Part shown: piece after piece, positions 1 through 64,000 of the stretch
Position numbering within the stretch: the stretch's first letter is position 1
Layout of the letters: each line of letters begins with the position of its first letter
Source of the DNA: Nitrosospira sp. Nsp2
GTDB taxonomy: Bacteria > Pseudomonadota > Gammaproteobacteria > Burkholderiales > Nitrosomonadaceae
Length of the DNA: 64,000 nucleotides
Direction of reading: 5' to 3'
NCBI RefSeq assembly: GCF_003050965.1
Contig: NZ_QAOU01000007.1
Span: 1 to 64,000, forward strand
Notes under the pieces: generated by a model
What the model saw: only the letters and a program-made list of their open reading frames with translations
The model's database searches: none
What the model was told of the DNA's origin: nothing
Position numbers and translations under genes: made by a program

Positions 1-133
1 TAAAACGCCGCATAGCCTAACCCGCATCCCCCTGTTGTGTCAAGAAAATTACAGGAGAATTACACAGGCCATCGTCCTCTATGCAAACGCTAAAACCTCG
101 TCCACATGGCCGTTTCAGGCGGCTTCTGTAGAA

Positions 134-167
134 AAAAGCGGCTTCAACTTTCGTTGAAGCCGCTTTT
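134..167 (-). terminator. Intrinsic terminator of nirK
   Basis: A perfect 15-bp stem (134-148 pairs with 153-167; left arm AAAAGCGGCTTCAAC) closes a 4-nt loop. A-rich and T-rich flanks on both sides give a U-run in either direction. It lies about 25 nt past the nirK stop, so it most likely ends nirK transcription, and it could also stop anything arriving from the left. Bases 1-133 contain nothing I recognise. Confidence 0.85.
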
Positions 168-192
168 CATTTTTGGAGCTTAAGCTTTGCTG

Positions 193-1293
193 CTAGTGAT
201 CCATTGCCGGGGTTGAATTCTCGTTTGGTTTCTTGAGTTGTATCATGAGATCGTCGTCCCATTTACCCTCGACATTCATGTGCGCTGCCGCACCCAGCAA
301 TACCGCCTCGATCAGGTTGTGGCTGAGGTACACATACAGGCCGGGTTGCTTGAATTCATACAACGCTGCACCCGCCGCACCGCCCGGGATGAACCAGGTT
401 TCCTGGTTGGTGATGGGGGGATCGCTGAATTTGCCCCCTTGCCATACCAGGTCGCCATGGCCACCAATCAGGTGAGGCCGCGAATCGCGGTTGGCCTGGG
501 AGTGGACGAACAGCACTTTCTCGCCCACTTTGGCCTTGAGTGCATTATCCCCGGTCAGAGCACCCACTGAGCCATTAAAGACAACATGAGTCGGGATAAG
601 TCCCTTGGACAGTTCCAGCATCTCATGCATGCCTTCGGCAGGGGAACCATAGGTCTTGAATTTGCCATCCGCACCCTTGGGCAGGTAGAGGTCCTGCTCG
701 CCGATGTAGTAGGCGCGGTCATAGCGCACAGGCTTGCCCTTGGCATCCTTCAGGCCGTCGCGTGGCAATACCATGATGGCTCCATTCATGCCGGAGATGA
801 CGTGAAACGGGATCATGGTGCCACCAGGCGCGCAGTGATAGACGAATACACCCGCCTTGATCGCCTTCCAGCGCACTACCACGTCTTCACCCGGTGCAAC
901 CAGGGTCAGGCCAGCGCTGCCTAGGGCGCCAGTGGCGGCGTGAAAGTCAACATTGTGCGACATGGTGCTGGTCTTGGGGTTGACCAGCGTCAGTTCCACA
1001 TAATCGCCTTCATGCACGACAATCAGCGGACCCGGAACGGTGCCATTGAATGTCAGCGCCCACATCTTGGTGCCATCCGGTGCAACATCCACCAGCTTCT
1101 CGATGGTTTCCATGCGAATCTTGACTACCTTGGGTCCGCCCTTGGCCACCTGGTCGTGCTTGGGCACAAACGGCGGCGCCACCAGTTCCTGGGTCACTAC
1201 GGGTAATTTGGAAACGTTGGTTGCCGCTACGGCCGGGGCAGCGCTTATGCATAGCAATCCCAGTCCGACAACCCCTTGAACAACTTTGTTCAT
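193..1293 (-). CDS. nirK: Copper-containing nitrite reductase
   Basis: This periplasmic enzyme reduces nitrite to nitric oxide. The 366-aa protein has an N-terminal signal peptide (about 1-23, ending AVAA) and two cupredoxin domains. Type 1 copper ligands are visible as H113, C154, H164 and M169. Type 2 copper ligands are H118, H153 and H325. The catalytic pair is D116 and H274 (in the [10 protein letters not shown] segment). The length matches class I NirK. In ammonia oxidisers NirK helps cope with nitrite and drives NO/N2O formation. The start has a strong ribosome site (GGAGGG about 6 nt upstream). The gene is monocistronic, with a terminator just after it. No nitrite-sensing NsrR-type site was recognised upstream. 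Confidence 0.95.
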
Positions 1294-1329
1294 GTCTTCC
1301 CTCCATATAATTGTTTATCACCGCGCATC

Positions 1330-1359
1330 ATCCTATGCGCCATTACATCTGCCGTTCAA
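1330..1359 (-). promoter_or_regulatory. Candidate sigma-70 promoter of nirK
   Basis: On the minus strand a TTGAAC -35-like box (1354-1359) and a TAGGAT -10-like box (1330-1335) are separated by 18 nt, and lie 37-66 nt before the nirK start. The match is moderate and was found by eye, so other promoters are possible. Confidence 0.35.
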
Positions 1360-1384
1360 TCCTGACTGCTCACCCTTTTCTGAA

Positions 1385-1557
1385 GAGCATCTCTAAAAAC
1401 TCAAACCCCGTCGCGCAACCTTCGCTGCCAGCACCACGCCCGCCAGGACGCCATCGTCCCGCAAAAATGCCGACGCAATATGTATTCACGGGGGGAGAAA
1501 AACATTTTTCCGAACAACAACGAGGTATGCGCGAATTTCGAATTTTTAGAGATGCCC
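1385..1557. mobile_element. MITE-like or IS-end remnant (about 170 bp)
   Basis: A perfect 13-bp inverted repeat, GCATCTCTAAAAA, is found at 1387-1399 and inverted at 1543-1555, bounding about 145 bp with no transposase. The left end reads GAGCATCTC and the right end (inverted) GGGCATCTC. IS5-like insertion sequences often have ends of this kind, but I could not assign a family. A clear target-site duplication is not visible. An open frame crosses it (1311-1733, plus strand) but resembles nothing and starts inside the nirK leader, so I do not call it a gene. The rest of the 1294-1769 gap shows only the nirK promoter candidate. Confidence 0.5.
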
Positions 1558-1769
1558 TTAAGAGCGAAGGCCCGGCAACTATACAGCTTTACAATTTACA
1601 TGTCCATGGAGAAAGTTACCGAAATAGCATTGATGTGAAAAGGGTTTTTCAAGGCGGTAAACCTTCTGTCATGAATATTCGGCATGGCGGGGCGTTCCAT
1701 AAATTCGACCTGAGGCCCCTTGCAAATGCCTAATCGGACGTCTAACGGATGCTAGGCTGGCTTGATGCA

Positions 1770-2642
1770 TCATCCACGGGCGCCATTGATATAAGCGGCA
1801 GTAAGTTCATGGGCGGGTGATTCAAATATCTGCCTACAATGTCCAAATTCTACCAGCTGTCCCGCATGGTCCCTGATCCAGAAGAATGCCGCATAGTTTG
1901 CGATACGGCGAGCCTGCGCCAGGTTATGCGTCACAATAACGATGGTGTAGCGCCCGCGTAAGCGCTCGATGAGATCTTCCACGACACCGGAGGCGATCGG
2001 GTCCAAGGCGCTGCATGGCTCATCCATAAGCAGAATCTGGGGATTTAATGCGAGTGCGCGCGCAATGCAAAGGCGTTGCTGCTGCCCACCTGACAGGCTG
2101 AGCGCGGAAGTATGCAGCCGGTCATGCACCTCTTCCCACAACCCGACATCCTGCAAGACGCGCTGTATGATGGCATCCGCTTCGCTGCGCCGGGTAATGC
2201 CATGTTCGCGCAAAGGCAACTCGATATTGCGATGGATTGAGAGCGGGAAAGGCGCGGGCTTCTGGAAGACCATGCCGATCTTCCGCCGTAGCACGCGCAA
2301 ATCGCACGCGGGATCATGGATATCGCAATTATCAATGCGAATACGGCCTGTGATCCGGCAACCGGGGATCAGATCGGTGAGCCGGTTGAGCGAGGACAGG
2401 AAACTGGTTTTCCCACACCCGGAAGGACCGATCAGAGCAGTGATGCATCCGCGATAGATATTCAGGGAGAGGCTTTCCAATGCGGTCCTCGCCCCATAGC
2501 TAAGAGAGAAGTTCTCCACCTCGATCACGGGCTGAGGTTCGCAACATGCCGGACCCAACTGCATGGGTCCTAGGGTATACGCGTCGTCCTGGCCGATGAA
2601 GTGGCCCGACGCCGTTGTGCTGGATCGGCGTTTTATGTTCAT
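1770..2642 (-). CDS. pstB: Phosphate ABC transporter ATP-binding protein PstB
   Basis: This is the cytoplasmic ATPase of the high-affinity phosphate importer PstSCAB. In the 290-aa protein Walker A is GPSGCGKT (72-79), the ABC signature is LSGGQQQ (183-189), and Walker B runs into MDEPCSALDP (206-215), the PstB form of the D-loop. The first 35 residues are an N-terminal extension compared with typical PstB of about 255-260 aa. The start overlaps the pstA stop by 4 nt (ATGA), so the two are translationally coupled. It is the last gene of the run, and the usual phoU does not follow. Confidence 0.95.
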   Translation of the reverse strand: MNIKRRSSTTASGHFIGQDDAYTLGPMQLGPACCEPQPVIEVENFSLSYGARTALESLSLNIYRGCITALIGPSGCGKTSFLSSLNRLTDLIPGCRITGRIRIDNCDIHDPACDLRVLRRKIGMVFQKPAPFPLSIHRNIELPLREHGITRRSEADAIIQRVLQDVGLWEEVHDRLHTSALSLSGGQQQRLCIARALALNPQILLMDEPCSALDPIASGVVEDLIERLRGRYTIVIVTHNLAQARRIANYAAFFWIRDHAGQLVEFGHCRQIFESPAHELTAAYINGARG

Positions 2643-3523
2643 TCCGGTGCTATCTTTCCTCGTTGCCAGCCTGCTGCCAGCTTCATCGCAAGGAGGTTGA
2701 TGAGCAGCAGCGCAGCGATCAGCACCAGTGCAGAGGCATGAGCGGGCGCGTCCCCGCCCGGAACATTCATTGATAAATCGAAGATATGCACTGCCAGCGT
2801 ACGCCCGGAATCGAGCAGGGACCCGGGCATGCGATCGACATATCCGCTGGTAAATAATAAAGCCGCGGTTTCTGCCATGGCGCGGCCGATCCCCAGGAGC
2901 AACCCGGCTACCAGCGCAGGAGCCGCGGCGGGTAGCAACACATGATACAAGGTTCCTGCGCGCGACATGCCCAACGCCACGGCTGATGAACGGTAGGTGT
3001 CCGGCACGGCACGCAAACCCGCCTCGGCGGTGCTGACAAGAATGGGCAGTAGCATGCAGGCCAGGGTCAGCCCTCCGGACAAAATGGAAAACCCGAGACC
3101 GAGATAGATGCTAAAAAAAATATTGCCGAACAGGCCAAAGACGATGGAGGGTACTGCGGCAAGAATCTGCAGACTGTAGCGCACTGTGTAGCCGAAGCGG
3201 CTGCGAGCCGATAGATATTCGGCAAGCATGACAGCCGCAGCCCAGCCTAGCGGTAGAGCCACAACCAAAGCGGTCAGGAGGACCAGGGTGGTGGAGACCA
3301 GGATGGAGTTGATGCCGCCGCCTCGCCCGGCGTTCTGCGGGGGGTCCATGATGAAGCTCCAGGAAAGATGTTCAATCCCACCGCGCACAAGATCGCCGAG
3401 TATCCACAGAAATACGCCGCTGACCAGAAAAGCGACAGCATATACGGTCCATCCCGCCATCCGGTCCCGCCGATCATTGCCGAGCGGCACAGCCGTTGCC
3501 CAGGCTGTTTCAGCTTGTCCCAT
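2639..3523 (-). CDS. pstA: Phosphate ABC transporter permease PstA
   Basis: An inner-membrane permease subunit of the Pst phosphate importer that pairs with PstC. The 294-aa protein has about six hydrophobic segments. The cytoplasmic coupling loop of binding-protein-dependent permeases is visible around the ALGMSRAGTLYHVLLPAA segment, followed by the GRAMAETAALLFTSG stretch typical of PstA. It overlaps the pstC end by 14 nt and the pstB start by 4 nt, so it sits in a tight operon. Confidence 0.93.
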   Translation of the reverse strand: MGQAETAWATAVPLGNDRRDRMAGWTVYAVAFLVSGVFLWILGDLVRGGIEHLSWSFIMDPPQNAGRGGGINSILVSTTLVLLTALVVALPLGWAAAVMLAEYLSARSRFGYTVRYSLQILAAVPSIVFGLFGNIFFSIYLGLGFSILSGGLTLACMLLPILVSTAEAGLRAVPDTYRSSAVALGMSRAGTLYHVLLPAAAPALVAGLLLGIGRAMAETAALLFTSGYVDRMPGSLLDSGRTLAVHIFDLSMNVPGGDAPAHASALVLIAALLLINLLAMKLAAGWQRGKIAPE

Positions 3524-4394
3524 GCCAGCTCCTTCCCAGCCGCGCTGCGGCGCTCCATAGCGTGATCACCAGCACCATGAGCGCCAAGCCCGACACGAAC
3601 AAAGCAGCTCTGTGGTCGCTTACGGCGTATGGCATTTCCAATGCAATATTAGCGGCGAGCGTTCGTACCGGGTCGTACACGCTGGACGCGTGCTGCACTA
3701 CATTCCCCGTTACCATCAACACAGCCATGGTTTCCCCGATGGCACGTCCGGCCGCAAGGATAACGCCCGCAGTGATGCCCATCCTCGCCGTTGGCAGAGC
3801 CACGCCGCGAATGATGCCCCAACGCGACATGCCCAGCGCGGCCGCGCCGCGCAGGTATTCATCGGGCACAGCCAGCAGCGCCGCGTGCGCCGTAAGCGCG
3901 ATGGTGGGTAGAATCATTAACGTCAGCACCAGGATCCCCGCCAGCAAACTGGCGCCCGGGGGGTGCAATTGATTAATCAGCGGCACCAGGGTGGTCAATC
4001 CCCAGAAGCCATAGACCACTGAGGGAACGCCCGCGAGCAATTCGACCAGACGCCGGTAAATGCCGGCGATCTGGGGCGGCGCGTAGTACGCGACAAATAA
4101 CGCAGAGGCTATGCCAAGTGGCGTCGCCAGCAATAACGCCCCTCCTGCGGCGTAAAGCGTGCCCGACAGCATAGGCGCGAGGTTATATGCCCTTTCCGTG
4201 GGCTGCCACGAGGGGTCAGTGACAAAGCGCACCGGCTGGATGTCCCTGAGAAGAGACGAGGACTCGGCCAGAAGGAAGAAAAGGATCAGCAGCACCAAGC
4301 CGGCCGCGATACCGGAGGCTATTCGCAGCAGCCAGAGAAACAGCGCGTCAATCGACGGTGACGGGAACGAAATATTGGGCTTCGACCAGGTCAT
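3510..4394 (-). CDS. pstC: Phosphate ABC transporter permease PstC
   Basis: The second permease subunit of the Pst importer. The 294-aa protein has a coupling loop in the ALGMSRWGIIRGVALP segment and the PstC-like GRAIGETMAVLMVTGN motif, with about six transmembrane segments. The ATG at 4394 lies 47 nt inside the end of pstS. It has a clear ribosome site (GGAGG 4-5 nt before the ATG) and no alternative ATG fits near the pstS stop, so the long overlap looks real. Confidence 0.93.
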   Translation of the reverse strand: MTWSKPNISFPSPSIDALFLWLLRIASGIAAGLVLLILFFLLAESSSLLRDIQPVRFVTDPSWQPTERAYNLAPMLSGTLYAAGGALLLATPLGIASALFVAYYAPPQIAGIYRRLVELLAGVPSVVYGFWGLTTLVPLINQLHPPGASLLAGILVLTLMILPTIALTAHAALLAVPDEYLRGAAALGMSRWGIIRGVALPTARMGITAGVILAAGRAIGETMAVLMVTGNVVQHASSVYDPVRTLAANIALEMPYAVSDHRAALFVSGLALMVLVITLWSAAARLGRSWHGTS

Positions 4395-5166
4395 GAACCT
4401 CCATGGAACGTGCGAAATCGATGAACTCCCGGGCCAGCCCTCCCGGCACAGCCCGTGTTACCAGATTCAGCGGCCGCGATAGCGGAAAAGTACCATTACG
4501 GACATTCGCCACCGTAGCAGCGACACCATCGAGCGGCAACAGCTTGATTGGCGTCCCATGCTTTGCTTCGTATGCGGCAGCGCCTATTGAAACGTAGCCG
4601 ATTGCATTCCGGTTGCCCGCAACAGTTTTTATCCCCTGGGAGTTGTCGCCGATGATTACATGCGGCTTAACTTCGCTGTTCTTTAGATTAAGATAGTTCA
4701 AAAACAGCTCAAGCGTGGAACGTCCCTCGGCTTTGTTGACCACGGTAATAGGCGAATTCACCCCTCCCACTTCCTTCCAGTTCACAATTTTTCCGGTATA
4801 AATATCGATAAGCTGGCGCCGATTTAACACTACGGCGGGGTTGCTGGCGTGCACAATAACTGCAACCCCATCCAACGCGATAGTGTGGGTGCGCAAACCC
4901 CGCTCTTCCGGCTTCAGGTCGCGCGATACCATGCCGATGTCGGCAGTCCCATTGCGGACATCGTTAATCCCCCGCGAAGAACCACCGGTCTGCACATCTA
5001 TTCGTGTTCCAGGATGCCGTGATTCGAACCGCCGAGCGATCTCCCCAGCTAAGGGCGCTATTGTGCTGGCACCTGTCAACACCAGTTTTTGTGCTGCAGT
5101 GTTCCCCACTGGGCTCCACCAAAGTCCCGCGGTAAACATTACTGCGCTCGCCATTGCAAGTTTCAT
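4348..5166 (-). CDS. pstS: Phosphate ABC transporter substrate-binding protein PstS
   Basis: A periplasmic phosphate-binding protein of the Pst system. The 272 aa include a signal peptide (about 1-24). Phosphate-contact segments typical of PstS-like proteins are visible: GASTIAPL, GGSSRGINDVRNGTADIGMVSR, and the AEGRSTLELF segment. This is the shorter PBP-like type rather than the 340-aa E. coli type. It begins only 12 nt after the flavin disulfide reductase gene, so it is probably cotranscribed with it. No Pho box was seen directly before it. Confidence 0.9.
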   Translation of the reverse strand: MKLAMASAVMFTAGLWWSPVGNTAAQKLVLTGASTIAPLAGEIARRFESRHPGTRIDVQTGGSSRGINDVRNGTADIGMVSRDLKPEERGLRTHTIALDGVAVIVHASNPAVVLNRRQLIDIYTGKIVNWKEVGGVNSPITVVNKAEGRSTLELFLNYLNLKNSEVKPHVIIGDNSQGIKTVAGNRNAIGYVSIGAAAYEAKHGTPIKLLPLDGVAATVANVRNGTFPLSRPLNLVTRAVPGGLAREFIDFARSMEVHDLVEAQYFVPVTVD

Positions 5167-5178
5167 GTCCCTTTCCCC

Positions 5179-7311
5179 CTATCCTCGCCGCCAGGCGTGG
5201 TATTTTTCCACCCAATCAAGCAACCGGCCGGGCACATGCTCGCGCCTCCACTGTCCCGCAGCATACTTGTTCGCCTCGGACCAGGTCGGGTATGTATGAA
5301 TCGTCCCAAGGATCTTGTTGAGGCCAAGGCCCTGTTTCATGGCGAGAACGAATTCCGCCAGCAGATCGCTGGCCCGTTCACCGACAATGGTGACCCCCAG
5401 AATGCGATCGCTGCCCGGCGGGGTAAGAACTTTCACAAACCCGTACGCCGCTTCATCCGTGATGGCGCGGTCGAGTTCTTTCAGGCTGTAGCGTGTTACC
5501 TCACATTTGATATCGCGTTTGCCGGCTTCCGCCTCAGATAATCCGACCCGCGCGAGCTCCGGGTGGGTAAATGTGGTCCATGGAATGACCGAGTAGTCCA
5601 CCTTGAAGCGTTTCACGCCGCCAAATAAAGCGTTTACAGACGCGTACCATCCCTGGTGCCCCGCAACGTGGGTAAACTGATAAGGCCCGGCCACATCGCC
5701 GCAGGCATAGATGTTGGGATAAAGCGTCTGCAACCACGCATCGGTCTCAACGTTACCCTTCTTTGAAACCGGAATTCCCAACTCTTCCAGACCGAACCCT
5801 TTGGTATAAGCCATTCTTCCTACTGCGCACAGCATGGCATCAAAAGGTAGCGTTTTTTCAGTTCCATCCTGCTGACGCACGATCAATTGCTGTTCCCCTG
5901 CTTCGTATTCGCAACGAATAGCATCAGTTTGGGTTAACAAACGGACACCGTCGGCGCGCAATGCCGCTTCAATCAGCGCAACAGCATCCGCGTCCTCTCG
6001 CGTCAGCAAATCGTGATTGGCTACCAGCATCACCTCACAATCCAGGAGAGCGAATGCCTGTGCCAATTCACAGCCAATAGGACCGCCGCCTAACACAATC
6101 AGCCGTTCGGGACGCTCTGTGAGAGACCAGATTGTGTCTGATGTATAATAGCGCGCGCGCTCCAAGCCCGGGATGGATGGGATGATGGGGCGGGAGCCGG
6201 TAGCCAGGACAATCGCGCGGGTTGTGATGGATCGACCGTTGACCTCTACCGTCCACGGAGAGGTAATGCGCGCCCTGCCGGCGATGACCTCCACCCCTAG
6301 TTCGGTGTAGCGCTGGGCGGAGTCGTGGGGTTCGACCGTTTGTATGACTCGGCGCACACGAGCCAATATGTCAGCGAAACTGTATTCGACGGTTGCGTGC
6401 GCGATGCCCAACTCGTTAGCGTGTCGGGCGTGCCGCAGGAACGCAGCAGACCGGATCAGTGCCTTGGAAGGGACACAACCAAAATTAAGACAATCTCCGC
6501 CCATCTTGTTTGCTTCAATAAGTGTCACCTTTGCGCGCGTAGCGGCTGCGACATAGGACGTTACCAGGCCGGCGGCCCCCGCGCCGATGACGACGAGATT
6601 ACGCTCGAATCGCGTTGGCTTGGCCCACTTTTTGGCTCCCATTCTGCTCATCCTCACACGTCCGATACCCCACCGCGCCAGCCAGGGAAATACGGCCAGC
6701 AACGCGAGGGAACCGATCAGCCCGGGAGAAAGGAGCCCCGAAAGACTGGTAAGCGAACCCAGCTGGGTTCCGGCATTAACATAAACCGCGGTGCCCGCCA
6801 TCATGCCCAACAGGCTGACCCAAAAGAAAGTGCGGGTTCGGATGGCCGTCAGTCCCATTAGCAGATTAATCATGAAGAAGGGAAAGATAGGCATCAGGCG
6901 CAACGTGAAGAGATAAAATGCGCCGTCCCGCTTGATGCCTTCGTCGATCACCGCCATGCGCCCACCGAAGCGCTTCTGGACCGCATCGCGAAACACGTAC
7001 CGGGCGACCCAGAACGCGAGCGTCGCCCCAATACTCGCGGAAATGACCGCTACCGGGATCCCGACCAACAACCCGAAAATCGCGCCGCCCGCCAGAGTCA
7101 TTACCGCAGCTCCAGGCAGGGAAAGGGCAGCGATAAGGATATAGACGATCGCGTAAAATCCTATTATGCGCAATGGCTGCGCCCGATAGGCCTGCTGCAG
7201 TTCATCGCGACTGTTCTTGAGGGTTTCGAGGGTAATGAAACGCTGGAGATCAAAAGCAAAAAACAATCCGCCCAGCAATACCAGCACTAAGAGCAACCAC
7301 CAGCGTTTCAT
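5179..7311 (-). CDS. VTT-domain membrane protein fused to FAD-dependent disulfide oxidoreductase
   Basis: A 710-aa fusion. Residues 1-215 are a TVP38/TMEM64 (VTT/DedA-like) membrane domain with several hydrophobic segments and the LSLPGAAVMTLAGGAIFG and RLMPIFPFFMINLLMGL family motifs. From about 238 onward it is a class I flavoprotein disulfide reductase of the mercuric/lipoamide reductase type. It has the FAD dinucleotide fold VIGAGAAG, redox cysteines C274 and C279 (GGDCLNFGCVPSK), the NAD(P)H site LGGGPIGCELA, a second FAD motif YACGDVAG, and a C-terminal HTYPTWSE in place of the usual active-site HxHPT. No N-terminal HMA domain and no C-terminal Cys pair of MerA are seen, so mercury reduction is unlikely. 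The substrate is unknown; the context suggests an arsenic, selenium or thiol substrate. Confidence 0.88.
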   Translation of the reverse strand: MKRWWLLLVLVLLGGLFFAFDLQRFITLETLKNSRDELQQAYRAQPLRIIGFYAIVYILIAALSLPGAAVMTLAGGAIFGLLVGIPVAVISASIGATLAFWVARYVFRDAVQKRFGGRMAVIDEGIKRDGAFYLFTLRLMPIFPFFMINLLMGLTAIRTRTFFWVSLLGMMAGTAVYVNAGTQLGSLTSLSGLLSPGLIGSLALLAVFPWLARWGIGRVRMSRMGAKKWAKPTRFERNLVVIGAGAAGLVTSYVAAATRAKVTLIEANKMGGDCLNFGCVPSKALIRSAAFLRHARHANELGIAHATVEYSFADILARVRRVIQTVEPHDSAQRYTELGVEVIAGRARITSPWTVEVNGRSITTRAIVLATGSRPIIPSIPGLERARYYTSDTIWSLTERPERLIVLGGGPIGCELAQAFALLDCEVMLVANHDLLTREDADAVALIEAALRADGVRLLTQTDAIRCEYEAGEQQLIVRQQDGTEKTLPFDAMLCAVGRMAYTKGFGLEELGIPVSKKGNVETDAWLQTLYPNIYACGDVAGPYQFTHVAGHQGWYASVNALFGGVKRFKVDYSVIPWTTFTHPELARVGLSEAEAGKRDIKCEVTRYSLKELDRAITDEAAYGFVKVLTPPGSDRILGVTIVGERASDLLAEFVLAMKQGLGLNKILGTIHTYPTWSEANKYAAGQWRREHVPGRLLDWVEKYHAWRRG

Positions 7312-7367
7312 CCCGAGCGCCTTTAAAGAACAATCTTCGCGGAGAAGGGGGTCTGACGGGCCTCGCC

Positions 7368-8333
7368 TTAATCAACATTCCGCTTCATTTCGCTGCACGA
7401 CGCGCCGTATTTAAAACAACTAAAGCATCGATGATGCTTCATGCTTACAGGCATTTGCAGGGCTTCGGTCAGCGTTTGCGCAAGAACGTAATCGGGGTCG
7501 TCATCCACTAGCGTACACGCGTAAACATACATGCTGCCGTCCCTTTTGACCACCATCTTGCTGAAGGAACACATGAACGACCGTCTTGTCTCTTCAGTAT
7601 GGAATTCGGTCATGCAGCGTCCTGTAATCTCCGGCACTGCCACCTGCGTCTCCGGGGGATGAAATTCCGGAAACTCGACCAGCGTCAACTGCTCGGGTAA
7701 CCCCGCGGAGCGAAAAACCTCTGCAAAGCCACCTGCCACCACATCCCCTGCCATGTCGGGCAGCTTTTGGTGCGCCACGGAAACATGAAAACCCATGCCG
7801 TGGAGCTCGCGCAAACCTTTCACCGCCTGGGCAAACATGCCTTCTCCACGGGCTGCGTCGTGGCGTGCGGGATCCGCATAGTCGAGGCTTACGCGGAAAT
7901 GCAGTTCGCCTGAATGGTTGCGTAACGGTTTTAAGTGCTTGAGGCGTTTTATCAATGGCTCAGTCGCGTTCGTCAGCACCAGGCAGGGGCGGTGCCGCAA
8001 TGCATAATCCAGGATGCGTATGATGTCCTTATTGACGAAAGGCTCCCCGCCGGTGAAGGAAAACTGCTTGACACCCAGGCTGAGCGCTTCATCGATATAG
8101 GGAGTCGCGTCCTCGAAACGCAACAGTTGCAAGCGCTCGTCGCCCGGCTTCGAGCCTTCCAGGCAGAAAGGGCAGGACAAGTTGCAGGCCGTGCCGGTGT
8201 GAAACCAGAGTTCGTCCAGCGCATGCGCTTGGATAACGCCACGCGGTTCGCCGCTCCGGGTTAGCAACCAGTCTTGGGAACGGGCAGATGCCGCCGCTTC
8301 ATGCCCTGGCCGCATGCCCATGCCTAGCAGCAT
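7368..8333 (-). CDS. Radical SAM protein with C-terminal Cys motif, next to arsM
   Basis: The 321-aa protein contains the SAM-cleaving [4Fe-4S] motif C50-x3-C54-x2-C57 (ACNLSCPFC) and the GGEP motif that binds SAM. A C-terminal SPASM/twitch-like cysteine set includes C303, C306 and C313 with upstream cysteines in MCSF and YAC. It does not look like the ArsS family (no LLCNQTCRHCH-type motif or DUF3641 tail seen). The start overlaps the arsM stop by 10 nt (ATGCTGCTAG), so the two are coupled. By context it may modify a methylated arsenic or selenium compound, or a small peptide or sugar; this is inference. An internal ATG at codon 5 or 7 is possible. Confidence 0.8.
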   Translation of the reverse strand: MLLGMGMRPGHEAAASARSQDWLLTRSGEPRGVIQAHALDELWFHTGTACNLSCPFCLEGSKPGDERLQLLRFEDATPYIDEALSLGVKQFSFTGGEPFVNKDIIRILDYALRHRPCLVLTNATEPLIKRLKHLKPLRNHSGELHFRVSLDYADPARHDAARGEGMFAQAVKGLRELHGMGFHVSVAHQKLPDMAGDVVAGGFAEVFRSAGLPEQLTLVEFPEFHPPETQVAVPEITGRCMTEFHTEETRRSFMCSFSKMVVKRDGSMYVYACTLVDDDPDYVLAQTLTEALQMPVSMKHHRCFSCFKYGASCSEMKRNVD

Positions 8334-9376
8334 CCACCGGCAAGCCCCGCCCCGGCACTATCGCCATCATCATATGGGAGCCCCACGCCGCAGCCGGGAA
8401 AAATACCGTAGTGCCGCTCGAAGCTGCCATAGAACTCGAAATGCGAGGCGAACCGGGTGTCGTGCAGCATGCGCCACGTGTTGCCGCAGACAGGAAAATG
8501 CTTTCCGGTTTCCATGCGGTGATGCTTGTCGAGCACGAACACATGGGGGTGATAAGGTAGGGTGCCGCGATAGACTACGGCTTGGCCATAGTCTTCGCAT
8601 GCCGGCTCCAGATTGTCCAGCTTGAATAAGCGGTAAGTCGCGGAGTAAAAACGCATGTTGCCAGTGCGGCCAGCCAGCTCTGCGTTGCGCAGGACAATCC
8701 TGCGATCCTCTATCAAACGCGGGTCGTCAAACCCGTGCTTCAGCGAAAGGTTGATGAAATCGTTCCAGTACAGCGCGCCGCTTAGACACTCGCCATATAG
8801 AACGGGATCGGCGGCGAGTGTTGCCGGCACCCGCCGGTCAGTATAAATATCGGAAAAGTAGAGTTCGCCGCCGGGCTTCAGCACCCGCCACGCCTCGCGC
8901 AGGACCGCTCCCTTGTCGGGTGCGAGGTTGAGCACGCAATTCGACACGATCACATCCACACTCGCATCAGGCAGTTTAAGCTCGGACAGGCGCTCGATGT
9001 AACCGTGCAGAAAACACACATTGCTGCTGCCATAACCGAACGCTTTACGGTGGTATTCCTCGTGGCGGCGCGCGACTGCCAATTGCTCTTCAGTCATATC
9101 AACCCCGATCACCTGCCCATTTTCTCCTACCAGTTTCGACAACACGTACACGTCGCGTCCGGCGCCGCACCCAAGATCGAGCACTGTCAGATCTTCAAGC
9201 AGTTCGGGCAGCACCAGCCCACACCCGTAGTAGCGCGCGAGCACCTCGCTGTGTACCTGGGCAAGTATCGGCTTCACATATTCGGGCAGGTCATCCCCGG
9301 TTGTGCAAGCATTGGTCTGAAGATCAAGCGACGAGCTTAAGGTTGCTCCGTAGTATTGCTGGACAATGTCATGCAT
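8324..9376 (-). CDS. arsM: Arsenite S-adenosylmethionine methyltransferase (ArsM-like)
   Basis: The predicted reaction is transfer of methyl groups from SAM to As(III)-thiolates. The 350-aa protein has SAM motif I DLGCGAGRD (67-75), and the three As(III)-binding cysteines of the ArsM family are apparently present: C24 (TNACTT), C147 (SNCVLNL) and C197 (GECLSGALY). It ends in GGCC, a cysteine tail often seen in this family. The region after 285 (CGNTW, FEFYGSF, GIFPGCG) is also conserved in ArsM proteins. The ribosome site is strong (AGGAGG). It sits between a glycosyltransferase and a radical SAM gene, which suggests steps beyond simple methylation. Confidence 0.85.
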   Translation of the reverse strand: MHDIVQQYYGATLSSSLDLQTNACTTGDDLPEYVKPILAQVHSEVLARYYGCGLVLPELLEDLTVLDLGCGAGRDVYVLSKLVGENGQVIGVDMTEEQLAVARRHEEYHRKAFGYGSSNVCFLHGYIERLSELKLPDASVDVIVSNCVLNLAPDKGAVLREAWRVLKPGGELYFSDIYTDRRVPATLAADPVLYGECLSGALYWNDFINLSLKHGFDDPRLIEDRRIVLRNAELAGRTGNMRFYSATYRLFKLDNLEPACEDYGQAVVYRGTLPYHPHVFVLDKHHRMETGKHFPVCGNTWRMLHDTRFASHFEFYGSFERHYGIFPGCGVGLPYDDGDSAGAGLAGGCC

Positions 9377-9393
9377 GAATCTGCCTCCTAAAA

Positions 9394-10080
9394 TCAGTTC
9401 GTTTTGGAGCGGTAGCGTGCGGCCAGCCTATCAGGCGAAGCGCCCCAAGCAAAAGCAAGCGCAAGATTGCGATTGATCCAGGTGCGGCGCCACCAGCCAT
9501 CGCGGTGCCAGCGGCGGGGGTCCACGAGGATCGCTTCTTGTAACGGAACAAAGCCCCCCAGCCGGCGCAGTCCGTTTATCAAGGCGACTTCCTCGAACAG
9601 GGGCCAGGGCGAATGACCGCCTGCCTCCCAATATGCATTCCGCCGCATGAATAAACCCTGATCGCCATAAGGAACCCCGAACCGGCAACGCATGGCAATA
9701 GCCGGTTCCAGCAGCAGGGCAGGCCAAGCGCGAGGAAGATCGAAACGAAAGCGAAAATAGCCGCCGACCGCGCCTTGGTCGAGTGCCAACCGCATCGCGC
9801 TCAACGGGTCGGGACATAACCGGGTGTCGGCATGCAGGAACCATAACGCGTCCCCTTTTGCTAGCGCGGCGCCCGCGCGTAGTTGTTGCCCACGGCAAGG
9901 TTCGGCCGCCAGCCACTGCGCTCCATATTGCTGGCACACTCTTCCGCATGCCGGATTTCCCGCGCCGTCGACGACGATGATTTCAGGTGATGAGTCTGGC
10001 AACTGCCGCAACTGGCCGAGCAGATCCGCCAGCTTGTCCTCATCTTGGTAGCAGGGAATAATGACGCTAAACCTGGACAT
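9394..10080 (-). CDS. Family 2 glycosyltransferase (TIGR04283-type, rSAM/selenodomain-associated transferase 2)
   Basis: A GT-A fold transferase of about 228 aa that begins MSRFSVIIPCYQDE and has the VVDGAGN and LHADTRL (DxD-like) segments of the TIGR04283-type proteins. This family recurs beside radical SAM and transferase-1 genes in arsenosugar/selenium-type clusters. I chose the ATG at 10080 because the family starts at (M)xxFSVIIP and a GGGAG ribosome site precedes it; an upstream start at 10110 is open. It overlaps the previous gene by 14 nt. The sugar donor and acceptor are unknown. Confidence 0.82.
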   Translation of the reverse strand: MSRFSVIIPCYQDEDKLADLLGQLRQLPDSSPEIIVVDGAGNPACGRVCQQYGAQWLAAEPCRGQQLRAGAALAKGDALWFLHADTRLCPDPLSAMRLALDQGAVGGYFRFRFDLPRAWPALLLEPAIAMRCRFGVPYGDQGLFMRRNAYWEAGGHSPWPLFEEVALINGLRRLGGFVPLQEAILVDPRRWHRDGWWRRTWINRNLALAFAWGASPDRLAARYRSKTN

Positions 10081-10762
10081 CGCCCGGTTCTCCCATGCTG
10101 ACAATATCACAAGTCAACTGATACAACGCACGTCGCGCCGGCCGATGGTCGGCTTTCAATGCGGTTAGTAGACGAAAGACATCCTGCTCTTCATCCACGT
10201 CGAAACTTTGCGTGAGCATGGCAAGCGACTGTCCAGCCCCGCGGCAGCAGCCGGCCAGTGCCGAGCCCAGATGCGACGTGCTCCACGGCAAGGCGTCCAG
10301 CATGGGCCAACGCAGGCGGCTCCCCATTAGCACCACACCGCCATCGACGGCCGGCTTCAGAACAGTATCATGTTTCAGCAACGCCGCGCGGGCTGCGGAG
10401 TAGTCGGTGGCCGCAAGCACGGGTGCGTCACTGCCTATATAAATCAGGTGTGCGATCCCCCGATCGCGCAAATTATGATCGACAGCGTTCAGCCGTTGTC
10501 CCAGATTGCCGTCCGTTTGAGGCACGATATGAATTTTTGGCTGAAGCTGGGGTAATAAGGAGGCAGCCCAGGCATAATCGGAGGGGTGCGCAGGCGCGAT
10601 GACCACCGGACCAGGCCAATCGCGGACGTCTTCCAATGCACAGGCGAGCAATGCCTCCGCAATACGCCTGGCCCCTTCCTGTCCCAGGCTCGCTGACAGC
10701 CGTTGCTTGCTGCTGCCGTATGCGGGACGCTTGCAAACAAGCACCAAAGTGGTTTCTGTCAT
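10067..10762 (-). CDS. DUF2064/TIGR04282-type transferase (rSAM/selenodomain-associated transferase 1)
   Basis: A 231-aa protein of the nucleotidyltransferase/GT-A class. It has VCKRPAYGSSKQRLSASLG near the N terminus (nucleotide-sugar binding style), GSDAPVL (DxD-like) and DGGVVLMG, as in the DUF2064 family. It is the first gene of the minus-strand run, followed by the GT2-type partner with which TIGR04282 proteins are commonly paired. The likely role is making or transferring an activated sugar; the exact substrate is not predictable from sequence. Confidence 0.82.
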   Translation of the reverse strand: MTETTLVLVCKRPAYGSSKQRLSASLGQEGARRIAEALLACALEDVRDWPGPVVIAPAHPSDYAWAASLLPQLQPKIHIVPQTDGNLGQRLNAVDHNLRDRGIAHLIYIGSDAPVLAATDYSAARAALLKHDTVLKPAVDGGVVLMGSRLRWPMLDALPWSTSHLGSALAGCCRGAGQSLAMLTQSFDVDEEQDVFRLLTALKADHRPARRALYQLTCDIVSMGEPGDVQV

Positions 10763-11191
10763 GCCAGCGTCCCATCCGCGAACCTGAGAATCGAACGACG
10801 GATAACACTGTTACTCATGAGTATCCCGCTGGAATGCCCGATGACAAATCGAACTTCGCATAGCTTTGAGCAATGACGCTACTTTAGAGCGGTAGAATCT
10901 TTACATCATAGCCCGTATCTCACCGTCTGCCGCCCAATTTGCGCTGAACGCCGGGGCGAATTAAATCGCCGCGACTTGCTCACGCAAATTCGCTTCCGTT
11001 CGGTTTTCGCCTTCCGGGCTTGGCGTACAAATCCATTCTCCTGCTGAATGACGGAACGAATCAAGCTCAAAGAAGGGAGAGCTACGGTGACGGGACTAGG
11101 GCGGATTATACGAAGGGCGGATTAGATATGACGACAGGCGAGTAAAATCAGGCTATTACAGGGGTACGAAGAGCTTTTCCGCAGAGACGAA
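10763..11191. other. Intergenic region, promoter side of the arsM-pst run
   Basis: About 430 bp lie between the first gene of the arsM-pst run (leftward) and the end of the amidotransferase gene. I see no credible gene, tRNA or Pho box. A short GGCGA/TCGCC inverted repeat occurs near 10958-10973. The leader must hold the promoter for the leftward run, but no convincing -35/-10 pair stood out. Confidence 0.5.
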
Positions 11192-13030
11192 TCACCTTTG
11201 CCTGTACCATTGCTCCAGCATCATCAAAACCCAGACCATAGTGCCATGGTAACCGGCGTGCTCATCCAGATGGTGCCCGAGCAGCTTGTCGATGAAGTCG
11301 GCCCGGATAATATTACGTGACTTGAGACTGCTCAGGCTATCCGAAGCCAAACCCTGCAAACCTCGATGCTGTTGCAGCCAGACGCCAAAAGGCAAGCCGA
11401 AGCCGTGCTTTTGCTTCGCGATAATATCGTCGGGCAGAAATCCCCGAAGCGCTTCCTTAAAAAAATAACGTAGCTTCGTGCCGTTGAGCTTCAGATGAGG
11501 CTCCAACCGCAGCGAGAAAGCCACGATCTCGTCGCTGATCAGGGGAAATGCGACCTCCATCGCCGCCAACTCGCAAGCCTTTGCCACTTTGGGCAGGTCG
11601 TTATCAGCGAGCGTGAACTTGCGATCAAAAGCAAGCATGCGATTAATTAGGCTGGTGGCGTTGTTCTCGTGATAGACGTCGTCAAGCAGGGCAGCCGGGT
11701 TGCTGGGGTTAACGGTTCCAAGGAATTCACGCGTAAAAACTTCCGCAGCCCCGTACCGCTCCAGCAGGTTATATGTTTCTGTTCGCGCCGGCATCGGGAT
11801 CGATGCTTGTTCAATATAGCTCCGCGCCTTTTGTACCAGCGGTAACGCAGCCCCACCCGGCAGGCCAAAAATGAGCGGCTCAAGGATACCCTTGCGCATC
11901 AGGGAGGGGGCCTTTTCATAGAGCGAAAACAGGTGTTGTTTGGCGTAACGGGAATTGCCGCCGAACAGTTCGTCCCCGCCGTCACCCCCCAACATTCTGG
12001 CCAAGCCGTCAGCTTTAGCCATTTGGCCACAATAGAAAGCCGGTATGGCCGACGCATTGCCAAAAGGTTGATCGAAAACGGCTGCGACTTGCGGGATCGT
12101 GTTCACGATGTCATCGGGCGTAACGTAATACTCGTGATGACGGGTGGAAAAATGTCTGGCCGCGATTCGCGCATACTCCATTTCGTCATAACCCGACGCG
12201 TCAAAACCGATGGAGTAGGTGTGGGCTGGGCCGCCCGACACCTCTCCCAATATTCCGGCAATGGTCGAGCTGTCTGTGCCGCCGCTAAGGAAGGCTCCAA
12301 CTTGCTGATCGCCTACCGCGTCGCGCACGCTGGAGCGCAGCACGTTTAGAAATTCCTGCTGGAGCTCCTGAAAAGGGCGCTTCTCGTTTTCCACGAACTG
12401 CATTCGCCAATATTTGCGAATCTCGACATGGCCCTTTCGATAAAAGAGGTATTCGCCGGGCAAGAGGCGTTTCTGGTCCTGGTAAATAGTATCCGGACCC
12501 GGCACCATGTGAAAGTACACATAGTTGTATACGCTTTGAGGGGCGATTTCGGATCGGGCTCGGGGATGTATATTAATTGCGTCCGCCGACGAGCCAAAGA
12601 CCAGCCCGCCCCCATGCTCCTGATAGGCTAGAGGGTTAATGCCCATCCGGTCTACCGCCAGAACGCCTTCCTGCGCGGCTTCATCCAGAATGCATAAGGA
12701 AAACACTCCTGTCAGACTCTCAAGGGCTTTTTCGCCTCGCTCACGCCACTCGCGCCCCAAGGTCCTTGCCACCCCTTCGGTGCGCGCAAGCTGGACTAAG
12801 CGCGGCTCGCGCAAGCGGGGCCGCCCCCATAACGCGACCAGAAGCCCATCCTGCTTATGAATATGTCTGCTATCGCTGCTTGCCGCAACTGCCACCGCGC
12901 TGCTTCCTTCAGCATCAGCCTCAACCTCGCTCGCATCAAACCGAGCCAGAGGGGCGGCCATTCGCTGCACGAGCTGCATATTTTCAATAACGGAGGCACT
13001 ATGGCCTATCCAACCGCACAATCCGCTCAA
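11192..13030 (-). CDS. Asparagine-synthase-like amidotransferase of the exosortase A cluster
   Basis: A class II glutamine amidotransferase joined to an asparagine-synthetase-like domain (612 aa). The N terminus reads MSGLCGWIGH. The PP-loop ATP site SGGTDSS is at 249-255, and GGDGGDELFGGN follows in the synthetase domain. Proteins of this kind sit in XrtA/PEP-CTERM loci and are thought to amidate a precursor of a surface polymer. The start is TTG (13030) with GGGAG 7 nt upstream. A second TTG three codons later (13021) would give MCGWIG, putting the nucleophilic Cys at position 2. It is the last gene of the cluster, 119 bp after the decarboxylase. Confidence 0.88.
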   Translation of the reverse strand: MSGLCGWIGHSASVIENMQLVQRMAAPLARFDASEVEADAEGSSAVAVAASSDSRHIHKQDGLLVALWGRPRLREPRLVQLARTEGVARTLGREWRERGEKALESLTGVFSLCILDEAAQEGVLAVDRMGINPLAYQEHGGGLVFGSSADAINIHPRARSEIAPQSVYNYVYFHMVPGPDTIYQDQKRLLPGEYLFYRKGHVEIRKYWRMQFVENEKRPFQELQQEFLNVLRSSVRDAVGDQQVGAFLSGGTDSSTIAGILGEVSGGPAHTYSIGFDASGYDEMEYARIAARHFSTRHHEYYVTPDDIVNTIPQVAAVFDQPFGNASAIPAFYCGQMAKADGLARMLGGDGGDELFGGNSRYAKQHLFSLYEKAPSLMRKGILEPLIFGLPGGAALPLVQKARSYIEQASIPMPARTETYNLLERYGAAEVFTREFLGTVNPSNPAALLDDVYHENNATSLINRMLAFDRKFTLADNDLPKVAKACELAAMEVAFPLISDEIVAFSLRLEPHLKLNGTKLRYFFKEALRGFLPDDIIAKQKHGFGLPFGVWLQQHRGLQGLASDSLSSLKSRNIIRADFIDKLLGHHLDEHAGYHGTMVWVLMMLEQWYRQR

Positions 13031-13149
13031 AACAGTTCTCCCGTTTTTTTACATCATCCTGCTTTTGTCACTGGCTCTGCTGGCTACGAGCGGCATACTA
13101 GCCGGTAGGAAAGCCTATCGTCTAATGAATTGATGAAGTGTGACAGGAA

Positions 13150-14385
13150 TTAAACCAGCACTTCAATAGGTGCGGGATGGCTGAGGAATGCCGTGGGGCT
13201 TGCAGTCAGGCCATAAGCACCTGATTGAAAAACCACGATTAAATCGCCGGTTTCCGCTTTGCTCATCTCCATCCGATCCGCTAACAGATCCAGAGGCGTG
13301 CAAAGCGGCCCTACGACCGAGACCGTCTCTCTTACGCTATGTTGCGCCTTATTACCGACAATAACCGGGTAGTTCTTGCGGATCACCTGGCCAAAGTTAC
13401 CGGATGCGGCAAGGTGGTGGTGCAAGCCCCCATTCGTAATGAGGAAGACCTGACCTCTGGACTCCTTGCGCTCCAGGACTCGACACACATAAATGCCAGC
13501 CTCCGCCACCATATACCGTCCGAGCTCAATCACGATACGGGCCTCAGGCAGATCCCGCTTCGCTTCTGGTATTAAGCGCTCAAGGTTGTCGCCTACTTTC
13601 GCCAAATCCAGCGGTTCATCACCGGGAAAATAAGGCACGCCAAAGCCGCCGCCTATATTCAGCAATCGAACTCCACTTGGAGCGTACCGGGCAAGCGCGA
13701 CGCCAAGCTGCACCGTTTTTTCGTGGGCTTCCTCCAAGGCCGCCGCCTTGAGGTTCTGCGAACCGCTGAAGATGTGAAATCCTTCGAAATCCAGGTCAAG
13801 CTGCCCCATCCGATGAAGCATGGGTGGGACTCGCTCCGCATCCACACCGAACTGTTTTGCGCCGCCGCCCATTTTCATGCTCGAAGATTTTAGCTCGAAG
13901 TCGGGATTGACGCGAACCGCCACTGTGGGACGAATGCCAAGGTGTTGACCCAAAGTGGCAATGCGCTCCATTTCCTGCTCCGATTCCATATTCACGACTA
14001 CACCGGCAGCGATAGCGCAGGAAAGCTCGGCGTCGGTCTTGCCCGGTCCGGCAAAACTGATGTGACCCGGCGGCATAGTCGTATCGAGTGCGACGTGCAT
14101 CTCACCCGCTGACGCTACATCGATGCCATCGACCAGGCTAGCCATATGCTGCACTACAGCAGGCATCGGGTTGGCCTTCATCGCATAGTGCAGATGAATC
14201 TCAGCCGGCAGGTGTTGTCGCAGCAGGGCGACCCGTTCGGTAATCCGCTGTCTGTCATAGGCGTAAAAAGGAGTCTTACCTACGCGCTGGGCCAGCCGCG
14301 TTAGAGAAATACCGCCAATCTGCAAGCAATTGTCGCGGATCGGGAATTGATCCATTGAAGCGTGCTTTGGGCGAATATTACTCAT
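13150..14385 (-). CDS. PLP-dependent decarboxylase, exosortase A system-associated
   Basis: A fold III (alanine racemase/DAP decarboxylase-like) PLP enzyme of about 411 aa, resembling the TIGR03099 type. The PLP lysine lies in HYAMKANP. Glycine-rich phosphate binding is at NIGGGFGVPY, and the C-terminal substrate/PLP segment is VVGPLCTPLDLL. The ATG at 14385 overlaps the ligase stop by 8 nt and has GGAG 7 nt upstream; a start 54 nt further up is less likely. It presumably decarboxylates an amino-acid-like unit activated by the neighbouring ligase, which is inference. Confidence 0.88.
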   Translation of the reverse strand: MSNIRPKHASMDQFPIRDNCLQIGGISLTRLAQRVGKTPFYAYDRQRITERVALLRQHLPAEIHLHYAMKANPMPAVVQHMASLVDGIDVASAGEMHVALDTTMPPGHISFAGPGKTDAELSCAIAAGVVVNMESEQEMERIATLGQHLGIRPTVAVRVNPDFELKSSSMKMGGGAKQFGVDAERVPPMLHRMGQLDLDFEGFHIFSGSQNLKAAALEEAHEKTVQLGVALARYAPSGVRLLNIGGGFGVPYFPGDEPLDLAKVGDNLERLIPEAKRDLPEARIVIELGRYMVAEAGIYVCRVLERKESRGQVFLITNGGLHHHLAASGNFGQVIRKNYPVIVGNKAQHSVRETVSVVGPLCTPLDLLADRMEMSKAETGDLIVVFQSGAYGLTASPTAFLSHPAPIEVLV

Positions 14386-15979
14386 GCACAGGCTCCACGA
14401 AAGCGTTCTCGAACTCCTGTGTGAGCAGTTTACGATCAATCTTACCGTTGGGGTTGCGTGGCAAGCTGCCTTCCCTTAACTCGACCCTGCTCGGCAGCAT
14501 AAAGGCGGGGAGATGAACCTTGCACGCTGACAGCAATTCCTCCTGGTTAATATTGCGGCCTGACCGCGCTGTGACGATCAGGACGATAGCCTGTCCAAGC
14601 ACCGGATGCGCGACGCCAATGGCGGCCGCTTCTCCCACGAGCTCCGTAGCATAGATAACCTCTTCGATCTCGGTGGGGCTAACCCGGTAACCGGATGTTT
14701 TGATCATCTCGTCCCGGCGACCGATGAAATACAGAAAGCCCTCTTCATCCATGCGCACGGTATCGCCAGACCAGACCGCCAATTCCTGGATGGGCAGGCC
14801 GGCCTGACGGGTGGGAACGGGCTTAAAACGCTCGGCAGTTTTTTCAGGGTCGTTCCAATATCCCATGGACACCAGTGCACCACGATGGACCAGTTCGCCC
14901 GGCTCTCCGGGCGCGCAAAGAGATCCGTCTTCACGCACAACCAGCACTTCGGCATTTGGAATGGCTTTGCCTATCGAGTCGGGACGCGCCACGACTTCTT
15001 CAGGTGGCAAGAAAGTCGAGCGAAACGCCTCAGTCAGCCCGTACATGAGATATATCGCGGTACTGGGAAGATTGTTTCGCAACAGATCCAGCGTCGCGCA
15101 CGGCATTGCCCCGCCCGAGTTGGTGATATAACGCAAGGAAATATTGTCTGGCCAGGTCAATTGTGCCAGCTGAATCCACAAGGGAGGGACCGCCGCCAGA
15201 CCCGTGATATTTTCCGCTTCCACGGCAGCAATAATATCCCTGGGCAGCAGATAGTTCATGAGTACGCCCGTTGCCCCGACATTAAATGCCGTGGTGAGCT
15301 GGCTGAGCCCATAGTCAAAACTGAGTGGCAGGACTGATAAAATTCGATCCTCCGCCCCATTTTTGAGGTATTGCGCCACGCTCGTCGCACCGGCAATCAG
15401 GTTGCGGTGGGACAGAACAACCCCTTTGGGCTTACCTGTGCTCCCCGAGGTGTAAAGAATCGCAGCCATATCGTCGTCGATACTACGGTGGCCGCCGGTC
15501 CCACTGCCCGCGATCAGCGCCTCGTTCCATAATAAGATATTCAAGTTGCCGGAAATATTGGATAAACCCTCGGCCGAACCGATGACCATCACCGTGTGCA
15601 AATCATGGCACTGCGCTAAAACGGGGAGTAGCAACTTCAAGCGGTCAGCCGAAGTGACCAGAATTCTTACGTTGCAGTCGCGCAGTATATAGGTCACCTG
15701 TTCCGCCTTCAGCAGCGGGTTGACCGGAACGAAAACCCCCCCCGCCGCCGTTGCGCCAAATAATGCGGCGACCGTCTCCAGGCGTTTCTCAAGATAGACC
15801 GCCACTCGCTCGCCGCGGTCGAGGCCCAAGGCCAGCATGGCCTTCGCGGCCGAGTCGACGTCCTTAGCCAAGTCGGCGTAGCTTACCCGGCTTTGGCGGT
15901 ACACCAAGGCTTCCTTGTCCGGAAATTGGTTGGCAGAGTTTAAAACAAGCTCTTGTACGAGGTGTGCCATAACGTACAT
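14378..15979 (-). CDS. Acyl-CoA ligase (AMP-forming), exosortase A system-associated
   Basis: An adenylate-forming enzyme of 533 aa, TIGR03098-like. It carries the AMP-binding P-loop YTSGSTGKPKG, the YGLTEAFRST segment, the SGDTVRMDEEGFLYFIGRRDEMIKTSGYRVSP hinge region (written here in part), and the catalytic lysine in NGKIDRK near the C terminus. It activates a carboxylate as acyl-AMP and passes it to CoA or a carrier. No acyl carrier protein gene is adjacent. The next ATG (codon 4, MAHLVQEL) fits the family start about as well. It is 43 nt after prsR. Confidence 0.88.
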   Translation of the reverse strand: MYVMAHLVQELVLNSANQFPDKEALVYRQSRVSYADLAKDVDSAAKAMLALGLDRGERVAVYLEKRLETVAALFGATAAGGVFVPVNPLLKAEQVTYILRDCNVRILVTSADRLKLLLPVLAQCHDLHTVMVIGSAEGLSNISGNLNILLWNEALIAGSGTGGHRSIDDDMAAILYTSGSTGKPKGVVLSHRNLIAGATSVAQYLKNGAEDRILSVLPLSFDYGLSQLTTAFNVGATGVLMNYLLPRDIIAAVEAENITGLAAVPPLWIQLAQLTWPDNISLRYITNSGGAMPCATLDLLRNNLPSTAIYLMYGLTEAFRSTFLPPEEVVARPDSIGKAIPNAEVLVVREDGSLCAPGEPGELVHRGALVSMGYWNDPEKTAERFKPVPTRQAGLPIQELAVWSGDTVRMDEEGFLYFIGRRDEMIKTSGYRVSPTEIEEVIYATELVGEAAAIGVAHPVLGQAIVLIVTARSGRNINQEELLSACKVHLPAFMLPSRVELREGSLPRNPNGKIDRKLLTQEFENAFVEPVHE

Positions 15980-16022
15980 CTACTTTAAGAAAGTGTATGC
16001 CAGGTGTTTCATGCAAGGGCCG

Positions 16023-17375
16023 TTATTTTATCCCGTGACGATTCATCAGATCATAAATTGTGGGGCGGCTGACCCCGAGTAATTCAGCCGCCTTCACGAC
16101 ATTTCCGTTCACCCTGGCCAGCGCTTTCATCAGCGCATCGTACTCGGCCTTGTCGCGTATCTGACGAAGATTGATGGGTTCGGCCGGGCCCGAGGCCGCC
16201 TGCAGTCCAAGATCCTCGGAACTGATAATGGGCCCGTCCGCCATGATTACGGCGCGTTTGATGCAATTCTCCATCTCGCGGACATTGCCGGGCCAGGGAT
16301 GACTCTCGATGGCGGCAAGTGCATCCTGACTAAAGCTGAGCGAGGCCCGTTTTTCGTGCGCGCAGAATTTATTCTTGAAGTGATGTGCAAGCAGTGCGGC
16401 ATCACCCACCCGTTCTCTCAATGGCGGAATGGTGATCACGATTTCGCTGAGCCGATAATAGAGGTCTTCCCGAAAACGCCCTTCCCCGATCAGTTTCTTC
16501 AGATTCTGATGGGTGGCGCACACAATGCGGACATCGACCGGGATCTCCTTGCGGCCACCGACTCTTTCAATCACTCTTTCCTGCAAGAAACGGAGAAGTT
16601 TCGCCTGTAGCGCCATGGGTAAATCGCCGACCTCATCAAGAAAGAAAGTACCTTCATGGGCCAGTTCAATTTTTCCGGGCGTCTGCTTGACAGCCCCAGT
16701 ATAAGCTCCCTTTTCATAGCCGAACAGCTCACTTTCCAAAAGCGCTTCCGGAATGGCCGCGCAATTTATGGCCATGAAGCGTTTTTCCCTTCTGGCGCTG
16801 GACTGGTGGAGCGCCCTCGCCAGTATCTCCTTACCTGTTCCGCTCTCTCCCAACAGAATTACCGTCGCATCCGATGGCGCCACTCTTTCGACATTGCGGC
16901 ATACCTTCAAGAGCAACGGATCACGCGTTATTACGCCCGCGATGAGCGAATGCGTCTGGGTTTGAAGCAGCCTGCGGTTTTCCTGCTGCAATGCATACAA
17001 GTAATATGCTCTTTCAACCACTAGATGCAACATGTCGGGATCGAAGGGCTTCTGGTGAAAATCATAAGCTCCAGCGGCAATCGCCTTCAGTGCATTTCCA
17101 TGATCCTGATTGCCTGTAAGCACAATCACCTTGGTGTCCGGCGCAAGCTCAAGTATCTGCGCAAGAGTGGCAAGCCCTTCCGAAGCGCCGTCCGGATCCG
17201 GGGGTAGCCCCAGATCCATGGTAATAACCGCCGGCTCGTGCCTTCTCAGCAACGCAAGTGCGCTTTCACGATCCCCCGCCACTAATACCTCGTAGGCGTC
17301 AAAGCTCCAGCGCAGTTGTTTCTGCAGTCCGGGATCATCTTCGATTACCAGCAAACTCTTTTTATCCTGACTCAC
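16023..17375 (-). CDS. prsR: PEP-CTERM/XrtA sigma-54 response regulator PrsR
   Basis: A transcription activator (450 aa) that works with sigma-54 RNA polymerase at genes of the exosortase A system. The receiver domain has phosphorylation site D54 (TMDLGLP). The AAA+ domain has Walker A GESGTGKE (176-183) and the sigma-54 contact loop GAYTGA (223-228, the Y variant of GAFTGA). A Fis-type helix-turn-helix occupies the last 25 residues (ELLGVSRPTIYDLMNRHG). The start is GTG. It follows prsK by 40 nt, forming a kinase-regulator pair. Confidence 0.93.
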   Translation of the reverse strand: MSQDKKSLLVIEDDPGLQKQLRWSFDAYEVLVAGDRESALALLRRHEPAVITMDLGLPPDPDGASEGLATLAQILELAPDTKVIVLTGNQDHGNALKAIAAGAYDFHQKPFDPDMLHLVVERAYYLYALQQENRRLLQTQTHSLIAGVITRDPLLLKVCRNVERVAPSDATVILLGESGTGKEILARALHQSSARREKRFMAINCAAIPEALLESELFGYEKGAYTGAVKQTPGKIELAHEGTFFLDEVGDLPMALQAKLLRFLQERVIERVGGRKEIPVDVRIVCATHQNLKKLIGEGRFREDLYYRLSEIVITIPPLRERVGDAALLAHHFKNKFCAHEKRASLSFSQDALAAIESHPWPGNVREMENCIKRAVIMADGPIISSEDLGLQAASGPAEPINLRQIRDKAEYDALMKALARVNGNVVKAAELLGVSRPTIYDLMNRHGIK

Positions 17376-17415
17376 TTACATCCTCTTCCATTTGATCGAA
17401 TTTTCCAAGCGATCT

Positions 17416-19494
17416 CTACTTTACGGTTAACGCCTTAATAGCTTGAACGTTTTGACAGAGCGGCAGAAGGATACGGAAGACGGTGCCATCCGATTCACTA
17501 CTCATGACCTCCAGCTTGCCGCCGAGTTCAGACACATATTCCTTGCTCTCAAACACCCCGATACCCATGCCAGCAGATTTGGTAGATACAAAGGGTCTAA
17601 AAAGCTTTTCGCGGATGAACTCTTCACTCATGCCGTGCCCCGTGTCCTTTATTTCAACCATCGCGAAATCATGTTCCCTCTGCAACCGAATCCGAACCAG
17701 ACCATCACGTGGCGTCGCTTCGATTGCATTTTGGATGAGATGCCCTACAACCCTTTCCAGTCGTGACGAGTTCGCGTAAACCGTGAGGCTGGAATCCTGT
17801 ACTTCCAGAACAGGCTTGGGTTCGGCAATCGATTTGCTCGTGACCGCTTCTTGTAACAGGTGAGCAATGGAAAGGGGAACGGGCGTCTCCGCCGAATCGC
17901 TACCACTTAGTTTTTCCAGAAGCCGTTTCATTTTTTGAACAGACAGGTAGACCGTTTCAACCATATCTTGCTGGAACGCCGGATTTTGTTTATGTTTCTC
18001 TGCGTTGGAAAGCAAAAGGGATAACTGTGAAACCAGGTTTTTCAAATCGTGGACCACAAAGGTCGACATGCGATTGAATGACTCAAACTGGCGCGCCACC
18101 ATGAGCGCGTTGGCAGCCTCGTGCTGCGCCAGGTAACTCGCCGCCTGATTCCCCGCGACCTTGAGCAGATCACTAACTTCCCAGTTCAGCTTTACTTTAC
18201 TTCTCGGTAGTGCCAGCACCACAAAACCGAATAATTTTCGGTGCTGGATGAGGGGTACCACCAGCCATGCCTTGGGGATGGTTTGCAGCCATTGAGGCAA
18301 AGTAATTTCCGAGTATTTTTCCGGGTTTGTCCGATATTCCTGTAAGTCGATCACCCATTCCCTGTGTTCAAGGAACTGGCAGAAAGAGCTTGTAACCGGT
18401 TCAATCCCGCTGGCGAAGGGCATATTCCAATGAGCGACGTGTTCGAAGTTTCCGGACTCCCGGGATATCCAAAGACTGCCGCCCGGGCTCTCCACCAACT
18501 GCGCTAAAGCCTGAATCACGCGCTCACCCAATCCATGCCCGCCCTCGGAGAGCGTACGCGTAAAGTGAAGCCACTCTTCGCGATAGTCATAGTTGTAGCT
18601 AAAAAAATGCTTGCTGATAAAGACTCTTAGCCAGGAACGCAACGTGCCCGAGAACAACACAGCCATGAGCAGGACTACAGCGCCAAACAGGAAACTCACC
18701 TGCATGACGGTGCCCCAACTGCCGCCGAAAAAACGGAGATAGTAGCCAGCACCGGCCATTGCCAGCAAATACGCGGCAGCACCAAATAATGCCGCAGAAT
18801 AAAAGAGAATGCGACGCGATACTGTAATACCAACGGACCATTGGGGGTTTCGCGCGGCCGACACGGCGACAAGCGGAACAATAAGCGCGTTAACAATCCC
18901 GCGAGCCGCCCAGATCTCGGGGTTTACATGCCTGAGCAGCAACGCATCGCTATAGAGGTAAAAATCGTATGCAAAAACCCCGCCGATGCCGAGGCAAGCA
19001 AATTTTATTCCCCAACGCTGCTTAACCGGTGTGTTCCTGTACAGTTGCTCAACCAGTATCATTCCCAGTAGCGCCATTGCGACACTCGCAATGATACTGT
19101 AGGTGAAATCGGCTTGAACTCCGGAAAAGGTAAAGTCCCCATGGCCATACAAAGCGGCAATAACGCATCCGACATAGAGTGACACGATGATCGACATGGC
19201 AGGGTTCACCCTGCCGGTGAAAAACGCGTCCCGATTTAGCCCCAGCAGGGTGATGAGAAACGCCGACCAGCCCGCATTCCGGGTGATTTCCAGGAGGTCC
19301 GTGAGGAGCGAAAGGGGGCGGTCCTGGGATGCCTGGTAGGCCAGCGCCGCCGCCCAAAGCACGGACAAAAGGCAGGCAATAGGCAGTACTATCCCCTGCA
19401 AACGGCCCCGCCAGCTCGTCAGCAGGAGCACAGCCAAAACCAGATACGCTACCGCCGCAAGTGTATAGCTGACCGCCGCGATGCTCGTTACCAT
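17416..19494 (-). CDS. prsK: PEP-CTERM/XrtA system histidine kinase PrsK
   Basis: A membrane sensor kinase of about 692 aa. The N-terminal third holds roughly 8-10 hydrophobic segments (7TM-like sensor), followed by a GAF-like domain and the kinase core. The phosphoacceptor box is VVHDLKNLVSQL, the N box HLIQNAIEATP, and the G boxes DTGHGMS and GMGIGVFES. It is the cognate partner of PrsR. I chose the ATG at 19494 (22 nt after the glycosyltransferase stop); the TTG at 19542 would overlap that gene and lacks support. The sensed signal is unknown. Confidence 0.92.
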   Translation of the reverse strand: MVTSIAAVSYTLAAVAYLVLAVLLLTSWRGRLQGIVLPIACLLSVLWAAALAYQASQDRPLSLLTDLLEITRNAGWSAFLITLLGLNRDAFFTGRVNPAMSIIVSLYVGCVIAALYGHGDFTFSGVQADFTYSIIASVAMALLGMILVEQLYRNTPVKQRWGIKFACLGIGGVFAYDFYLYSDALLLRHVNPEIWAARGIVNALIVPLVAVSAARNPQWSVGITVSRRILFYSAALFGAAAYLLAMAGAGYYLRFFGGSWGTVMQVSFLFGAVVLLMAVLFSGTLRSWLRVFISKHFFSYNYDYREEWLHFTRTLSEGGHGLGERVIQALAQLVESPGGSLWISRESGNFEHVAHWNMPFASGIEPVTSSFCQFLEHREWVIDLQEYRTNPEKYSEITLPQWLQTIPKAWLVVPLIQHRKLFGFVVLALPRSKVKLNWEVSDLLKVAGNQAASYLAQHEAANALMVARQFESFNRMSTFVVHDLKNLVSQLSLLLSNAEKHKQNPAFQQDMVETVYLSVQKMKRLLEKLSGSDSAETPVPLSIAHLLQEAVTSKSIAEPKPVLEVQDSSLTVYANSSRLERVVGHLIQNAIEATPRDGLVRIRLQREHDFAMVEIKDTGHGMSEEFIREKLFRPFVSTKSAGMGIGVFESKEYVSELGGKLEVMSSESDGTVFRILLPLCQNVQAIKALTVK

Positions 19495-19516
19495 TTTGTG
19501 CGGCTGCGCCTGGACA

Positions 19517-20914
19517 TCATCTCCCGCCCTTGCCCAGCACAACTACTTCAATAGTATCAATCAGGATGATGACATCAAGGAAAAGACTATGGTTTTTTAC
19601 ATAATATAAATCGTACTGAAGCTTTTCGATAGCATCTTCCACCGACGCGCCATATCGATAGCGCACCTGCGCCCATCCAGTTATTCCGGGCTTGATGCTG
19701 TGCCTAACATTGTAGAATGGCACTTCTCCGCAGAGTTGGTTTACAAAATAAGGCCTTTCCGGACGTGGACCGACAAAGCTCATATCCCCATTCAGAACAT
19801 TGAATATTTGTGGAAGCTCATCGATTCTCAACTTCCGGATGATTCTGCCCACGCGCGTTATCCGAGGATCGTCCGTCGTCGCCCACTGCGGCTTCCCGCC
19901 TTTCTCGGCATCGTTCCGCATACTCCGGAACTTGAGAACCATAAACGTTTTCCCACCCTTTCCCACCCTTTCCTGCCGGTAAAAAATTGGAGGGCCATCT
20001 TCTAAAAGGATACAAATGGCAGTGATGAGCATGATGGGCAGCGTTGCCGCGAGCAGAATACCGCTCGCGACCAGATCGAAAACACGCTTGATACCTGAGC
20101 GAAGCAGGCTTTGATCGAAACCGCCGCCAAAAACAAGCCAACTGGGGTAAAGCGTATTCACCCGAATCTGGCCTCGCTCCCGCTCAAAAAAAGCGGCTGA
20201 GTCGGTAACCTTGATCCCATTCAGCTTGCATTCAAGCAGATCCTGAATGGGAAAACATCCGCCGCGCCGCTCCTGAATGGCAATGATAATTTCTTGAGCT
20301 CTGTATCGATTGGCCAGAGACATTAAGGAACCCGTCTTCGGCAAAACAGAAGAAGCCGGGATATGCAGCTCTTCGTCCGGCACCGATACAAAACCGATGA
20401 TCTTGAGGCCTCGCCGCGCGGAATCATTTTTTGCCTGCTCGACAAATTCCTTGGCCTTACCCCCCACGCCAAGCACGATGGCCTGTGACTCCATGATTCC
20501 CAAGCTCGACCATTTCAGGAATGCCGCACGGGTCAGGAGAATTCCAGCTAAAGCAAGAAGCATGACCAAGCCGAGAATACCACGGCCGAGATAGAGATCA
20601 GGCAGCAGATAAAAGATCAGGGTGATGATTCCGAATCCCAGCATCATCGATGGCATCAACCGGAATAAGATTTCTTTTAGGTCCAGCCGGGAATCGAGTT
20701 GATACAATCCCATCGCCGCCATGCTTAGAATCATGACGGAGGTAAACGTGAAGGCTTCCGGGAACAAAGAGGAGAACGAGAAAGGAAACGGCTCGATTTG
20801 ATCCAAAAAACGAAGACTGGCTCCAAAATAAACCATGAATATCAGCACCAAAATTTCAGTGCTGATGAGCAGGATCGCCGTTCTTGAGATGTAATGATTA
20901 TATATGCGAAGCAA
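19517..20914 (-). CDS. XrtA/PEP-CTERM polyprenyl-phosphate glycosyltransferase (TIGR03013-type)
   Basis: A membrane-bound initiating sugar-1-phosphate transferase that loads the first sugar onto undecaprenyl phosphate for exopolysaccharide synthesis. It has about four N-terminal transmembrane segments, a nucleotide-binding-like middle ([11 protein letters not shown]), and a bacterial sugar transferase domain from about residue 275 ([39 protein letters not shown]). The family usually begins (M)xRIFNHYIS, which fits a TTG at 20914 behind GGGAT; a GTG at 20953 would add 13 residues. It is the first gene of the leftward cluster. Confidence 0.9.
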
Positions 20915-20953
20915 TTTCGATCCCTTATCAGTGCTCTTTAAGAAGAGTATCAC

Positions 20954-21649
20954 TGCGATCAGTATTGTTATTGCAGCCGAATATTAAGCGGACGGCCACT
21001 TCGGAACAAGCTCGGACCAGCATACGAAGACAACTTAACGTGCGCTTGCTCTCGCACTGAAACGGTGACCCATCATTATTTTGATTCGATATACCAGACA
21101 TTGGCTCTAACCTGATATATAACCGAGCGGGTTCCTCTCCGCCGGATAGTGGGACGCAGAAAAATATTTCGTTATTGCACGGCGCGCTAGGTGAGCGTCG
21201 CACTGCCTCAAATACCCCTGTGTTAAAAACCAGCAAACGTCGGGCAGGGCCATTAACGTCTGCGCTAAATCTCGTAATGATGAGACGGCTCTTATGACCG
21301 GTAGACGCCCTAATGCACGGCCGTCATCGCATCATATCAACTTCGCCCGAAGGGGCAATTGGACTTTGGTACGTCAATCCGCATCCAGAAGAGAGCCTGA
21401 TCTTTCCACAGCCCATCCTTGAGCGGAACCGTTTTGAAAAAGCAGAAGCGACGCGACGATCCATGTGCCACATCTTTTGGCAACTATCGGGGTTTACCAT
21501 AAGGCGCAAAGCGGAGATTTCAGCGTATCCTGCGGCGCCAGGACTTTCATTCTAAGGGAACCTTTCTGTACCCACCCCGGGCAGACCCTTACTGAAACTA
21601 AATTGTGAATCCGCCGCGATTCAGCAGACTGGCGAAATAGCCCGCCGTG
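20954..21649. other. Long intergenic region ahead of the XrtA cluster
   Basis: About 700 bp lie between the two-component-like genes and the XrtA cluster. Open frames here (minus 20928-21236, plus 21313-21555) have no signal peptide, domain or ribosome site and I do not call them. Given PrsR, a sigma-54 promoter was looked for (TGGCAC-N5-TTGC on either strand), but no good match was seen. It may hold the promoter and leader of the glycosyltransferase gene. Confidence 0.5.
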
Positions 21650-22315
21650 CTAATGCCCCATCTGTGTAGAGTCGCGAGGTGAGATTGATCCCTTGACGAT
21701 TAATGCCAGCTTGAGCCGATCTGCCACGTCAAGCTTTCGAAAAACTTCGGTCAGGTGGGCCTTTACCGTCCGCTCGGTAATATCCAGACGTCGCGCGATT
21801 TGTTTATTGCTTTCACCGTTGCCCACCAGTGTAGCGATCTCGTATTCGCGACGGGTCAGATTTGCCAGCAACTCGGTGACCGCTTGCTTGATTCTGTTTT
21901 TTTCTTGCGTGATCGTAACGAGTTCATTCAGCAAATGCCAACTCAGCGACCGTCGTATCCACAATTCGCCTTGCTGAACCGCCAGCACTACGCTTTTAAG
22001 CTGCTCGGGCTCGGTTTCACGCCGGCAGCAGCCACGCACCCCGGTCCGGAACAAACCCCACTCTGTTTCGTCAGAAAAAGGACCACCTAAAATCACAACT
22101 TTTGTGTCCGGGTTCAATTTCATAAGACCTGCGATTCCATTTACCCCATCCAATTCCGGCACATCGTGGTCAAGCATCAGAATTTGAGGTTTTACTCGGA
22201 CCAACTCCGCCCTGAGGGAATCCAGATTGGTTGAACAGAAGACAGGGGCAAGGCTGTTCACCGCCTGCTCCCATCGATAAAGGTTTTCGTGCGACCCACT
22301 AGCGAGCAAAATCAA
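21650..22315 (-). CDS. NarL/LuxR-family response regulator
   Basis: A 221-aa DNA-binding regulator. The receiver domain (about 1-120) has the likely phospho-aspartate D49 (QILMLDHDVPELDG), but the usual conserved lysine is replaced (GCCRRETEP). A LuxR-type helix-turn-helix is at about 152-200 (TRREYEIATLVGNGESNKQIA, then TERTVKAHLTEVFRKL). The start is TTG at 22315 with GGAGAG 4 nt before it. It follows a receiver-only protein by 28 nt. No histidine kinase is adjacent; PrsK is the closest, about 2 kb away. Confidence 0.85.
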   Translation of the reverse strand: MILLASGSHENLYRWEQAVNSLAPVFCSTNLDSLRAELVRVKPQILMLDHDVPELDGVNGIAGLMKLNPDTKVVILGGPFSDETEWGLFRTGVRGCCRRETEPEQLKSVVLAVQQGELWIRRSLSWHLLNELVTITQEKNRIKQAVTELLANLTRREYEIATLVGNGESNKQIARRLDITERTVKAHLTEVFRKLDVADRLKLALIVKGSISPRDSTQMGH

Positions 22316-22343
22316 GGAACTCTCCGATCACATTCAGGATTGG

Positions 22344-22826
22344 TCAGTGCAATACCTTATCCATGATTTTACCCAGCAGTCGCCGCGTCACCCATATTTC
22401 GCCACGATCTATAACGCGTACCGCCTTCAGGAAATAAAATGGCTCTGCTTCGTGGCTCAAGCAACCGCGCGCACCGCTGGCCAACGCTTGCATGATCAAC
22501 TCCTCCTTGACGGATTTATCAGTTAACAATACGACGAATGTCTCCGGACATTCCCGGTGCAGCACCTCCAGCAGGGCGAAATCCGCTGCCGTGGACGGAC
22601 CTAGATGAAAAAAGAGAATTCTCGGCTTTAACCGACCAATCCGTTCAACCATGTCATCCGCATGAACGGCCGCATAGGGCTCGCCCTGGTGGTCAACGAA
22701 TGTCTCTCCTCCTTCCGGCAGGATGTCTGTCAGAACTTTGATATCCGGCCCTTCTTGCAAGAGTTGTTCTACCTTCGCGCGTCTTCCCGGATCGGTATCG
22801 GCTATTGCCACCGTAACCATTTGCAT
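22344..22826 (-). CDS. Receiver-only protein with degenerate phosphorylation site
   Basis: A 160-aa protein resembling the receiver half of NarL-type regulators (LKPRILFFHLGPS, ALASGARGCLSHEAEPFYFLKAVRVIDRGEIWV) but with no helix-turn-helix. The position of the acceptor Asp is H74, and the conserved Lys position is His (about 125). It therefore probably cannot be phosphorylated in the usual way and may act as a decoy or partner of the downstream regulator, whose C-terminal receiver part (QQGELWIRRSL) is similar. A GGGAGG ribosome site precedes the ATG. Confidence 0.75.
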   Translation of the reverse strand: MQMVTVAIADTDPGRRAKVEQLLQEGPDIKVLTDILPEGGETFVDHQGEPYAAVHADDMVERIGRLKPRILFFHLGPSTAADFALLEVLHRECPETFVVLLTDKSVKEELIMQALASGARGCLSHEAEPFYFLKAVRVIDRGEIWVTRRLLGKIMDKVLH

Positions 22827-22838
22827 TGTGTGCCTCCC

Positions 22839-22854
22839 AGCCCATATATGGGCT
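22839..22854. promoter_or_regulatory. 16-bp perfect palindrome in the leader of the receiver-only gene
   Basis: AGCCCATATATGGGCT is a perfect palindrome located 13 nt before the ATG at 22826 and touching the GGGAGG ribosome site. It could be an operator, or an mRNA hairpin next to the ribosome site. No regulator can be assigned. Confidence 0.45.
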
Positions 22855-22992
22855 CTCGAAATAATTAAGCGATCTATTATTCTGTTCGGCTAGTTTGCAG
22901 CGATATTCCGCAACTCCGCCCGTCTCACTGCATCTCGTTTGCCAAGCTTGGCACAATTTGCTGTCACCGCAAACTCAAGCTTGGCGCGTAAC

Positions 22993-23778
22993 TTATTTAC
23001 GGCGGAGCAAATCAATGATGTAATTCGCTGGGATTGCATAGGTGATCCCGCTGGGGTTGCTGAGAGCTGCTTCTTTTTTACCTTTGACAAATACCATATT
23101 GATAACACCATAAACCAGGCCCGTCTCAGGATCGTATAGCGGGCTTCCGCTGCTGCCGGGATAGGCAGTGCCGTCTAACTGAAATACTGCATAAGCCGGC
23201 TTCTGTAACTGCCCGATCATCTTCGCGTTGAGTTGCCGCGAATTATGCGCTGGCAAGATTATAGGCGTAATCGAAGAAACCATGGCCCGATGAGTGACCG
23301 GGTAAAATCCCAGTATCATTCCAATTGGGAAGCCGGTAAAAATCAGAGACTGGCCCTCGCGAACTTTGCTTGTATCTCCCAGTCGCATGGCTGGCAGGGG
23401 AGAACCGCTGATTCTCAACAATGCGAGATCGTGTTCCTTGTCGACCGCGGCAATTGTTGCGTCCCTCAGTTCAGCATCCTTGCCCTTGCCGGTAATAACG
23501 GTATATGCCTCCTTATTGGCGACGTCCAGCACTTCAGGAACAACATGAGCATTGGTTATTACGTGGAGACCATCGTCCACGACGAAACCAGTCCCCAGAA
23601 AATTCAGCGGAGGGGAGCGCGTCTTCTGAAATGTACCCACTCCAACTATCGAAGGCTTGGTGTACTCGATAGTTTTGACCAGTTCGGTACCCCAAAGGGG
23701 GGAAACACAGATCAGGCCGGAAAAGACAACTTTGATGAAGCTGGCCCCGAGGTGCCGGAAGATGTTCGTGATATTCAT
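22993..23778 (-). CDS. Secreted trypsin-like serine protease (S1C/HtrA-like, no PDZ)
   Basis: A protein of about 261 aa with a signal sequence (IKVVFSGLICVSPLWG) and a chymotrypsin-fold protease domain. The catalytic triad is visible as His in TNAHVV, Asp in EHDLALL and Ser in PGSSGSPLYD. No PDZ domain follows, so it differs from DegP/DegQ. I use the ATG at 23778 because the signal peptide follows it directly; an open frame 64 codons longer upstream has no protease-like content. The substrate is unknown; it likely acts in the periplasm or outside the cell. Confidence 0.82.
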   Translation of the reverse strand: MNITNIFRHLGASFIKVVFSGLICVSPLWGTELVKTIEYTKPSIVGVGTFQKTRSPPLNFLGTGFVVDDGLHVITNAHVVPEVLDVANKEAYTVITGKGKDAELRDATIAAVDKEHDLALLRISGSPLPAMRLGDTSKVREGQSLIFTGFPIGMILGFYPVTHRAMVSSITPIILPAHNSRQLNAKMIGQLQKPAYAVFQLDGTAYPGSSGSPLYDPETGLVYGVINMVFVKGKKEAALSNPSGITYAIPANYIIDLLRRK

Positions 23779-23839
23779 TGCTCTTTTATTGATCACACTC
23801 CCGCTATGGACCATCGTTCCATTTACGGCCGGATAAGAA

Positions 23840-24097
23840 CTAGCTGCAGCCTTCCATCTTGTAGATGAAGTATCCGTCCTTGTTAATCGCGTCGGCCACG
23901 TTGGCCGGCGCGCCTTGGCTATGACAAAAACTGCATTCTTTGCTGGTAACGGTCGCATCGCCTTCACCAATTGAAGTCAGCCACTGTTTCGCATACTCAA
24001 CTGCTTTTTCGTCGTCTTTTACCGCAGTGAAGACGTCGAAATGCATTGTGTGGCCATCCTTGGCTTTAACGTAGGTGTCATAGACGTGAATTTCCAT
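23840..24097 (-). CDS. DUF2024 family protein
   Basis: A small 85-aa protein matching the DUF2024 pattern: starts MEIHVYDTYVKAKDG, contains HFDVFT, an SKECSFCHSQ cysteine pair, and ends GYFIYKMEGC(S). The function is unknown. The ATG at 24097 has a GAGG ribosome site; the longer open frame upstream is not supported. It lies 61 nt before the protease gene and is divergent from the phosphate porin. Confidence 0.85.
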   Translation of the reverse strand: MEIHVYDTYVKAKDGHTMHFDVFTAVKDDEKAVEYAKQWLTSIGEGDATVTSKECSFCHSQGAPANVADAINKDGYFIYKMEGCS

Positions 24098-24305
24098 GTG
24101 GTTCCTCTTCAGTTTTAATAGGTCTAAGGGAAGATAAAGCACGTTTACCCGCGGAATCAAATCCCTGCATAGACTATCACGCCCCAGCAAAAAGTGGAAT
24201 GTTGAGGCACGCGCGAAACGGTAGTGTTTCCGAGTGCCTTCGCGGGTTGGACCTGAATGAAGTCCCATAATACTCAGCCATTCTCCTAAACCGAACTCAT
24301 CATTG

Positions 24306-24334
24306 TTGTCATAAAACTGTGACATAACTGCAAT
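24306..24334 (+). promoter_or_regulatory. Pho box (PhoB operator) of the OprP-like porin
   Basis: Three heptamers spaced 11 bp apart: TTGTCAT (24306-24312), CTGTGAC (24317-24323) and CTGCAAT (24328-24334). The spacers AAAA and ATAA match the PhoB consensus CTGTCAT-N4-CTGTCAT. A TATTCT -10 element follows near 24355, where the Pho box takes the place of the -35. This predicts induction of the porin by phosphate starvation. phoB/phoR are not in the window. The rest of the 24098-24401 gap shows nothing else. Confidence 0.8.
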
Positions 24335-24401
24335 AAAAACGACACTTCCCGGCAGTATTCTTTCGTCAGTTTCGATAAACACACGGGAAGAGAGTCATTT
24401 C

Positions 24402-26099
24402 ATGAAATTATCCAAGCTTACGTTAGCCCTCGCCACCATTTTAGGTACAGGCGCATCATCCACGATTTTCGCCCTCGATTTGTATGTCGATAGAAAAACG
24501 GAGCAGATTTACGCAACGCCTGGTCCTGGACGGGTACATCTAGGTTCCTTCGTAAAGGACGATGCCGCGGCTAAAACAACTGGCAGCACCAGCAACAAAA
24601 CGTCCGAAAGAATAAATGATAAGACAGCGGATAACGCGGCTGAAAAACCGGAGCCAGCCGACATAGCGGCAGTGAGGAAGGATATTGAAATGAAGGCCAA
24701 AATGCGGGAAGCGCGCCTGGTCAGCGATATTGGCTCACTGGAGGAACGGGTCAAGGAAAGCGAGAAGGTCCACATTGAGTTTCACGATGGCGCACCCCAT
24801 TTTTCAAGCAAGGATGGCAATTTCACGTTTGCGGTCAATGGACGGGCACAGGTTGGGTCCCAATACAACTTTATCAATGAGGTTGCGCCCCCTACCGGCA
24901 ACAACACACCGAACGAATGGAACAGCGGCGCAACCCTACGTCGTGCTCGCCTTGGTGTCGAAGGTACTTTCTTCAAGATCTGGGATTACAAATTCGAATA
25001 CGACTTCAGTCGCGGCAATGGTTCGGTAACCGCCGGGATCACCGACGCGTTCGTGCGGCTGAATGTAACCAAGCCGTTCTCCGTGAAGGTCGGTTCCTTC
25101 AAGGAACCGTTTAGCCTGGAAGAAGCCGCCAGCAACCGCTTCCTCACATTCATCGAACGTCACATGTCGGTCAATTCATTCGTGGACAATCCCAACACTT
25201 ATAAAACCGGTATCGGCGCCAATTATGCAGTTCCTCGTTTCCAATTTGGCGTCGCTTTTCAAACAGAACCGGTCGGGCCCTGGTCGTCCGCCTCAACCTC
25301 GGTTAATAACGCCGGCAACCAGAGCCGCAATAACGGATCGGGCGATACCAGCTGGGAAGGCATCGGCCGTATATCTGGCAGACCTTGGATGGAAGACGAA
25401 ACCAAATTCTTGCATGTGGGTATTTCAGCCGGACACACGGATGTCAATACGCAATACACTGCCGCCGGCGATATCGCGGCCACGCCCTCGGCTCAGGGAG
25501 GTGGAGGTGGTGGAATGGCTTTCTTTGCCTTTCCCGGAACAAACGTGGATCGCACCAATATGCTGAATACCGGCAACCTGAGTGTTGGCAACCGGAATGA
25601 CCCTAACGCGCGGCGGATAGACAGCTATGACCGGTATGGAGCGGAAGGGTGGCTGGTTCATGGTCCATTCTCGGTTCAAGGAGAATATTTAAGAACCAAT
25701 ATCAACGGCCTGGGATACGACAACGAACATTTCACCGGCTATTATGGTTTTGCCAGTTACTTCTTGACGGGCGAGTCGAAAGCCTATCATGTCAGAAATG
25801 GCGCGGCAAATCGCATAAAACCCAAGCAGAACTTTCAATGGAACGGTTCAGGCTGGGGAGCATGGGAAATCGCCGCCGGGTATGATTATATCAACCTGAA
25901 CAGCGGTGTGGTGAGGGGAGGGAAAGCCGATATGGTGAGGTTCGCCCTCAACTGGTATCCTCACCCCAATGTCAAGTTGCAGAACAACATTATTTATACT
26001 CTAAATGTAGACACGAGTGGCTCCCCGATCGCGCGTACAGCCGGTTTTAATAATGCCGATTTGGCTGCTTTCTTGACTCAGCTTCAGTTCGATTTCTAA
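24402..26099 (+). CDS. Phosphate-selective porin (OprO/OprP family)
   Basis: An outer-membrane beta-barrel of 565 aa with a signal peptide (about 1-25). A low-complexity/coiled region at 50-125 resembles the N-terminal trimerisation/periplasmic part of OprO/P proteins. The barrel starts around GNFTFAVNGRAQVGSQYNF and includes the RRARLGVEGTFFKIWDYKFEYDF segment typical of the family, ending in an aromatic residue (QFDF). It should let phosphate or pyrophosphate cross the outer membrane to the Pst system. A Pho box lies upstream. Confidence 0.9.
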   Translation: MKLSKLTLALATILGTGASSTIFALDLYVDRKTEQIYATPGPGRVHLGSFVKDDAAAKTTGSTSNKTSERINDKTADNAAEKPEPADIAAVRKDIEMKAKMREARLVSDIGSLEERVKESEKVHIEFHDGAPHFSSKDGNFTFAVNGRAQVGSQYNFINEVAPPTGNNTPNEWNSGATLRRARLGVEGTFFKIWDYKFEYDFSRGNGSVTAGITDAFVRLNVTKPFSVKVGSFKEPFSLEEAASNRFLTFIERHMSVNSFVDNPNTYKTGIGANYAVPRFQFGVAFQTEPVGPWSSASTSVNNAGNQSRNNGSGDTSWEGIGRISGRPWMEDETKFLHVGISAGHTDVNTQYTAAGDIAATPSAQGGGGGGMAFFAFPGTNVDRTNMLNTGNLSVGNRNDPNARRIDSYDRYGAEGWLVHGPFSVQGEYLRTNINGLGYDNEHFTGYYGFASYFLTGESKAYHVRNGAANRIKPKQNFQWNGSGWGAWEIAAGYDYINLNSGVVRGGKADMVRFALNWYPHPNVKLQNNIIYTLNVDTSGSPIARTAGFNNADLAAFLTQLQFDF

Positions 26100-26245
26100 C
26101 GTCTTTAAAACGGGAGATAAAGTTCCTGTTGATCGGGGTTGATTGAACAACTTCGGGAACAAGCTTGATAGACACCTTTGCGGAACGTGGCAATTAACCC
26201 TGCGCTCTGCGAAGGCCTCTCAGTTTTTACGCAGCACGGGGCCGT

Positions 26246-29200
26246 TTATCGGAGCGAAAATTCCACCTTGCTGCCAACTTTCTTTTCATCCGGTTCCACT
26301 TCGACTTTTGGCTCCAGGACAAATATCCGTTCGCCTGGAATACCGCCGTGCTCAACGAACCAGTTGAGTGCAGCCGCAGCCCGCTGCTCAGCGAGTTCGC
26401 GCATTTCGTTGTCGTCGGCGTTTACGTTCGCCAGCAATAGTTGCTCCATTTCCGGTACAGGCAGGCTCTTTGTCAGACCGACAAGATTTTTCGGCTTTGC
26501 GAACTTTGCCTCCTTGTAAGCCAGCGTCAAATATTTGGGGTACTCGTCCGGCGTGAGCTCGATCTCGTCTATATCTCCAGTTGTTTGACCCTTTTTGACT
26601 TGCTCCGCCAGTTTTTGAACTTTAACCTTGCGTTCGAGCATTCTGTGCTTTAGGGCTTCCCGGTCATGCGCAGGATCCGCTCGACCGGTAATCTCAAGTT
26701 CAAGCGACGATCGATCTGTTAAGGCCTTGGATAAGGTTTTCAGACGGTTCTCAGCCTCAGCCGTAATCGTTGCATCGCCAGGGGCAAAACCGATCTCGGA
26801 TAACTCTTCTCCACCGAAAAGCGACCCCAGCACGGTGAAGGGTGCCGTTACTGCCTTTGTAAGCAAATTGATAATCGCGTTAGCGATCACCCCGCCGAGG
26901 CTGAATTGCGGATCGTTGATGGAGCCGCTTATTGGCAGATGGACATCAATTTCTCCCTCGCTGTTTTTAAGCACCGCCAATGCCAGTTTTACAGGGATCG
27001 ACAGCGCGTCCGGACTTTCAATTTTTTCACCCAGGGTAAGTTGATCGAGAAACACGTTATTCTCTGCCCGCAATTCTCCTTTCTCGATGTGATAGTGAAT
27101 ATCGACCGACAGCTTGCCTTTCTCGATTGTGTAGCCCACGTATTTACCTGAATAGGGGCTGAAGGTCGGCATATCGATGCCCCTTGCGGTTGCTTTGATG
27201 TCGAGGAAGAGCTCGCTACCAAAAGTGTCCATCTTTCCCACGATCTTTAGTGGCGCGGTTTTGTCCACCGCGCCGCGTATATCAATCTCACCCGGCTTTC
27301 TCGGATCCAAAGGCCCTATTCGACCGGACAGTCCGGTCAACCTGGCTCTATAGTTGGGCTTGATGAACTCATCATGAAAGTTGACGTGCCCTCCCTGCAG
27401 GGTGATCCGGCCGATCTGTACTGGCGTATCCTTGCGGGCTGGCACGGGAGCGCGCGCTACACCAGGCTGCGAGGAGGATGTGGAAGATTTCGTTTGTTCC
27501 GGCGGCGTCATGGCGGCGGACGGTGCGGGAGGCACGTTCGCATTATCTCGGCGGATTAGGCGCTTGAGATTGAGCTGGCCGTCTGGGCTAAGGGTCACAT
27601 GAGCAAAGAAATCGGCGAGTGCGACGGATTCGATATTGACGCGCAACGGTTCACTGGAAAATTCCATACGGCTGATGTCGAGACTGCGCCAGCGCATGAG
27701 CTCGGTCATGTCTGACTTGTCCAAGGCGTTAAAATGGCTGAGCCGGCCGTCACCGTTCAGTACTACTTTTGCTGCCGCGCCATTCACCCCCTCAGCTTTA
27801 ACGTTGCCTTGAAACGACAGCGCGCCACGTGTGATCAACGCGTTCAACCGATCACCCGCCCAACCTTGCAGTGGGACAAAATTGATATCTTTTGCGTCTA
27901 CCGCGAGATCAGCCATCAAGGGCGCCCATGCCAGCGAACCACTTGTTTGCAGGTGGCCCTCCTGATTTATTTCAGCTTTCAGCTCCAGCTTCAGCGGTTG
28001 GGCACCGCTGAGGTCGATATCGCTTATGGTCAGGTCCAGCGGATCCGCAACCATGGACGGTACGTTTGACAATGTGCTGTCCTCAAAGCCAAGAACTGCC
28101 GCGATTATTTTTAAACTGCCAAGCTTGACGGACCACGGCTTGCTCGCCTCGGCGTGAGGAGCTGCTGCCTCAGGTGCCGGCTCCGTCCCGGGAGTCGGGG
28201 CAAATAATTTGGCCAGGTCAAGGCGGCCGTCGGATTCGCGACGGATAGATGCTTTAACTCGCTCCAGCACGAGCGAACCAACTGACAGGCTCTGGCGCTT
28301 GGGATCAACCGTAACGTCATCCACACGCAACTGGGGCAGGCTCATTGCCGGTTCCGTATCGCCAATACGCGCTATAGTGGCTTCAGTCAGAACGAGGGTA
28401 CCCTGTGAGGGTTTTACAGCGTTGAGATTGACCTCCGTTAATTCCACATCAAGCTGCCCCAGCCTGGCTGAATAGGGCGCTTCTGTCGCCCGGTTCTCAA
28501 TTTCCAGCTTCCTTAGCACGGCGCGCCCGGTTAGAACGAGATTGGGAGGCTGACCCGGGGTTTGGTTAAAAGTCAGCAATAACTTACTATCGAAAAAACC
28601 GGAATTCAGCTTGACACCGACGGGGATGGGAGAATATTCGTCTAATCGCGTGAGGTCGATGCCGCTTAGCTCCAGCTCAAGCGTAGCTTGACGGTTCTCT
28701 GCGAACGGACGGGCTTTTCCTTCAATCAAGAGCGGAGCGCCGTTGACCTTGGCGCTGAAATGGGGCTCTACCCAGGTTTCCTCGGCACTCTCAAGATTGG
28801 CAATGAAGGGCACTCCAATGTTGATGTCGGAAATTTCCTGCTGGCTTTTTTTGAGCCGATCGACAAATTCAAAGCGGCCGCCTTCTACGACGACATTACT
28901 CACGGAAAACAGCGTTGGAGTTTCGTCCTTCGGCTGTTTTAAGAAATCTTCGATAAGATCGGTGATATTGAACTGATTTTCGCCTTCACGCACCAGACGC
29001 AGCGTGGGGCGGTATATCGATACCGAACTGATTACCGGCGCAAGATGAGCGATCGAAGCAATGCTGAGGTTCACATAAAGCTTGTCCACGGAAAGAACGG
29101 CATTCTCAGCATCCGCGATTCCGGGCCTTTCGCCCACGCGGAAAGCGTGGATGGTCAGTTCCAGCGTGTACGGTTGAATCTCGATGGACTGTACGGTCAC

Positions 29201-29371
29201 AGGCCGGTGGAAGGCTTCTGACAGCGCCATTTCAAGCTTCGCCTTGGCGTAACCTGGCAGCCAGAAATAAGCGAGCAGGCCGAACAGGATAAAAATGGCA
29301 ACGAGAACACCCAGGGTGATTCCCAGACGTTTGTGGGCAGCGAAACGATGGCGTAGAGAGGCCAGGGACAT
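26246..29371 (-). CDS. DUF748 domain-containing envelope protein (AsmA-like)
   Basis: A protein of about 1041 aa with one N-terminal transmembrane helix (ITLGVLVAIFILFGLLAYF), then long repeated beta-rich AsmA/DUF748-type sequence (for example VTVQSIEIQPYTLELTIHAF and SVSIYRPTLRLVREG). The C terminus has an OmpA-like/DUF748 tail (ELEITGRADP, LAEQRAAAALNWFVEHGG). Such AsmA-like proteins span the periplasm and are linked to lipid transport or outer-membrane integrity. I use the ATG at 29371; 46 codons of open frame before it look non-coding. Convergent with the porin gene. Confidence 0.88.
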   Translation of the reverse strand: MSLASLRHRFAAHKRLGITLGVLVAIFILFGLLAYFWLPGYAKAKLEMALSEAFHRPVTVQSIEIQPYTLELTIHAFRVGERPGIADAENAVLSVDKLYVNLSIASIAHLAPVISSVSIYRPTLRLVREGENQFNITDLIEDFLKQPKDETPTLFSVSNVVVEGGRFEFVDRLKKSQQEISDINIGVPFIANLESAEETWVEPHFSAKVNGAPLLIEGKARPFAENRQATLELELSGIDLTRLDEYSPIPVGVKLNSGFFDSKLLLTFNQTPGQPPNLVLTGRAVLRKLEIENRATEAPYSARLGQLDVELTEVNLNAVKPSQGTLVLTEATIARIGDTEPAMSLPQLRVDDVTVDPKRQSLSVGSLVLERVKASIRRESDGRLDLAKLFAPTPGTEPAPEAAAPHAEASKPWSVKLGSLKIIAAVLGFEDSTLSNVPSMVADPLDLTISDIDLSGAQPLKLELKAEINQEGHLQTSGSLAWAPLMADLAVDAKDINFVPLQGWAGDRLNALITRGALSFQGNVKAEGVNGAAAKVVLNGDGRLSHFNALDKSDMTELMRWRSLDISRMEFSSEPLRVNIESVALADFFAHVTLSPDGQLNLKRLIRRDNANVPPAPSAAMTPPEQTKSSTSSSQPGVARAPVPARKDTPVQIGRITLQGGHVNFHDEFIKPNYRARLTGLSGRIGPLDPRKPGEIDIRGAVDKTAPLKIVGKMDTFGSELFLDIKATARGIDMPTFSPYSGKYVGYTIEKGKLSVDIHYHIEKGELRAENNVFLDQLTLGEKIESPDALSIPVKLALAVLKNSEGEIDVHLPISGSINDPQFSLGGVIANAIINLLTKAVTAPFTVLGSLFGGEELSEIGFAPGDATITAEAENRLKTLSKALTDRSSLELEITGRADPAHDREALKHRMLERKVKVQKLAEQVKKGQTTGDIDEIELTPDEYPKYLTLAYKEAKFAKPKNLVGLTKSLPVPEMEQLLLANVNADDNEMRELAEQRAAAALNWFVEHGGIPGERIFVLEPKVEVEPDEKKVGSKVEFSLR

Positions 29372-29539
29372 GATGAGACGTTTAGATATAGATCGAATAA
29401 ATGTTGAAGTTGATCGATATACCGCAGGGTCACGGAGTAGCCGAGAATGCCATCGGCGTAACAGGGCTTCTAGCTGCCCAACTTTACGCTGAGCAGAAAG
29501 ATGGGTCAATCGTAAGACAGGTTTAAGCCCAATTCAGCG

Positions 29540-29914
29540 TCACGCCCTGCGCGGGTGGGGGGGAATCAGTTTGTAGGTCACAGCGACCAGTATTGCAAAC
29601 ATTGCGTAAGCTGCCGTAAATACACCTTCAGGGAAATCGTAGAAAAGGACGCGGTGCAGCCAGCGCTGAATAAATCCGCTTTCCGTGGCGGTGCCACGCA
29701 ACGCATCTTCCATCCATGTAAGCGGACATACCATGCCAAGGAGGGACTCTCCCGCCACGAACAGGATTGCGGCAAGATGCGCAAGCCGAAAGCGGGGGTT
29801 TCGCGCGAAATCCGCTCTCATCCAGGCACCGATCCAGATCAACGGCAGGCCGCCCAGGACGAATAGCACAAAAAACAAATGAATAATAAGTACGATATCG
29901 GCCAGCATGGGCAT
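29540..29914 (-). CDS. DUF2784 family membrane protein
   Basis: A 124-aa inner-membrane protein with about three or four hydrophobic segments, and the DUF2784 features LADIVLIIHLFFVLFVLGGLP (written in part), CPLTWMEDALR and FYDFPEGVF. The function is unknown. ATG at 29914 or, equally plausible, the ATG two codons later. It lies 168 nt upstream of the DUF748 start on the same strand. Confidence 0.85.
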   Translation of the reverse strand: MPMLADIVLIIHLFFVLFVLGGLPLIWIGAWMRADFARNPRFRLAHLAAILFVAGESLLGMVCPLTWMEDALRGTATESGFIQRWLHRVLFYDFPEGVFTAAYAMFAILVAVTYKLIPPHPRRA

Positions 29915-30091
29915 TCGTAATCGCGAGAATTATGACTTATAGCGCTTATGGTTGGAACATGGCGTACCGGAACCGTTCGGCCGCCGGGGTGAGTTCCGTA
30001 AAACAGAAACTGCCGGCTCATCCATTTCCTATTCGATGAGGCGCTGTTTACGCCGCGCTATCGGCCATGTGCATTGATCAGCCTAAATGGC

Positions 30092-30113
30092 AATAGAATA
30101 AACATATTCTATT
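30092..30113. promoter_or_regulatory. Palindromic operator candidate upstream of tauE-like gene
   Basis: Nine-bp arms AATAGAATA (30092-30100) and TATTCTATT (30105-30113) form a perfect inverted repeat around a 4-nt spacer, 69-90 nt before the exporter start. AT-rich dyads like this are typical of ArsR-family or LysR-family regulator sites, and ArsR-type BigR controls TauE/SafE genes elsewhere. The link here is inference. No regulator gene adjoins it. Confidence 0.5.
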
Positions 30114-30181
30114 AGGTTATTTCTGGATGTGTTTGCGCATGGGTATAGTGTTGCGCAACGAAAAACAGGCTGAACTAAATA

Positions 30182-31159
30182 ATGAAGATTCGCAACCTGG
30201 ACTTGACGGGTAATCCAATCAATCTCGAGCATGAGGAATTGGGGCTTCCGCCTATAGAGGAGCCCATATCTCATCCGGGAGCGCATCCATTTCTTCACGC
30301 GGCAATGTGGTTTGCCATCGTGGTGTTGATCGCGCTGGTGATTTTTTTGATTGGGCGATTCTTTTTTTCCAATAACTGGTCAGGCGGCTGGCAGATCGTG
30401 GGCGAAACCCTGAGCGGGAAGGTTTTTTGGAGCGCCGCAATGGTCGGGTTTCTGGCGCAGGTAATCGACGGCGCATTGGGAATGGCGTATGGCGTTACCG
30501 CGACCACGTTTCTGTTGGCGACCGGCGCCACGCCTGGAGCGGCGAGCGCAAGCGTTCATATCGCGGAGATTTTCACCACCGGTGTTTCTGGCATTTCTCA
30601 CGTGAAGTTCGGTAACGTAAACAGAGACTTGTTCGTACGTTTGCTGGTGCCGGGCATCCTGGGGGGAATAATTGGCGCGGTCCTCGTTACCCAGATCGAC
30701 GGTGCGGCCTTCAAACCGTACATCTCGGCTTATTTGTTGCTGCTGGGAATCTATATCCTCAGTAAAGCGTTTCGGCCGCTGCGTCTGCGCCAGAAAGCGC
30801 CGGAACATGTGGGAAAACTGGCGCTTTTCGGCGGATTTGTCGACGCAGCAGGAGGCGGAGGCTGGGGCCCGGTTGTAACATCGACTTTGGTTGGATCGGG
30901 CAACGATCCGCGTACGACCATCGGTTCAGTGAATTTTGCAGAATTCTTTCTTACGTTAACGAGCGCTGCCGTCTTCACACTGCTGATGGAAACCAATACC
31001 TGGCCCATAATTATGGGGCTGGTTTTTGGGGGGCTATTCGCGGCGCCTTTCGCGGCGGTACTGTGCAAGATGCTTCACGCGCGAACATTGCTGATATTGG
31101 TTGGAATACTGATCGTTATCATCAGCTTGTACAACCTGTATAAGGCGCTTCTCAGCTAA
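30182..31159 (+). CDS. Sulfite exporter TauE/SafE family protein
   Basis: A 325-aa inner-membrane protein. After an unusual cytoplasmic N-terminal part of about 40 aa comes an extra transmembrane helix. The TauE/SafE core starts near residue 75, with the paired repeat motifs VGFLAQVIDGALGMAYGVTATT and GGFVDAAGGGGWGPVVTSTL (glycine-rich half-helices, each written in part). The family exports sulfite or organosulfonate-type anions. The start has only a weak ribosome site. A palindrome upstream suggests repressor control. Confidence 0.9.
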   Translation: MKIRNLDLTGNPINLEHEELGLPPIEEPISHPGAHPFLHAAMWFAIVVLIALVIFLIGRFFFSNNWSGGWQIVGETLSGKVFWSAAMVGFLAQVIDGALGMAYGVTATTFLLATGATPGAASASVHIAEIFTTGVSGISHVKFGNVNRDLFVRLLVPGILGGIIGAVLVTQIDGAAFKPYISAYLLLLGIYILSKAFRPLRLRQKAPEHVGKLALFGGFVDAAGGGGWGPVVTSTLVGSGNDPRTTIGSVNFAEFFLTLTSAAVFTLLMETNTWPIIMGLVFGGLFAAPFAAVLCKMLHARTLLILVGILIVIISLYNLYKALLS

Positions 31160-31272
31160 ATTTTGGAACGAGTGATGAATTCGTATTTCTGTACGTTTTG
31201 GACACCCTTGACATGATGAAGTGGGGAAGCTGTCCCCGCCGTACTGCAAGTGATACTTTCTACAGCTCAGGC

Positions 31273-31330
31273 TTGACAAATTCCTCACATCGGCACGATA
31301 CTTTTTTAAGATAAGTTGTGATAAGTTGCG
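31273..31330 (+). promoter_or_regulatory. Candidate promoter with tandem 10-bp repeat before DUF2490 gene
   Basis: TTGACA (31273-31278) and GATACT (31297-31302) are 18 nt apart, a good sigma-70 pair. Immediately downstream two copies of a 10-mer, ATAAGTTGTG and ATAAGTTGCG (31311-31330), stand in tandem; they could bind a regulator. The rest of the 31160-31534 gap contains no gene that I recognise. Confidence 0.45.
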
Positions 31331-31534
31331 ACACGTTATTGTTTCGGATTCATCCCGTCCAGTCGGCCCCTGGGGGTAGGTGCCTATATAGCGCGGCTGT
31401 GCAGTTAACCGCCTCCAAGTTAATGTGGCCACGTTTCTTGCAGTCGCATTTAGCGCAAGCAATTATCCGGTAACGCATGAACGCGGATTCTGGTTTGACA
31501 TTTACATTTTTTAATAATATCCATGGGAGAGAAA

Positions 31535-32302
31535 ATGATGCGAAAGCAATTTGGGACTGCTCTGTTACTGTCTAGCCTGGCAATTTCAGGGACCGCTTCG
31601 GCACAACAGTTCGCTGATGATGTTCAAGACTTTGGAGTATGGGGCGCTGCAACCGCGACCGGCAATTTTGGCTTCCTCAATCCGGACAATCCCACACTGG
31701 CGAAAGTGAAGTGGTGGGCGGAAGGGCAGGGGCGTTTTGCTGATGACGCATCGAAGTTTTCTCAGGCGATCGTTCGCCCCGGTATCGGGTATCAGCTTAC
31801 CCCAACCATGAGTGTGTGGGCGGGATACGCTTGGACGCCGACTACAACTCCCTATGTCGGGAATACCTACGATGAACACCGCGCCTGGCAACAATTCATA
31901 TACGCCGACACATACTCATGGGGGAAGTTTCAAAGCCGCAGCCGCCTGGAAGAACGTTTTGTCCCCGACCATATAGGGCGAGCGTCCAACCCCGGGGATG
32001 GAAATCCCAACAACGCGTCGTGGGTGGGCTATCGTTATCGGCACTTGCTCAAAGCGTCCATCCCACTGAAATTTGCACCGGGTTTCAGTTACATTGTTCA
32101 GAGCGAGGCGTTTGTGAGTCTTAATGATACTGATTGGGTCCCCCGGCAAGGATTCGATCAAAACCGGTTCTTTACGGGTGTGGGTTATGCTTTTACGAAA
32201 AATATCACGGGGGAGATCGGATACATGAACCAATACATTATTCGCCGCGGGGCCAACTACATGGGGCACAACCTGGTAGTCAACCTGCTTGCAAATTTCT
32301 GA
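31535..32302 (+). CDS. DUF2490 family outer-membrane-like protein
   Basis: A protein of about 255 aa with a signal peptide (FGTALLLSSLAISGTASA) and a beta-barrel-like alternating pattern: QDFGVWGAATATGNF, WWAEGQGRFADD, GYQLTPTMSVWAGYAW. It ends NLLANF with a terminal aromatic residue as in outer-membrane barrels. This matches the DUF2490 family, whose function is unknown. The start is set at the first ATG of an ATGATG pair because GGGAGAG lies just before it; an ATG 12 nt upstream overlaps that ribosome site. Confidence 0.82.
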   Translation: MMRKQFGTALLLSSLAISGTASAQQFADDVQDFGVWGAATATGNFGFLNPDNPTLAKVKWWAEGQGRFADDASKFSQAIVRPGIGYQLTPTMSVWAGYAWTPTTTPYVGNTYDEHRAWQQFIYADTYSWGKFQSRSRLEERFVPDHIGRASNPGDGNPNNASWVGYRYRHLLKASIPLKFAPGFSYIVQSEAFVSLNDTDWVPRQGFDQNRFFTGVGYAFTKNITGEIGYMNQYIIRRGANYMGHNLVVNLLANF

Positions 32303-32354
32303 GAATCTCTTTTCGCCACGGGATAGGGAAAGATAAACACTTCCTGATAATTCC

Positions 32355-32882
32355 GTGGCGACCTCACCCGTTTTGATTTCAAATTCCTGTTCATTCCCGG
32401 CCTTAATTATCCGGTCGTTATCGCTCGCGATATCCCTGGCTGCTTCTGCTCCAAGTCTCGCCGCCACAGACGATTATAATCAATGCATCGATAGATCAGC
32501 CAAAAGAAAGAGCGGACAGGATACTACTACTGCAACTGAAGCAGGTTGCGCGAAACGGTTGGAAAACGTGGGGTCGAACGAACTCGACCTGCCGTCCGAA
32601 GCGCTAAACAAACTTGTCGTTAATGCTGGTTTTGGTTGGGGAATATTCAGCGGAACCGTTTACAACGGCAACAAGGACTACGTGCTGACAGGTGTTACCG
32701 TCCTTCTCACTCCGCCAGCAAACAATAAATCTGATCAAACCCCGGCGAGCGGCACGGAATACGATATCGCTTTAGCTTTGGAACCCTTGGCGAAAGGCTC
32801 CCTTTCCATGCCTGTTCCTTCCGACAATACCCTTGAATATGCGTGGAAGATCACGAAGGCACGAGGTTACAAAGCGCGATAA
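32355..32882 (+). CDS. Hypothetical secreted protein
   Basis: A 175-aa protein with a GTG start and a plausible signal peptide (RSLSLAISLAASAPSLA). The mature part has a Cys pair (QCIDRS, AGCAKRL) and a beta-rich half (GWGIFSGTVYNGNKDYVLTGVTVLL) ending YAWKITKARGYKAR. I do not recognise the family. The FSGTVYN/YVLTGVTV/YAWKI pattern resembles an extracellular immunoglobulin-like fold that carries modifications, which is only an impression. It lies 52 nt after the DUF2490 gene and may be cotranscribed. Confidence 0.6.
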   Translation: MATSPVLISNSCSFPALIIRSLSLAISLAASAPSLAATDDYNQCIDRSAKRKSGQDTTTATEAGCAKRLENVGSNELDLPSEALNKLVVNAGFGWGIFSGTVYNGNKDYVLTGVTVLLTPPANNKSDQTPASGTEYDIALALEPLAKGSLSMPVPSDNTLEYAWKITKARGYKAR

Positions 32883-32910
32883 TACCAACCGCGAAGTATC
32901 GAAGACGGCT

Positions 32911-33462
32911 CTACAATAGAGGTTTTAACATGCCCTCGAGCTTGCTTCGGCTCAGACGCCCTAATTTTGACCCGGCTATGTTTCCGCTGCGATCGATAAT
33001 AACCGTGAACGGCAGCGCTCCCTGGCGATTCCCCGCCGCATCCGCCAGTGCCATGACGCTCAGGTCTCCAACCAGCACCGGGTAATTTATACCAATCTGC
33101 TTGCTGAAAGCCGCTGCCCTTTCTTTTTGATCCACCGCAATGCCGACAAAGACCACTCCCTGCTCACCGAATTTCTTCTGAAGCTCAATGAACTCAGGAA
33201 TTTCCTCCCGGCAGGGCTCGCACCAGCTTGCCCAGAAATTCACCACCATAACCTTGCCACGCCATTGGGAAATCGGCTGCAGCCTATCGGCAAGGTCAGG
33301 CAGGGTCGCGGCAAATATCGTCTCCGCCCCTTTTCGCGCCGTATCCGGCGACACTTCGAATTTGGCGCTACTGCTCGTCAACTGACTACGCAGCAGAACC
33401 CCCGCGGTCAATGCAATCATTGCAATACCGGTGTATAACAATACTTGTTGTAATTTTGTCAT
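32911..33462 (-). CDS. TlpA-family thiol:disulfide oxidoreductase
   Basis: A protein of about 183 aa with one N-terminal membrane anchor (LLYTGIAMIALTAGVLL) and a periplasmic thioredoxin-fold domain. The redox motif is C-E-P-C (FWASWCEPCREEIPEF), and the cis-proline region is GALPFTVIIDRSG. It most likely reduces protein disulfides such as those of apocytochromes or copper proteins, taking electrons from DsbD encoded upstream. I use the ATG at 33462; a longer frame has no signal. Confidence 0.88.
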   Translation of the reverse strand: MTKLQQVLLYTGIAMIALTAGVLLRSQLTSSSAKFEVSPDTARKGAETIFAATLPDLADRLQPISQWRGKVMVVNFWASWCEPCREEIPEFIELQKKFGEQGVVFVGIAVDQKERAAAFSKQIGINYPVLVGDLSVMALADAAGNRQGALPFTVIIDRSGNIAGSKLGRLSRSKLEGMLKPLL

Positions 33463-33644
33463 TAGCCAACCCCGGTAAAATTCTGGTGAAGCTCCGATTT
33501 TGGCGCTGCGTCGCCATTGCAAGGACACTCCAGAGAGTGTACTAAATTCTCAGTGAATTGAATTATCTCTAGATGAGATCGAGACCCAAGGAATAAGTCC
33601 TCGCATGCCTATCTGTGCCCTTCGATGGCTTCCGCCCGGAAAGC

Positions 33645-35615
33645 CTAGATCAGCACCGCGTTGAGGATCGACAAAAAACTGTCCTTATCCTGGTAGCCGA
33701 TAAGCCTCACGCCGGGAATTTCGCGCCCCTGCCGGTCGAGAAACAAAATGCCTGGCGGCCCGAACAGCCTGAAGCGCTTGAGCAAAGCGGTATCATCCGG
33801 CGTGCCGGCGGTAACATCGACCTGCAGTAACACCACGTCCTTCAGGCGCGACTGCACTTTGGCATCGGTAAAAGTGAAACGCTCCATTTCCTTGCACGAG
33901 ATGCACCAGTCGGCGGAAAAATCCAGCATGACATACTTGTCTTTGGATTGGACAATATGCTGTTCAAGTTCAGCTATCGATTTCACCTTTTGAAATGGTA
34001 AATGACGGGTTTGCTCCATCCCGGTTTGGCTTGTTCCGTTCACACCCGCGCCACCAACGCCTATCTTCGAAAGCGGTTGCAAGACATCGCGGCTGCCAGA
34101 GAAAACACCTATCAGCAGAGCAATTCCGGTCAGCAATGCAATCATGCCCAGACCCTTCAGGAGTTTTTGCACTCCTGAGGCGCCGGGTTGCAGCGGGTCA
34201 ACCGCGCGCAAATAAATGGCTGAGACGATCAACAGCGCAGACCATAGCAGCATATGCGCCACCGCAGGGATTACCGGCGATATCAGCCATATGGCGACAC
34301 CGAGCAGTAAAACGCCGAAAAAGTTTTTGACCGATTCCATCCAGGGGCCCACCCTGGGTAAAAGCGCGCCCGCGGATGCGCCCAGCAACAACAACGGAAC
34401 GCCCATCCCCAGCGCCATGACAAACAACGCGGACCCGCCCAGGACGACGTCGCCGGTCTGGCTGATATAAAGCAGCGCCCCGGCCAGCGGAGCGGCCACG
34501 CAAGGGCCGACGATCAGGGCCGACAACGCGCCCATGCCGAATACGCCAGTCAGGTGGCCACCCTTCAATTGCCCCGCCTCCTCAGAAACCTTGCTCTGCA
34601 AGAAGCCGGGCAATTGCAGTTCATAAAAACCAAACATGGAGAAGGCGAGCACGATAAAAACCAGAGCAAATGTGCCCAATACCCAGGCATTTTGTAAAGT
34701 TGCGGAGAGCATCGCGCCGGAAAGGCCAGCCGCGACGCCGGCGCAGGCATAGGTGATCGCCATGCCAAGGACGTAGGCTAGCGAGAGAACAAAACCCCGC
34801 CTCTTGGTAATGTGTTCTCCCTTCTTTGCAATAATGCCCGATAGAATCGGAAACATCGGAAATATGCATGGGGTAAAGGCGAGCAACAGCCCGATGCCAA
34901 AGAAACCGGTCAAAATCAGCCAGAAATTACCGCTATCGAACATTCGCTCTATCTTGGCGGATTCTGTCTCAATAGCGGGGGATCGCGACGATTGGAAGAG
35001 TTCCGACGCGGCGTCAGGCTTGGGGGCCGTAAAGGCAGGCGCCGCCACCGCGTTGTTGCTGATGGCACTGGCAGCCAACCCTGCCGCGGCTTTAGCCACG
35101 GGCAGGGTCAACTCAATTACCTTGCTGATAGGTGCGTAGCAGACGCCTATTGGTTCGTTGCACCCTTGATAAGTGGCAACGAGAGTAAGTTTGTCTGTCG
35201 ACGACCCGTCGCGTTTCAAGGATACAACTGCCTCGAATGGCTGGTGAAACACTTCGACCTGACCAAAGGTAAGATCGCTTTTCACCGTACCCGAGGGGAG
35301 CGATATTTTCTCGATGGAGGTCTCGGTGTCCTTCGGCTTGAATGCAACCTTATCTTTGTAGAGATAATAATTTTTTGCCGGCTCGAATTGCGCGACTAGC
35401 GTATTCTCGTCTCGGACCCTGACCGTCAGCTTGAAAGCCTGGTCGGGAGGCAGCAATTCCTCCTCATCGCTTTTATCGAAGCCCGTGCCGAGTTGCTTTA
35501 AACCTGAAAGAAAACCGAATGGCTTCCCCTCCTCGGCGAAAACGTTGATATTGGAAAAACAGAGCAATAGCAGCAAAAAGCGGCTCAAGCGCATCGAGAA
35601 ACAGGTCCTGTTCAT
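33645..35615 (-). CDS. dsbD: Thiol:disulfide interchange protein DsbD
   Basis: An inner-membrane electron conduit from cytoplasmic thioredoxin to periplasmic disulfide reductases (656 aa from this start). It has a signal peptide, then the N-terminal alpha domain with its cysteine pair (QGCNEPIGVCYAP), eight transmembrane helices with the core cysteines in FTPCIFPM and VGPCVAAP, and a C-terminal thioredoxin domain with CISC (FSADWCISCKEM). The ATG at 35615 overlaps the cutA stop by 4 nt (ATGA). The tlpA-like gene follows 182 nt on. Confidence 0.95.
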   Translation of the reverse strand: MNRTCFSMRLSRFLLLLLCFSNINVFAEEGKPFGFLSGLKQLGTGFDKSDEEELLPPDQAFKLTVRVRDENTLVAQFEPAKNYYLYKDKVAFKPKDTETSIEKISLPSGTVKSDLTFGQVEVFHQPFEAVVSLKRDGSSTDKLTLVATYQGCNEPIGVCYAPISKVIELTLPVAKAAAGLAASAISNNAVAAPAFTAPKPDAASELFQSSRSPAIETESAKIERMFDSGNFWLILTGFFGIGLLLAFTPCIFPMFPILSGIIAKKGEHITKRRGFVLSLAYVLGMAITYACAGVAAGLSGAMLSATLQNAWVLGTFALVFIVLAFSMFGFYELQLPGFLQSKVSEEAGQLKGGHLTGVFGMGALSALIVGPCVAAPLAGALLYISQTGDVVLGGSALFVMALGMGVPLLLLGASAGALLPRVGPWMESVKNFFGVLLLGVAIWLISPVIPAVAHMLLWSALLIVSAIYLRAVDPLQPGASGVQKLLKGLGMIALLTGIALLIGVFSGSRDVLQPLSKIGVGGAGVNGTSQTGMEQTRHLPFQKVKSIAELEQHIVQSKDKYVMLDFSADWCISCKEMERFTFTDAKVQSRLKDVVLLQVDVTAGTPDDTALLKRFRLFGPPGILFLDRQGREIPGVRLIGYQDKDSFLSILNAVLI

Positions 35616-35941
35616 TTTTGGTCCGCGGCTGACGTTTCTTCGGCAATCCACTTCAAATAGGCAGGTAAACCACTGCTGATTGGGACAGCAATGATCTCGG
35701 GTAGTTCGTATGGATGGACGGTCTTGATCAGCTGCTCTAACCGCGCATAATGTTGGGCAAGCGTTTTGATAAGCACTGGCACTTCACTGACACTTTCATT
35801 TCTCCCCTCCCAGCGGTATACAGAGGTACAGTCAGCCAGGACATTTACGCAGGCGGCCAGGCGTTCATCCACCAGTTTGCTCGCAAGAGCCATGGCTGCG
35901 GCTCTATCGGGTAGATTTGTAAAAATGAGTATGGGTTCCAT
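35612..35941 (-). CDS. cutA: Divalent cation tolerance protein CutA
   Basis: A 109-aa trimeric ferredoxin-like-fold protein linked to copper/cation tolerance. The family pattern is clear: ILIFTNLPDRAAAMALASKLVDERLAACVNV (written in part), YRWEGR, EVPVLIKT and the C-terminal HPYELPEIIAVPI. It is coupled to dsbD by a 4-nt overlap, an arrangement common in proteobacteria. Confidence 0.95.
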   Translation of the reverse strand: MEPILIFTNLPDRAAAMALASKLVDERLAACVNVLADCTSVYRWEGRNESVSEVPVLIKTLAQHYARLEQLIKTVHPYELPEIIAVPISSGLPAYLKWIAEETSAADQK

Positions 35942-35971
35942 CGAGCGTATTGTAGTCGCGGAAATGGAATT

Positions 35972-36883
35972 TTATCTGCTTTCGCTGGCAATTGCCGTGC
36001 CGGATGCGAAACAGTCGCGCACGGTGGGATAGCGGAGGTCTACGTGCAACTCATGCTTCAAACGCGTATTTGTCAGCCGCCGCGACTCCCGCATAAACGA
36101 CAGCATGCCTGGCGATATCTGCTCCTCGGCCTGGGCGCGCGGGATGCGGGGGGGCCGTGGCAATCCGAACCGGTCGGCTATCAAATCAAAATACTCGCCC
36201 ATTTTCAAGTGCGAGTCGTCACTCGCATGGTAGACCCTGCCCGGTCTGGCGAGACGCAACGCGGCGAGCACGATACGTGCAAGATCGTCGGCGTGTATGT
36301 GATTGGTAAAGCTGTCCTCTTCCGGCAATAGCGCCGGTATCCCCGCACGCAAGCGCGCCAGCGGCAGGCGGTCCCCAGCATAAATCCCCGGCACGCGGAG
36401 AATCGAAACACTCGCGCCGGTGCGCAACCCCCAGCTCCTAAGCTGTCTTTCTGCATCAACCCGGCGCAGTGCGCGTCCGGTCTGAGGGTTGAGCACGTGC
36501 GTCTCATCCACCAGCCTTCCCTCGCAATCACCATAGACACCGCTGGTACTGATGTACACAAGTCGTTGTGGTAACATTGCTGCCTTTATCTTCCGGCGTC
36601 TTTTTCTTGTAAGCGCTGCGAGGAGATTCGCAGTCCGCGTGTCGTGCTCCCCCAGGTTGGGAGGCGGCGCCAAATGCAGCACTGCATGAGCCAAGCCGGA
36701 AATTTTGCTCAGGCTACCGGGTATATCCAGATCGCCAAACACGGGAGTGATACCCCGCAACCGCAAGGAAGCGCGGTTCTCCGGACGCCGGTACAGACCC
36801 AGCAACCGGTAATGTGCCCGTAGCAGGGGCGCTGCGCGGAACGCCACGTCGCCGCACCCCACTATCAAGAGTGTCTGTTTCAT
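35972..36883 (-). CDS. NAD-dependent epimerase/dehydratase family protein
   Basis: A 303-aa Rossmann-fold protein of the extended SDR (YeeZ-like) type. The nucleotide site is VGCGDVAFRAAPLL near the N terminus. The segment LVYISTSGVYGDCEGRLVDE carries the Ser and Tyr-like positions of the family, though the YxxxK catalytic pair is not evident (RRVDAERQLRSW follows instead). The substrate is unknown. It lies 30 nt before cutA and may head that operon, and it is divergent from the AscD-like gene with 51 nt between. Confidence 0.8.
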   Translation of the reverse strand: MKQTLLIVGCGDVAFRAAPLLRAHYRLLGLYRRPENRASLRLRGITPVFGDLDIPGSLSKISGLAHAVLHLAPPPNLGEHDTRTANLLAALTRKRRRKIKAAMLPQRLVYISTSGVYGDCEGRLVDETHVLNPQTGRALRRVDAERQLRSWGLRTGASVSILRVPGIYAGDRLPLARLRAGIPALLPEEDSFTNHIHADDLARIVLAALRLARPGRVYHASDDSHLKMGEYFDLIADRFGLPRPPRIPRAQAEEQISPGMLSFMRESRRLTNTRLKHELHVDLRYPTVRDCFASGTAIASESR

Positions 36884-36934
36884 AAAATATTCAGTTTACC
36901 GCCACCTATTTATTTATTGATGCATTCGTAAGCC

Positions 36935-37975
36935 ATGCCCTATCAGATCACCATTCAGCCGAGTGGACATGTTTTCTTCGCCGAAGCCGGTGAAACCATA
37001 CTGCAAGCCGCGCTTCGCGAAGGTTTTCCCCTTCCTTATGGCTGCCGGAACGGTGCGTGTGGAACGTGCAAGGGCAAAATCATACAGGGAACGGTCGATT
37101 TCGGCAGCTACAACGAAAGTGCGCTGTCGGAAGTCGAGAAAAAGGCCGGGATGGCGTTATTTTGCCGCGCCGTGCCGCTGGCGGAACTGGTAATCGAATG
37201 CCGTGAAATCGGAGCAATAAAGGATATCAAAGTAAAAACGCTACCATGCCGCGTGCACAAACTGGAGCGGGTGGCACCCGACGTAATGATTATTTCCCTA
37301 AAGCTTCCCACCAACGAACGCTTACAGTTTCTCGCAGGACAATACATCGATATCCTCATGAAAAACGGCAAGCGCCGAAGTTTTTCGCTGGCTAACGCCC
37401 CTCATGATGACGAGTTGCTGCAACTGCATGTGCGCAACTACCGCGGCGGGACATTCGCCGAGCATGTCTTCACCCAAATGAAGGAAAGGGATATCCTGCG
37501 CTTTGAAGGACCTTTCGGCACGTTTTTTCTACGTGAAGATTCGGACAAGCCAATAATATTCGTTGCCAGCGGGACCGGGTTCGCTCCCGTCAAGAGCATA
37601 CTTGAGCATGTATTTCACGTACGCAATTCGAGCGCCAATGAACGACAGATGGTGCTTTACTGGGGCAACCGGACCACGGCGGATCTTTACCTCGCAGATC
37701 TCGCGGGCAGCTGGCAACAGCAACACGACAACTTCACGTTTATTCCGGTGTTATCCGAGGCATTACCATCAGATAGCTGGAACGGAAGAACCGGGCTGGT
37801 GCATCAGGCGGTAATGGAGGACTTTGACGACCTCGCGGGTTATCAGATATACGCTTGTGGTGCGCCCGGTATGGTTGAAGCCGCGCATCGGGATTTCACC
37901 CAGTTGCGCGGACTCCCGGAAGAAGAGTTTTTTTCCGATGCGTTTACTGCTTCTTCCAGCGAACCGAAAGCCTGA
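36935..37975 (+). CDS. 2Fe-2S flavoreductase (CDP-6-deoxy-delta-3,4-glucoseen reductase-like)
   Basis: A 346-aa electron-transfer protein. The N-terminal plant-type ferredoxin domain carries Cys ligands in CRNGACGTCKGK and a fourth in LFCRAVP. It is followed by an FNR-type FAD domain (RSFSLANAP) and an NAD(P) domain (FVASGTGFAPVKSILEH, CGAPGMVEAAH). Annotated relatives are called AscD/E3, but in betaproteobacteria without ascarylose genes the true partner is unknown; it may serve an oxygenase or a desaturase. No ascarylose cluster is seen here. Confidence 0.85.
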   Translation: MPYQITIQPSGHVFFAEAGETILQAALREGFPLPYGCRNGACGTCKGKIIQGTVDFGSYNESALSEVEKKAGMALFCRAVPLAELVIECREIGAIKDIKVKTLPCRVHKLERVAPDVMIISLKLPTNERLQFLAGQYIDILMKNGKRRSFSLANAPHDDELLQLHVRNYRGGTFAEHVFTQMKERDILRFEGPFGTFFLREDSDKPIIFVASGTGFAPVKSILEHVFHVRNSSANERQMVLYWGNRTTADLYLADLAGSWQQQHDNFTFIPVLSEALPSDSWNGRTGLVHQAVMEDFDDLAGYQIYACGAPGMVEAAHRDFTQLRGLPEEEFFSDAFTASSSEPKA

Positions 37976-38050
37976 AAGAACGTTGACGTGCCCTGCCAGC
38001 GCGAGAACCGACTGGTGCACCTTATTAGCTTATTTGGGCAGGGCGGGGCG

Positions 38051-39253
38051 CTAATCCAATTCCAGACGCCTCAATGCAAGCTCCAGCCCTTTGTCATAGT
38101 GGTCCTTCGCCGGCTCCGGCCGCCCGACTTTTTCGTATAACCGCGCCAATGCCAGATGGGCCGTATAGCTCGGCTCCACCGAGAGGCTCGCCTCCAGATA
38201 GTTCTGCGCTTTGCCCCATAACTCGCAATGGGTGCAAAGTTTGCCGAGCGCGAGGAGGAGCGACGCGTCGTTAGGATGAGACTTGAGCCACGCCTCGGCG
38301 CGTTCGATTTGCCGGATAGCATCGTTCTCAACACATTCGCCATAAAGCTCGGCTAATTCCGAATCCCAACGATCATCAAGGCTCTGCTCGATTATCTGAT
38401 GAGCTGCCCCACAATCGCTGAGCGTCGCATACGCGTGTGCGGCAGCGGCAGCCAGCTTGCTGTCCTTTTTATCAAGCGGGGAAATATTTTGCCAATATTC
38501 CTTTAGCGCCTGAGGGTCTTGCGTTCTGCTTTTAAAACCCTCCAAATGTGCATGACGTCGCCACTGCCTGATCAGGTTCATGTCGAGCGCATTTCGGCGC
38601 TCTAGCTGACGCAGCAGATCCAGTACCGCAACCCAGTCCCTCGAAAGTTGCCGCGCTTTAAGTTCGAGGCGCAATGCAGCCGTATGCTGTCGAGTTCCTG
38701 TCGTCCGCAATGCGTCTAAAAGTTTCAGAGCCTCGTCTGGCCGGTGTTCATCCAGCAACAATTCGGCATGAGTCATGAGCCGCAGCGTTACTTCGTCTGG
38801 TGCACTCGATTCCGCCTTGTCAATGAACTCGTCCCGCTGTGAATACCTTCTCAGTTCGTGCGCGGAGCGCGCCGCAATCGTAGCGTTGATCGCAGCCATT
38901 TCGGGAGGCTGTTCCATTTCCAGCGCCGCGGCGCATGCGCGCTCGGCCTTGGCATAGCGGCCTTCAAAGAATGCCCTGAGGCCATCCATCATCGCTGCAT
39001 GAGCCTTCTCTCGGCGCTGCCGGGCGCGGAAATCGCTCACCTCGGCTGGCAGCCGGCTGGTAACGACAACCAGTCGCACTGCAAAATAAGCAACGAAAAG
39101 CAAGGCGAGGAGCACCGCCACCAGCAAATTAAGTGATAGCTCGATACGGTAAGGGGGGGAAACTACCAGCACATACCCACTGTTATATCTGGCTCCGAGC
39201 GTGACCGCTACCGCAAAGAAAAACAATGCGAGAAGCCAGACCGCTACTTTCAC
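38051..39253 (-). CDS. hemY: Heme biosynthesis-associated TPR protein HemY
   Basis: A 400-aa inner-membrane protein with two N-terminal transmembrane helices (AVWLLALFFFAVAVTLG and LNLLVAVLLALLFVAYF) and a TPR-rich periplasmic/cytoplasmic region (YSQRDEFIDKAE, EASLSVEPSYTAHLALARLYEKVGRPE, written in part). It is encoded with hemCDX in many beta- and gammaproteobacteria; its exact role in heme synthesis is unsettled. It starts with GTG overlapping the hemX stop by 4 nt. Confidence 0.92.
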   Translation of the reverse strand: MKVAVWLLALFFFAVAVTLGARYNSGYVLVVSPPYRIELSLNLLVAVLLALLFVAYFAVRLVVVTSRLPAEVSDFRARQRREKAHAAMMDGLRAFFEGRYAKAERACAAALEMEQPPEMAAINATIAARSAHELRRYSQRDEFIDKAESSAPDEVTLRLMTHAELLLDEHRPDEALKLLDALRTTGTRQHTAALRLELKARQLSRDWVAVLDLLRQLERRNALDMNLIRQWRRHAHLEGFKSRTQDPQALKEYWQNISPLDKKDSKLAAAAAHAYATLSDCGAAHQIIEQSLDDRWDSELAELYGECVENDAIRQIERAEAWLKSHPNDASLLLALGKLCTHCELWGKAQNYLEASLSVEPSYTAHLALARLYEKVGRPEPAKDHYDKGLELALRRLELD

Positions 39254-40299
39254 CTGTTTCCCCGGTCACGTGCTAAACGATAGTTCCGCACCGCATCCAG
39301 GCTGGCTGAAATACGAGGTAATTCGATGCCAACCTCGCTTGCACGCAACTGTTGCAGCGCTTCGAGCATATTGACGACGGGCAGGGATTTGTTATCGTAG
39401 TATCGGCCTATCCAATCTTGCGACGCATCGAGATCGGCCTTGAAACTTGCGCCATCTCGCGCCAGCAGAGCGAGCCGTGCCGATAACAGGCGCAACTTGA
39501 GATTCTCGCGCAGGAAATATGCCTGTGATGGCGAGAGCAGGGGGATATCCGGCTTATCCATGTGTTGAATACGCACCAGCCGTTTCATTTCGTCCCAGGT
39601 TTCACGCGCGAATCTGAGCCATATACTTTCCGATGCTGGTGTCTGATGTTGAGAAGCACCGGGTTCCGGGGGGCGCAGTTCCATTGCCAGCGGCAAAGCA
39701 TCAACCGCAGCGGCAAGATTGTCGAGACGCAGGCTGATCCCCACCGTATCCAGATACGGCGCGGATTTCAGAACGTCCATGTCTTTGGATAGAATCTTGC
39801 GTAAGGGGGATAACTGAGGGCGGTCTATACGCTGCAGGCGGGCATCGGCCTCCTGCATCGCGATCAGTGCAGCCTTTACATTACTCGCCAACTGCAGCTG
39901 TTGATTCGCAATGAGCAGCAATTGCTCGACTTCCTCCAGCGTGGCCTCGTCGCGCGTTCGCGTAAGCTCCTGGTACAGCGCCTCCAGAGCCAGTTGCTGG
40001 CTTTGCGATTCAGCCAGCTTGGCTTCTAGCAGGCTGAGCTTCGTATCCAGCCTTCGTCCTGCCTCTGTTCCCTCAGTCGCAAGATGACGTGTTTCCTTAC
40101 CTAGAGCATCTGCATCGGCCAGCCGTTTTGCGAGCTCATGTTGCAAGTCCCCGATCTGGTTGCGAGTGTCGTACCACTGCCAAGCCATGACAGCGATAAT
40201 AATAAATGCAAAAATCCAGAGAGGGTTGAAACGCCTGGGCGGGTTATGCGCCAGGTCCTGTGGTTCATTATTATCCGCAGGTTGAAGTTCCGCACTCAT
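39250..40299 (-). CDS. hemX: HemX family protein (uroporphyrinogen-III C-methyltransferase-like)
   Basis: A 349-aa membrane-anchored protein with a single helix near the N terminus (LWIFAFIIIAVMAWQWY), then a long coiled-coil (LAESQSQQLALEALYQELTR, TLEEVEQLLLIANQQLQLASN; each shortened). Although labelled a methyltransferase in databases, it has no SAM-binding fold visible and probably has a scaffold role. Both ends overlap neighbours by 4 nt. Confidence 0.9.
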   Translation of the reverse strand: MSAELQPADNNEPQDLAHNPPRRFNPLWIFAFIIIAVMAWQWYDTRNQIGDLQHELAKRLADADALGKETRHLATEGTEAGRRLDTKLSLLEAKLAESQSQQLALEALYQELTRTRDEATLEEVEQLLLIANQQLQLASNVKAALIAMQEADARLQRIDRPQLSPLRKILSKDMDVLKSAPYLDTVGISLRLDNLAAAVDALPLAMELRPPEPGASQHQTPASESIWLRFARETWDEMKRLVRIQHMDKPDIPLLSPSQAYFLRENLKLRLLSARLALLARDGASFKADLDASQDWIGRYYDNKSLPVVNMLEALQQLRASEVGIELPRISASLDAVRNYRLARDRGNR

Positions 40300-41096
40300 T
40301 GTCTGGATGAAACACTGTTTTCAGCGCTAGCTCGCGACCGAAAATAATTTGACATGCCCTCAAGCAGACCATCATCGCCGGAGGGCGTAAGAATCACATG
40401 GGTAAATCCCAGTGTGCCGGCAGTTTCGGCTATTCGTTCGTGGGAGACAAACAGGGGCGCCTTCTTAAGCCATGCCTGTTCCGCGTCTCCCACCATTTCG
40501 CACAGGTTGCGCAGTCCCTCACTGCTGGTTATGGTAATCGCATCCAAGCCTCCGCTTGCTGCCATTCTCAGCGGCGTAATGTCGACCTCCGGCTTGACTC
40601 GGCGGTAGCACTCCACATATTCGACCGTGGCGCCGCGTTTCCACAGCGTGTCCCCAAGCAGCTCACGGCCGCCATCCCCGCGAAATATCACCACACGCTT
40701 ATCCGCGACCTCCCTCAATTCCGCCACGTCGAGCAAGGATTCGCTATCGAAACGTTTAGCGGGTGCAATGACATTATCGAGGCCGAAATGGGCCAGCGCT
40801 CTCGAAGTGCCCTGACCAACGGCCGCAACTTTCAATCCGGGGGGCAATGGCCGCATTGCGCTTATTCGGGTCATCGCCTTGTTAACCGCGTTTGGACTGA
40901 TGAAAATTGCGAGATCGAATTCATCCAGACGCCGGATCAACTCCAGCAACAGCCCCGGATTGGCCGTATCCCGAATTTCCAATACCGGAAATAAAACCGG
41001 ATGACCGCCTGCCAGGCGTATTTTTTCGGCAAGCTGCCCCGCCTGGTGCGCCGGGCGCGTGACCAGGATATTGGCCCCCGCCAGCGTTTTAGTCAC
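40296..41096 (-). CDS. hemD: Uroporphyrinogen-III synthase
   Basis: A 266-aa cytoplasmic enzyme that closes and inverts ring D of hydroxymethylbilane to form uroporphyrinogen III. The family is poorly conserved; the pattern [11 protein letters not shown] at the N terminus, [30 protein letters not shown], and a final [13 protein letters not shown] fits it well. It starts with GTG overlapping the hemC stop by 4 nt. Confidence 0.92.
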
Positions 41097-42058
41097 GGAT
41101 GACTCACAGGCTCCATTGCTCTGGAACCCAAGGCTGCCAGTATTTCCTCAGCGCCCCGCAGCTTAAGATTCCTTGCCAGTTGTGCGCCCATTTCCGTACC
41201 TGTTTGGGGGTCGCCGCTCAATTCATCACTTATGATACGCATTCCATCCTGGCTCGCTACGAATCCGCGCAGCCGAAGTACGCCCGCACTGATTTCCGCA
41301 AAACCTCCCAGCGGAACCTGGCAGCTGCCGCCGAGCGCCCGGCTCATGGCCCGTTCGGCCTCCACACACTGTGCGGTTTCTGGATGATGAAGCGGCTCCA
41401 TGAGCTTGAGCAGATCGGTTCTATCTGAGCGGCATTCGATACCGAGGGCGCCCTGTCCTACTGCCGGCAAACTCAGTTCAGCGCTTAATAATGCCGCAAT
41501 TCGATCGCCCAGCCCCAGCCGCTTCAAGCCCGCGGCTGCCAGGATAATAGCCGAAAACTGCCCCTCGTCCAGCTTCCGCAAACGCGTTTGTACGTTGCCG
41601 CGGAGCGGCCGGACTTGCAAATGCGGGAAGCGGGCACGCAACTGACTTTCGCGTCGCAGGCTGGAGGTTCCCACAACGCTACCCGGCGGGAGCTCATCAA
41701 GACCGGTGTATTGATTGGACACCAGCGCATCACGGGGGTCTTCACGTTCCGCGATAGCCGCGAGAGAGAATCCCGAGGGCATATCCATCGGAACATCCTT
41801 CATTGAGTGAACGGCAATGTCCGCACTCCCGTTCTCCAGCGCTTGTTCCAGCTCTTTGATGAACAGTCCCTTGCCGCCGATTTTAGACAGCGATACATCA
41901 AGAATCTGGTCTCCGCGTGTCGTCATGCCAAATATGCTGAATTCGGTTTGCGGGTATAATTTCGACAGGCGGTCGCAAACGTAATTCGCCTGCCACAACG
42001 CGAGAGCGCTCTCTCGCGTAGCAATAACGACTTTTGTGGGTATCGATGAATTGGGCAT
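41093..42058 (-). CDS. hemC: Porphobilinogen deaminase (hydroxymethylbilane synthase)
   Basis: A 321-aa cytoplasmic enzyme that joins four porphobilinogens. The N terminus reads [18 protein letters not shown]. The catalytic Asp region is [13 protein letters not shown], substrate-binding arginines are in [13 protein letters not shown] and [11 protein letters not shown], and the dipyrromethane cofactor Cys is in [11 protein letters not shown]. First gene of hemC-hemD-hemX-hemY, divergent from ppc with 117 nt between. A 9-bp-stem dyad lies inside its 5' coding part (41998-42019). Confidence 0.95.
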
Positions 42059-42175
42059 TATTACGATGAGAAAATTAATGAATTATTTCCAACAGTTCAT
42101 TTTAGCATGGCAGGCGGCTAGCCGGACTGCGCGAACGACACCTCAAAGTATGCCCCTCCCGAACGAGGTTGCGTT

Positions 42176-44989
42176 ATGACACTCGTCGCTTCCCAAAGCG
42201 AAAACTGCGACAAGAATCCGGCGGTCGATAAAGACACCCTGGTGAAAGATGACCCTTTGCGCGAAGATATCCGGCTGCTGGGTCGAATGCTGGGTGATAC
42301 CCTGCGTGAGCAGGAAGGTGAACCCACGTTTGAGCTCATTGAGAACATTCGTCAGACAGCGATCCGATTTCGTCGCGAGCAGGACCTGAAAGCACGGCAT
42401 GAGCTTGACATGATACTTAATCAGCTCAGCAACAAGGCCACTGAAGCCGTAGTGCGCGCTTTCAGTCATTTCTCGCAACTTTCCAACATTGCCGAAGATC
42501 TGCATCACAATCGCCGGCGTCGCATGCATCTTCGAGCGGGATCGCCACCGCAGGCGGGTAGCGTAGGACTCGCGCTGGATCGAGTATTCGCTAGCGGTAC
42601 AGACGGCGAAGCATTGAAAAAATTTCTCGCCAAAGCCCTGGTTTCACCGGTTTTAACCGCTCATCCAACTGAAGTTCAGCGCAGAAGCATACTGGATTGC
42701 CAGCTCAGCATTGCCCATTTGTTGAATGAGCGTGACCGCGTGCAGCTTACGCCGGATGAATTACGCAACAATGAGGAGGGGCTGCGCGCGGCCATTCAGA
42801 TATTGTGGCAGACCAGAATGCTGCGTTCAGAGCGCCTTTCCGTGTTTGATGAGATCAAGAACGGCCTCGCCTACTATCATTATACTTTTCTGACTGAGGT
42901 ACCGCGACTCTATGCGGAAATTGAAGACCTGCTTGAACGCCGGATGGGATCCGACGCCCCGCACATCCCGCCATTTCTAAGAATCGGAAGCTGGATCGGC
43001 GCCGACCGCGACGGTAATCCCTTCGTAACTGATGAGGTTATGCTGCACGCAGCCGAGCGCCAATCGGCGCTGGTGCTGGACTTTTATATGGGCGAGGTCC
43101 ATCGGATTGGCCGCCGACTGAGCCTCACGGAGCGCCTCGTCGACGTGGACGACGAATTGGCCACGTTGGCGGAGGCGTCTCCCGATCGGGCACCCAGCCG
43201 TGCCGATGAGCCGTACCGGCGCGCACTGATCGGAATTTACGCTCGGCTCGCCGCAACCAGCCAGGGACTGGGTCATGTGATCAGGCAACGCCGTCCCGTC
43301 GGGTCTGCCACGCCCTATGCCGACAGCATGGAATTCGCGCACGAAATGGATGTCGTCATCCGTTCGCTGAAGCAGCACAAGGCGGCATTACTGGCTCGCG
43401 GCGACCTGCGTCACCTGCGGCGTGCCGCGGAGGTGTTCGGCTTTCACCTCGCATCGCTCGATATGCGCCAGCACAGCAATATTCACGAGCAGGTCGTGGC
43501 CGAGTTGTTCGATTACGGCGCGCATCGCAAAGGTTATTCCCATCTGCCCGAGGCAGAACGCGTACAATGGCTATTGGCCGAGATCAGCAGTCCGCGCCCC
43601 CTCCGTTCGCCTTATCTGGAATATTCCGAACTTGTCCAAAGCGAGCTGAGCCTTCTTCAAACCGCAGCGGATATCCACCGGCGTTTCGGTGGAGACGCGT
43701 TGCCAAACTACATCATATCCAAGACCGATGGCGTCTCCGACCTGCTGGAGGTTGCGTTACTACTGAAGGAAGTCGGTCTCCTGCAGGTGGGGGAGAAACC
43801 GAATCTGCGCCTCAACATCATTCCCCTCTTCGAAACAATCGCCGACTTGCGTGGCTGCGGCAAGGTTATGGACGAACTGTTCTCGCTGCCGTGTTATCGC
43901 AAGCTACTGGATTCGCGGCAGAATGTTCAGGAAGTGATGTTGGGGTACTCCGATAGCAACAAGGATGGAGGCTTCCTTGCGGCCAACTGGGAACTCTACA
44001 AAGCGGAAACTGAACTTACGAAGGTATTCGCCAGGCACAAGGTGGAATTGCGCCTGTTCCACGGTCGGGGAGGTTCCGTTGGACGCGGTGGAGGACCCAG
44101 CTATCAGGCCATCCTGGCTCAGCCTCCCGGGAGTGTTAACGGCCAGATACGAATCACCGAACAGGGCGAAGTAATTGGCAGTAAATATGCAGACCCCGAA
44201 ATCGGGCGACGCAACCTCGAAACCCTGGTGGCGGCGACGGTCGAGGCCACGCTGCTGAGCCATGATACGCTGGGTGAGCGTGCCGCTGCTTATTACGAGA
44301 TTATGGAGGCGCTGGCACAAGATGCGCTCGCCGCGTATCGCAATCTGGTGTACGAAACGCCAGGGTTTAACCGCTATTTTCAGGAAACAACCCCCATAAG
44401 GGAAATTTCAGGGCTGAATATCGGTAGCAGACCGCCATCGCGCAAGAAGTCGGATTTGATCGAAGACTTGCGGGCCATTCCCTGGGTGTTCAGCTGGAGC
44501 GTCAACCGCTCCATGATCCCCGGCTGGTATGGCTTCGGCACCGCTGTGGAAACGTTTGTGCAACACGAAGATGGAGGCGAAAAGGGCCTGGCGCTCCTGC
44601 AGGAAATGCACAGGGACTGGCCGTTCTTGCAAACGCTATTGTCCAACATGGACATGGTGCTGGCTAAAACCGATATGGGTATCGCGTCGCGCTATGCTGA
44701 GCTGGTGGCTGACATCGGTTTGCGAGAGGAAATTTTCGGACGCATCCAGATGGAATGGGACCGTAGCGTAAAATGGCTATTCGCCGTCACGGGACGAACG
44801 GAATTTTTACAGGACAATCCGACGCTGGCCCGGAGCATCCGTAACCGTACGCCGTATATCGATCCACTCAACCATTTGCAAGTAGAACTGTTACGGCGTT
44901 ATCGTTCCGGTGATGCCACTGATGCGGTAAAGCGGGCTATCCAACTGACCATAAATGGCGTAGCCGCCGGACTTCGAAATAGCGGATAA
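42176..44989 (+). CDS. ppc: Phosphoenolpyruvate carboxylase
   Basis: A 937-aa anaplerotic enzyme converting PEP and bicarbonate to oxaloacetate. The catalytic motifs are TAHPTEVQRRS (essential His), GYSDSNKDGGF, and the mobile loop FHGRGGSVGRGGGP, with the C terminus ending GLRNSG. The length is normal for bacterial Ppc. In a chemolithoautotroph it supplies C4 acids in an incomplete or branched TCA cycle. Confidence 0.97.
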   Translation: MTLVASQSENCDKNPAVDKDTLVKDDPLREDIRLLGRMLGDTLREQEGEPTFELIENIRQTAIRFRREQDLKARHELDMILNQLSNKATEAVVRAFSHFSQLSNIAEDLHHNRRRRMHLRAGSPPQAGSVGLALDRVFASGTDGEALKKFLAKALVSPVLTAHPTEVQRRSILDCQLSIAHLLNERDRVQLTPDELRNNEEGLRAAIQILWQTRMLRSERLSVFDEIKNGLAYYHYTFLTEVPRLYAEIEDLLERRMGSDAPHIPPFLRIGSWIGADRDGNPFVTDEVMLHAAERQSALVLDFYMGEVHRIGRRLSLTERLVDVDDELATLAEASPDRAPSRADEPYRRALIGIYARLAATSQGLGHVIRQRRPVGSATPYADSMEFAHEMDVVIRSLKQHKAALLARGDLRHLRRAAEVFGFHLASLDMRQHSNIHEQVVAELFDYGAHRKGYSHLPEAERVQWLLAEISSPRPLRSPYLEYSELVQSELSLLQTAADIHRRFGGDALPNYIISKTDGVSDLLEVALLLKEVGLLQVGEKPNLRLNIIPLFETIADLRGCGKVMDELFSLPCYRKLLDSRQNVQEVMLGYSDSNKDGGFLAANWELYKAETELTKVFARHKVELRLFHGRGGSVGRGGGPSYQAILAQPPGSVNGQIRITEQGEVIGSKYADPEIGRRNLETLVAATVEATLLSHDTLGERAAAYYEIMEALAQDALAAYRNLVYETPGFNRYFQETTPIREISGLNIGSRPPSRKKSDLIEDLRAIPWVFSWSVNRSMIPGWYGFGTAVETFVQHEDGGEKGLALLQEMHRDWPFLQTLLSNMDMVLAKTDMGIASRYAELVADIGLREEIFGRIQMEWDRSVKWLFAVTGRTEFLQDNPTLARSIRNRTPYIDPLNHLQVELLRRYRSGDATDAVKRAIQLTINGVAAGLRNSG

Positions 44990-45041
44990 GTTGTTCGGCA
45001 AGATGTTCACGACAAGCAACAGCACAATTTAAGACAGGACC

Positions 45042-46397
45042 GTGGCAAAAAAACTTTACATAAAAACCTTTGGCTGCCAGATGAACGAGTACGACTCGGA
45101 AAAGATGGCGGACGTGCTTTACGCCACGCAGGGCATGGAAAAGACCGACGATCCGGCCGATGCCGATGTGATTCTGTTCAATACCTGCTCAGTGCGCGAA
45201 AAGGCACAGGAAAAGGTGTTTCACGATCTCGGCCGCGTCAGGTATCTTAAGAGCCTCAACCCAGACCTGCTCATAGGCGTGGGCGGTTGTGTCGCCAGTC
45301 AGGAAGGGGCGGAGATCGTGAAGCGCGCGCCATATGTAGATGTAGTATTTGGTCCGCAAACTCTGCATCGGCTGCCTGAACTCATTTCAGCACGGCGCGC
45401 TACGGGCCGTTCTCAGGTTGACATTTCTTTTCCTGAAATTGAAAAATTTGACCAACTGCCTCCCGCCCGCACCGACGGCGCGACCGCATTCGTATCGATT
45501 ATGGAAGGGTGCAGCAAATATTGCAGCTTTTGCGTGGTGCCTTATACGCGCGGAGAGGAAATTTCACGTCCGCTCGGTGACGTGTTAGCGGAAATCGCCG
45601 GATTGGCAAACCAGGGGGTCCAGGAAGTTACGCTGCTCGGACAGAACGTCAACGCCTATCGTGGAGTCGCTGATGACGGGGACGACGAAATCGCTGATTT
45701 AGCGTTGTTGCTTGAATACGTTCACGAGATTCCCGGCATCGAACGCATTCGCTATACAACTTCCCATCCCCGGGAATTCACCGGGCGGTTGATCGACGCG
45801 TACTCAAAGTTACCCAAACTGGTCAGTCATGTGCACCTGCCGGTTCAGTCAGGCTCGGATCGAATACTGGCGGCGATGAAGCGTGGCTACACCGCGCTGG
45901 AGTACAAATCCATTATCCGCCGCCTGCGCGCTGCTCGACCCGACATTTCTCTTACCTCCGATTTCATCATTGGTTTTCCTGGGGAAACAGCTGCCGATTT
46001 CGAGGCCACCTTGAAGCTGGTTGAGGATGTCGGGTTTGACGATTCCTTCAGCTTTATTTACAGCCGGCGTCCTGGAACACCTGCCGCCGATTTGCCTGAT
46101 AGCACGCCACAAGAAATAAAACTTGAACGGCTACGACGACTGCAGGAAAAAATCATGCAACAGGCGCAGGCTATCAGTCAAAGCATGGTTGGCACGACAC
46201 AACGCATTCTGATCGAGGGTGTTTCTAAAAAGAACCGCGATGAACTGTGCGGGCGCACGGATAACAATCGCACGGTGAACTTCCCCGGCGATCTGGAAGA
46301 CGCACGCGATTTCATCAGCGTTAAGATTACTGCGGCTTTAACGCACTCGTTGCGAGGGGAAATCGTAAAGAACAAGGAGGGGGACAATATTGGATAG
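45042..46397 (+). CDS. miaB: tRNA-2-methylthio-N6-dimethylallyladenosine synthase
   Basis: A radical SAM methylthiotransferase that adds a methylthio group to i6A37 of tRNA. The 451-aa protein has the N-terminal UPF0004 domain ([36 protein letters not shown]: three cysteines for the auxiliary cluster), radical SAM motif CSKYCSFC, and a C-terminal TRAM domain ([20 protein letters not shown], written in part). The start is GTG. It begins a plus-strand series with phoH, ybeY and corC. Confidence 0.96.
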
Positions 46398-46418
46398 TGC
46401 ATTGAAAGGCCTTGCGGT

Positions 46419-46436
46419 TGGGTCACGGTTGACCCA
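46419..46436. repeat. Short inverted repeat after miaB
   Basis: TGGGTCA (46419-46425) and TGACCCA (46430-46436) form a 7-bp stem over a 4-nt loop, 21 nt past the miaB stop. No T-run follows, so it is a weak terminator or a processing/regulatory hairpin ahead of phoH. Confidence 0.35.
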
Positions 46437-46494
46437 CTATCGTGGATAAATCGTCCGGGGAAGCACCCGGGAGGAGTCGCCAGAAGTTCATTTC

Positions 46495-47544
46495 TTGCAA
46501 AGTAGGTGCGTCGCTGCCAGAATTAGCTACCTCACAACGAATTTACCGCGACGCTTCCCCGCGCCTTTGAAACCAAAGCCTGTAGAAATTTCGTTTTCCC
46601 CAGCCGATAATCAGCGCCTTGCCAATCTCTGCGGGGCGCTGGATGAAAACCTAAGGCAAATTGAGACCGTGCTTGACGTCACCATCGCCCGGCGCGGGGA
46701 ACGTTTCAGTTTGCGTGGCAAGTCCAGCCAAACTGCGCTAGCGGCGGAGGTATTGCAGAATTTCTATAGCCGGGCACAGCACCATATAAGCATCGAGCAG
46801 GTTCAGTTGGGCTTGATCGAGGCGATGAACCCTCGTCATACCAAAAAACATCCCGCTGACGACGACGCAAAGGAGATAACGGAACCGGCGTTGCTGACGC
46901 GCCGCAACGATTTGCGCGGCCGAACACCACGCCAGGTCGAGTATCTCCAACAAATTCAGACCCACGACATCACGTTTTCCATTGGCCCCGCAGGAACGGG
47001 CAAAACATATCTAGCGGTAGCAAGCGCGGTGGACGCGCTGGAACGCGACATCGTCGCGCGAATTGTGCTCGTGCGTCCGGCGGTCGAAGCCGGCGAGCGG
47101 TTGGGTTTTCTTCCCGGTGATCTGGTGCAGAAGGTGGATCCTTATCTGCGCCCTCTATATGACGCGCTGTATGATTTGATGGGTTTTGATAAAACCAGTA
47201 AGCAATTTGAGCGCAGCGCGATCGAAGTAGCGCCGCTCGCATTCATGCGCGGACGCACGCTGAACCAATCGTTTATCATTCTCGACGAAGCACAGAACAC
47301 GACACCCGAACAGATGAAAATGTTTCTGACTCGTATCGGCTTCGGGTCAAAGGCTGTGGTAACCGGCGACATTACTCAGATTGACCTGGCAAAACATCAG
47401 AAAAGCGGGCTCGTCGAGGCCAAGCAGGTTTTGGAAAAAGTGCGCGGTATCGCCTTTACGCATTTTGACGCAGAGGACGTCGTGCGACATCCTCTCGTCC
47501 AGCGAATCGTCAATGCTTACCAACAGTATGAGAAACAGCGGTAG
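46495..47544 (+). CDS. PhoH-like ATPase (YbeZ/PhoH family)
   Basis: A protein of up to 349 aa with an N-terminal KH-like part and a P-loop ATPase domain: Walker A GPAGTGKT, then VRPAVEAGERLGFLPGD, IILDEAQNTTPEQMKMFLTR (Walker B) and VTGDITQIDL. YbeZ partners with YbeY in ribosome/RNA quality control, and ybeY follows directly. The start is uncertain: TTG at 46495 (used here), or a TTG 72 nt on that gives (M)KPKPVEISFSPADN, closer to the usual family start. Confidence 0.9.
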   Translation: MQSRCVAARISYLTTNLPRRFPAPLKPKPVEISFSPADNQRLANLCGALDENLRQIETVLDVTIARRGERFSLRGKSSQTALAAEVLQNFYSRAQHHISIEQVQLGLIEAMNPRHTKKHPADDDAKEITEPALLTRRNDLRGRTPRQVEYLQQIQTHDITFSIGPAGTGKTYLAVASAVDALERDIVARIVLVRPAVEAGERLGFLPGDLVQKVDPYLRPLYDALYDLMGFDKTSKQFERSAIEVAPLAFMRGRTLNQSFIILDEAQNTTPEQMKMFLTRIGFGSKAVVTGDITQIDLAKHQKSGLVEAKQVLEKVRGIAFTHFDAEDVVRHPLVQRIVNAYQQYEKQR

Positions 47545-48031
47545 CGTTGCCGAGTCCGCAGGAGTTGCTGCCAGGACGCCGAGGCTGAAACTGGCGGTAC
47601 AGTATGCGACAGAGGTCCAGCAAGTGCCGCCCCGTTCCGAGTTTCGCAAGTGGGTCAAAGCCGCGCTGAAGCAGGATGCGGAAATTGTGCTGCGTATCGT
47701 TGATGCAGACGAAGGCCGCGATCTCAATCTCAATTTTCGCAAAAGGGATTATGCCGCCAATGTGCTGACGTTCGTGTATGACAACGTTGAGCGCAATTCC
47801 CAATCTCTGGCTGGAGACATCGTACTGTGCGCGCCGGTAATAGAAAATGAAGCCGGCGAGCAGCACAAAGCTCTGACAGCGCATTACGCGCATCTGACGG
47901 TGCATGGTGTACTGCACCTTCAGGGCTACGATCACCAGACCGACGCTGATGCAGCTGCAATGGAGCGGCTGGAGACACAAATCGTCGAAAAGTTGGGATA
48001 TAAAGATCCTTACAGAGGAACCTCTAACTAA
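47528..48031 (+). CDS. ybeY: Endoribonuclease YbeY (rRNA maturation factor)
   Basis: A metal-dependent RNase needed for 16S rRNA 3'-end maturation and 70S quality control. A protein of about 167 aa with the zinc motif HLTVHGVLHLQGYDH (HxxxHxxxxxH). The open frame extends upstream inside phoH, but the ATG at 47528, overlapping the phoH end by 17 nt, gives the normal family length; an ATG at 47513 is also possible. Conserved part: NFRKRDYAANVLTFVY. Confidence 0.93.
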   Translation: MRNSGSVAESAGVAARTPRLKLAVQYATEVQQVPPRSEFRKWVKAALKQDAEIVLRIVDADEGRDLNLNFRKRDYAANVLTFVYDNVERNSQSLAGDIVLCAPVIENEAGEQHKALTAHYAHLTVHGVLHLQGYDHQTDADAAAMERLETQIVEKLGYKDPYRGTSN

Positions 48032-48085
48032 GTATGTTGCCGGAACCCACCGATTTCTTCACATGCCAACTGGCGGCATTTAGCC

Positions 48086-48922
48086 ATGGATGAACTTCCC
48101 AAGCCTGGCTGGCTAGAGCGTATTACCGCCCTGATTCTCCGCCAGCCAGGAGACCGCGAACAATTGGTGACATTATTGCGTGCTGCCTTTGAACGCAATT
48201 TATTCGATTCCGATGCCTTGAGCATGCTTGAAGGCGTGATACAGGTATCAGAGATACAAGCGCGTGACATCATGGTTCCGCGTTCTCAAATGGACGTCAT
48301 CGACATTAGCCAGACGCCGGACAAGTTTATTCCCTTTGTCATCGAGACTGCGCATTCGCGCTTTCCAGTTACCGAGAGCGATAAAAACAACGTCATTGGC
48401 ATCCTGCTGGCGAAGGATTTGCTGCGCTATTACGCGGGTGAGGAGGAATTTGACGTACGCGAGATGCTGCGGCCAGTCGTGTTTATTCCTGAATCCAAGC
48501 GCCTCAACGTGCTGCTCAAGGACTTCAGGACGAACCGCAATCATATTGCCATTGTCGTGGATGAGTACGGCGGAGTAGCGGGGTTGGTTACCATCGAAGA
48601 TGTGCTGGAGCAAATCGTTGGCGAGATCGAGGATGAGCACGACTTTGACGAAGCTGAAGACAATATTGTTCAGGACGCGAGCGGCCATCATCGGGTTAAG
48701 GCAATTACCGAAATTGCGGACTTTAATGAAAAGCTCGGTGGGGAATTAAGCGATGACGATTACGACACCGTCGGGGGTCTGGTGCTGCATACGTTCGGGC
48801 GCCTGCCGAAACGCGGCGAATCGGCAACCGTTGACGATTTCAGGTTTACCGTGTTGCGCGCAGATAGCCGCAGGTTGTATACATTGCTGGTCGAAAAGAA
48901 TAGCGCCGAGATTGAGCAATAA
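48086..48922 (+). CDS. corC: CorC/HlyC-family CBS-pair protein
   Basis: A 278-aa cytoplasmic protein with two CBS domains (RDIMVPRSQMDVIDI to about 190: VIGILLAKDLLRY, IAIVVDEYGGVAGLVTIEDVLEQIVGEIEDE, written in part) followed by a CorC_HlyC transporter-associated domain. Related proteins contribute to magnesium/cobalt efflux. The order phoH-ybeY-corC is the usual one, although the apolipoprotein N-acyltransferase gene that often follows (lnt) is absent here. Confidence 0.92.
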   Translation: MDELPKPGWLERITALILRQPGDREQLVTLLRAAFERNLFDSDALSMLEGVIQVSEIQARDIMVPRSQMDVIDISQTPDKFIPFVIETAHSRFPVTESDKNNVIGILLAKDLLRYYAGEEEFDVREMLRPVVFIPESKRLNVLLKDFRTNRNHIAIVVDEYGGVAGLVTIEDVLEQIVGEIEDEHDFDEAEDNIVQDASGHHRVKAITEIADFNEKLGGELSDDDYDTVGGLVLHTFGRLPKRGESATVDDFRFTVLRADSRRLYTLLVEKNSAEIEQ

Positions 48923-48924
48923 TA

Positions 48925-49566
48925 TTGCTCGCCCCTGGGATGATGCCCGGCTTTAAATCCCTATATAGTGATTCTGTTTACACCGGGATGAGTAGAAGTT
49001 GTGCAGCACCGTTCGGCCATCAAGGGGTACAGATCACTTTGACTTGCAAGACTTTCGCCCAGGCGAACGATAGGCAAGAATCGCACTATAAGGCGCGCTC
49101 CGAGCCACCCCCGGTAGAGGTGGTGATTGAAGTTCCGCAGGGCAGCTTTCTCAAGCGCGGATCAACCGGTAAAGTTGACTTTATTTCTCCCCTCCCTTGT
49201 CCGTTCAATTACGGCTCAGTGCCCGGTTATATCGGTCTTGATGGCGACCTTCTGGACGCGGTGGTGCTCGGACCACGGCTTCCGTTGGGCACAAAGATCC
49301 GCGTCCGACCCTGGGGAGCGGTGGTGATGAGGGATCGCGGCCTGACGGATGACAAGCTTATCTGTGCTGAACATTCTCCAGACGCCGCGCAACGCCGTAA
49401 AGTACTGCGCTTTTTTCATTTCTATGCAAGGTGCAAGGGTTTACTGAATATCTGGAGAGGCCGACCCGGGCGCAACGCCTGCGAAGGCTGGTGCGAAGCG
49501 AGTGACGCGCTTGCTCGTGCACGGCCGCGAAACGGTTCCTGGCGGGGACCACCGCTTGAGTTCTGA
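48925..49566 (+). CDS. Inorganic pyrophosphatase-like protein (divergent family I)
   Basis: Predicted to hydrolyse diphosphate to phosphate. A protein of up to 213 aa; the PPase-like core spans about 63-170. Compared with E. coli Ppa by eye, IEVP (metal-site Glu), a Lys in FLKR, FNYG (Tyr), LDGDLLD (three metal Asp) and MRDRGLTDDKL (two Asp and Lys) are kept. The Glu two residues after that first Lys, the VDRF Arg and the Lys of the HYK segment appear changed, and the loop between the first two strands is short. The start is unclear: TTG 48925, ATG 48940 or ATG 48988 are all possible. Confidence 0.72.
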   Translation: MLAPGMMPGFKSLYSDSVYTGMSRSCAAPFGHQGVQITLTCKTFAQANDRQESHYKARSEPPPVEVVIEVPQGSFLKRGSTGKVDFISPLPCPFNYGSVPGYIGLDGDLLDAVVLGPRLPLGTKIRVRPWGAVVMRDRGLTDDKLICAEHSPDAAQRRKVLRFFHFYARCKGLLNIWRGRPGRNACEGWCEASDALARARPRNGSWRGPPLEF

Positions 49567-49664
49567 TAGGCATTAGTTGTTGATTTTTGCCAATGCCCGC
49601 GGACCATGGCAGAATTGCGCCCCTGTTAAGGAACCTCTGAATACGCTGAAGCCACGACTGTCTT

Positions 49665-51575
49665 ATGCCTCTGCTTACCCTTGAAAAAATTTGTCTTGCT
49701 TTTGGGCATCACTCGCTGCTCGATCATGTCGACCTACAGCTCGACGCGGGCGAACGTATCGGTCTGATCGGTAGAAATGGCGGTGGTAAATCCAGTCTGC
49801 TACGCATCGTAGCAGGGGAAGCCAAGCCGGACGATGGGAGAATTTGGCGCGCACCCGCGTTGAAGCTGGCCTACGTGCCTCAGGAGCCGACGCTCGATCC
49901 AGAGCTTACCGTCTTTGAAGAAGTTTCAAAAGGAGTCGGCGCAGTCAGCCAGGTGCTAATTCGTTACCACGAGACGTCTCATCTATTGAGTGACGGCGGG
50001 AGCGACACCGAAGCGCTTCTTTCGCGGCTGCAAGATTTGCAAGCCGAGCTGGAAGCGCAGGACGGCTGGAGCATTCAGGCTAAGGTCGAAACCGCGATCA
50101 ACAAGCTTAGCCTTCCTACCGATGCATTGGTCGGGCAGCTTTCCGGCGGGCAAAAAAAACGCGTCGCGCTGGCTCGTGCGCTGGTGTTATCGCCCGACGT
50201 GCTGCTATTGGACGAACCGACCAATCATCTCGACTTTCTCTCTATCGAATGGCTGGAAGAGCTCCTGAAGGATTTTGTGGGGAGCGTGGTATTCGTGACG
50301 CATGACCGCCGCTTTCTGAGCAATGTGGCAACGCGGATAATCGAGCTTGATCGAGGCAAGCTGACGAGTTTCCCCGGTGATTTTTCGGACTATCAGCGAA
50401 AGAAATTGGAAATGCTCGAAATTGAAGCCGTCCAAAATCAGAAGTTCGACAAGGCCTTGGCACAAGAGGAGATCTGGATACGCAAAGGAATCCAGGCGCG
50501 CTGTACCCGCAACGAGGGCCGGGTAAGGCGGCTGGAAGCATTGAGACTAGAGCGCGCCTCGCGGCGGGAACGCTCCGGAAGTGTCAATCTCAACGTGGAC
50601 GACGGCGCAAAATCAGGCCGCATGGTAGCTGAGCTGGAACATGTCAGTAAAAGTTACGGCGACAAGGAAATCATCAAGGATTTCTCTTGCAGAATTATGC
50701 GCGGCGATCGCGTGGGCTTATTGGGACCGAATGGCGCCGGGAAATCGACCTTGCTCAAGCTGATACTGGGGTCTCTCCCGCCTGACACCGGAAACATCAG
50801 GCTGGGCACCAAACTCGCCGTAGCGTATTTTGACCAGATGCGCGAGCAACTCAATGACGACGAAACGCTGATAGACACGATTAGTCAAGGCTCCGATTTC
50901 ATTGATATCGGTGGGACCAGAAAACACGTTATAAGCTATCTTGAAGACTTCCTGTTCTCGCCTCAACGTGCCCGCTCTCCGGTAAAGTCGCTCTCCGGTG
51001 GAGAGCGCAACCGTCTGTTGCTGGCAAGGTTATTCACGCGTCCGGCCAATGTGCTGGTCTTGGATGAGCCAACCAACGATCTTGATATCGAGACCCTGGA
51101 ATTGCTTGAGGCACTGCTGCAGAACTATTCCGGCACGCTGTTCCTCGTGAGTCATGATCGAGAATTTCTCGACAACGTCGTTACCCAGGTTATTGCGTTC
51201 GAAGGCCACGGCATCCTGCGCGAATACGTGGGGGGCTACGAAGACTGGATGCGGGCGAAAAATTTCCAAAAAACAGTGCAAAAGCAAAAGGAGGCGCAAC
51301 CGCCGGCAGCCAAGGCCTCCGCATCTCTTCCCCGGGTTAAATTGGCTTACAAGGAAACGCGTGAACTCGATGAGCTTCCGGGAAAGATCGAGGCGCTCGA
51401 ACGGGAACAGGCGGACATCAGAAACCAGCTATGTTCTGCAGATATCTACCGGAATTGTCCGGATAAAGCCAGAGCCTTGGAACAGCGCCTTTCGGCGCTG
51501 GATGGGGAAGTTATGAGCCACCTTACGCGTTGGGAGGAGCTTGAAGCAAAACTTGCGTCCGGACACAGCAATTGA
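49665..51575 (+). CDS. uup: ABC-F ATPase Uup
   Basis: A 636-aa cytosolic ATPase with two ABC domains and no membrane part. Walker A motifs are GRNGGGKSS and GPNGAGKST; signature motifs are LSGGQKKRVALA and LSGGERNRLLLA; LLDEPTNHLD and VLDEPTNDLD follow. The C-terminal coiled-coil (about 550-636: ALEREQADIRNQL, ALEQRLSALDGEVM) marks the Uup subfamily, which binds DNA and ribosomes and affects transposon precise excision and ribosome function. Confidence 0.93.
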   Translation: MPLLTLEKICLAFGHHSLLDHVDLQLDAGERIGLIGRNGGGKSSLLRIVAGEAKPDDGRIWRAPALKLAYVPQEPTLDPELTVFEEVSKGVGAVSQVLIRYHETSHLLSDGGSDTEALLSRLQDLQAELEAQDGWSIQAKVETAINKLSLPTDALVGQLSGGQKKRVALARALVLSPDVLLLDEPTNHLDFLSIEWLEELLKDFVGSVVFVTHDRRFLSNVATRIIELDRGKLTSFPGDFSDYQRKKLEMLEIEAVQNQKFDKALAQEEIWIRKGIQARCTRNEGRVRRLEALRLERASRRERSGSVNLNVDDGAKSGRMVAELEHVSKSYGDKEIIKDFSCRIMRGDRVGLLGPNGAGKSTLLKLILGSLPPDTGNIRLGTKLAVAYFDQMREQLNDDETLIDTISQGSDFIDIGGTRKHVISYLEDFLFSPQRARSPVKSLSGGERNRLLLARLFTRPANVLVLDEPTNDLDIETLELLEALLQNYSGTLFLVSHDREFLDNVVTQVIAFEGHGILREYVGGYEDWMRAKNFQKTVQKQKEAQPPAAKASASLPRVKLAYKETRELDELPGKIEALEREQADIRNQLCSADIYRNCPDKARALEQRLSALDGEVMSHLTRWEELEAKLASGHSN

Positions 51576-51663
51576 TGATAAGTTCCCGTATGTCATGAAT
51601 TTTATACATTGACCAGAAATGGCACATCGTTTAGAGTCGCTCTTTTTGAAAAAGAGGGCACTG

Positions 51664-51996
51664 ATGATGAAACGACCAGCAATAATAGGCTTATTTGCGT
51701 GGGGTCTGCTTCTGGCATTAAGCGGTACCGCTCAGGCAGCCGGTGACCCGGCCGCAGGAAAGCAGAAGAATGCAATGTGCATTGGTTGTCATGGAATAGA
51801 AGGGTATCGGACATCTTATCCCACCGTATATCACGTCCCAAGATTAGGCGGTCAGCACGCCGAGTATCTGATCAAGGCGCTACAGGCTTATAAAACTGAA
51901 GCCCGGAACCATCCCAGCATGAAAGGTATTGCCGCCACGCTATCCCAACAGGATATGGAAGATCTGGCCGCCTATTACGCCGGCAGCGGAAAATAA
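51664..51996 (+). CDS. Single-heme c-type cytochrome (c553/c4-like)
   Basis: A periplasmic electron carrier of about 110 aa with a signal peptide (IIGLFAWGLLLALSGTAQA) and one heme site CIGCH. The axial Met is probably in HPSMKGIAATL, as in class I cytochromes c553. The ATGATG start (51664/51667) is chosen because the signal peptide follows directly; an open frame 15 codons longer lacks this. It is tandem with a paralogue 29 nt downstream. The partner in respiration is unknown. Confidence 0.9.
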   Translation: MMKRPAIIGLFAWGLLLALSGTAQAAGDPAAGKQKNAMCIGCHGIEGYRTSYPTVYHVPRLGGQHAEYLIKALQAYKTEARNHPSMKGIAATLSQQDMEDLAAYYAGSGK

Positions 51997-52025
51997 TCAA
52001 TTCATTACGCAAGGAAAGAAGCCTC

Positions 52026-52352
52026 ATGAAAAATCATATTATTGCCGCGGCAAGCGGCGCATTGCTGCTGATTTCCGGCCAGGGAATGGCAGCTGACCTT
52101 GATGCTGGCAAGAAGAAAGCGGCTGAGGTTTGCGCCGCATGCCACGGTCCGGATGGCAACAGTCCCGCTCCCGCCTTTCCTAAGCTGGCTGGGCAGCATG
52201 CGAGTTATCTGGCGAAAAGCCTGAACGAGTATAAGTCGGGCACAAGAAAGGATCCTATCATGGCAGGCATGGCTGCCGCCCTGAGTAAGGAAGACATTGA
52301 AAATGTGGCTGCATACTATGCCAGCCAGTCGGGTCTAAAGACCAAATATTAG
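52026..52352 (+). CDS. Single-heme c-type cytochrome (c553/c4-like)
   Basis: A 108-aa periplasmic cytochrome with a signal peptide (ending GQGMAA), heme site CAACHGPDG and probable axial Met in DPIMAGMAAALSKEDIENVAAYYASQ (written in part), resembling half of a cytochrome c4. It is a paralogue of the gene before it; both share GGQHA/AGQHA-x-YL and E-YK. A GC-rich hairpin follows the stop. Confidence 0.92.
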   Translation: MKNHIIAAASGALLLISGQGMAADLDAGKKKAAEVCAACHGPDGNSPAPAFPKLAGQHASYLAKSLNEYKSGTRKDPIMAGMAAALSKEDIENVAAYYASQSGLKTKY

Positions 52353-52360
52353 ACAGGAAA

Positions 52361-52388
52361 GCAGACAGGAAATGCACATCCTGTCTGC
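52361..52388 (+). terminator. Hairpin after the cytochrome pair
   Basis: GCAGACAGGA (52361-52370) pairs perfectly with TCCTGTCTGC (52379-52388) over an 8-nt loop, 9 nt past the stop of the second cytochrome gene. No clear T-run follows, so it may be a terminator shared with the convergent DUF1841 gene or an mRNA-stabilising hairpin. Confidence 0.6.
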
Positions 52389-52422
52389 TCTATGCCCCTC
52401 CGGCTTCAATAATCCGCTTCAC

Positions 52423-52857
52423 CTAGGCATTATTTTCCTGCCGGTCCAGGCATTCGAAGTACACCCTCGCATCCAGCGCCGTCTGATCGCGTTGCGCCTG
52501 CCAGATCATTTCCGCAAGACACTCCATGAGTTGATGTGTGGCGACATGTTCGTCGCCGGCTTTTTGTAACAGTCGCTGGAAACGTTTGCGGATTCCGGAT
52601 GGCTGGTCTATTGAAAGCTGCTCCTTGATGGCCACATGCATGCTCATGTGCAGAAAGGGGTTGATATCGCCCATTTCGGGCAAATAATCCTTATCCCGGT
52701 ATCGTTCCGGCGTTTCGAGCATTCGCTGATACTCGGGATGCAATAAAATGATCTCCAGCGCCATGTCTTCCATGGCGGTAAGCATTTCTCGCTGCCGGTA
52801 CTTGCGCCAGACGTCAAAGAAAAACTGACGCGCCTGCTCTCTAGAAGGGCTGAACAT
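52423..52857 (-). CDS. DUF1841 family protein
   Basis: A cytoplasmic protein of about 144 aa with the family pattern SREQARQFFFDVWRKYR, EIILLHPEY, NPFLHMSMHVAIKEQLSIDQPSGIR (written in part). It is found across beta- and gammaproteobacteria next to nth; the function is unknown. I use the ATG at 52857 because conservation starts there. It is the last gene of the pyrD-rnfB-nth run. Confidence 0.85.
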   Translation of the reverse strand: MFSPSREQARQFFFDVWRKYRQREMLTAMEDMALEIILLHPEYQRMLETPERYRDKDYLPEMGDINPFLHMSMHVAIKEQLSIDQPSGIRKRFQRLLQKAGDEHVATHQLMECLAEMIWQAQRDQTALDARVYFECLDRQENNA

Positions 52858-53013
52858 CGACCACTCTGAATACGTCCAGCACGAGCGCGACAAGGAAGTT
52901 GCAGGAATAGCACCCACCCAAGGCAAAAAAGCATGTCCAAAGGCTTAGCATCACGACTGCAACGTTTACCTGGCAAGTCGTTATCATTTTCCGCTGCCGG
53001 TTCGTTTGACAAC

Positions 53014-53733
53014 TCATTTGCTGAAGGAGGGCCTAGCAATGGCCGGATCAGAGGCTTCGTAAGCTGCCGCAGAAGCGATCGGATAAATGCTGTCGGGTTT
53101 CTCGAAATTTTTTTCCTTGTACTCGCACAGATCGTTAATGATACAGATCGCGCATTTTGGTTTCCTCGCGACGCATGTGTAACGCCCGTGCAGGATGAGC
53201 CAGTGATGAGCATCATGGCGAAAACCGGGTGGCACGTTCTTCAGAAGCTTCAGCTCTACCTCCAGCACAGTTTTTCCGGGTGCGATCCCAGTCCGGTTGG
53301 CAACGCGAAAAATATGCGTATCCACCGCCATAGTGGGTTCACCGAAGGCCGTGTTCAGAATAACGTTGGCGGTTTTCCGTCCCACCCCGGGCAGTTTCTC
53401 CAGCTCATCCCGGGTTCGCGGAACTTCACCCCCGTGATGCTGAATCAGCAATTGGCACGTAGCGAGTATATTCTTGGCCTTGGTCTTGTATAGCCCAATG
53501 CTCTTGATAAAATCACGTAGGCTTGCCTCCCCCAGCGCGAGGATTTTTTCGGGTGTATTTGCGGTGGGAAACAACTTGTGCGTTGCCAGATTTACGCTCT
53601 TGTCAGTCGCCTGGGCAGAGAGAATTACCGCAATCAGCAATTCAAATGGCGAGGCGTACTCCAGTTCAGTAGCGGGATTAGGATTGGCCAACTTAAAGCG
53701 TGTAAAAATTTCCTTTCGTTTGTTTGAGTTCAT
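53014..53733 (-). CDS. nth: Endonuclease III
   Basis: A DNA glycosylase/AP lyase for oxidised pyrimidines. The 239-aa protein has a helix-hairpin-helix motif LPGVGRKTANV with the catalytic Lys, catalytic Asp in AVDTHIFRV, and the C-terminal [4Fe-4S] ligands C-x6-C-x2-C-x5-C (CVARKPKCAICIINDLC). A tail of about 28 residues after the cluster (SIYPIASAAAYEASDP) exceeds the usual 211 aa. Confidence 0.95.
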   Translation of the reverse strand: MNSNKRKEIFTRFKLANPNPATELEYASPFELLIAVILSAQATDKSVNLATHKLFPTANTPEKILALGEASLRDFIKSIGLYKTKAKNILATCQLLIQHHGGEVPRTRDELEKLPGVGRKTANVILNTAFGEPTMAVDTHIFRVANRTGIAPGKTVLEVELKLLKNVPPGFRHDAHHWLILHGRYTCVARKPKCAICIINDLCEYKEKNFEKPDSIYPIASAAAYEASDPAIARPSFSK

Positions 53734-53779
53734 GGAAGTCTGAATGAATAATAGCCAGTGGCTCAGCCTGGATATGCTG

Positions 53780-54484
53780 TTATGTTTTCGTTGGCCCTTG
53801 AGTTCGGGTAGCCCTGGCTCGCTCGGCGGTGGCGCGCGACAGCGCGGCTTGAATAGCTGCTTTTTTACGGTCGCCCGCTACGGATGGGCTATTCGTGACC
53901 GTCACGGCTTCAGGCTCCTGCGCCATTCTGGCTTCGTTTTCCCTTTTTTCCCGCTCAAGCCTTTGCAGCCTGTACCGATAACGTTTCCGCGCATGATCCG
54001 CAGCGGCCTTACCGTCCCGCCGCGAGCCGTCATCCGTGTTATCGAACTGATTCCCGGCGCCGCGCCCAAACCTTTCCCTGGGCATCATGCTGATACAATC
54101 CATAGGACAGGGGGCAATACATAACTCGCAGCCGGTGCACTCCGCCGCGATGACAGTATGCATCTGCTTGGTAGCGCCCACAATCGCATCTACCGGACAC
54201 GCTTGAATACAGAGGGTGCAGCCTATGCAGGCTTCCTCATTAATCAGCGCGACGATCTGAGGCTGGTGCGAACCGTGAGCAGGATTAAGGGGTGGCGGGC
54301 ACTTACCCAGCAACTCGGCGAGCCTGCGGATACCTTCGTCACCGCCGGGAGGACATTGATTGATGTCCGCACCCCCCTCCGCGATTGCCTCTGCGTAAGG
54401 CAGACAGCCAGAAAACCCGCATCGCCGGCACTGGGTTTGCGGCAGAATGGCATCAATTTCTTCAATCAGCGCATTCTGTTTCAT
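53780..54484 (-). CDS. RnfB-type iron-sulfur protein (RsxB-like)
   Basis: An electron-transfer protein of about 234 aa. An N-terminal Fe-S domain has Cys in [11 protein letters not shown] and a fourth in NQCPPGG. Two [4Fe-4S] ferredoxin motifs follow ([14 protein letters not shown] and [14 protein letters not shown]), then a charged helical tail with [10 protein letters not shown]. No N-terminal membrane helix of true RnfB is present and no other rnf gene is nearby. In betaproteobacteria this orphan form commonly sits with pyrD and nth. The ATG at 54484 overlaps the pyrD stop by 4 nt. Confidence 0.88.
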
Positions 54485-55521
54485 TGCGGGCCCATCGGTG
54501 AAGAAGCGTCGGGCGCGCATAAAGCTTGTGTTAGCTCCCGCACCAGATCGGGACCGCGATAGATCAAGCCGCTATAGATTTGTATCAGGCTCGCCCCGGC
54601 TTCGATTTTTTCCCTTGCATCCGCTGCACTCATGATACCACCGACCCCAATGATGGGTAGCGCCCCTTGCAGGGCCACATGCAAACGTCGTATCACGGCA
54701 GTGGCGCGCTGGGTCAGCGGCTGCCCGCTTAACCCACCGGGCTCGCTACCATGAGGGAGTGTTTTCACCTCATCACGGGAAAGGGTGGTATTGGTGGCGA
54801 TAACCCCGTCAATCTGATACTCCATTAATAACGCTGCGATCGCATCAATCTGCGAGGGCTCAAGATCGGGAGCAATTTTAACTGCTACCGGGGTGTATTT
54901 CCCATGTTCATCAGCCAGCTTTTGCTGATCCAGTTTCAGCAGGTACAATAAATTGCTTAACTCCTCCGCGTTTTGCAACTGACGAAGATGGGGCGTGTTG
55001 GGTGAAGAGATATTGACAACGATGTACCCCGCATAGCGATACGCTTTGCGCAGGCAAAACAGATAATCGGCGGCCGCCTTTTCCATTGGCGTATCGAAAT
55101 TTTTTCCAATATTGATACCGAGTATTCCCCGATAGTCGGCCTGACTCACGTTCGCGATCAGCCCATCTATGCCTTGATTATTAAATCCCATCCGGTTGAT
55201 AATGGCCTTGGCCTGAGGTAGACGGAACAACCGCGGTTTCGGGTTTCCCGGTTGGGGACGGGGCGTCACCGTTCCGATCTCAATAAAGCCGAAGCCGAGT
55301 GCCGCGAGCGCTTCGATGTGTTCGCCATCCTTGTCCAGTCCCGCGGCCAACCCGACAGGATTGGGGAAGTTGAGGCCCATGACCGTCCTCGATGGGCAAG
55401 ATATTGGCTCTGCGGCTCGCGAGCCGAACCGTTGGGCCACTTCGAGCGTCTTAAGGGTAACCCGATGAGCGGTTTCCGGTTCGAGACTGAATAATAACGG
55501 ACGGAGCAAGGAATAAAGCAT
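54481..55521 (-). CDS. pyrD: Dihydroorotate dehydrogenase (quinone), class 2
   Basis: A membrane-associated flavoenzyme oxidising dihydroorotate to orotate in pyrimidine synthesis. The 346-aa protein has the class 2 N-terminal membrane/quinone helix region ([15 protein letters not shown]), FMN/substrate segments [14 protein letters not shown] and NRMGFNNQG, catalytic Ser in [15 protein letters not shown], and [20 protein letters not shown] at the phosphate site (written in part). It begins the pyrD-rnfB-nth-DUF1841 run. Confidence 0.95.
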
Positions 55522-55647
55522 GGCTTCATTTTAACATCCCCGAACGGTTAACCTCCAAGGGGGAAAGCCCCTGGGTGCACTCAGCGGTATTACTGCTGTT
55601 TATTTATCCATAATCCTCAACCAAAACGAATGCGTGCAGGAACCTCC

Positions 55648-56583
55648 ATGAAGCAACTCAGCATATACCTGGTTATGATTCTGATGACGTTATGCTCGAA
55701 CACCTTCGCGACAACTGAATGGGAAACCCTTAACCATGAGTTGGAAACGCTCTATCAGCAGGGTGATTACGGGCGTGCGACCGTGGTAGCGAAAAAGGCC
55801 TTACAGACAGCCGAGCAAACGCTGGATGCGAGTCATCCCGATATTGCCACCAGTTTAAACAGCCTGGCGCTGCTGTACAACGACCAGGCGCAATATGCGC
55901 AGGCCGAACCTCTACTCAAGCGTGCGCTGCCAATTTTTGAGAACGCAGTCGGTCAGGAAACGCCCGAGGTGGCGGCCACCTTGAACAACCTCGCAATGGT
56001 GTACAGGAAGCAGGGCCAGTATGCTCAGGCAGAACCCCTCTATAAGCGGGCGCTGGCAATTGACGAGAAAGTCCATGGACCCGACCACCCAAATGTCGCC
56101 ATCAGTCTAAACAACCTGGCTCAGCTATATCAGGCGCAGGCGCAGTACGAACAGGCAGAGCCTTTACTCAAGCGTGCGCTGGAAATTCTCGAAAAAACCC
56201 TCGGGCCGAACCACCCGACCGTCGCCATGAGTCTCAACAACCTCGCGCTCCTTCACAATGCCCAAAAGCAGTATGCACAGGCTGAGCCTCTGTACAAGCG
56301 CGTTCTCGCTATTTCCAGGAAAACGTTCGGCCCGGACCATCCGAACGTGGCCTTGAGTTTGAACAATCTGGCAGGGTTATATAAGGATCAAGGCAAATAT
56401 CCGCAGGCTGAGCCACTTTTCCGCCGGGCGGTGGCAATCTCCGAAAAGTCGCTCGGCCGGGATCATCCCAATGTCGCAACAAGCCTGGAAAACCTGGCCC
56501 AACTTTATCGGGATATCGGTCATGCTGATAAAGCTGAACCATTCGATAAACGCGCGGCGGCAATAAGGGCTGCCCAAAACTAA
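55648..56583 (+). CDS. Kinesin-light-chain-like TPR repeat protein
   Basis: A secreted protein of about 311 aa: signal peptide (YLVMILMTLCSNTFA) and then roughly six 42-residue TPR repeats of the KLC type. Each carries a version of HPNVAxSLNNLAxLYxxQxxYxQAEPLxKRALAI, with very regular 126-bp periodicity in the DNA. It presumably acts as a protein-binding scaffold in the periplasm or outside; the partner is unknown. I use the ATG at 55648 because AGGA lies upstream and the signal peptide begins there; the ATG 18 nt earlier is possible. Confidence 0.85.
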   Translation: MKQLSIYLVMILMTLCSNTFATTEWETLNHELETLYQQGDYGRATVVAKKALQTAEQTLDASHPDIATSLNSLALLYNDQAQYAQAEPLLKRALPIFENAVGQETPEVAATLNNLAMVYRKQGQYAQAEPLYKRALAIDEKVHGPDHPNVAISLNNLAQLYQAQAQYEQAEPLLKRALEILEKTLGPNHPTVAMSLNNLALLHNAQKQYAQAEPLYKRVLAISRKTFGPDHPNVALSLNNLAGLYKDQGKYPQAEPLFRRAVAISEKSLGRDHPNVATSLENLAQLYRDIGHADKAEPFDKRAAAIRAAQN

Positions 56584-56651
56584 GCTGGTTTCGCAATCAG
56601 GACCTGGACGAATCCGGCAGGCGCCGGCCGGCGCCCGAAAGCCTAGGGCGA

Positions 56652-57407
56652 CTATGCGGGATAGCGATCTTCCAAATTGCTTGGCGGCATTAGCTGCTCC
56701 CATTGCCCGTTAATCAAGCCCTGCAATGGGCGGAAAGCAGCCTTATAAGCCATCTTCCGGCTATCCTTGATCCAGTATCCCAGATAAAGATAAGGCAGTT
56801 TCAATGTCAGGCACAGTTGTGCTTGCCATAAAATATTGTAGGTACCGAAGCTCGCCCCCGGCACGTCCGGATCGAAAAAGGTATACACCGACGATATCCC
56901 GTCCGGCAGTTCATCAATAATGCTGATCATGCGCAACTGACCATTTTCGCGAAACTCGACCAGACGCGAGTTAACGTTACTCGGAAGCAAAAAATGCCGG
57001 TACTGCTCGCGGCTGTCACGGTCCATACCTCCCCCGGCGTGGCGTTTTGCCTGGTACCGCAGATAGAGTGAATAGTGATCCGGGTGATAATACAAGTCGT
57101 GTTGTGTCGCCACCAACTGCTGATGACGCTTCCATGAACGGCGCTGCGTACGACTGAGAGTCAGTCTGTCAGCCACTACCCGTACTGGCATGCAGGCGCG
57201 GCAGTTGTCGCAGTAGGGACGATAGGTAAAAGCGCCGCTACGCCGAAAACCCGCCTGTACCAACTCACCATAAACGCCAGTGTCGATCAGGTGGCTGGGA
57301 GTCGCTACCTGGGAGCGCGCCAACTGCTCCGGCAGATAGCTGCATGGATAAGACGCAGTTGTATAGAACTGTAGCGCCGAAGAAGGAAGATCATTTAACT
57401 TGCTCAT
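56652..57407 (-). CDS. bpt: Aspartate/glutamate leucyltransferase Bpt
   Basis: A cytoplasmic enzyme that transfers Leu from tRNA to proteins with N-terminal Asp or Glu, marking them for ClpAP degradation (bacterial N-end rule). A protein of about 251 aa with the Ate1-like N-terminal region: [41 protein letters not shown] (written in part; Cys pairs for metal), and the C-terminal [16 protein letters not shown]. The start overlaps the aat stop region by 17 nt. Confidence 0.93.
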
Positions 57408-58089
57408 GATCAAGACACCATTTTTCGCCTCGTTGAGGATAGTGTACCAATTCTTTTAATGTCTGACTAAATTCCTTCCGGGAAATTTCGCGCGCACCGA
57501 GAGAAGCGAGATGTTCTGTTTTCATCTGGCAGTCGATCATACCGAAGTCCAAACCCTGCAATTTTTTCACCAGGTGCACAAGCGCGATTTTAGAAGCGTC
57601 GGAAACGCGGGAAAACATCGACTCGCCGAAAAACATTTTTCCCAGGCCAACACCATATAAACCGCCCACCAGTTCGCCCCCTACCCAGGTTTCGACTGAA
57701 TGGGCAAGACCCATTTCATGCAGCTCTCGGTATGCCGTAATCATTTGCGGGTGAATCCAGGTGCCAGTATGCCCCTGGCGCGGAGCAGCGCATGCCTCCA
57801 TTACTTGTTTGAATGCGCTATCGGCCCGTATCTCATAGTTCTCTCTCTTTAGCACTTTCGCCAGCGATCGTGAAATCTTGAGTTCCTCGGGAAACAGCAC
57901 CATGCGTGGATCGGGGCTCCACCATAGAATAGGCTCGCCTTCGTTGGACCATGGAAAAATGCCGCGGCGGTAGGCTTCGATTAACCTTGCAGGCGAGAGG
58001 TCCCCACCAACTGCCAGGAGGCCATTTGGTCTGGTGAGCGCGGCTTCTAGTGGAGGAAAGGGCGATTCGGGTCCAAGCCAGGGAATCAT
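57391..58089 (-). CDS. aat: Leucyl/phenylalanyl-tRNA--protein transferase
   Basis: Transfers Leu or Phe from aminoacyl-tRNA to proteins starting with Arg or Lys. The 232-aa protein has the GNAT-like fold motifs [26 protein letters not shown] (written in part), [23 protein letters not shown], and [15 protein letters not shown]. Paired with bpt, so both branches of the N-end rule are encoded together. Confidence 0.96.
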
Positions 58090-58149
58090 CTATACATCCT
58101 GAAACTCAAAAAGCGCTATTTTAAGGTCACAGGTCGCCGAGTTGCAGGA

Positions 58150-58833
58150 CTATGGGAACAAGGGGCGATAATGCGTGGGATCGGGAACCTGAGCAGACTC
58201 AAATCCCGCTCGACGTATTCGGCATGAGTCACATATTCCGCACGCCCACCCGGCTTCGTCCGCCTGATAGCAGGATACCGTGACGCTATAATCCAGACCC
58301 AGCAAATTTCCCTGCTCGATTATTTGAGCCTTGGAAAGATTAAGGAGCGGCGCATGGATACGTAGCTTCGCGCCCTCTATCGCAGCTTTTGTGGCGAGGT
58401 TAGCCATGTTCTCGAACGCGGTGATGTATTCGGGTCGGCAATCGGGATAGCCGGAGTAATCCACGGCGTTGACCCCGATAAAAATATCAAGGCTCCGGAG
58501 CACTTCTGCCCAGGCGAGTGCGAGAGACAACATGATGGTGTTTCGGGCAGGCACGTACGTGACGGGTATGCCGGGTTTGATTCCCCCAGCCGGTATCGCA
58601 GTTGATAGATCGGTCAGAGCCGACCCGCCAAAGGTGGATAAGTCAACTTTGATGACCCTATGCTCGACCGCTCCGATTGAGTTGGCCAGCGCTGCGGCGG
58701 CTGCGAGTTCCGATACATGCCGCTGCCCGTAATCCACGCTTAGAGCGAAACACTCATGGCCCCTACTATGAGCAATGGCGAGCGCAGTCGCGGAGTCCAA
58801 ACCGCCGGACAACAGCACGACCGCCTTAGCCAT
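58150..58833 (-). CDS. queC: 7-cyano-7-deazaguanine synthase
   Basis: Converts 7-carboxy-7-deazaguanine to preQ0 in queuosine synthesis. A protein of about 227 aa with the ATP PP-loop [10 protein letters not shown], the [11 protein letters not shown] segment, and the zinc-binding cysteines [22 protein letters not shown] (written in full length 20 or less per segment: SCYQAD, CGICDSC). The second Met (58833) is used; one codon upstream is another ATG. It follows queE by about 30 nt. Confidence 0.95.
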
Positions 58834-58863
58834 CAAATCCTTGCCAATACATCCTTCCTGTCG

Positions 58864-59586
58864 TCATCGCCCGGGTCCCTCGCCCCACAGCAATTTGTGC
58901 AACTGGACCTGCACCCGTACCGGCAGACGGTCACGCAAAACCCATTCAGCCAGCATGGCGGGGTCAAGTTTGCCATATACGGGCGAAAATAAAATCGGGC
59001 AAATCCGATCCAGCCGGCGCTCGCTCGTAACCTCGACCGCCCATTCGTAGTCGCTTTCATCGCAGAGCACAAACTTCACTTCATCATGGGGTGTCAGGTG
59101 ATCGAGATTGGACCAGCGGTTCTTGTCCAGCTCGCCAGAACCTGGAGTCTTCAGATCGAGGATTCTGGAAACACGCACGTCCGCTTTAGATATATCCAAA
59201 GCGCCGCTGGTTTCGAGCGATACCGAATATCCAGCGTCGCACAACAGTCCGAGCAACATAGGGCATTCTCTTTGCGCCAGAGGCTCCCCGCCGGTCACGG
59301 TCACATGGTGGACGGCGTAACTTGCGATCTCCGCCATAATGGCGGAAATAGCTATAGGCCGGCCACCATAAAAAGCATACTCGGTATCGCAATAGACGCA
59401 CCGCAATGGACAACCGGTGAGACGCACGAATACCGTCGGCAGCCCTACGCGGCTGGTCTCCCCCTGAAGCGAAAGAAAAATCTCGCTGACGCGTAGGGCG
59501 CGCTCCGGCGATGCAGAAGCTTGGTTTTCAGGCTGAGCGGAAGTTTGAACTATTTCTGGCAATGGCGTTAACAGCACGAATGTCAA
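58864..59586 (-). CDS. queE: 7-carboxy-7-deazaguanine synthase
   Basis: A radical SAM enzyme that contracts the pterin ring in queuosine (7-deazapurine) synthesis. Up to 240 aa; radical SAM motif CPLRCVYC (unusual short CxxxCxxC spacing normal for QueE), with TVTGGEPL and the GET in LQGETSRVG. The N-terminal 30 residues before LRVSEIFLSLQGE are not conserved, so the TTG start at 59586 is uncertain and a downstream GTG is possible. It is placed after the Tol-Pal genes, a common arrangement. Confidence 0.93.
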   Translation of the reverse strand: MTFVLLTPLPEIVQTSAQPENQASASPERALRVSEIFLSLQGETSRVGLPTVFVRLTGCPLRCVYCDTEYAFYGGRPIAISAIMAEIASYAVHHVTVTGGEPLAQRECPMLLGLLCDAGYSVSLETSGALDISKADVRVSRILDLKTPGSGELDKNRWSNLDHLTPHDEVKFVLCDESDYEWAVEVTSERRLDRICPILFSPVYGKLDPAMLAEWVLRDRLPVRVQVQLHKLLWGEGPGR

Positions 59587-59651
59587 GTAGAGGCATGTCC
59601 TTTTAAGTCCGTTGCGAGCGCGACCGGATCTCCGCAGGTTCCCCCGACACG

Positions 59652-60563
59652 CTACTTCAAATTGGCTAGGCGGCGCTTGGCTTTCTCGGCCGCCTCGCTT
59701 CCCGGATACTTGGCGATAAGGGTTTCGAGCGTTTTTTTGGCGGCAGCTTTTTTATTCGTTTCCTGGTGGCTGCTGGCAATATTGAGCATCGCGTCCGGAG
59801 CCTTGGCGCTGCCCGGATAATTGTTGAGTAATTTCTCCTGCGCAGTAATAGCGTTTTTGAAATCACGCAGGGCGTAATAAGAGTTACCGATCCAGTATTG
59901 AGCGCTCGGCACGAAATTTGATGCCGGGTAGCTCTTGATGAACTTGTTGAACTGAGAAATAGCGTCTTTGTATTTCCCGGCCTTGAACAGGCTGTAAGCC
60001 GCCTCATACGCCTGGTTCTCAGCGCTGTCAGCCGGCGCAGCGGCGCCCGAACTTGAGGCCGGTGCGGAAGAAGGAACGACAGCAACCGGAGCGGGGGCCA
60101 TGGCGACGGTCCCTGCATCCGTTTCCGGTACGCTGCCGACATCAGTCGCTGAATGCGCGTCAGGCTCCTTCTCTTTATGTCCGGGTGCGGCAGATTCAGA
60201 ACCCCCGGTTTCGCTGCGCTGTTCCAGTCGCCTCAACCGATCATCCAGATCAATATAAAAATCCTTCTGCCGCTTCTGTGTCAATTCGCTCTCATTGCCC
60301 AACACTTCGATCTGGCCCTGCAATTTGTTCAGCTCAAGCCTCAGAGCCTCGATCTGGTTATGCAGGTCCAACAGCGGTTGGCTGCTGAGTGCTTCATCCA
60401 GTTTAATAATACGGGCGTCAAGCGCCTGCACCTGGTTGCGCAAATCCGCGATCAGGGCCTGCTGCGAAGCGATCTGCTTGCGCGCTTCTTCGTCGTCGAA
60501 CAGACCAGCGTAGCTCGCGTTACTACCGATCAGAACCAACAATAAAAAAGCGCGCAACCGCAT
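59652..60563 (-). CDS. cpoB: Cell division coordinator CpoB (YbgF), Tol-Pal associated
   Basis: A periplasmic 303-aa protein: signal peptide (AFLLLVLIGSNASYAG), N-terminal trimerising coiled-coil (IASQQALIADLRNQVQALD), a Pro/Ala/Ser-rich linker (about 135-185) and a TPR domain (YEAAYSLFKAGKYKDAI, NSYYALRDFKNAI). It links PBP1B peptidoglycan synthesis to Tol-driven outer-membrane constriction in E. coli. It starts 2 nt after the pal stop. Confidence 0.93.
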   Translation of the reverse strand: MRLRAFLLLVLIGSNASYAGLFDDEEARKQIASQQALIADLRNQVQALDARIIKLDEALSSQPLLDLHNQIEALRLELNKLQGQIEVLGNESELTQKRQKDFYIDLDDRLRRLEQRSETGGSESAAPGHKEKEPDAHSATDVGSVPETDAGTVAMAPAPVAVVPSSAPASSSGAAAPADSAENQAYEAAYSLFKAGKYKDAISQFNKFIKSYPASNFVPSAQYWIGNSYYALRDFKNAITAQEKLLNNYPGSAKAPDAMLNIASSHQETNKKAAAKKTLETLIAKYPGSEAAEKAKRRLANLK

Positions 60564-60565
60564 CG

Positions 60566-61081
60566 TTACTCGCCCTGGTAGCGGATATCGACGCGGCGGT
60601 TTTCGGCCCAGGAGGCCTCATCGTGGCCTGTGCCGCGAGGTTTCTCCTCACCGAGACTGACGGATTCAATCTGAGATTCCTTGGCGCCCGACAGTGTCAT
60701 TGCATATCTTACGGCATCGGCCCGACGCTGACCCAGCGCAAGGTTGTATTCCCGGCTGCCGCGCTCGTCGGTGTTACCCTGCAAAAGAACTCTGGCGTTT
60801 GGGTTGCTGCGAAGATACCCGGCATGCGCGCCCGCGAGCGATTTATATTCATCCTTTACAACGTAACTGTCGAAGTCGAAATAAACGCTCCGTCGGGACA
60901 GAATATTATTCGGATCCGTGAGTGGATTGAGACTCGGCGCGGCTTCCGTCGTCGCTCGAGGAGCTTCCGTCGCCGGTTTGCCGCCCACGGACTTGTCTTC
61001 GACATCCGCACCAGGCTTCGTGGTCTTGCTCGCGCACGCCGTCAAAAGACAGATCAATAACACGCCTACAACTTTTTTCAT
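60566..61081 (-). CDS. pal: Peptidoglycan-associated lipoprotein Pal
   Basis: An outer-membrane lipoprotein of 171 aa. The lipobox LLTACAS puts the acylated Cys at about 16; an OmpA-like peptidoglycan-binding domain occupies the C-terminal two thirds (YFDFDSYVVKDEY, LQGNTDERGSREYNLALGQ, RRADAVRYAM). It is the outer-membrane end of the Tol-Pal complex. Confidence 0.96.
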   Translation of the reverse strand: MKKVVGVLLICLLTACASKTTKPGADVEDKSVGGKPATEAPRATTEAAPSLNPLTDPNNILSRRSVYFDFDSYVVKDEYKSLAGAHAGYLRSNPNARVLLQGNTDERGSREYNLALGQRRADAVRYAMTLSGAKESQIESVSLGEEKPRGTGHDEASWAENRRVDIRYQGE

Positions 61082-61117
61082 TTCATTTCCTTTCAGGTTG
61101 ACTAAAAAATGCGGATG

Positions 61118-62419
61118 CTAGTTATGCGGCTTTCGCAAGGGTCCCCATGCCGGCTCTCTTATATCTCCAGCTTGCGTTGAAAGCTGTTGTCTTGTTTTGC
61201 CATCGCTGGAAACCGCGGATAATATACCACGGCCCTTTATTTCAGTTGCATACAGTACGATCCTGCCGTTGGGAGCAAAGCTTGGAGATTCGTCAAATTG
61301 TGAATCTGTAAGCAATTGCACCTGGCGGGTAGCCAGATCCTGTATCGCGACATTGTATCTGTCGCCGCTGCGATGGATAAACGTAAAGCTTCTTCCGTCA
61401 GGGCTGTAATGGGGACTGACGTTATAACTGCCCTCGAACGTAAGGCGTTCCGCTGACCTGGATGTGCCTTCAGTTACGGGCATGCGATAGATCTGTGGGC
61501 TGCCCCCGCGGTCGGAGGTAAAAATGATATAACGGCCGTCGGGAGAAAAACTTGGCTCGGTATCGATACCGGAACTTTGGCTCAGGCGCTGCAATCCCCC
61601 ACCATCAACGTTAACCAGAAAAATCTGCGACCCCCCCATCAGTGATAACACCACGGCGAGCTTGGTGCCATCGGGCGACCATGCGGGGGCGCTGTTGCTG
61701 CCCCTGTAATTGGCGACCGCCTTGCGCGCGCGCGTTGCGAGGGTTTGCACGTATACCACCGGTTTCTTGTTTTCGAACGACACATAGGCCAACCGGGTGC
61801 CGTCCGGCGACCAGGAGGGGGATATTATCGGCTCGGTATATTCAATCACAGACTGGGCGTTATAGCCGTCCGCGTCCGCCACCTGCAACGAATATTTCTT
61901 TCCCTGCTTCACCACAAATGCAATACGCGTGCTGAACACGCCGGGGTCACCGGTCAGTTTTTCGTAAATCAAATCGGCTATGCGATGCGCGGCGGCGCGC
62001 AACTGTTCCGGGGCCACGGTCTCCGCATAGCTCGCCAGTTGCACCTGCTTGGCAACGTCCAGTAACTGGACCCTGATCGAGACTTGCCCCCCCGCCAGGG
62101 TGGTTGTGCTGCCAATAACCAGGGCCCCGGCGCCCCGGTTGATCCAGTCCGGATAACTCACCTCGACCGGTTCATGCGGCCTGAGACCACCCGGCTCAAC
62201 CAGCTTGAATAATCCGCTGCGTTGCAAATCTGCCGCCACCACAGGGGTGATACCCTGCCGGAGTTTTTCTTCGGCGGCAAAGGGAACGATGGCGATTGGA
62301 ATTTGAGTTGCTCCGCCGCCAAAAATCTCGATGTTGAGCGTGGCTTGAGCGGTTGCACCCGCCAACCACAGGAAAAGGACAGCGGCATAGCTTAAAAATC
62401 TGCGCAGGCGAATTTGCAT
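61118..62419 (-). CDS. tolB: Tol-Pal system protein TolB
   Basis: A periplasmic beta-propeller protein of 433 aa with a signal peptide. The N-terminal domain (IVPFAAEEKLRQGITPVVAADLQRSGLF, shortened here) precedes a six-bladed propeller with repeated SWSPDGTRLAYVS, AWSPDGTKLAVV, SFSPDGRYIIFTSDR and YSPDGRSFTFI segments. It binds Pal and the energy-driven TolA. Confidence 0.96.
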   Translation of the reverse strand: MQIRLRRFLSYAAVLFLWLAGATAQATLNIEIFGGGATQIPIAIVPFAAEEKLRQGITPVVAADLQRSGLFKLVEPGGLRPHEPVEVSYPDWINRGAGALVIGSTTTLAGGQVSIRVQLLDVAKQVQLASYAETVAPEQLRAAAHRIADLIYEKLTGDPGVFSTRIAFVVKQGKKYSLQVADADGYNAQSVIEYTEPIISPSWSPDGTRLAYVSFENKKPVVYVQTLATRARKAVANYRGSNSAPAWSPDGTKLAVVLSLMGGSQIFLVNVDGGGLQRLSQSSGIDTEPSFSPDGRYIIFTSDRGGSPQIYRMPVTEGTSRSAERLTFEGSYNVSPHYSPDGRSFTFIHRSGDRYNVAIQDLATRQVQLLTDSQFDESPSFAPNGRIVLYATEIKGRGILSAVSSDGKTRQQLSTQAGDIREPAWGPLRKPHN

Positions 62420-62465
62420 CGATATGACCTTCAGGGAATTCGCGGGAGGACGTAAATTATACCAG

Positions 62466-63320
62466 TCATTCGTGGTAATGCACCTTGACGTTCAAATTGC
62501 GGAATTTGGAGAAGAGCGCGGGATCGGGCGGCAGCGGAAGTGGTTTGGACATGAAAATGCCGCGCTCCACGGCGCTGTCGAAGGCGGGATATCCGCTTGT
62601 CCTGCGCATTTTGACGTCAAGAATATCGCCCCCGGGAAGCAACGTAACGTCGAACTCCACGGCAGGGTTTCCCGGCAAATCGGGCGGCATGACGATGTTC
62701 CGTCTGATCTTTGCCATGATTTTGGCTTTGTACTCCGCCATCTCGTCCGCCAAACGCGACTGTGCCGCCGCCAGTTGCTGAAGCTTGTCGTTTGCTTCCT
62801 GCTCCCGTTGAAGCCGCTCGACCTCCGCGGCGATTCTTGTTTTCTGCTCTTTCTCCTTCTGCTCCTTCTCCCTCTCCTTCTGCTCTTTCTCTTTAAGTTC
62901 TTTCGCCTTTTCCTTCTCCGCCTGCTCCTTTAGCTCCTTCTGCTCTTTCTTGGACTGTTGCTTCTGCTCCACCGGTTTTTTCTCCGGTTTGGGTTTTTCA
63001 ATTTTTTCCTTGATAGCAATATCCGGCTTTGCCGGAGGCGGAACCTCGGGCTTCGGTGGAGGCGGGAACGGCTTGGCTTCCTGAGGCGGTGGCGGCGACG
63101 GCGGGGGCGGCGGTGCTTTTACCTCCGGCTGAACGGGCAACGGGGGGGGCGGCAGGCTGCTCCACAACTCCACCGCCATGCCTTCCGGCGGAAATGTTTT
63201 CCAATTAAGGCCGAAAATCATGAACGCAAAAAAAACGATATGTACGAGTACTGCCAGCACGCCCGCTCGCAACCGTCCCGGCTCAAGATGCGTTGAATTG
63301 CGCAATGCGATGCCTGTCAC
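62466..63320 (-). CDS. tolA: TolA, energy-transducing cell envelope protein
   Basis: A 284-aa inner-membrane protein with one transmembrane helix (AGVLAVLVHIVFFAFMIFGL). A proline-rich stretch (PPPPLP, PPPPPSPPPP) and a long Lys/Glu-rich helical domain (KEQKELKEQAEKEKAKELKEK) span the periplasm. The C-terminal domain III contains VEFDVTLLPGGDILDVKM. It transmits proton-motive energy from TolQR to TolB/Pal. The low-complexity helix is normal for TolA. Confidence 0.95.
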   Translation of the reverse strand: MTGIALRNSTHLEPGRLRAGVLAVLVHIVFFAFMIFGLNWKTFPPEGMAVELWSSLPPPPLPVQPEVKAPPPPPSPPPPQEAKPFPPPPKPEVPPPAKPDIAIKEKIEKPKPEKKPVEQKQQSKKEQKELKEQAEKEKAKELKEKEQKEREKEQKEKEQKTRIAAEVERLQREQEANDKLQQLAAAQSRLADEMAEYKAKIMAKIRRNIVMPPDLPGNPAVEFDVTLLPGGDILDVKMRRTSGYPAFDSAVERGIFMSKPLPLPPDPALFSKFRNLNVKVHYHE

Positions 63321-63330
63321 GTCGGACCGT

Positions 63331-63747
63331 TCATTTCGGTCTGGCCAGCAGCCCCACCTTCTTCACCTGCTGCTGTTGCAGAATATCCATTACATTTATC
63401 ACTTCTTCATAACGGACACTTTTATCCCCGGCAATTACCACCGGCTGCTCGGTGTTTACAGCCTGTTTCCGTTTGATGGCCTCGACCAGTTCATCCCGGC
63501 TGATTTTTCGCTCACCCCCGGCCACGGACCGGTCATGGAGTCTCAAACTGCCGTCCGCCTTGACGATGACTTCGAGCGGCGCGACGGGTGGCGCCAGAGA
63601 TTTTCCGATCTGAGGCAATTCGATCTCGCCGGGGGTGATCAACGGCGCGGTAATCATGAAAATTATCAGCAGCACGAGCATTACGTCGATGTACGGAACG
63701 ACGTTTATCTCGTTCATCAGGCGGCGTCTGCTGCGGCGCTCAGTCAT
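63331..63747 (-). CDS. tolR: Tol-Pal proton channel subunit TolR
   Basis: A 138-aa ExbD-like protein with a single transmembrane helix carrying the proton-path Asp (NVVPYIDVMLVLLIIFMITAP) and a periplasmic domain. It forms the proton channel with TolQ. It lies 24 nt after tolQ and 10 nt before tolA. Confidence 0.96.
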   Translation of the reverse strand: MTERRSRRRLMNEINVVPYIDVMLVLLIIFMITAPLITPGEIELPQIGKSLAPPVAPLEVIVKADGSLRLHDRSVAGGERKISRDELVEAIKRKQAVNTEQPVVIAGDKSVRYEEVINVMDILQQQQVKKVGLLARPK

Positions 63748-63771
63748 TGCATTTGCCCCATGGCATCATCT

Positions 63772-64000
63772 TCATCCGGACGCTTGCCGCTGCAATACAT
63801 TAGACAATTCTTCCATGAAACTCTCAAAACGGGTCGCGAGTCGATCTATGTTACTGGCGTAGCGGTTATAGGCGATCACCGCAGGAATGGCAGAAAACAA
63901 TCCCATGGCAGTCGCGATCAGTGCCTCCGCTATGCCCGGCGCCACATGAGCGATAGTGGCTTGCGCAACGTTGGACAATCCACGGAAAGAATTCATAATC
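63772..64000 (-). CDS. tolQ: TolQ, proton channel subunit (C-terminal part, cut by window edge)
   Basis: The last 76 or so codons of an ExbB/TolQ-like protein; the frame runs past the right edge, so the 5' part is missing. The visible segment GLSNVAQATIAHVAPGIAEALIATAMGLFSAIPAVIAYNR (written here as two parts: VAPGIAEALIATAMG and LFSAIPAVIAYNR) is the conserved TolQ/ExbB membrane helix region. It should be the first gene of tolQ-tolR-tolA-tolB-pal-cpoB. Confidence 0.93.
   Translation of the reverse strand, partial: IMNSFRGLSNVAQATIAHVAPGIAEALIATAMGLFSAIPAVIAYNRYASNIDRLATRFESFMEELSNVLQRQASG

Follow-up and report, generated by a model that had tools for sequence, protein, structure and literature searches.

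Organization of the gene run

The window, a stretch of 64,000 nt at positions 1 to 64,000 of contig NZ_QAOU01000007.1 of Nitrosospira sp. Nsp2, contains a run of nine open reading frames, all on the minus strand, in the transcription order GT4282, GT4283, arsM, rSAM, VTT-reductase, pstS, pstC, pstA and pstB. The first gene, GT4282 (10067..10762), encodes a DUF2064/TIGR04282-like nucleotidyl- or glycosyltransferase that exceeds the cut-off of PF09837 and matches TIGR04282 over its full length, though below threshold (114.9 bits, cut-off 134). GT4283 (9394..10110) encodes a glycosyltransferase of the TIGR04283 family (198.2 bits, cut-off 182). These are followed by arsM (8324..9376) for an ArsM-type arsenite methyltransferase, rSAM (7368..8333) for a radical SAM protein (PF04055) of a family that appears in place of ArsS, and a gene for a fusion of a VTT membrane domain with a flavin disulfide reductase (5179..7311; PF09335, PF07992 and PF02852). 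The run ends with pstS (4348..5166), the permease genes pstC (3510..4394; TIGR02138, 242.7 bits, cut-off 196.5) and pstA (2639..3523; TIGR00974, 222.5 bits, cut-off 193.5), and the ATPase gene pstB (1770..2642).

Calculated from the coordinates, GT4282 and GT4283 overlap by 44 nt, arsM and rSAM by 10 nt, pstS and pstC by 47 nt, pstC and pstA by 14 nt, and pstA and pstB by 4 nt. Gaps of 17, 56 and 12 nt separate GT4283 from arsM, rSAM from the VTT-reductase gene, and the latter from pstS. The earlier note had described a same-strand run in which no gap exceeds 56 nt and several genes overlap, with which the coordinates agree for all nine genes, and the enzyme and pst families that it had named were recovered by family models (TIGR04283, PF04055, VTT plus disulfide reductase, PstA/PstC). 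A DUF547-like gene is not part of the run. NCBIfam returned no family for the two genes that we take to be DUF547 and DUF3047.

A conserved promoter-like element precedes the run, with its TATGAT at 10902..10907 (minus strand). This element was derived from an alignment of upstream regions, 13 of 14 of which carry CTAT-x-ATGTA; a scan with the sigma-70 consensus did not pick it out. The weight matrix was built from 13 sites, with L043 left out and the window's own site included, so that its top match in the window arises partly by construction.

The VTT-reductase carries C274-x4-C279. Mercuric reductase MerA was rejected as an assignment for this protein: the TIGR02053 score was 369.5 bits (cut-off 454.5) and the last cysteine is residue 603 of 710, while MerA needs a C-terminal cysteine pair.

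The methyltransferase and the radical SAM protein

The ArsM-type protein matched the solved structures 5evj and 4kw7 with 361.6 and 288 bits, and its C24, C52, C147 and C197 align with cysteines of ArsM 4kw7. It also has a C-terminal cysteine pair, and all six cysteines are invariant in 19 of 19 sequences. In the profile search it stayed below the cut-off of the ArsM models, including NF040538 of the arsinothricin pathway (133 bits, cut-off 500), and several of the ArsM-like models that it matched are selenoprotein families.

The radical SAM protein was rejected as ArsS, as it reached 47 bits on TIGR04167 (cut-off 300), a threshold that nothing else encoded in this genome passed either. Both its CX3CX2C motif (C50, C54 and C57; 8163..8186, minus strand) and an ArsS-tail-like C-terminal motif, C303-x2-C306-x6-C313 (7395..7427, minus strand), are invariant in 41 of 41 sequences. 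When the profiles of the two families were compared, only the radical SAM core aligned (146 columns). The tail-to-tail match was weak (hhalign probability 18.9%), and its score of 22.9 exceeded all 200 of 200 column shuffles, narrowly, the best shuffle reaching 20.9. The nearest solved folds to the predicted model (pLDDT 88.5) are BlsE (7vob) and SkfB (6efn), enzymes whose substrate is a nucleoside sugar acid or a peptide and which share 19% and 18% identity with the protein, a likeness of fold that shows no function. We know of no link of BlsE or SkfB to arsenic.

The rSAM family and ArsS were never found together. In a sample of 61 genomes, comprising Nsp2 and 60 relatives, none of the 16 genomes with rSAM carried ArsS, and in 369 genomes of the class, 182 of which have ArsS, the same was true of all 8 with rSAM (p = 0.004 in the class sample, a statistic that ignores shared ancestry). 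As judged from sequence, the radical SAM protein is not ArsS and appears to take the place of ArsS in the cassette. The family may represent another enzyme that forms C-As bonds.

The Pst importer

The Pst system of the run is a second Pst, distinct from the housekeeping importer. Its PstS exceeds the cut-off of PF12849, falls under that of TIGR02136 (177.1 bits, cut-off 206.6), and belongs to an arsenic-linked subfamily that is set apart by an identity gap. The loop K145-A-E-G-R-S-T151 (4714..4734, minus strand) is invariant in 17 of 17 sequences, and the pattern KAxG[RH]ST was present in 37 of 37 distinct rows of the subfamily. We take K145-T151 to be the anion-binding loop of PstS, a label that we assume from the site in E. 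coli PstS. The loop of the solved PstS 4gd5 is REDGSGT, and PstS of the run does not have the corresponding pattern R-x-x-G-S-G-T. The predicted model of PstS was poor (pLDDT 51.7).

PstB scored narrowly under the cut-off of TIGR00972 (333.3 bits against 343.2), the match starting at residue 40 behind an N-terminal extension. This extension contains Cys-Cys-Glu-Pro at residues 33-36 (2535..2546, minus strand), a CC.P motif 39 residues before Walker A. The motif was found in 24 of 25 PstB proteins tied to arsM and in 0 of 14 untied ones (p = 1e-9, ignoring shared ancestry). In a tree calculated with a quick method, the Cys-pair proteins form one clade of 22 rows (SH-aLRT 89), so that the pair most likely arose once and these counts are not independent.

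The PstS subfamily was present in 15 of the 16 genomes with rSAM in the sample of 61. The sole other carrier, G018 of the same genus, has ArsS, and its ArsS, VTT-reductase, transferase, arsM and pstSCAB genes form one run. In the PstS tree its PstS groups with that of another family, which indicates that the link between arsenic genes and pst arose more than once. A single run from ArsS to pstSCAB was also found in G138. Elsewhere arsM lies directly ahead of pst (G419, G199, G327 and G680) or about 3 kb off (G422), and at six loci ArsR is directly ahead of pst. The stretch from G199 (L169) contains arsM, DUF547-like and VTT-reductase genes and no ArsS. In the class sample, this PstS was associated with ArsS or rSAM (p = 0.001, again ignoring shared ancestry). 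Among the 14 genomes of the class that carry this PstS, eight had neither arsM nor ArsR beside pst in the stretch read; in one of these eight the contig begins 59 nt before pstS.

Distribution of the run in related genomes

All 15 relatives with rSAM were inspected at the locus. The earlier note had named the lack of a conserved neighbourhood as an argument against its proposal; all nine genes occur in the same order in 11 of these 15 relatives, and the run is complete and ordered in 12 of the 14 rSAM genomes of the genus sample, Nsp2 included. In G002 eight genes are present and the contig end falls inside pstA. G011 has five genes on a contig that stops 447 nt past the reductase gene; it may lack pst, because pstS was found neither in these 447 nt nor elsewhere in the assembly. 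G023 and G032, from another genus of the same family, have five and four of the genes, and in both this pst lies at another place in the genome. The order GT4282, GT4283, arsM, rSAM and VTT-reductase also occurs outside the family, in G576.

At three loci (L073, L078 and L085) pst directly follows rSAM although the VTT-reductase gene has moved or was not seen. Nitrosomonas-type loci mostly have the cassette without this pst, which was found in 17 of 80 loci in the compared stretches. In some relatives (L035, L036, L039 and L041) 168-195 nt lie ahead of pstS, leaving space for a second promoter. The carriers are ammonia oxidisers of the genera Nitrosospira, Nitrosovibrio and Nitrosomonas. As for efflux, none of the 20 family genomes that carry rSAM or ArsS had ACR3, compared with 3 of the 17 that carry neither, numbers too small for a conclusion.

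Proposed function and alternative explanations

The presence of C-As-type genes and a specialised importer in one run suggests one unit for arsenic uptake and conversion. Our preferred explanation, to which we assign a probability of about 0.65, is that the run is one functional unit made up of an organoarsenical cassette of the arsenosugar type and its own specialised Pst-type oxyanion importer; most likely the importer would be dedicated to an organoarsenical pathway and possibly gated by arsenic. The pst genes appear to belong with the enzymes because the same Pst subfamily occurs beside arsM or ArsR and co-occurs with rSAM in two genomes in which they are unlinked. To this extent the linked system proposed in the earlier note holds, both in the organoarsenical kind of its enzymes and in the membership of pst. 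Its further statement, that phosphate is imported and the accompanying arsenic converted, competes with a second live reading, in which phosphate is selected against arsenate.

In the pathway that we infer, the second Pst would take up phosphate and/or arsenate via PstS with its altered anion loop, and arsenate would be reduced to arsenite, perhaps by an ArsC-type protein encoded elsewhere. The membrane-tethered flavin disulfide reductase may keep thiols and arsenic reduced. As(III) would be methylated by ArsM, and the radical SAM protein would then put a SAM-derived carbon group on arsenic; the likeliest group is 5'-deoxyadenosyl, which ArsS is reported to add. The two transferases would convert this product to a glycosylated end product, and the Cys pair of PstB may bind As(III), thereby adjusting import to the pathway. 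A more far-reaching version seems doubtful to us: PstB would contain an arsenic sensor in which As(III) from imported arsenate binds Cys-Cys-x-Pro and gates uptake, at the level of the protein, to match the organoarsenical capacity, and the pathway would rely on a second family of radical SAM enzymes that form C-As bonds and replace ArsS.

The strongest alternative, which we rate at somewhat less than even odds, is that Pst is a phosphate importer tuned against arsenate, which secures phosphate under arsenate competition and does not feed the pathway. An altered PstS loop could equally sharpen selectivity. Both Pst systems of Halomonas GFAJ-1, one of them in the arsenic island, are reported as phosphate-specific, deletion of either pst operon reportedly left arsenic resistance unaffected (PMC5930303), and a pst1-like protein showed 500-850-fold discrimination (PMC3834237). 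On the other hand, Agrobacterium Pst1 is described as arsenate-binding (PMC7533571, PMC3954881), and the PstS loop of the run is unlike that of solved phosphate binders. A role in the pathway also fits better with pst being tied to arsM and organoarsenical clusters and not just to efflux, and with a PstB Cys pair found only in arsM-tied systems. With the loop of PstS and the Cys pair of PstB as defined targets, it becomes testable whether an arsenic-linked Pst is an arsenate carrier or a phosphate guard.

It is less probable that the cassette makes another C-As compound, or a selenium or tellurium compound. The names of the ArsM-like and TIGR04282/04283 proteins derive from context only, selenoprotein families are among the models matched by the methyltransferase, and the radical SAM protein is not ArsS and has BlsE and SkfB as its nearest folds. 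This explanation is opposed by the invariance of the four ArsM-aligned cysteines, by partner genes which are those of ArsS clusters, and by the linkage of the adjoining pst type to ArsR in other genomes. That two unrelated operons were merely kept side by side in Nitrosospira by chance or descent is very improbable and was rejected as the main explanation: in some family members pst does not adjoin the cassette and some genomes have this PstS without a neighbouring arsenic gene, but in other lineages pst is again linked, there to ArsS-type clusters, as the PstS tree also indicates, the PstS subfamily co-occurs with rSAM even where unlinked (G023 and G032), and pst follows rSAM directly at the three loci with a moved or unseen reductase gene.

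Comparison with known systems

In the literature covered, which included few subscription papers, we found no paper that links pst to arsenosugar-type genes or that treats this radical SAM family or the PstB Cys pair. A Pst beside arsenite-oxidase genes is already known. Like the run, the aio arsenic islands have a second pst operon, Pst1, beside arsenic genes (PMC3834237, PMC3954881), whereas the run has no aio genes. Neither the loop nor the Cys pair of the run was found in PstS and PstB of NT-25 and NT-26, and with 66 identical of 307 columns the PstS proteins are not of the same type. In Halomonas GFAJ-1, compared here by its published description (PMC5930303), pst likewise lies within an arsenic gene cluster but stands with acr3, arsH and gapdh, unlike in the run. 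In the arsinothricin cluster arsQML, ArsM also adjoins a radical SAM gene; the run lacks arsQ, and ArsL is described as a protein of 428 aa with three conserved cysteines, compared with 321 aa and nine cysteines in the radical SAM protein of the run (PMC8552651).

A further comparison is with the arsenosugar cluster of ArsM and ArsS (Xue 2019 and Cheng 2021, as cited in PMC8552651 and PMC12159101). The run shares with this cluster ArsM, the TIGR04283 and TIGR04282-like transferases, a VTT-reductase homologue and one radical SAM gene. It differs in having another radical SAM family for ArsS, in the absence of the DUF547-like gene and in the addition of a special Pst, by which oxyanion uptake and organoarsenical synthesis would be joined in one genetic unit in ammonia oxidisers.

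Conservation of the nine-gene run

Nine minus-strand ORFs (1770-10762), with overlaps or gaps of at most 56 nt, encode two transferases, ArsM, a radical SAM protein (rSAM), a VTT-flavin reductase and PstS, PstC, PstA and PstB, as the earlier note had described. Base 1 of the window is also base 1 of its contig (C7), in a genome of 3.46 Mb. An rSAM orthologue was found in 16 out of 61 genomes (this one and 60 relatives), and the closest protein among named species genomes is that of Nitrosospira sp. Nsp14 (82% identity), which makes the host an ammonia oxidiser of the Nitrosospira type. Neighbourhoods were read for all 15 rSAM-bearing relatives, and the nine-gene order was complete and collinear in 11. 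The run is broken off inside pstA by a contig end in G002; G011 carries five genes, with no pstS in the remaining 447 nt; and five genes in G023 and four in G032 were found with no pst in the stretch read. Searching the genomes of named species gave 322 stretches coding for a relative at E 1e-3. Among the best 80 of these 322, many of them short, 69 contained an arsM match and 17 contained this type of pst, in part or whole. At three loci (L073, L078, L085) pst directly follows the radical SAM gene. The observation of the earlier note is confirmed, and is stronger than first stated.

Further genes were seen around the cassette. A copper nitrite reductase gene (193-1293, minus strand; TIGR02376, 479 bits) lies 3' of the run on the same strand, and nirK likewise follows the run in L034, L040 and L044. 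A 612-aa ORF 5' of the run (11192-13030, minus strand) appears asparagine-synthase-like by eye and has homologues 5' of the run, at variable distance, for 10 of the 15 relatives. Nitrosomonas supralitoralis APG5 (L084) carries one cassette copy at 7561-10957 and another about 6 kb further along (16927-20095), the latter with the VTT-reductase and short matches for transferase and radical SAM.

Enzymes of the cassette

ArsM matched the solved arsenite methyltransferase 5evj with 361.6 bits and scored under cut-off on the NCBIfam ArsM models. Four cysteines aligned to those of 4kw7, another solved ArsM, as well as a C-terminal cysteine pair, are kept in 19/19 aligned homologues. The second gene of the run encodes a TIGR04283 transferase above cut-off; the first is TIGR04282-like, with a score under the cut-off. 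The VTT-flavin reductase contains a C-x4-C pair and lacks cysteines close to its C-terminal end, and a homologue occurs near the gene of the arsenosugar radical SAM enzyme ArsS in 12 of 14 ArsS loci. Separate TVP38/VTT and mercuric-reductase-like genes, adjoining arsenosugar-type genes, replace the fusion in L185 (5325-9559) and L257 (5683-7844).

The radical SAM protein itself is not ArsS (47 bits on TIGR04167, cut-off 300). Nine of its cysteines are invariant (41/41), three in the CX3CX2C motif and six elsewhere, and the nearest folds to its predicted structure (pLDDT 88.5) are BlsE and SkfB. The C-terminal tail resembles that of ArsS (C-Y-x-C ... S-C), a weak match that nevertheless lay above 200 out of 200 column shuffles. 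Fourteen of the 61 genomes encode ArsS above the cut-off, none of them among the 16 bearing rSAM. A class-wide sample of 369 genomes contained ArsS in 182 at E 1e-60 (179 over the cut-off) and rSAM in 8, seven at at least 49% identity and G641 at 42%; no genome of this sample had both (p 0.004 if genomes are independent). rSAM takes the place of ArsS in the cassette.

Distant rSAM members keep similar gene company. Both transferase genes, arsM, rSAM and the VTT-reductase gene stand together in L255, and the last three in L254; L256 combines a DUF547-like gene, a transferase gene, arsM and rSAM, and in L257 both transferase genes accompany separate VTT and reductase genes. This does not extend to G641, where the stretch read (L259) holds none of the cassette partner genes: its rSAM relative (8359-9258, 39-42% identity) has no adjoining arsM or transferases and possibly represents another branch.

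A special Pst system

The Pst of the run is a special one, distinct from the other in the genome, a further PstA/PstC pair at C2:759407-761265 of a kind recorded in most of the family's genomes. Its PstS subfamily is set apart by an identity gap (at least 53% inside versus at most 38% outside) and occurs in 16/61 genomes, 15 of the 16 with rSAM plus the ArsS-bearing G018. In G023 and G032 the subfamily PstS is encoded far from the cassette, and in G032 the VTT-reductase gene adjoins this distant pst. The class sample had it in 14 genomes, 11 with ArsS, 2 with rSAM and 1 with neither.

The PstS loop K-A-E-G-R-S-T, aligned to R-E-D-G-S-G-T of the solved PstS 4gd5, is invariant (17/17), and K-A-x-G-[RH]-S-T is present in 37/37 distinct subfamily rows; it is partly kept in a row at 38% identity and not kept in rows at 34% or less. 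The N-terminus of PstB reaches beyond the family model, and this added part contains C-C-x-P, placed 39 residues ahead of Walker A. Leaving out seven loci that duplicate other genomes, the motif was found in 18/19 rSAM-linked PstB (L085 has C-S), in 6/6 tied to arsM without the radical SAM gene, in 2/2 unlinked PstB of rSAM genomes and in 1/1 other (G253). It was found in 0/14 PstB that accompany a same-subfamily PstS but are not beside arsM, and in 0/2 of the housekeeping type. The Cys-pair proteins form one clade (SH-aLRT 89). The pst of NT-25 and NT-26, both known arsenite oxidisers, has neither the loop nor the pair.

Similar linkages occur in other lineages. In G018, of the same genus, genes for ArsS, VTT-reductase, a DUF547-like protein, transferases, one more protein, ArsM and PstSCAB follow in order; its PstS clusters with that of G419, from another family (95/86), away from rSAM-linked PstS. 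G138 has arsS, VTT-reductase and transferase genes, arsM and pstSCAB in a single run. arsM stands immediately 5' of pst in G419, G199, G327 and G680; in G422 the two are about 3 kb apart. An ArsR gene immediately precedes pstS in L185, L186, L245, L246, L248 and L249, the first two being cyanobacterial plasmids, and in L185 some 7-10 kb separate arsS and arsM from pst. In all seven ArsR proteins read close to pst, G-C-C and a short tail form the C-terminus. Against the Pst-arsenic reading counts that 8 of the 14 class genomes with this PstS (G023 and seven others) have no arsM or ArsR gene beside pst in the stretch read; one of the eight has its pst on a contig that begins just before pstS.

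Two observations concern other genomes. A Gloeothece verrucosa PCC 7822 plasmid (L187) has pstSCAB of this type (14001-17481), and no arsenic gene is annotated within 14 kb of it. In the family, genes for arsenite efflux by ACR3 were found solely in G013, G017 and G029, where neither rSAM nor ArsS occurs.

Regulation and proposed pathway

A promoter-like element, CTAT-x-ATGTA, 5' of the first gene is kept in 13 of 14 aligned loci; no similar match was found 5' of pstS in 13 loci scanned. In four relatives 168-195 nt precede pstS, so a second promoter may be located there.

Alongside the observed anatomy, co-occurrence and conserved signs of the run, we infer the chemistry of the whole pathway by analogy with the reported ArsM/ArsS pathway. 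The special Pst would import the oxyanion, and arsenate would be reduced, perhaps by an ArsC-type protein (a gene for which is present at C2:683994; 112 bits, cut-off 106). ArsM would then methylate the arsenic, the radical SAM protein would form the C-As bond in place of ArsS, and a sugar or nucleotide would be transferred; As(III) feedback on PstB is possible. The earlier interpretation, that Pst import is linked to conversion of arsenic into an organoarsenic product, holds for the kind of system, while its direction is not fixed.

Comparison with known systems

In the parts of the literature searched, no Pst joined to arsenosugar-type genes, no such radical SAM family and no PstB Cys pair were found. 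Published work already covers radical SAM enzymes of the arsenosugar and arsinothricin pathways (PMC8552651, PMC12159101), and Nitrosospira briensis and Nitrosomonas eutropha are named in the legend of a figure on AS3MT homologues (PMC5398495). As to Pst, the systems of GFAJ-1 are reported to be phosphate-specific (PMC5930303), pst operons adjoining aio genes are on record (PMC3834237, PMC3954881), and in Agrobacterium pst genes are described as under ArsR control (PMC7965956) and a Pst is said to bind As(V) (PMC7533571).
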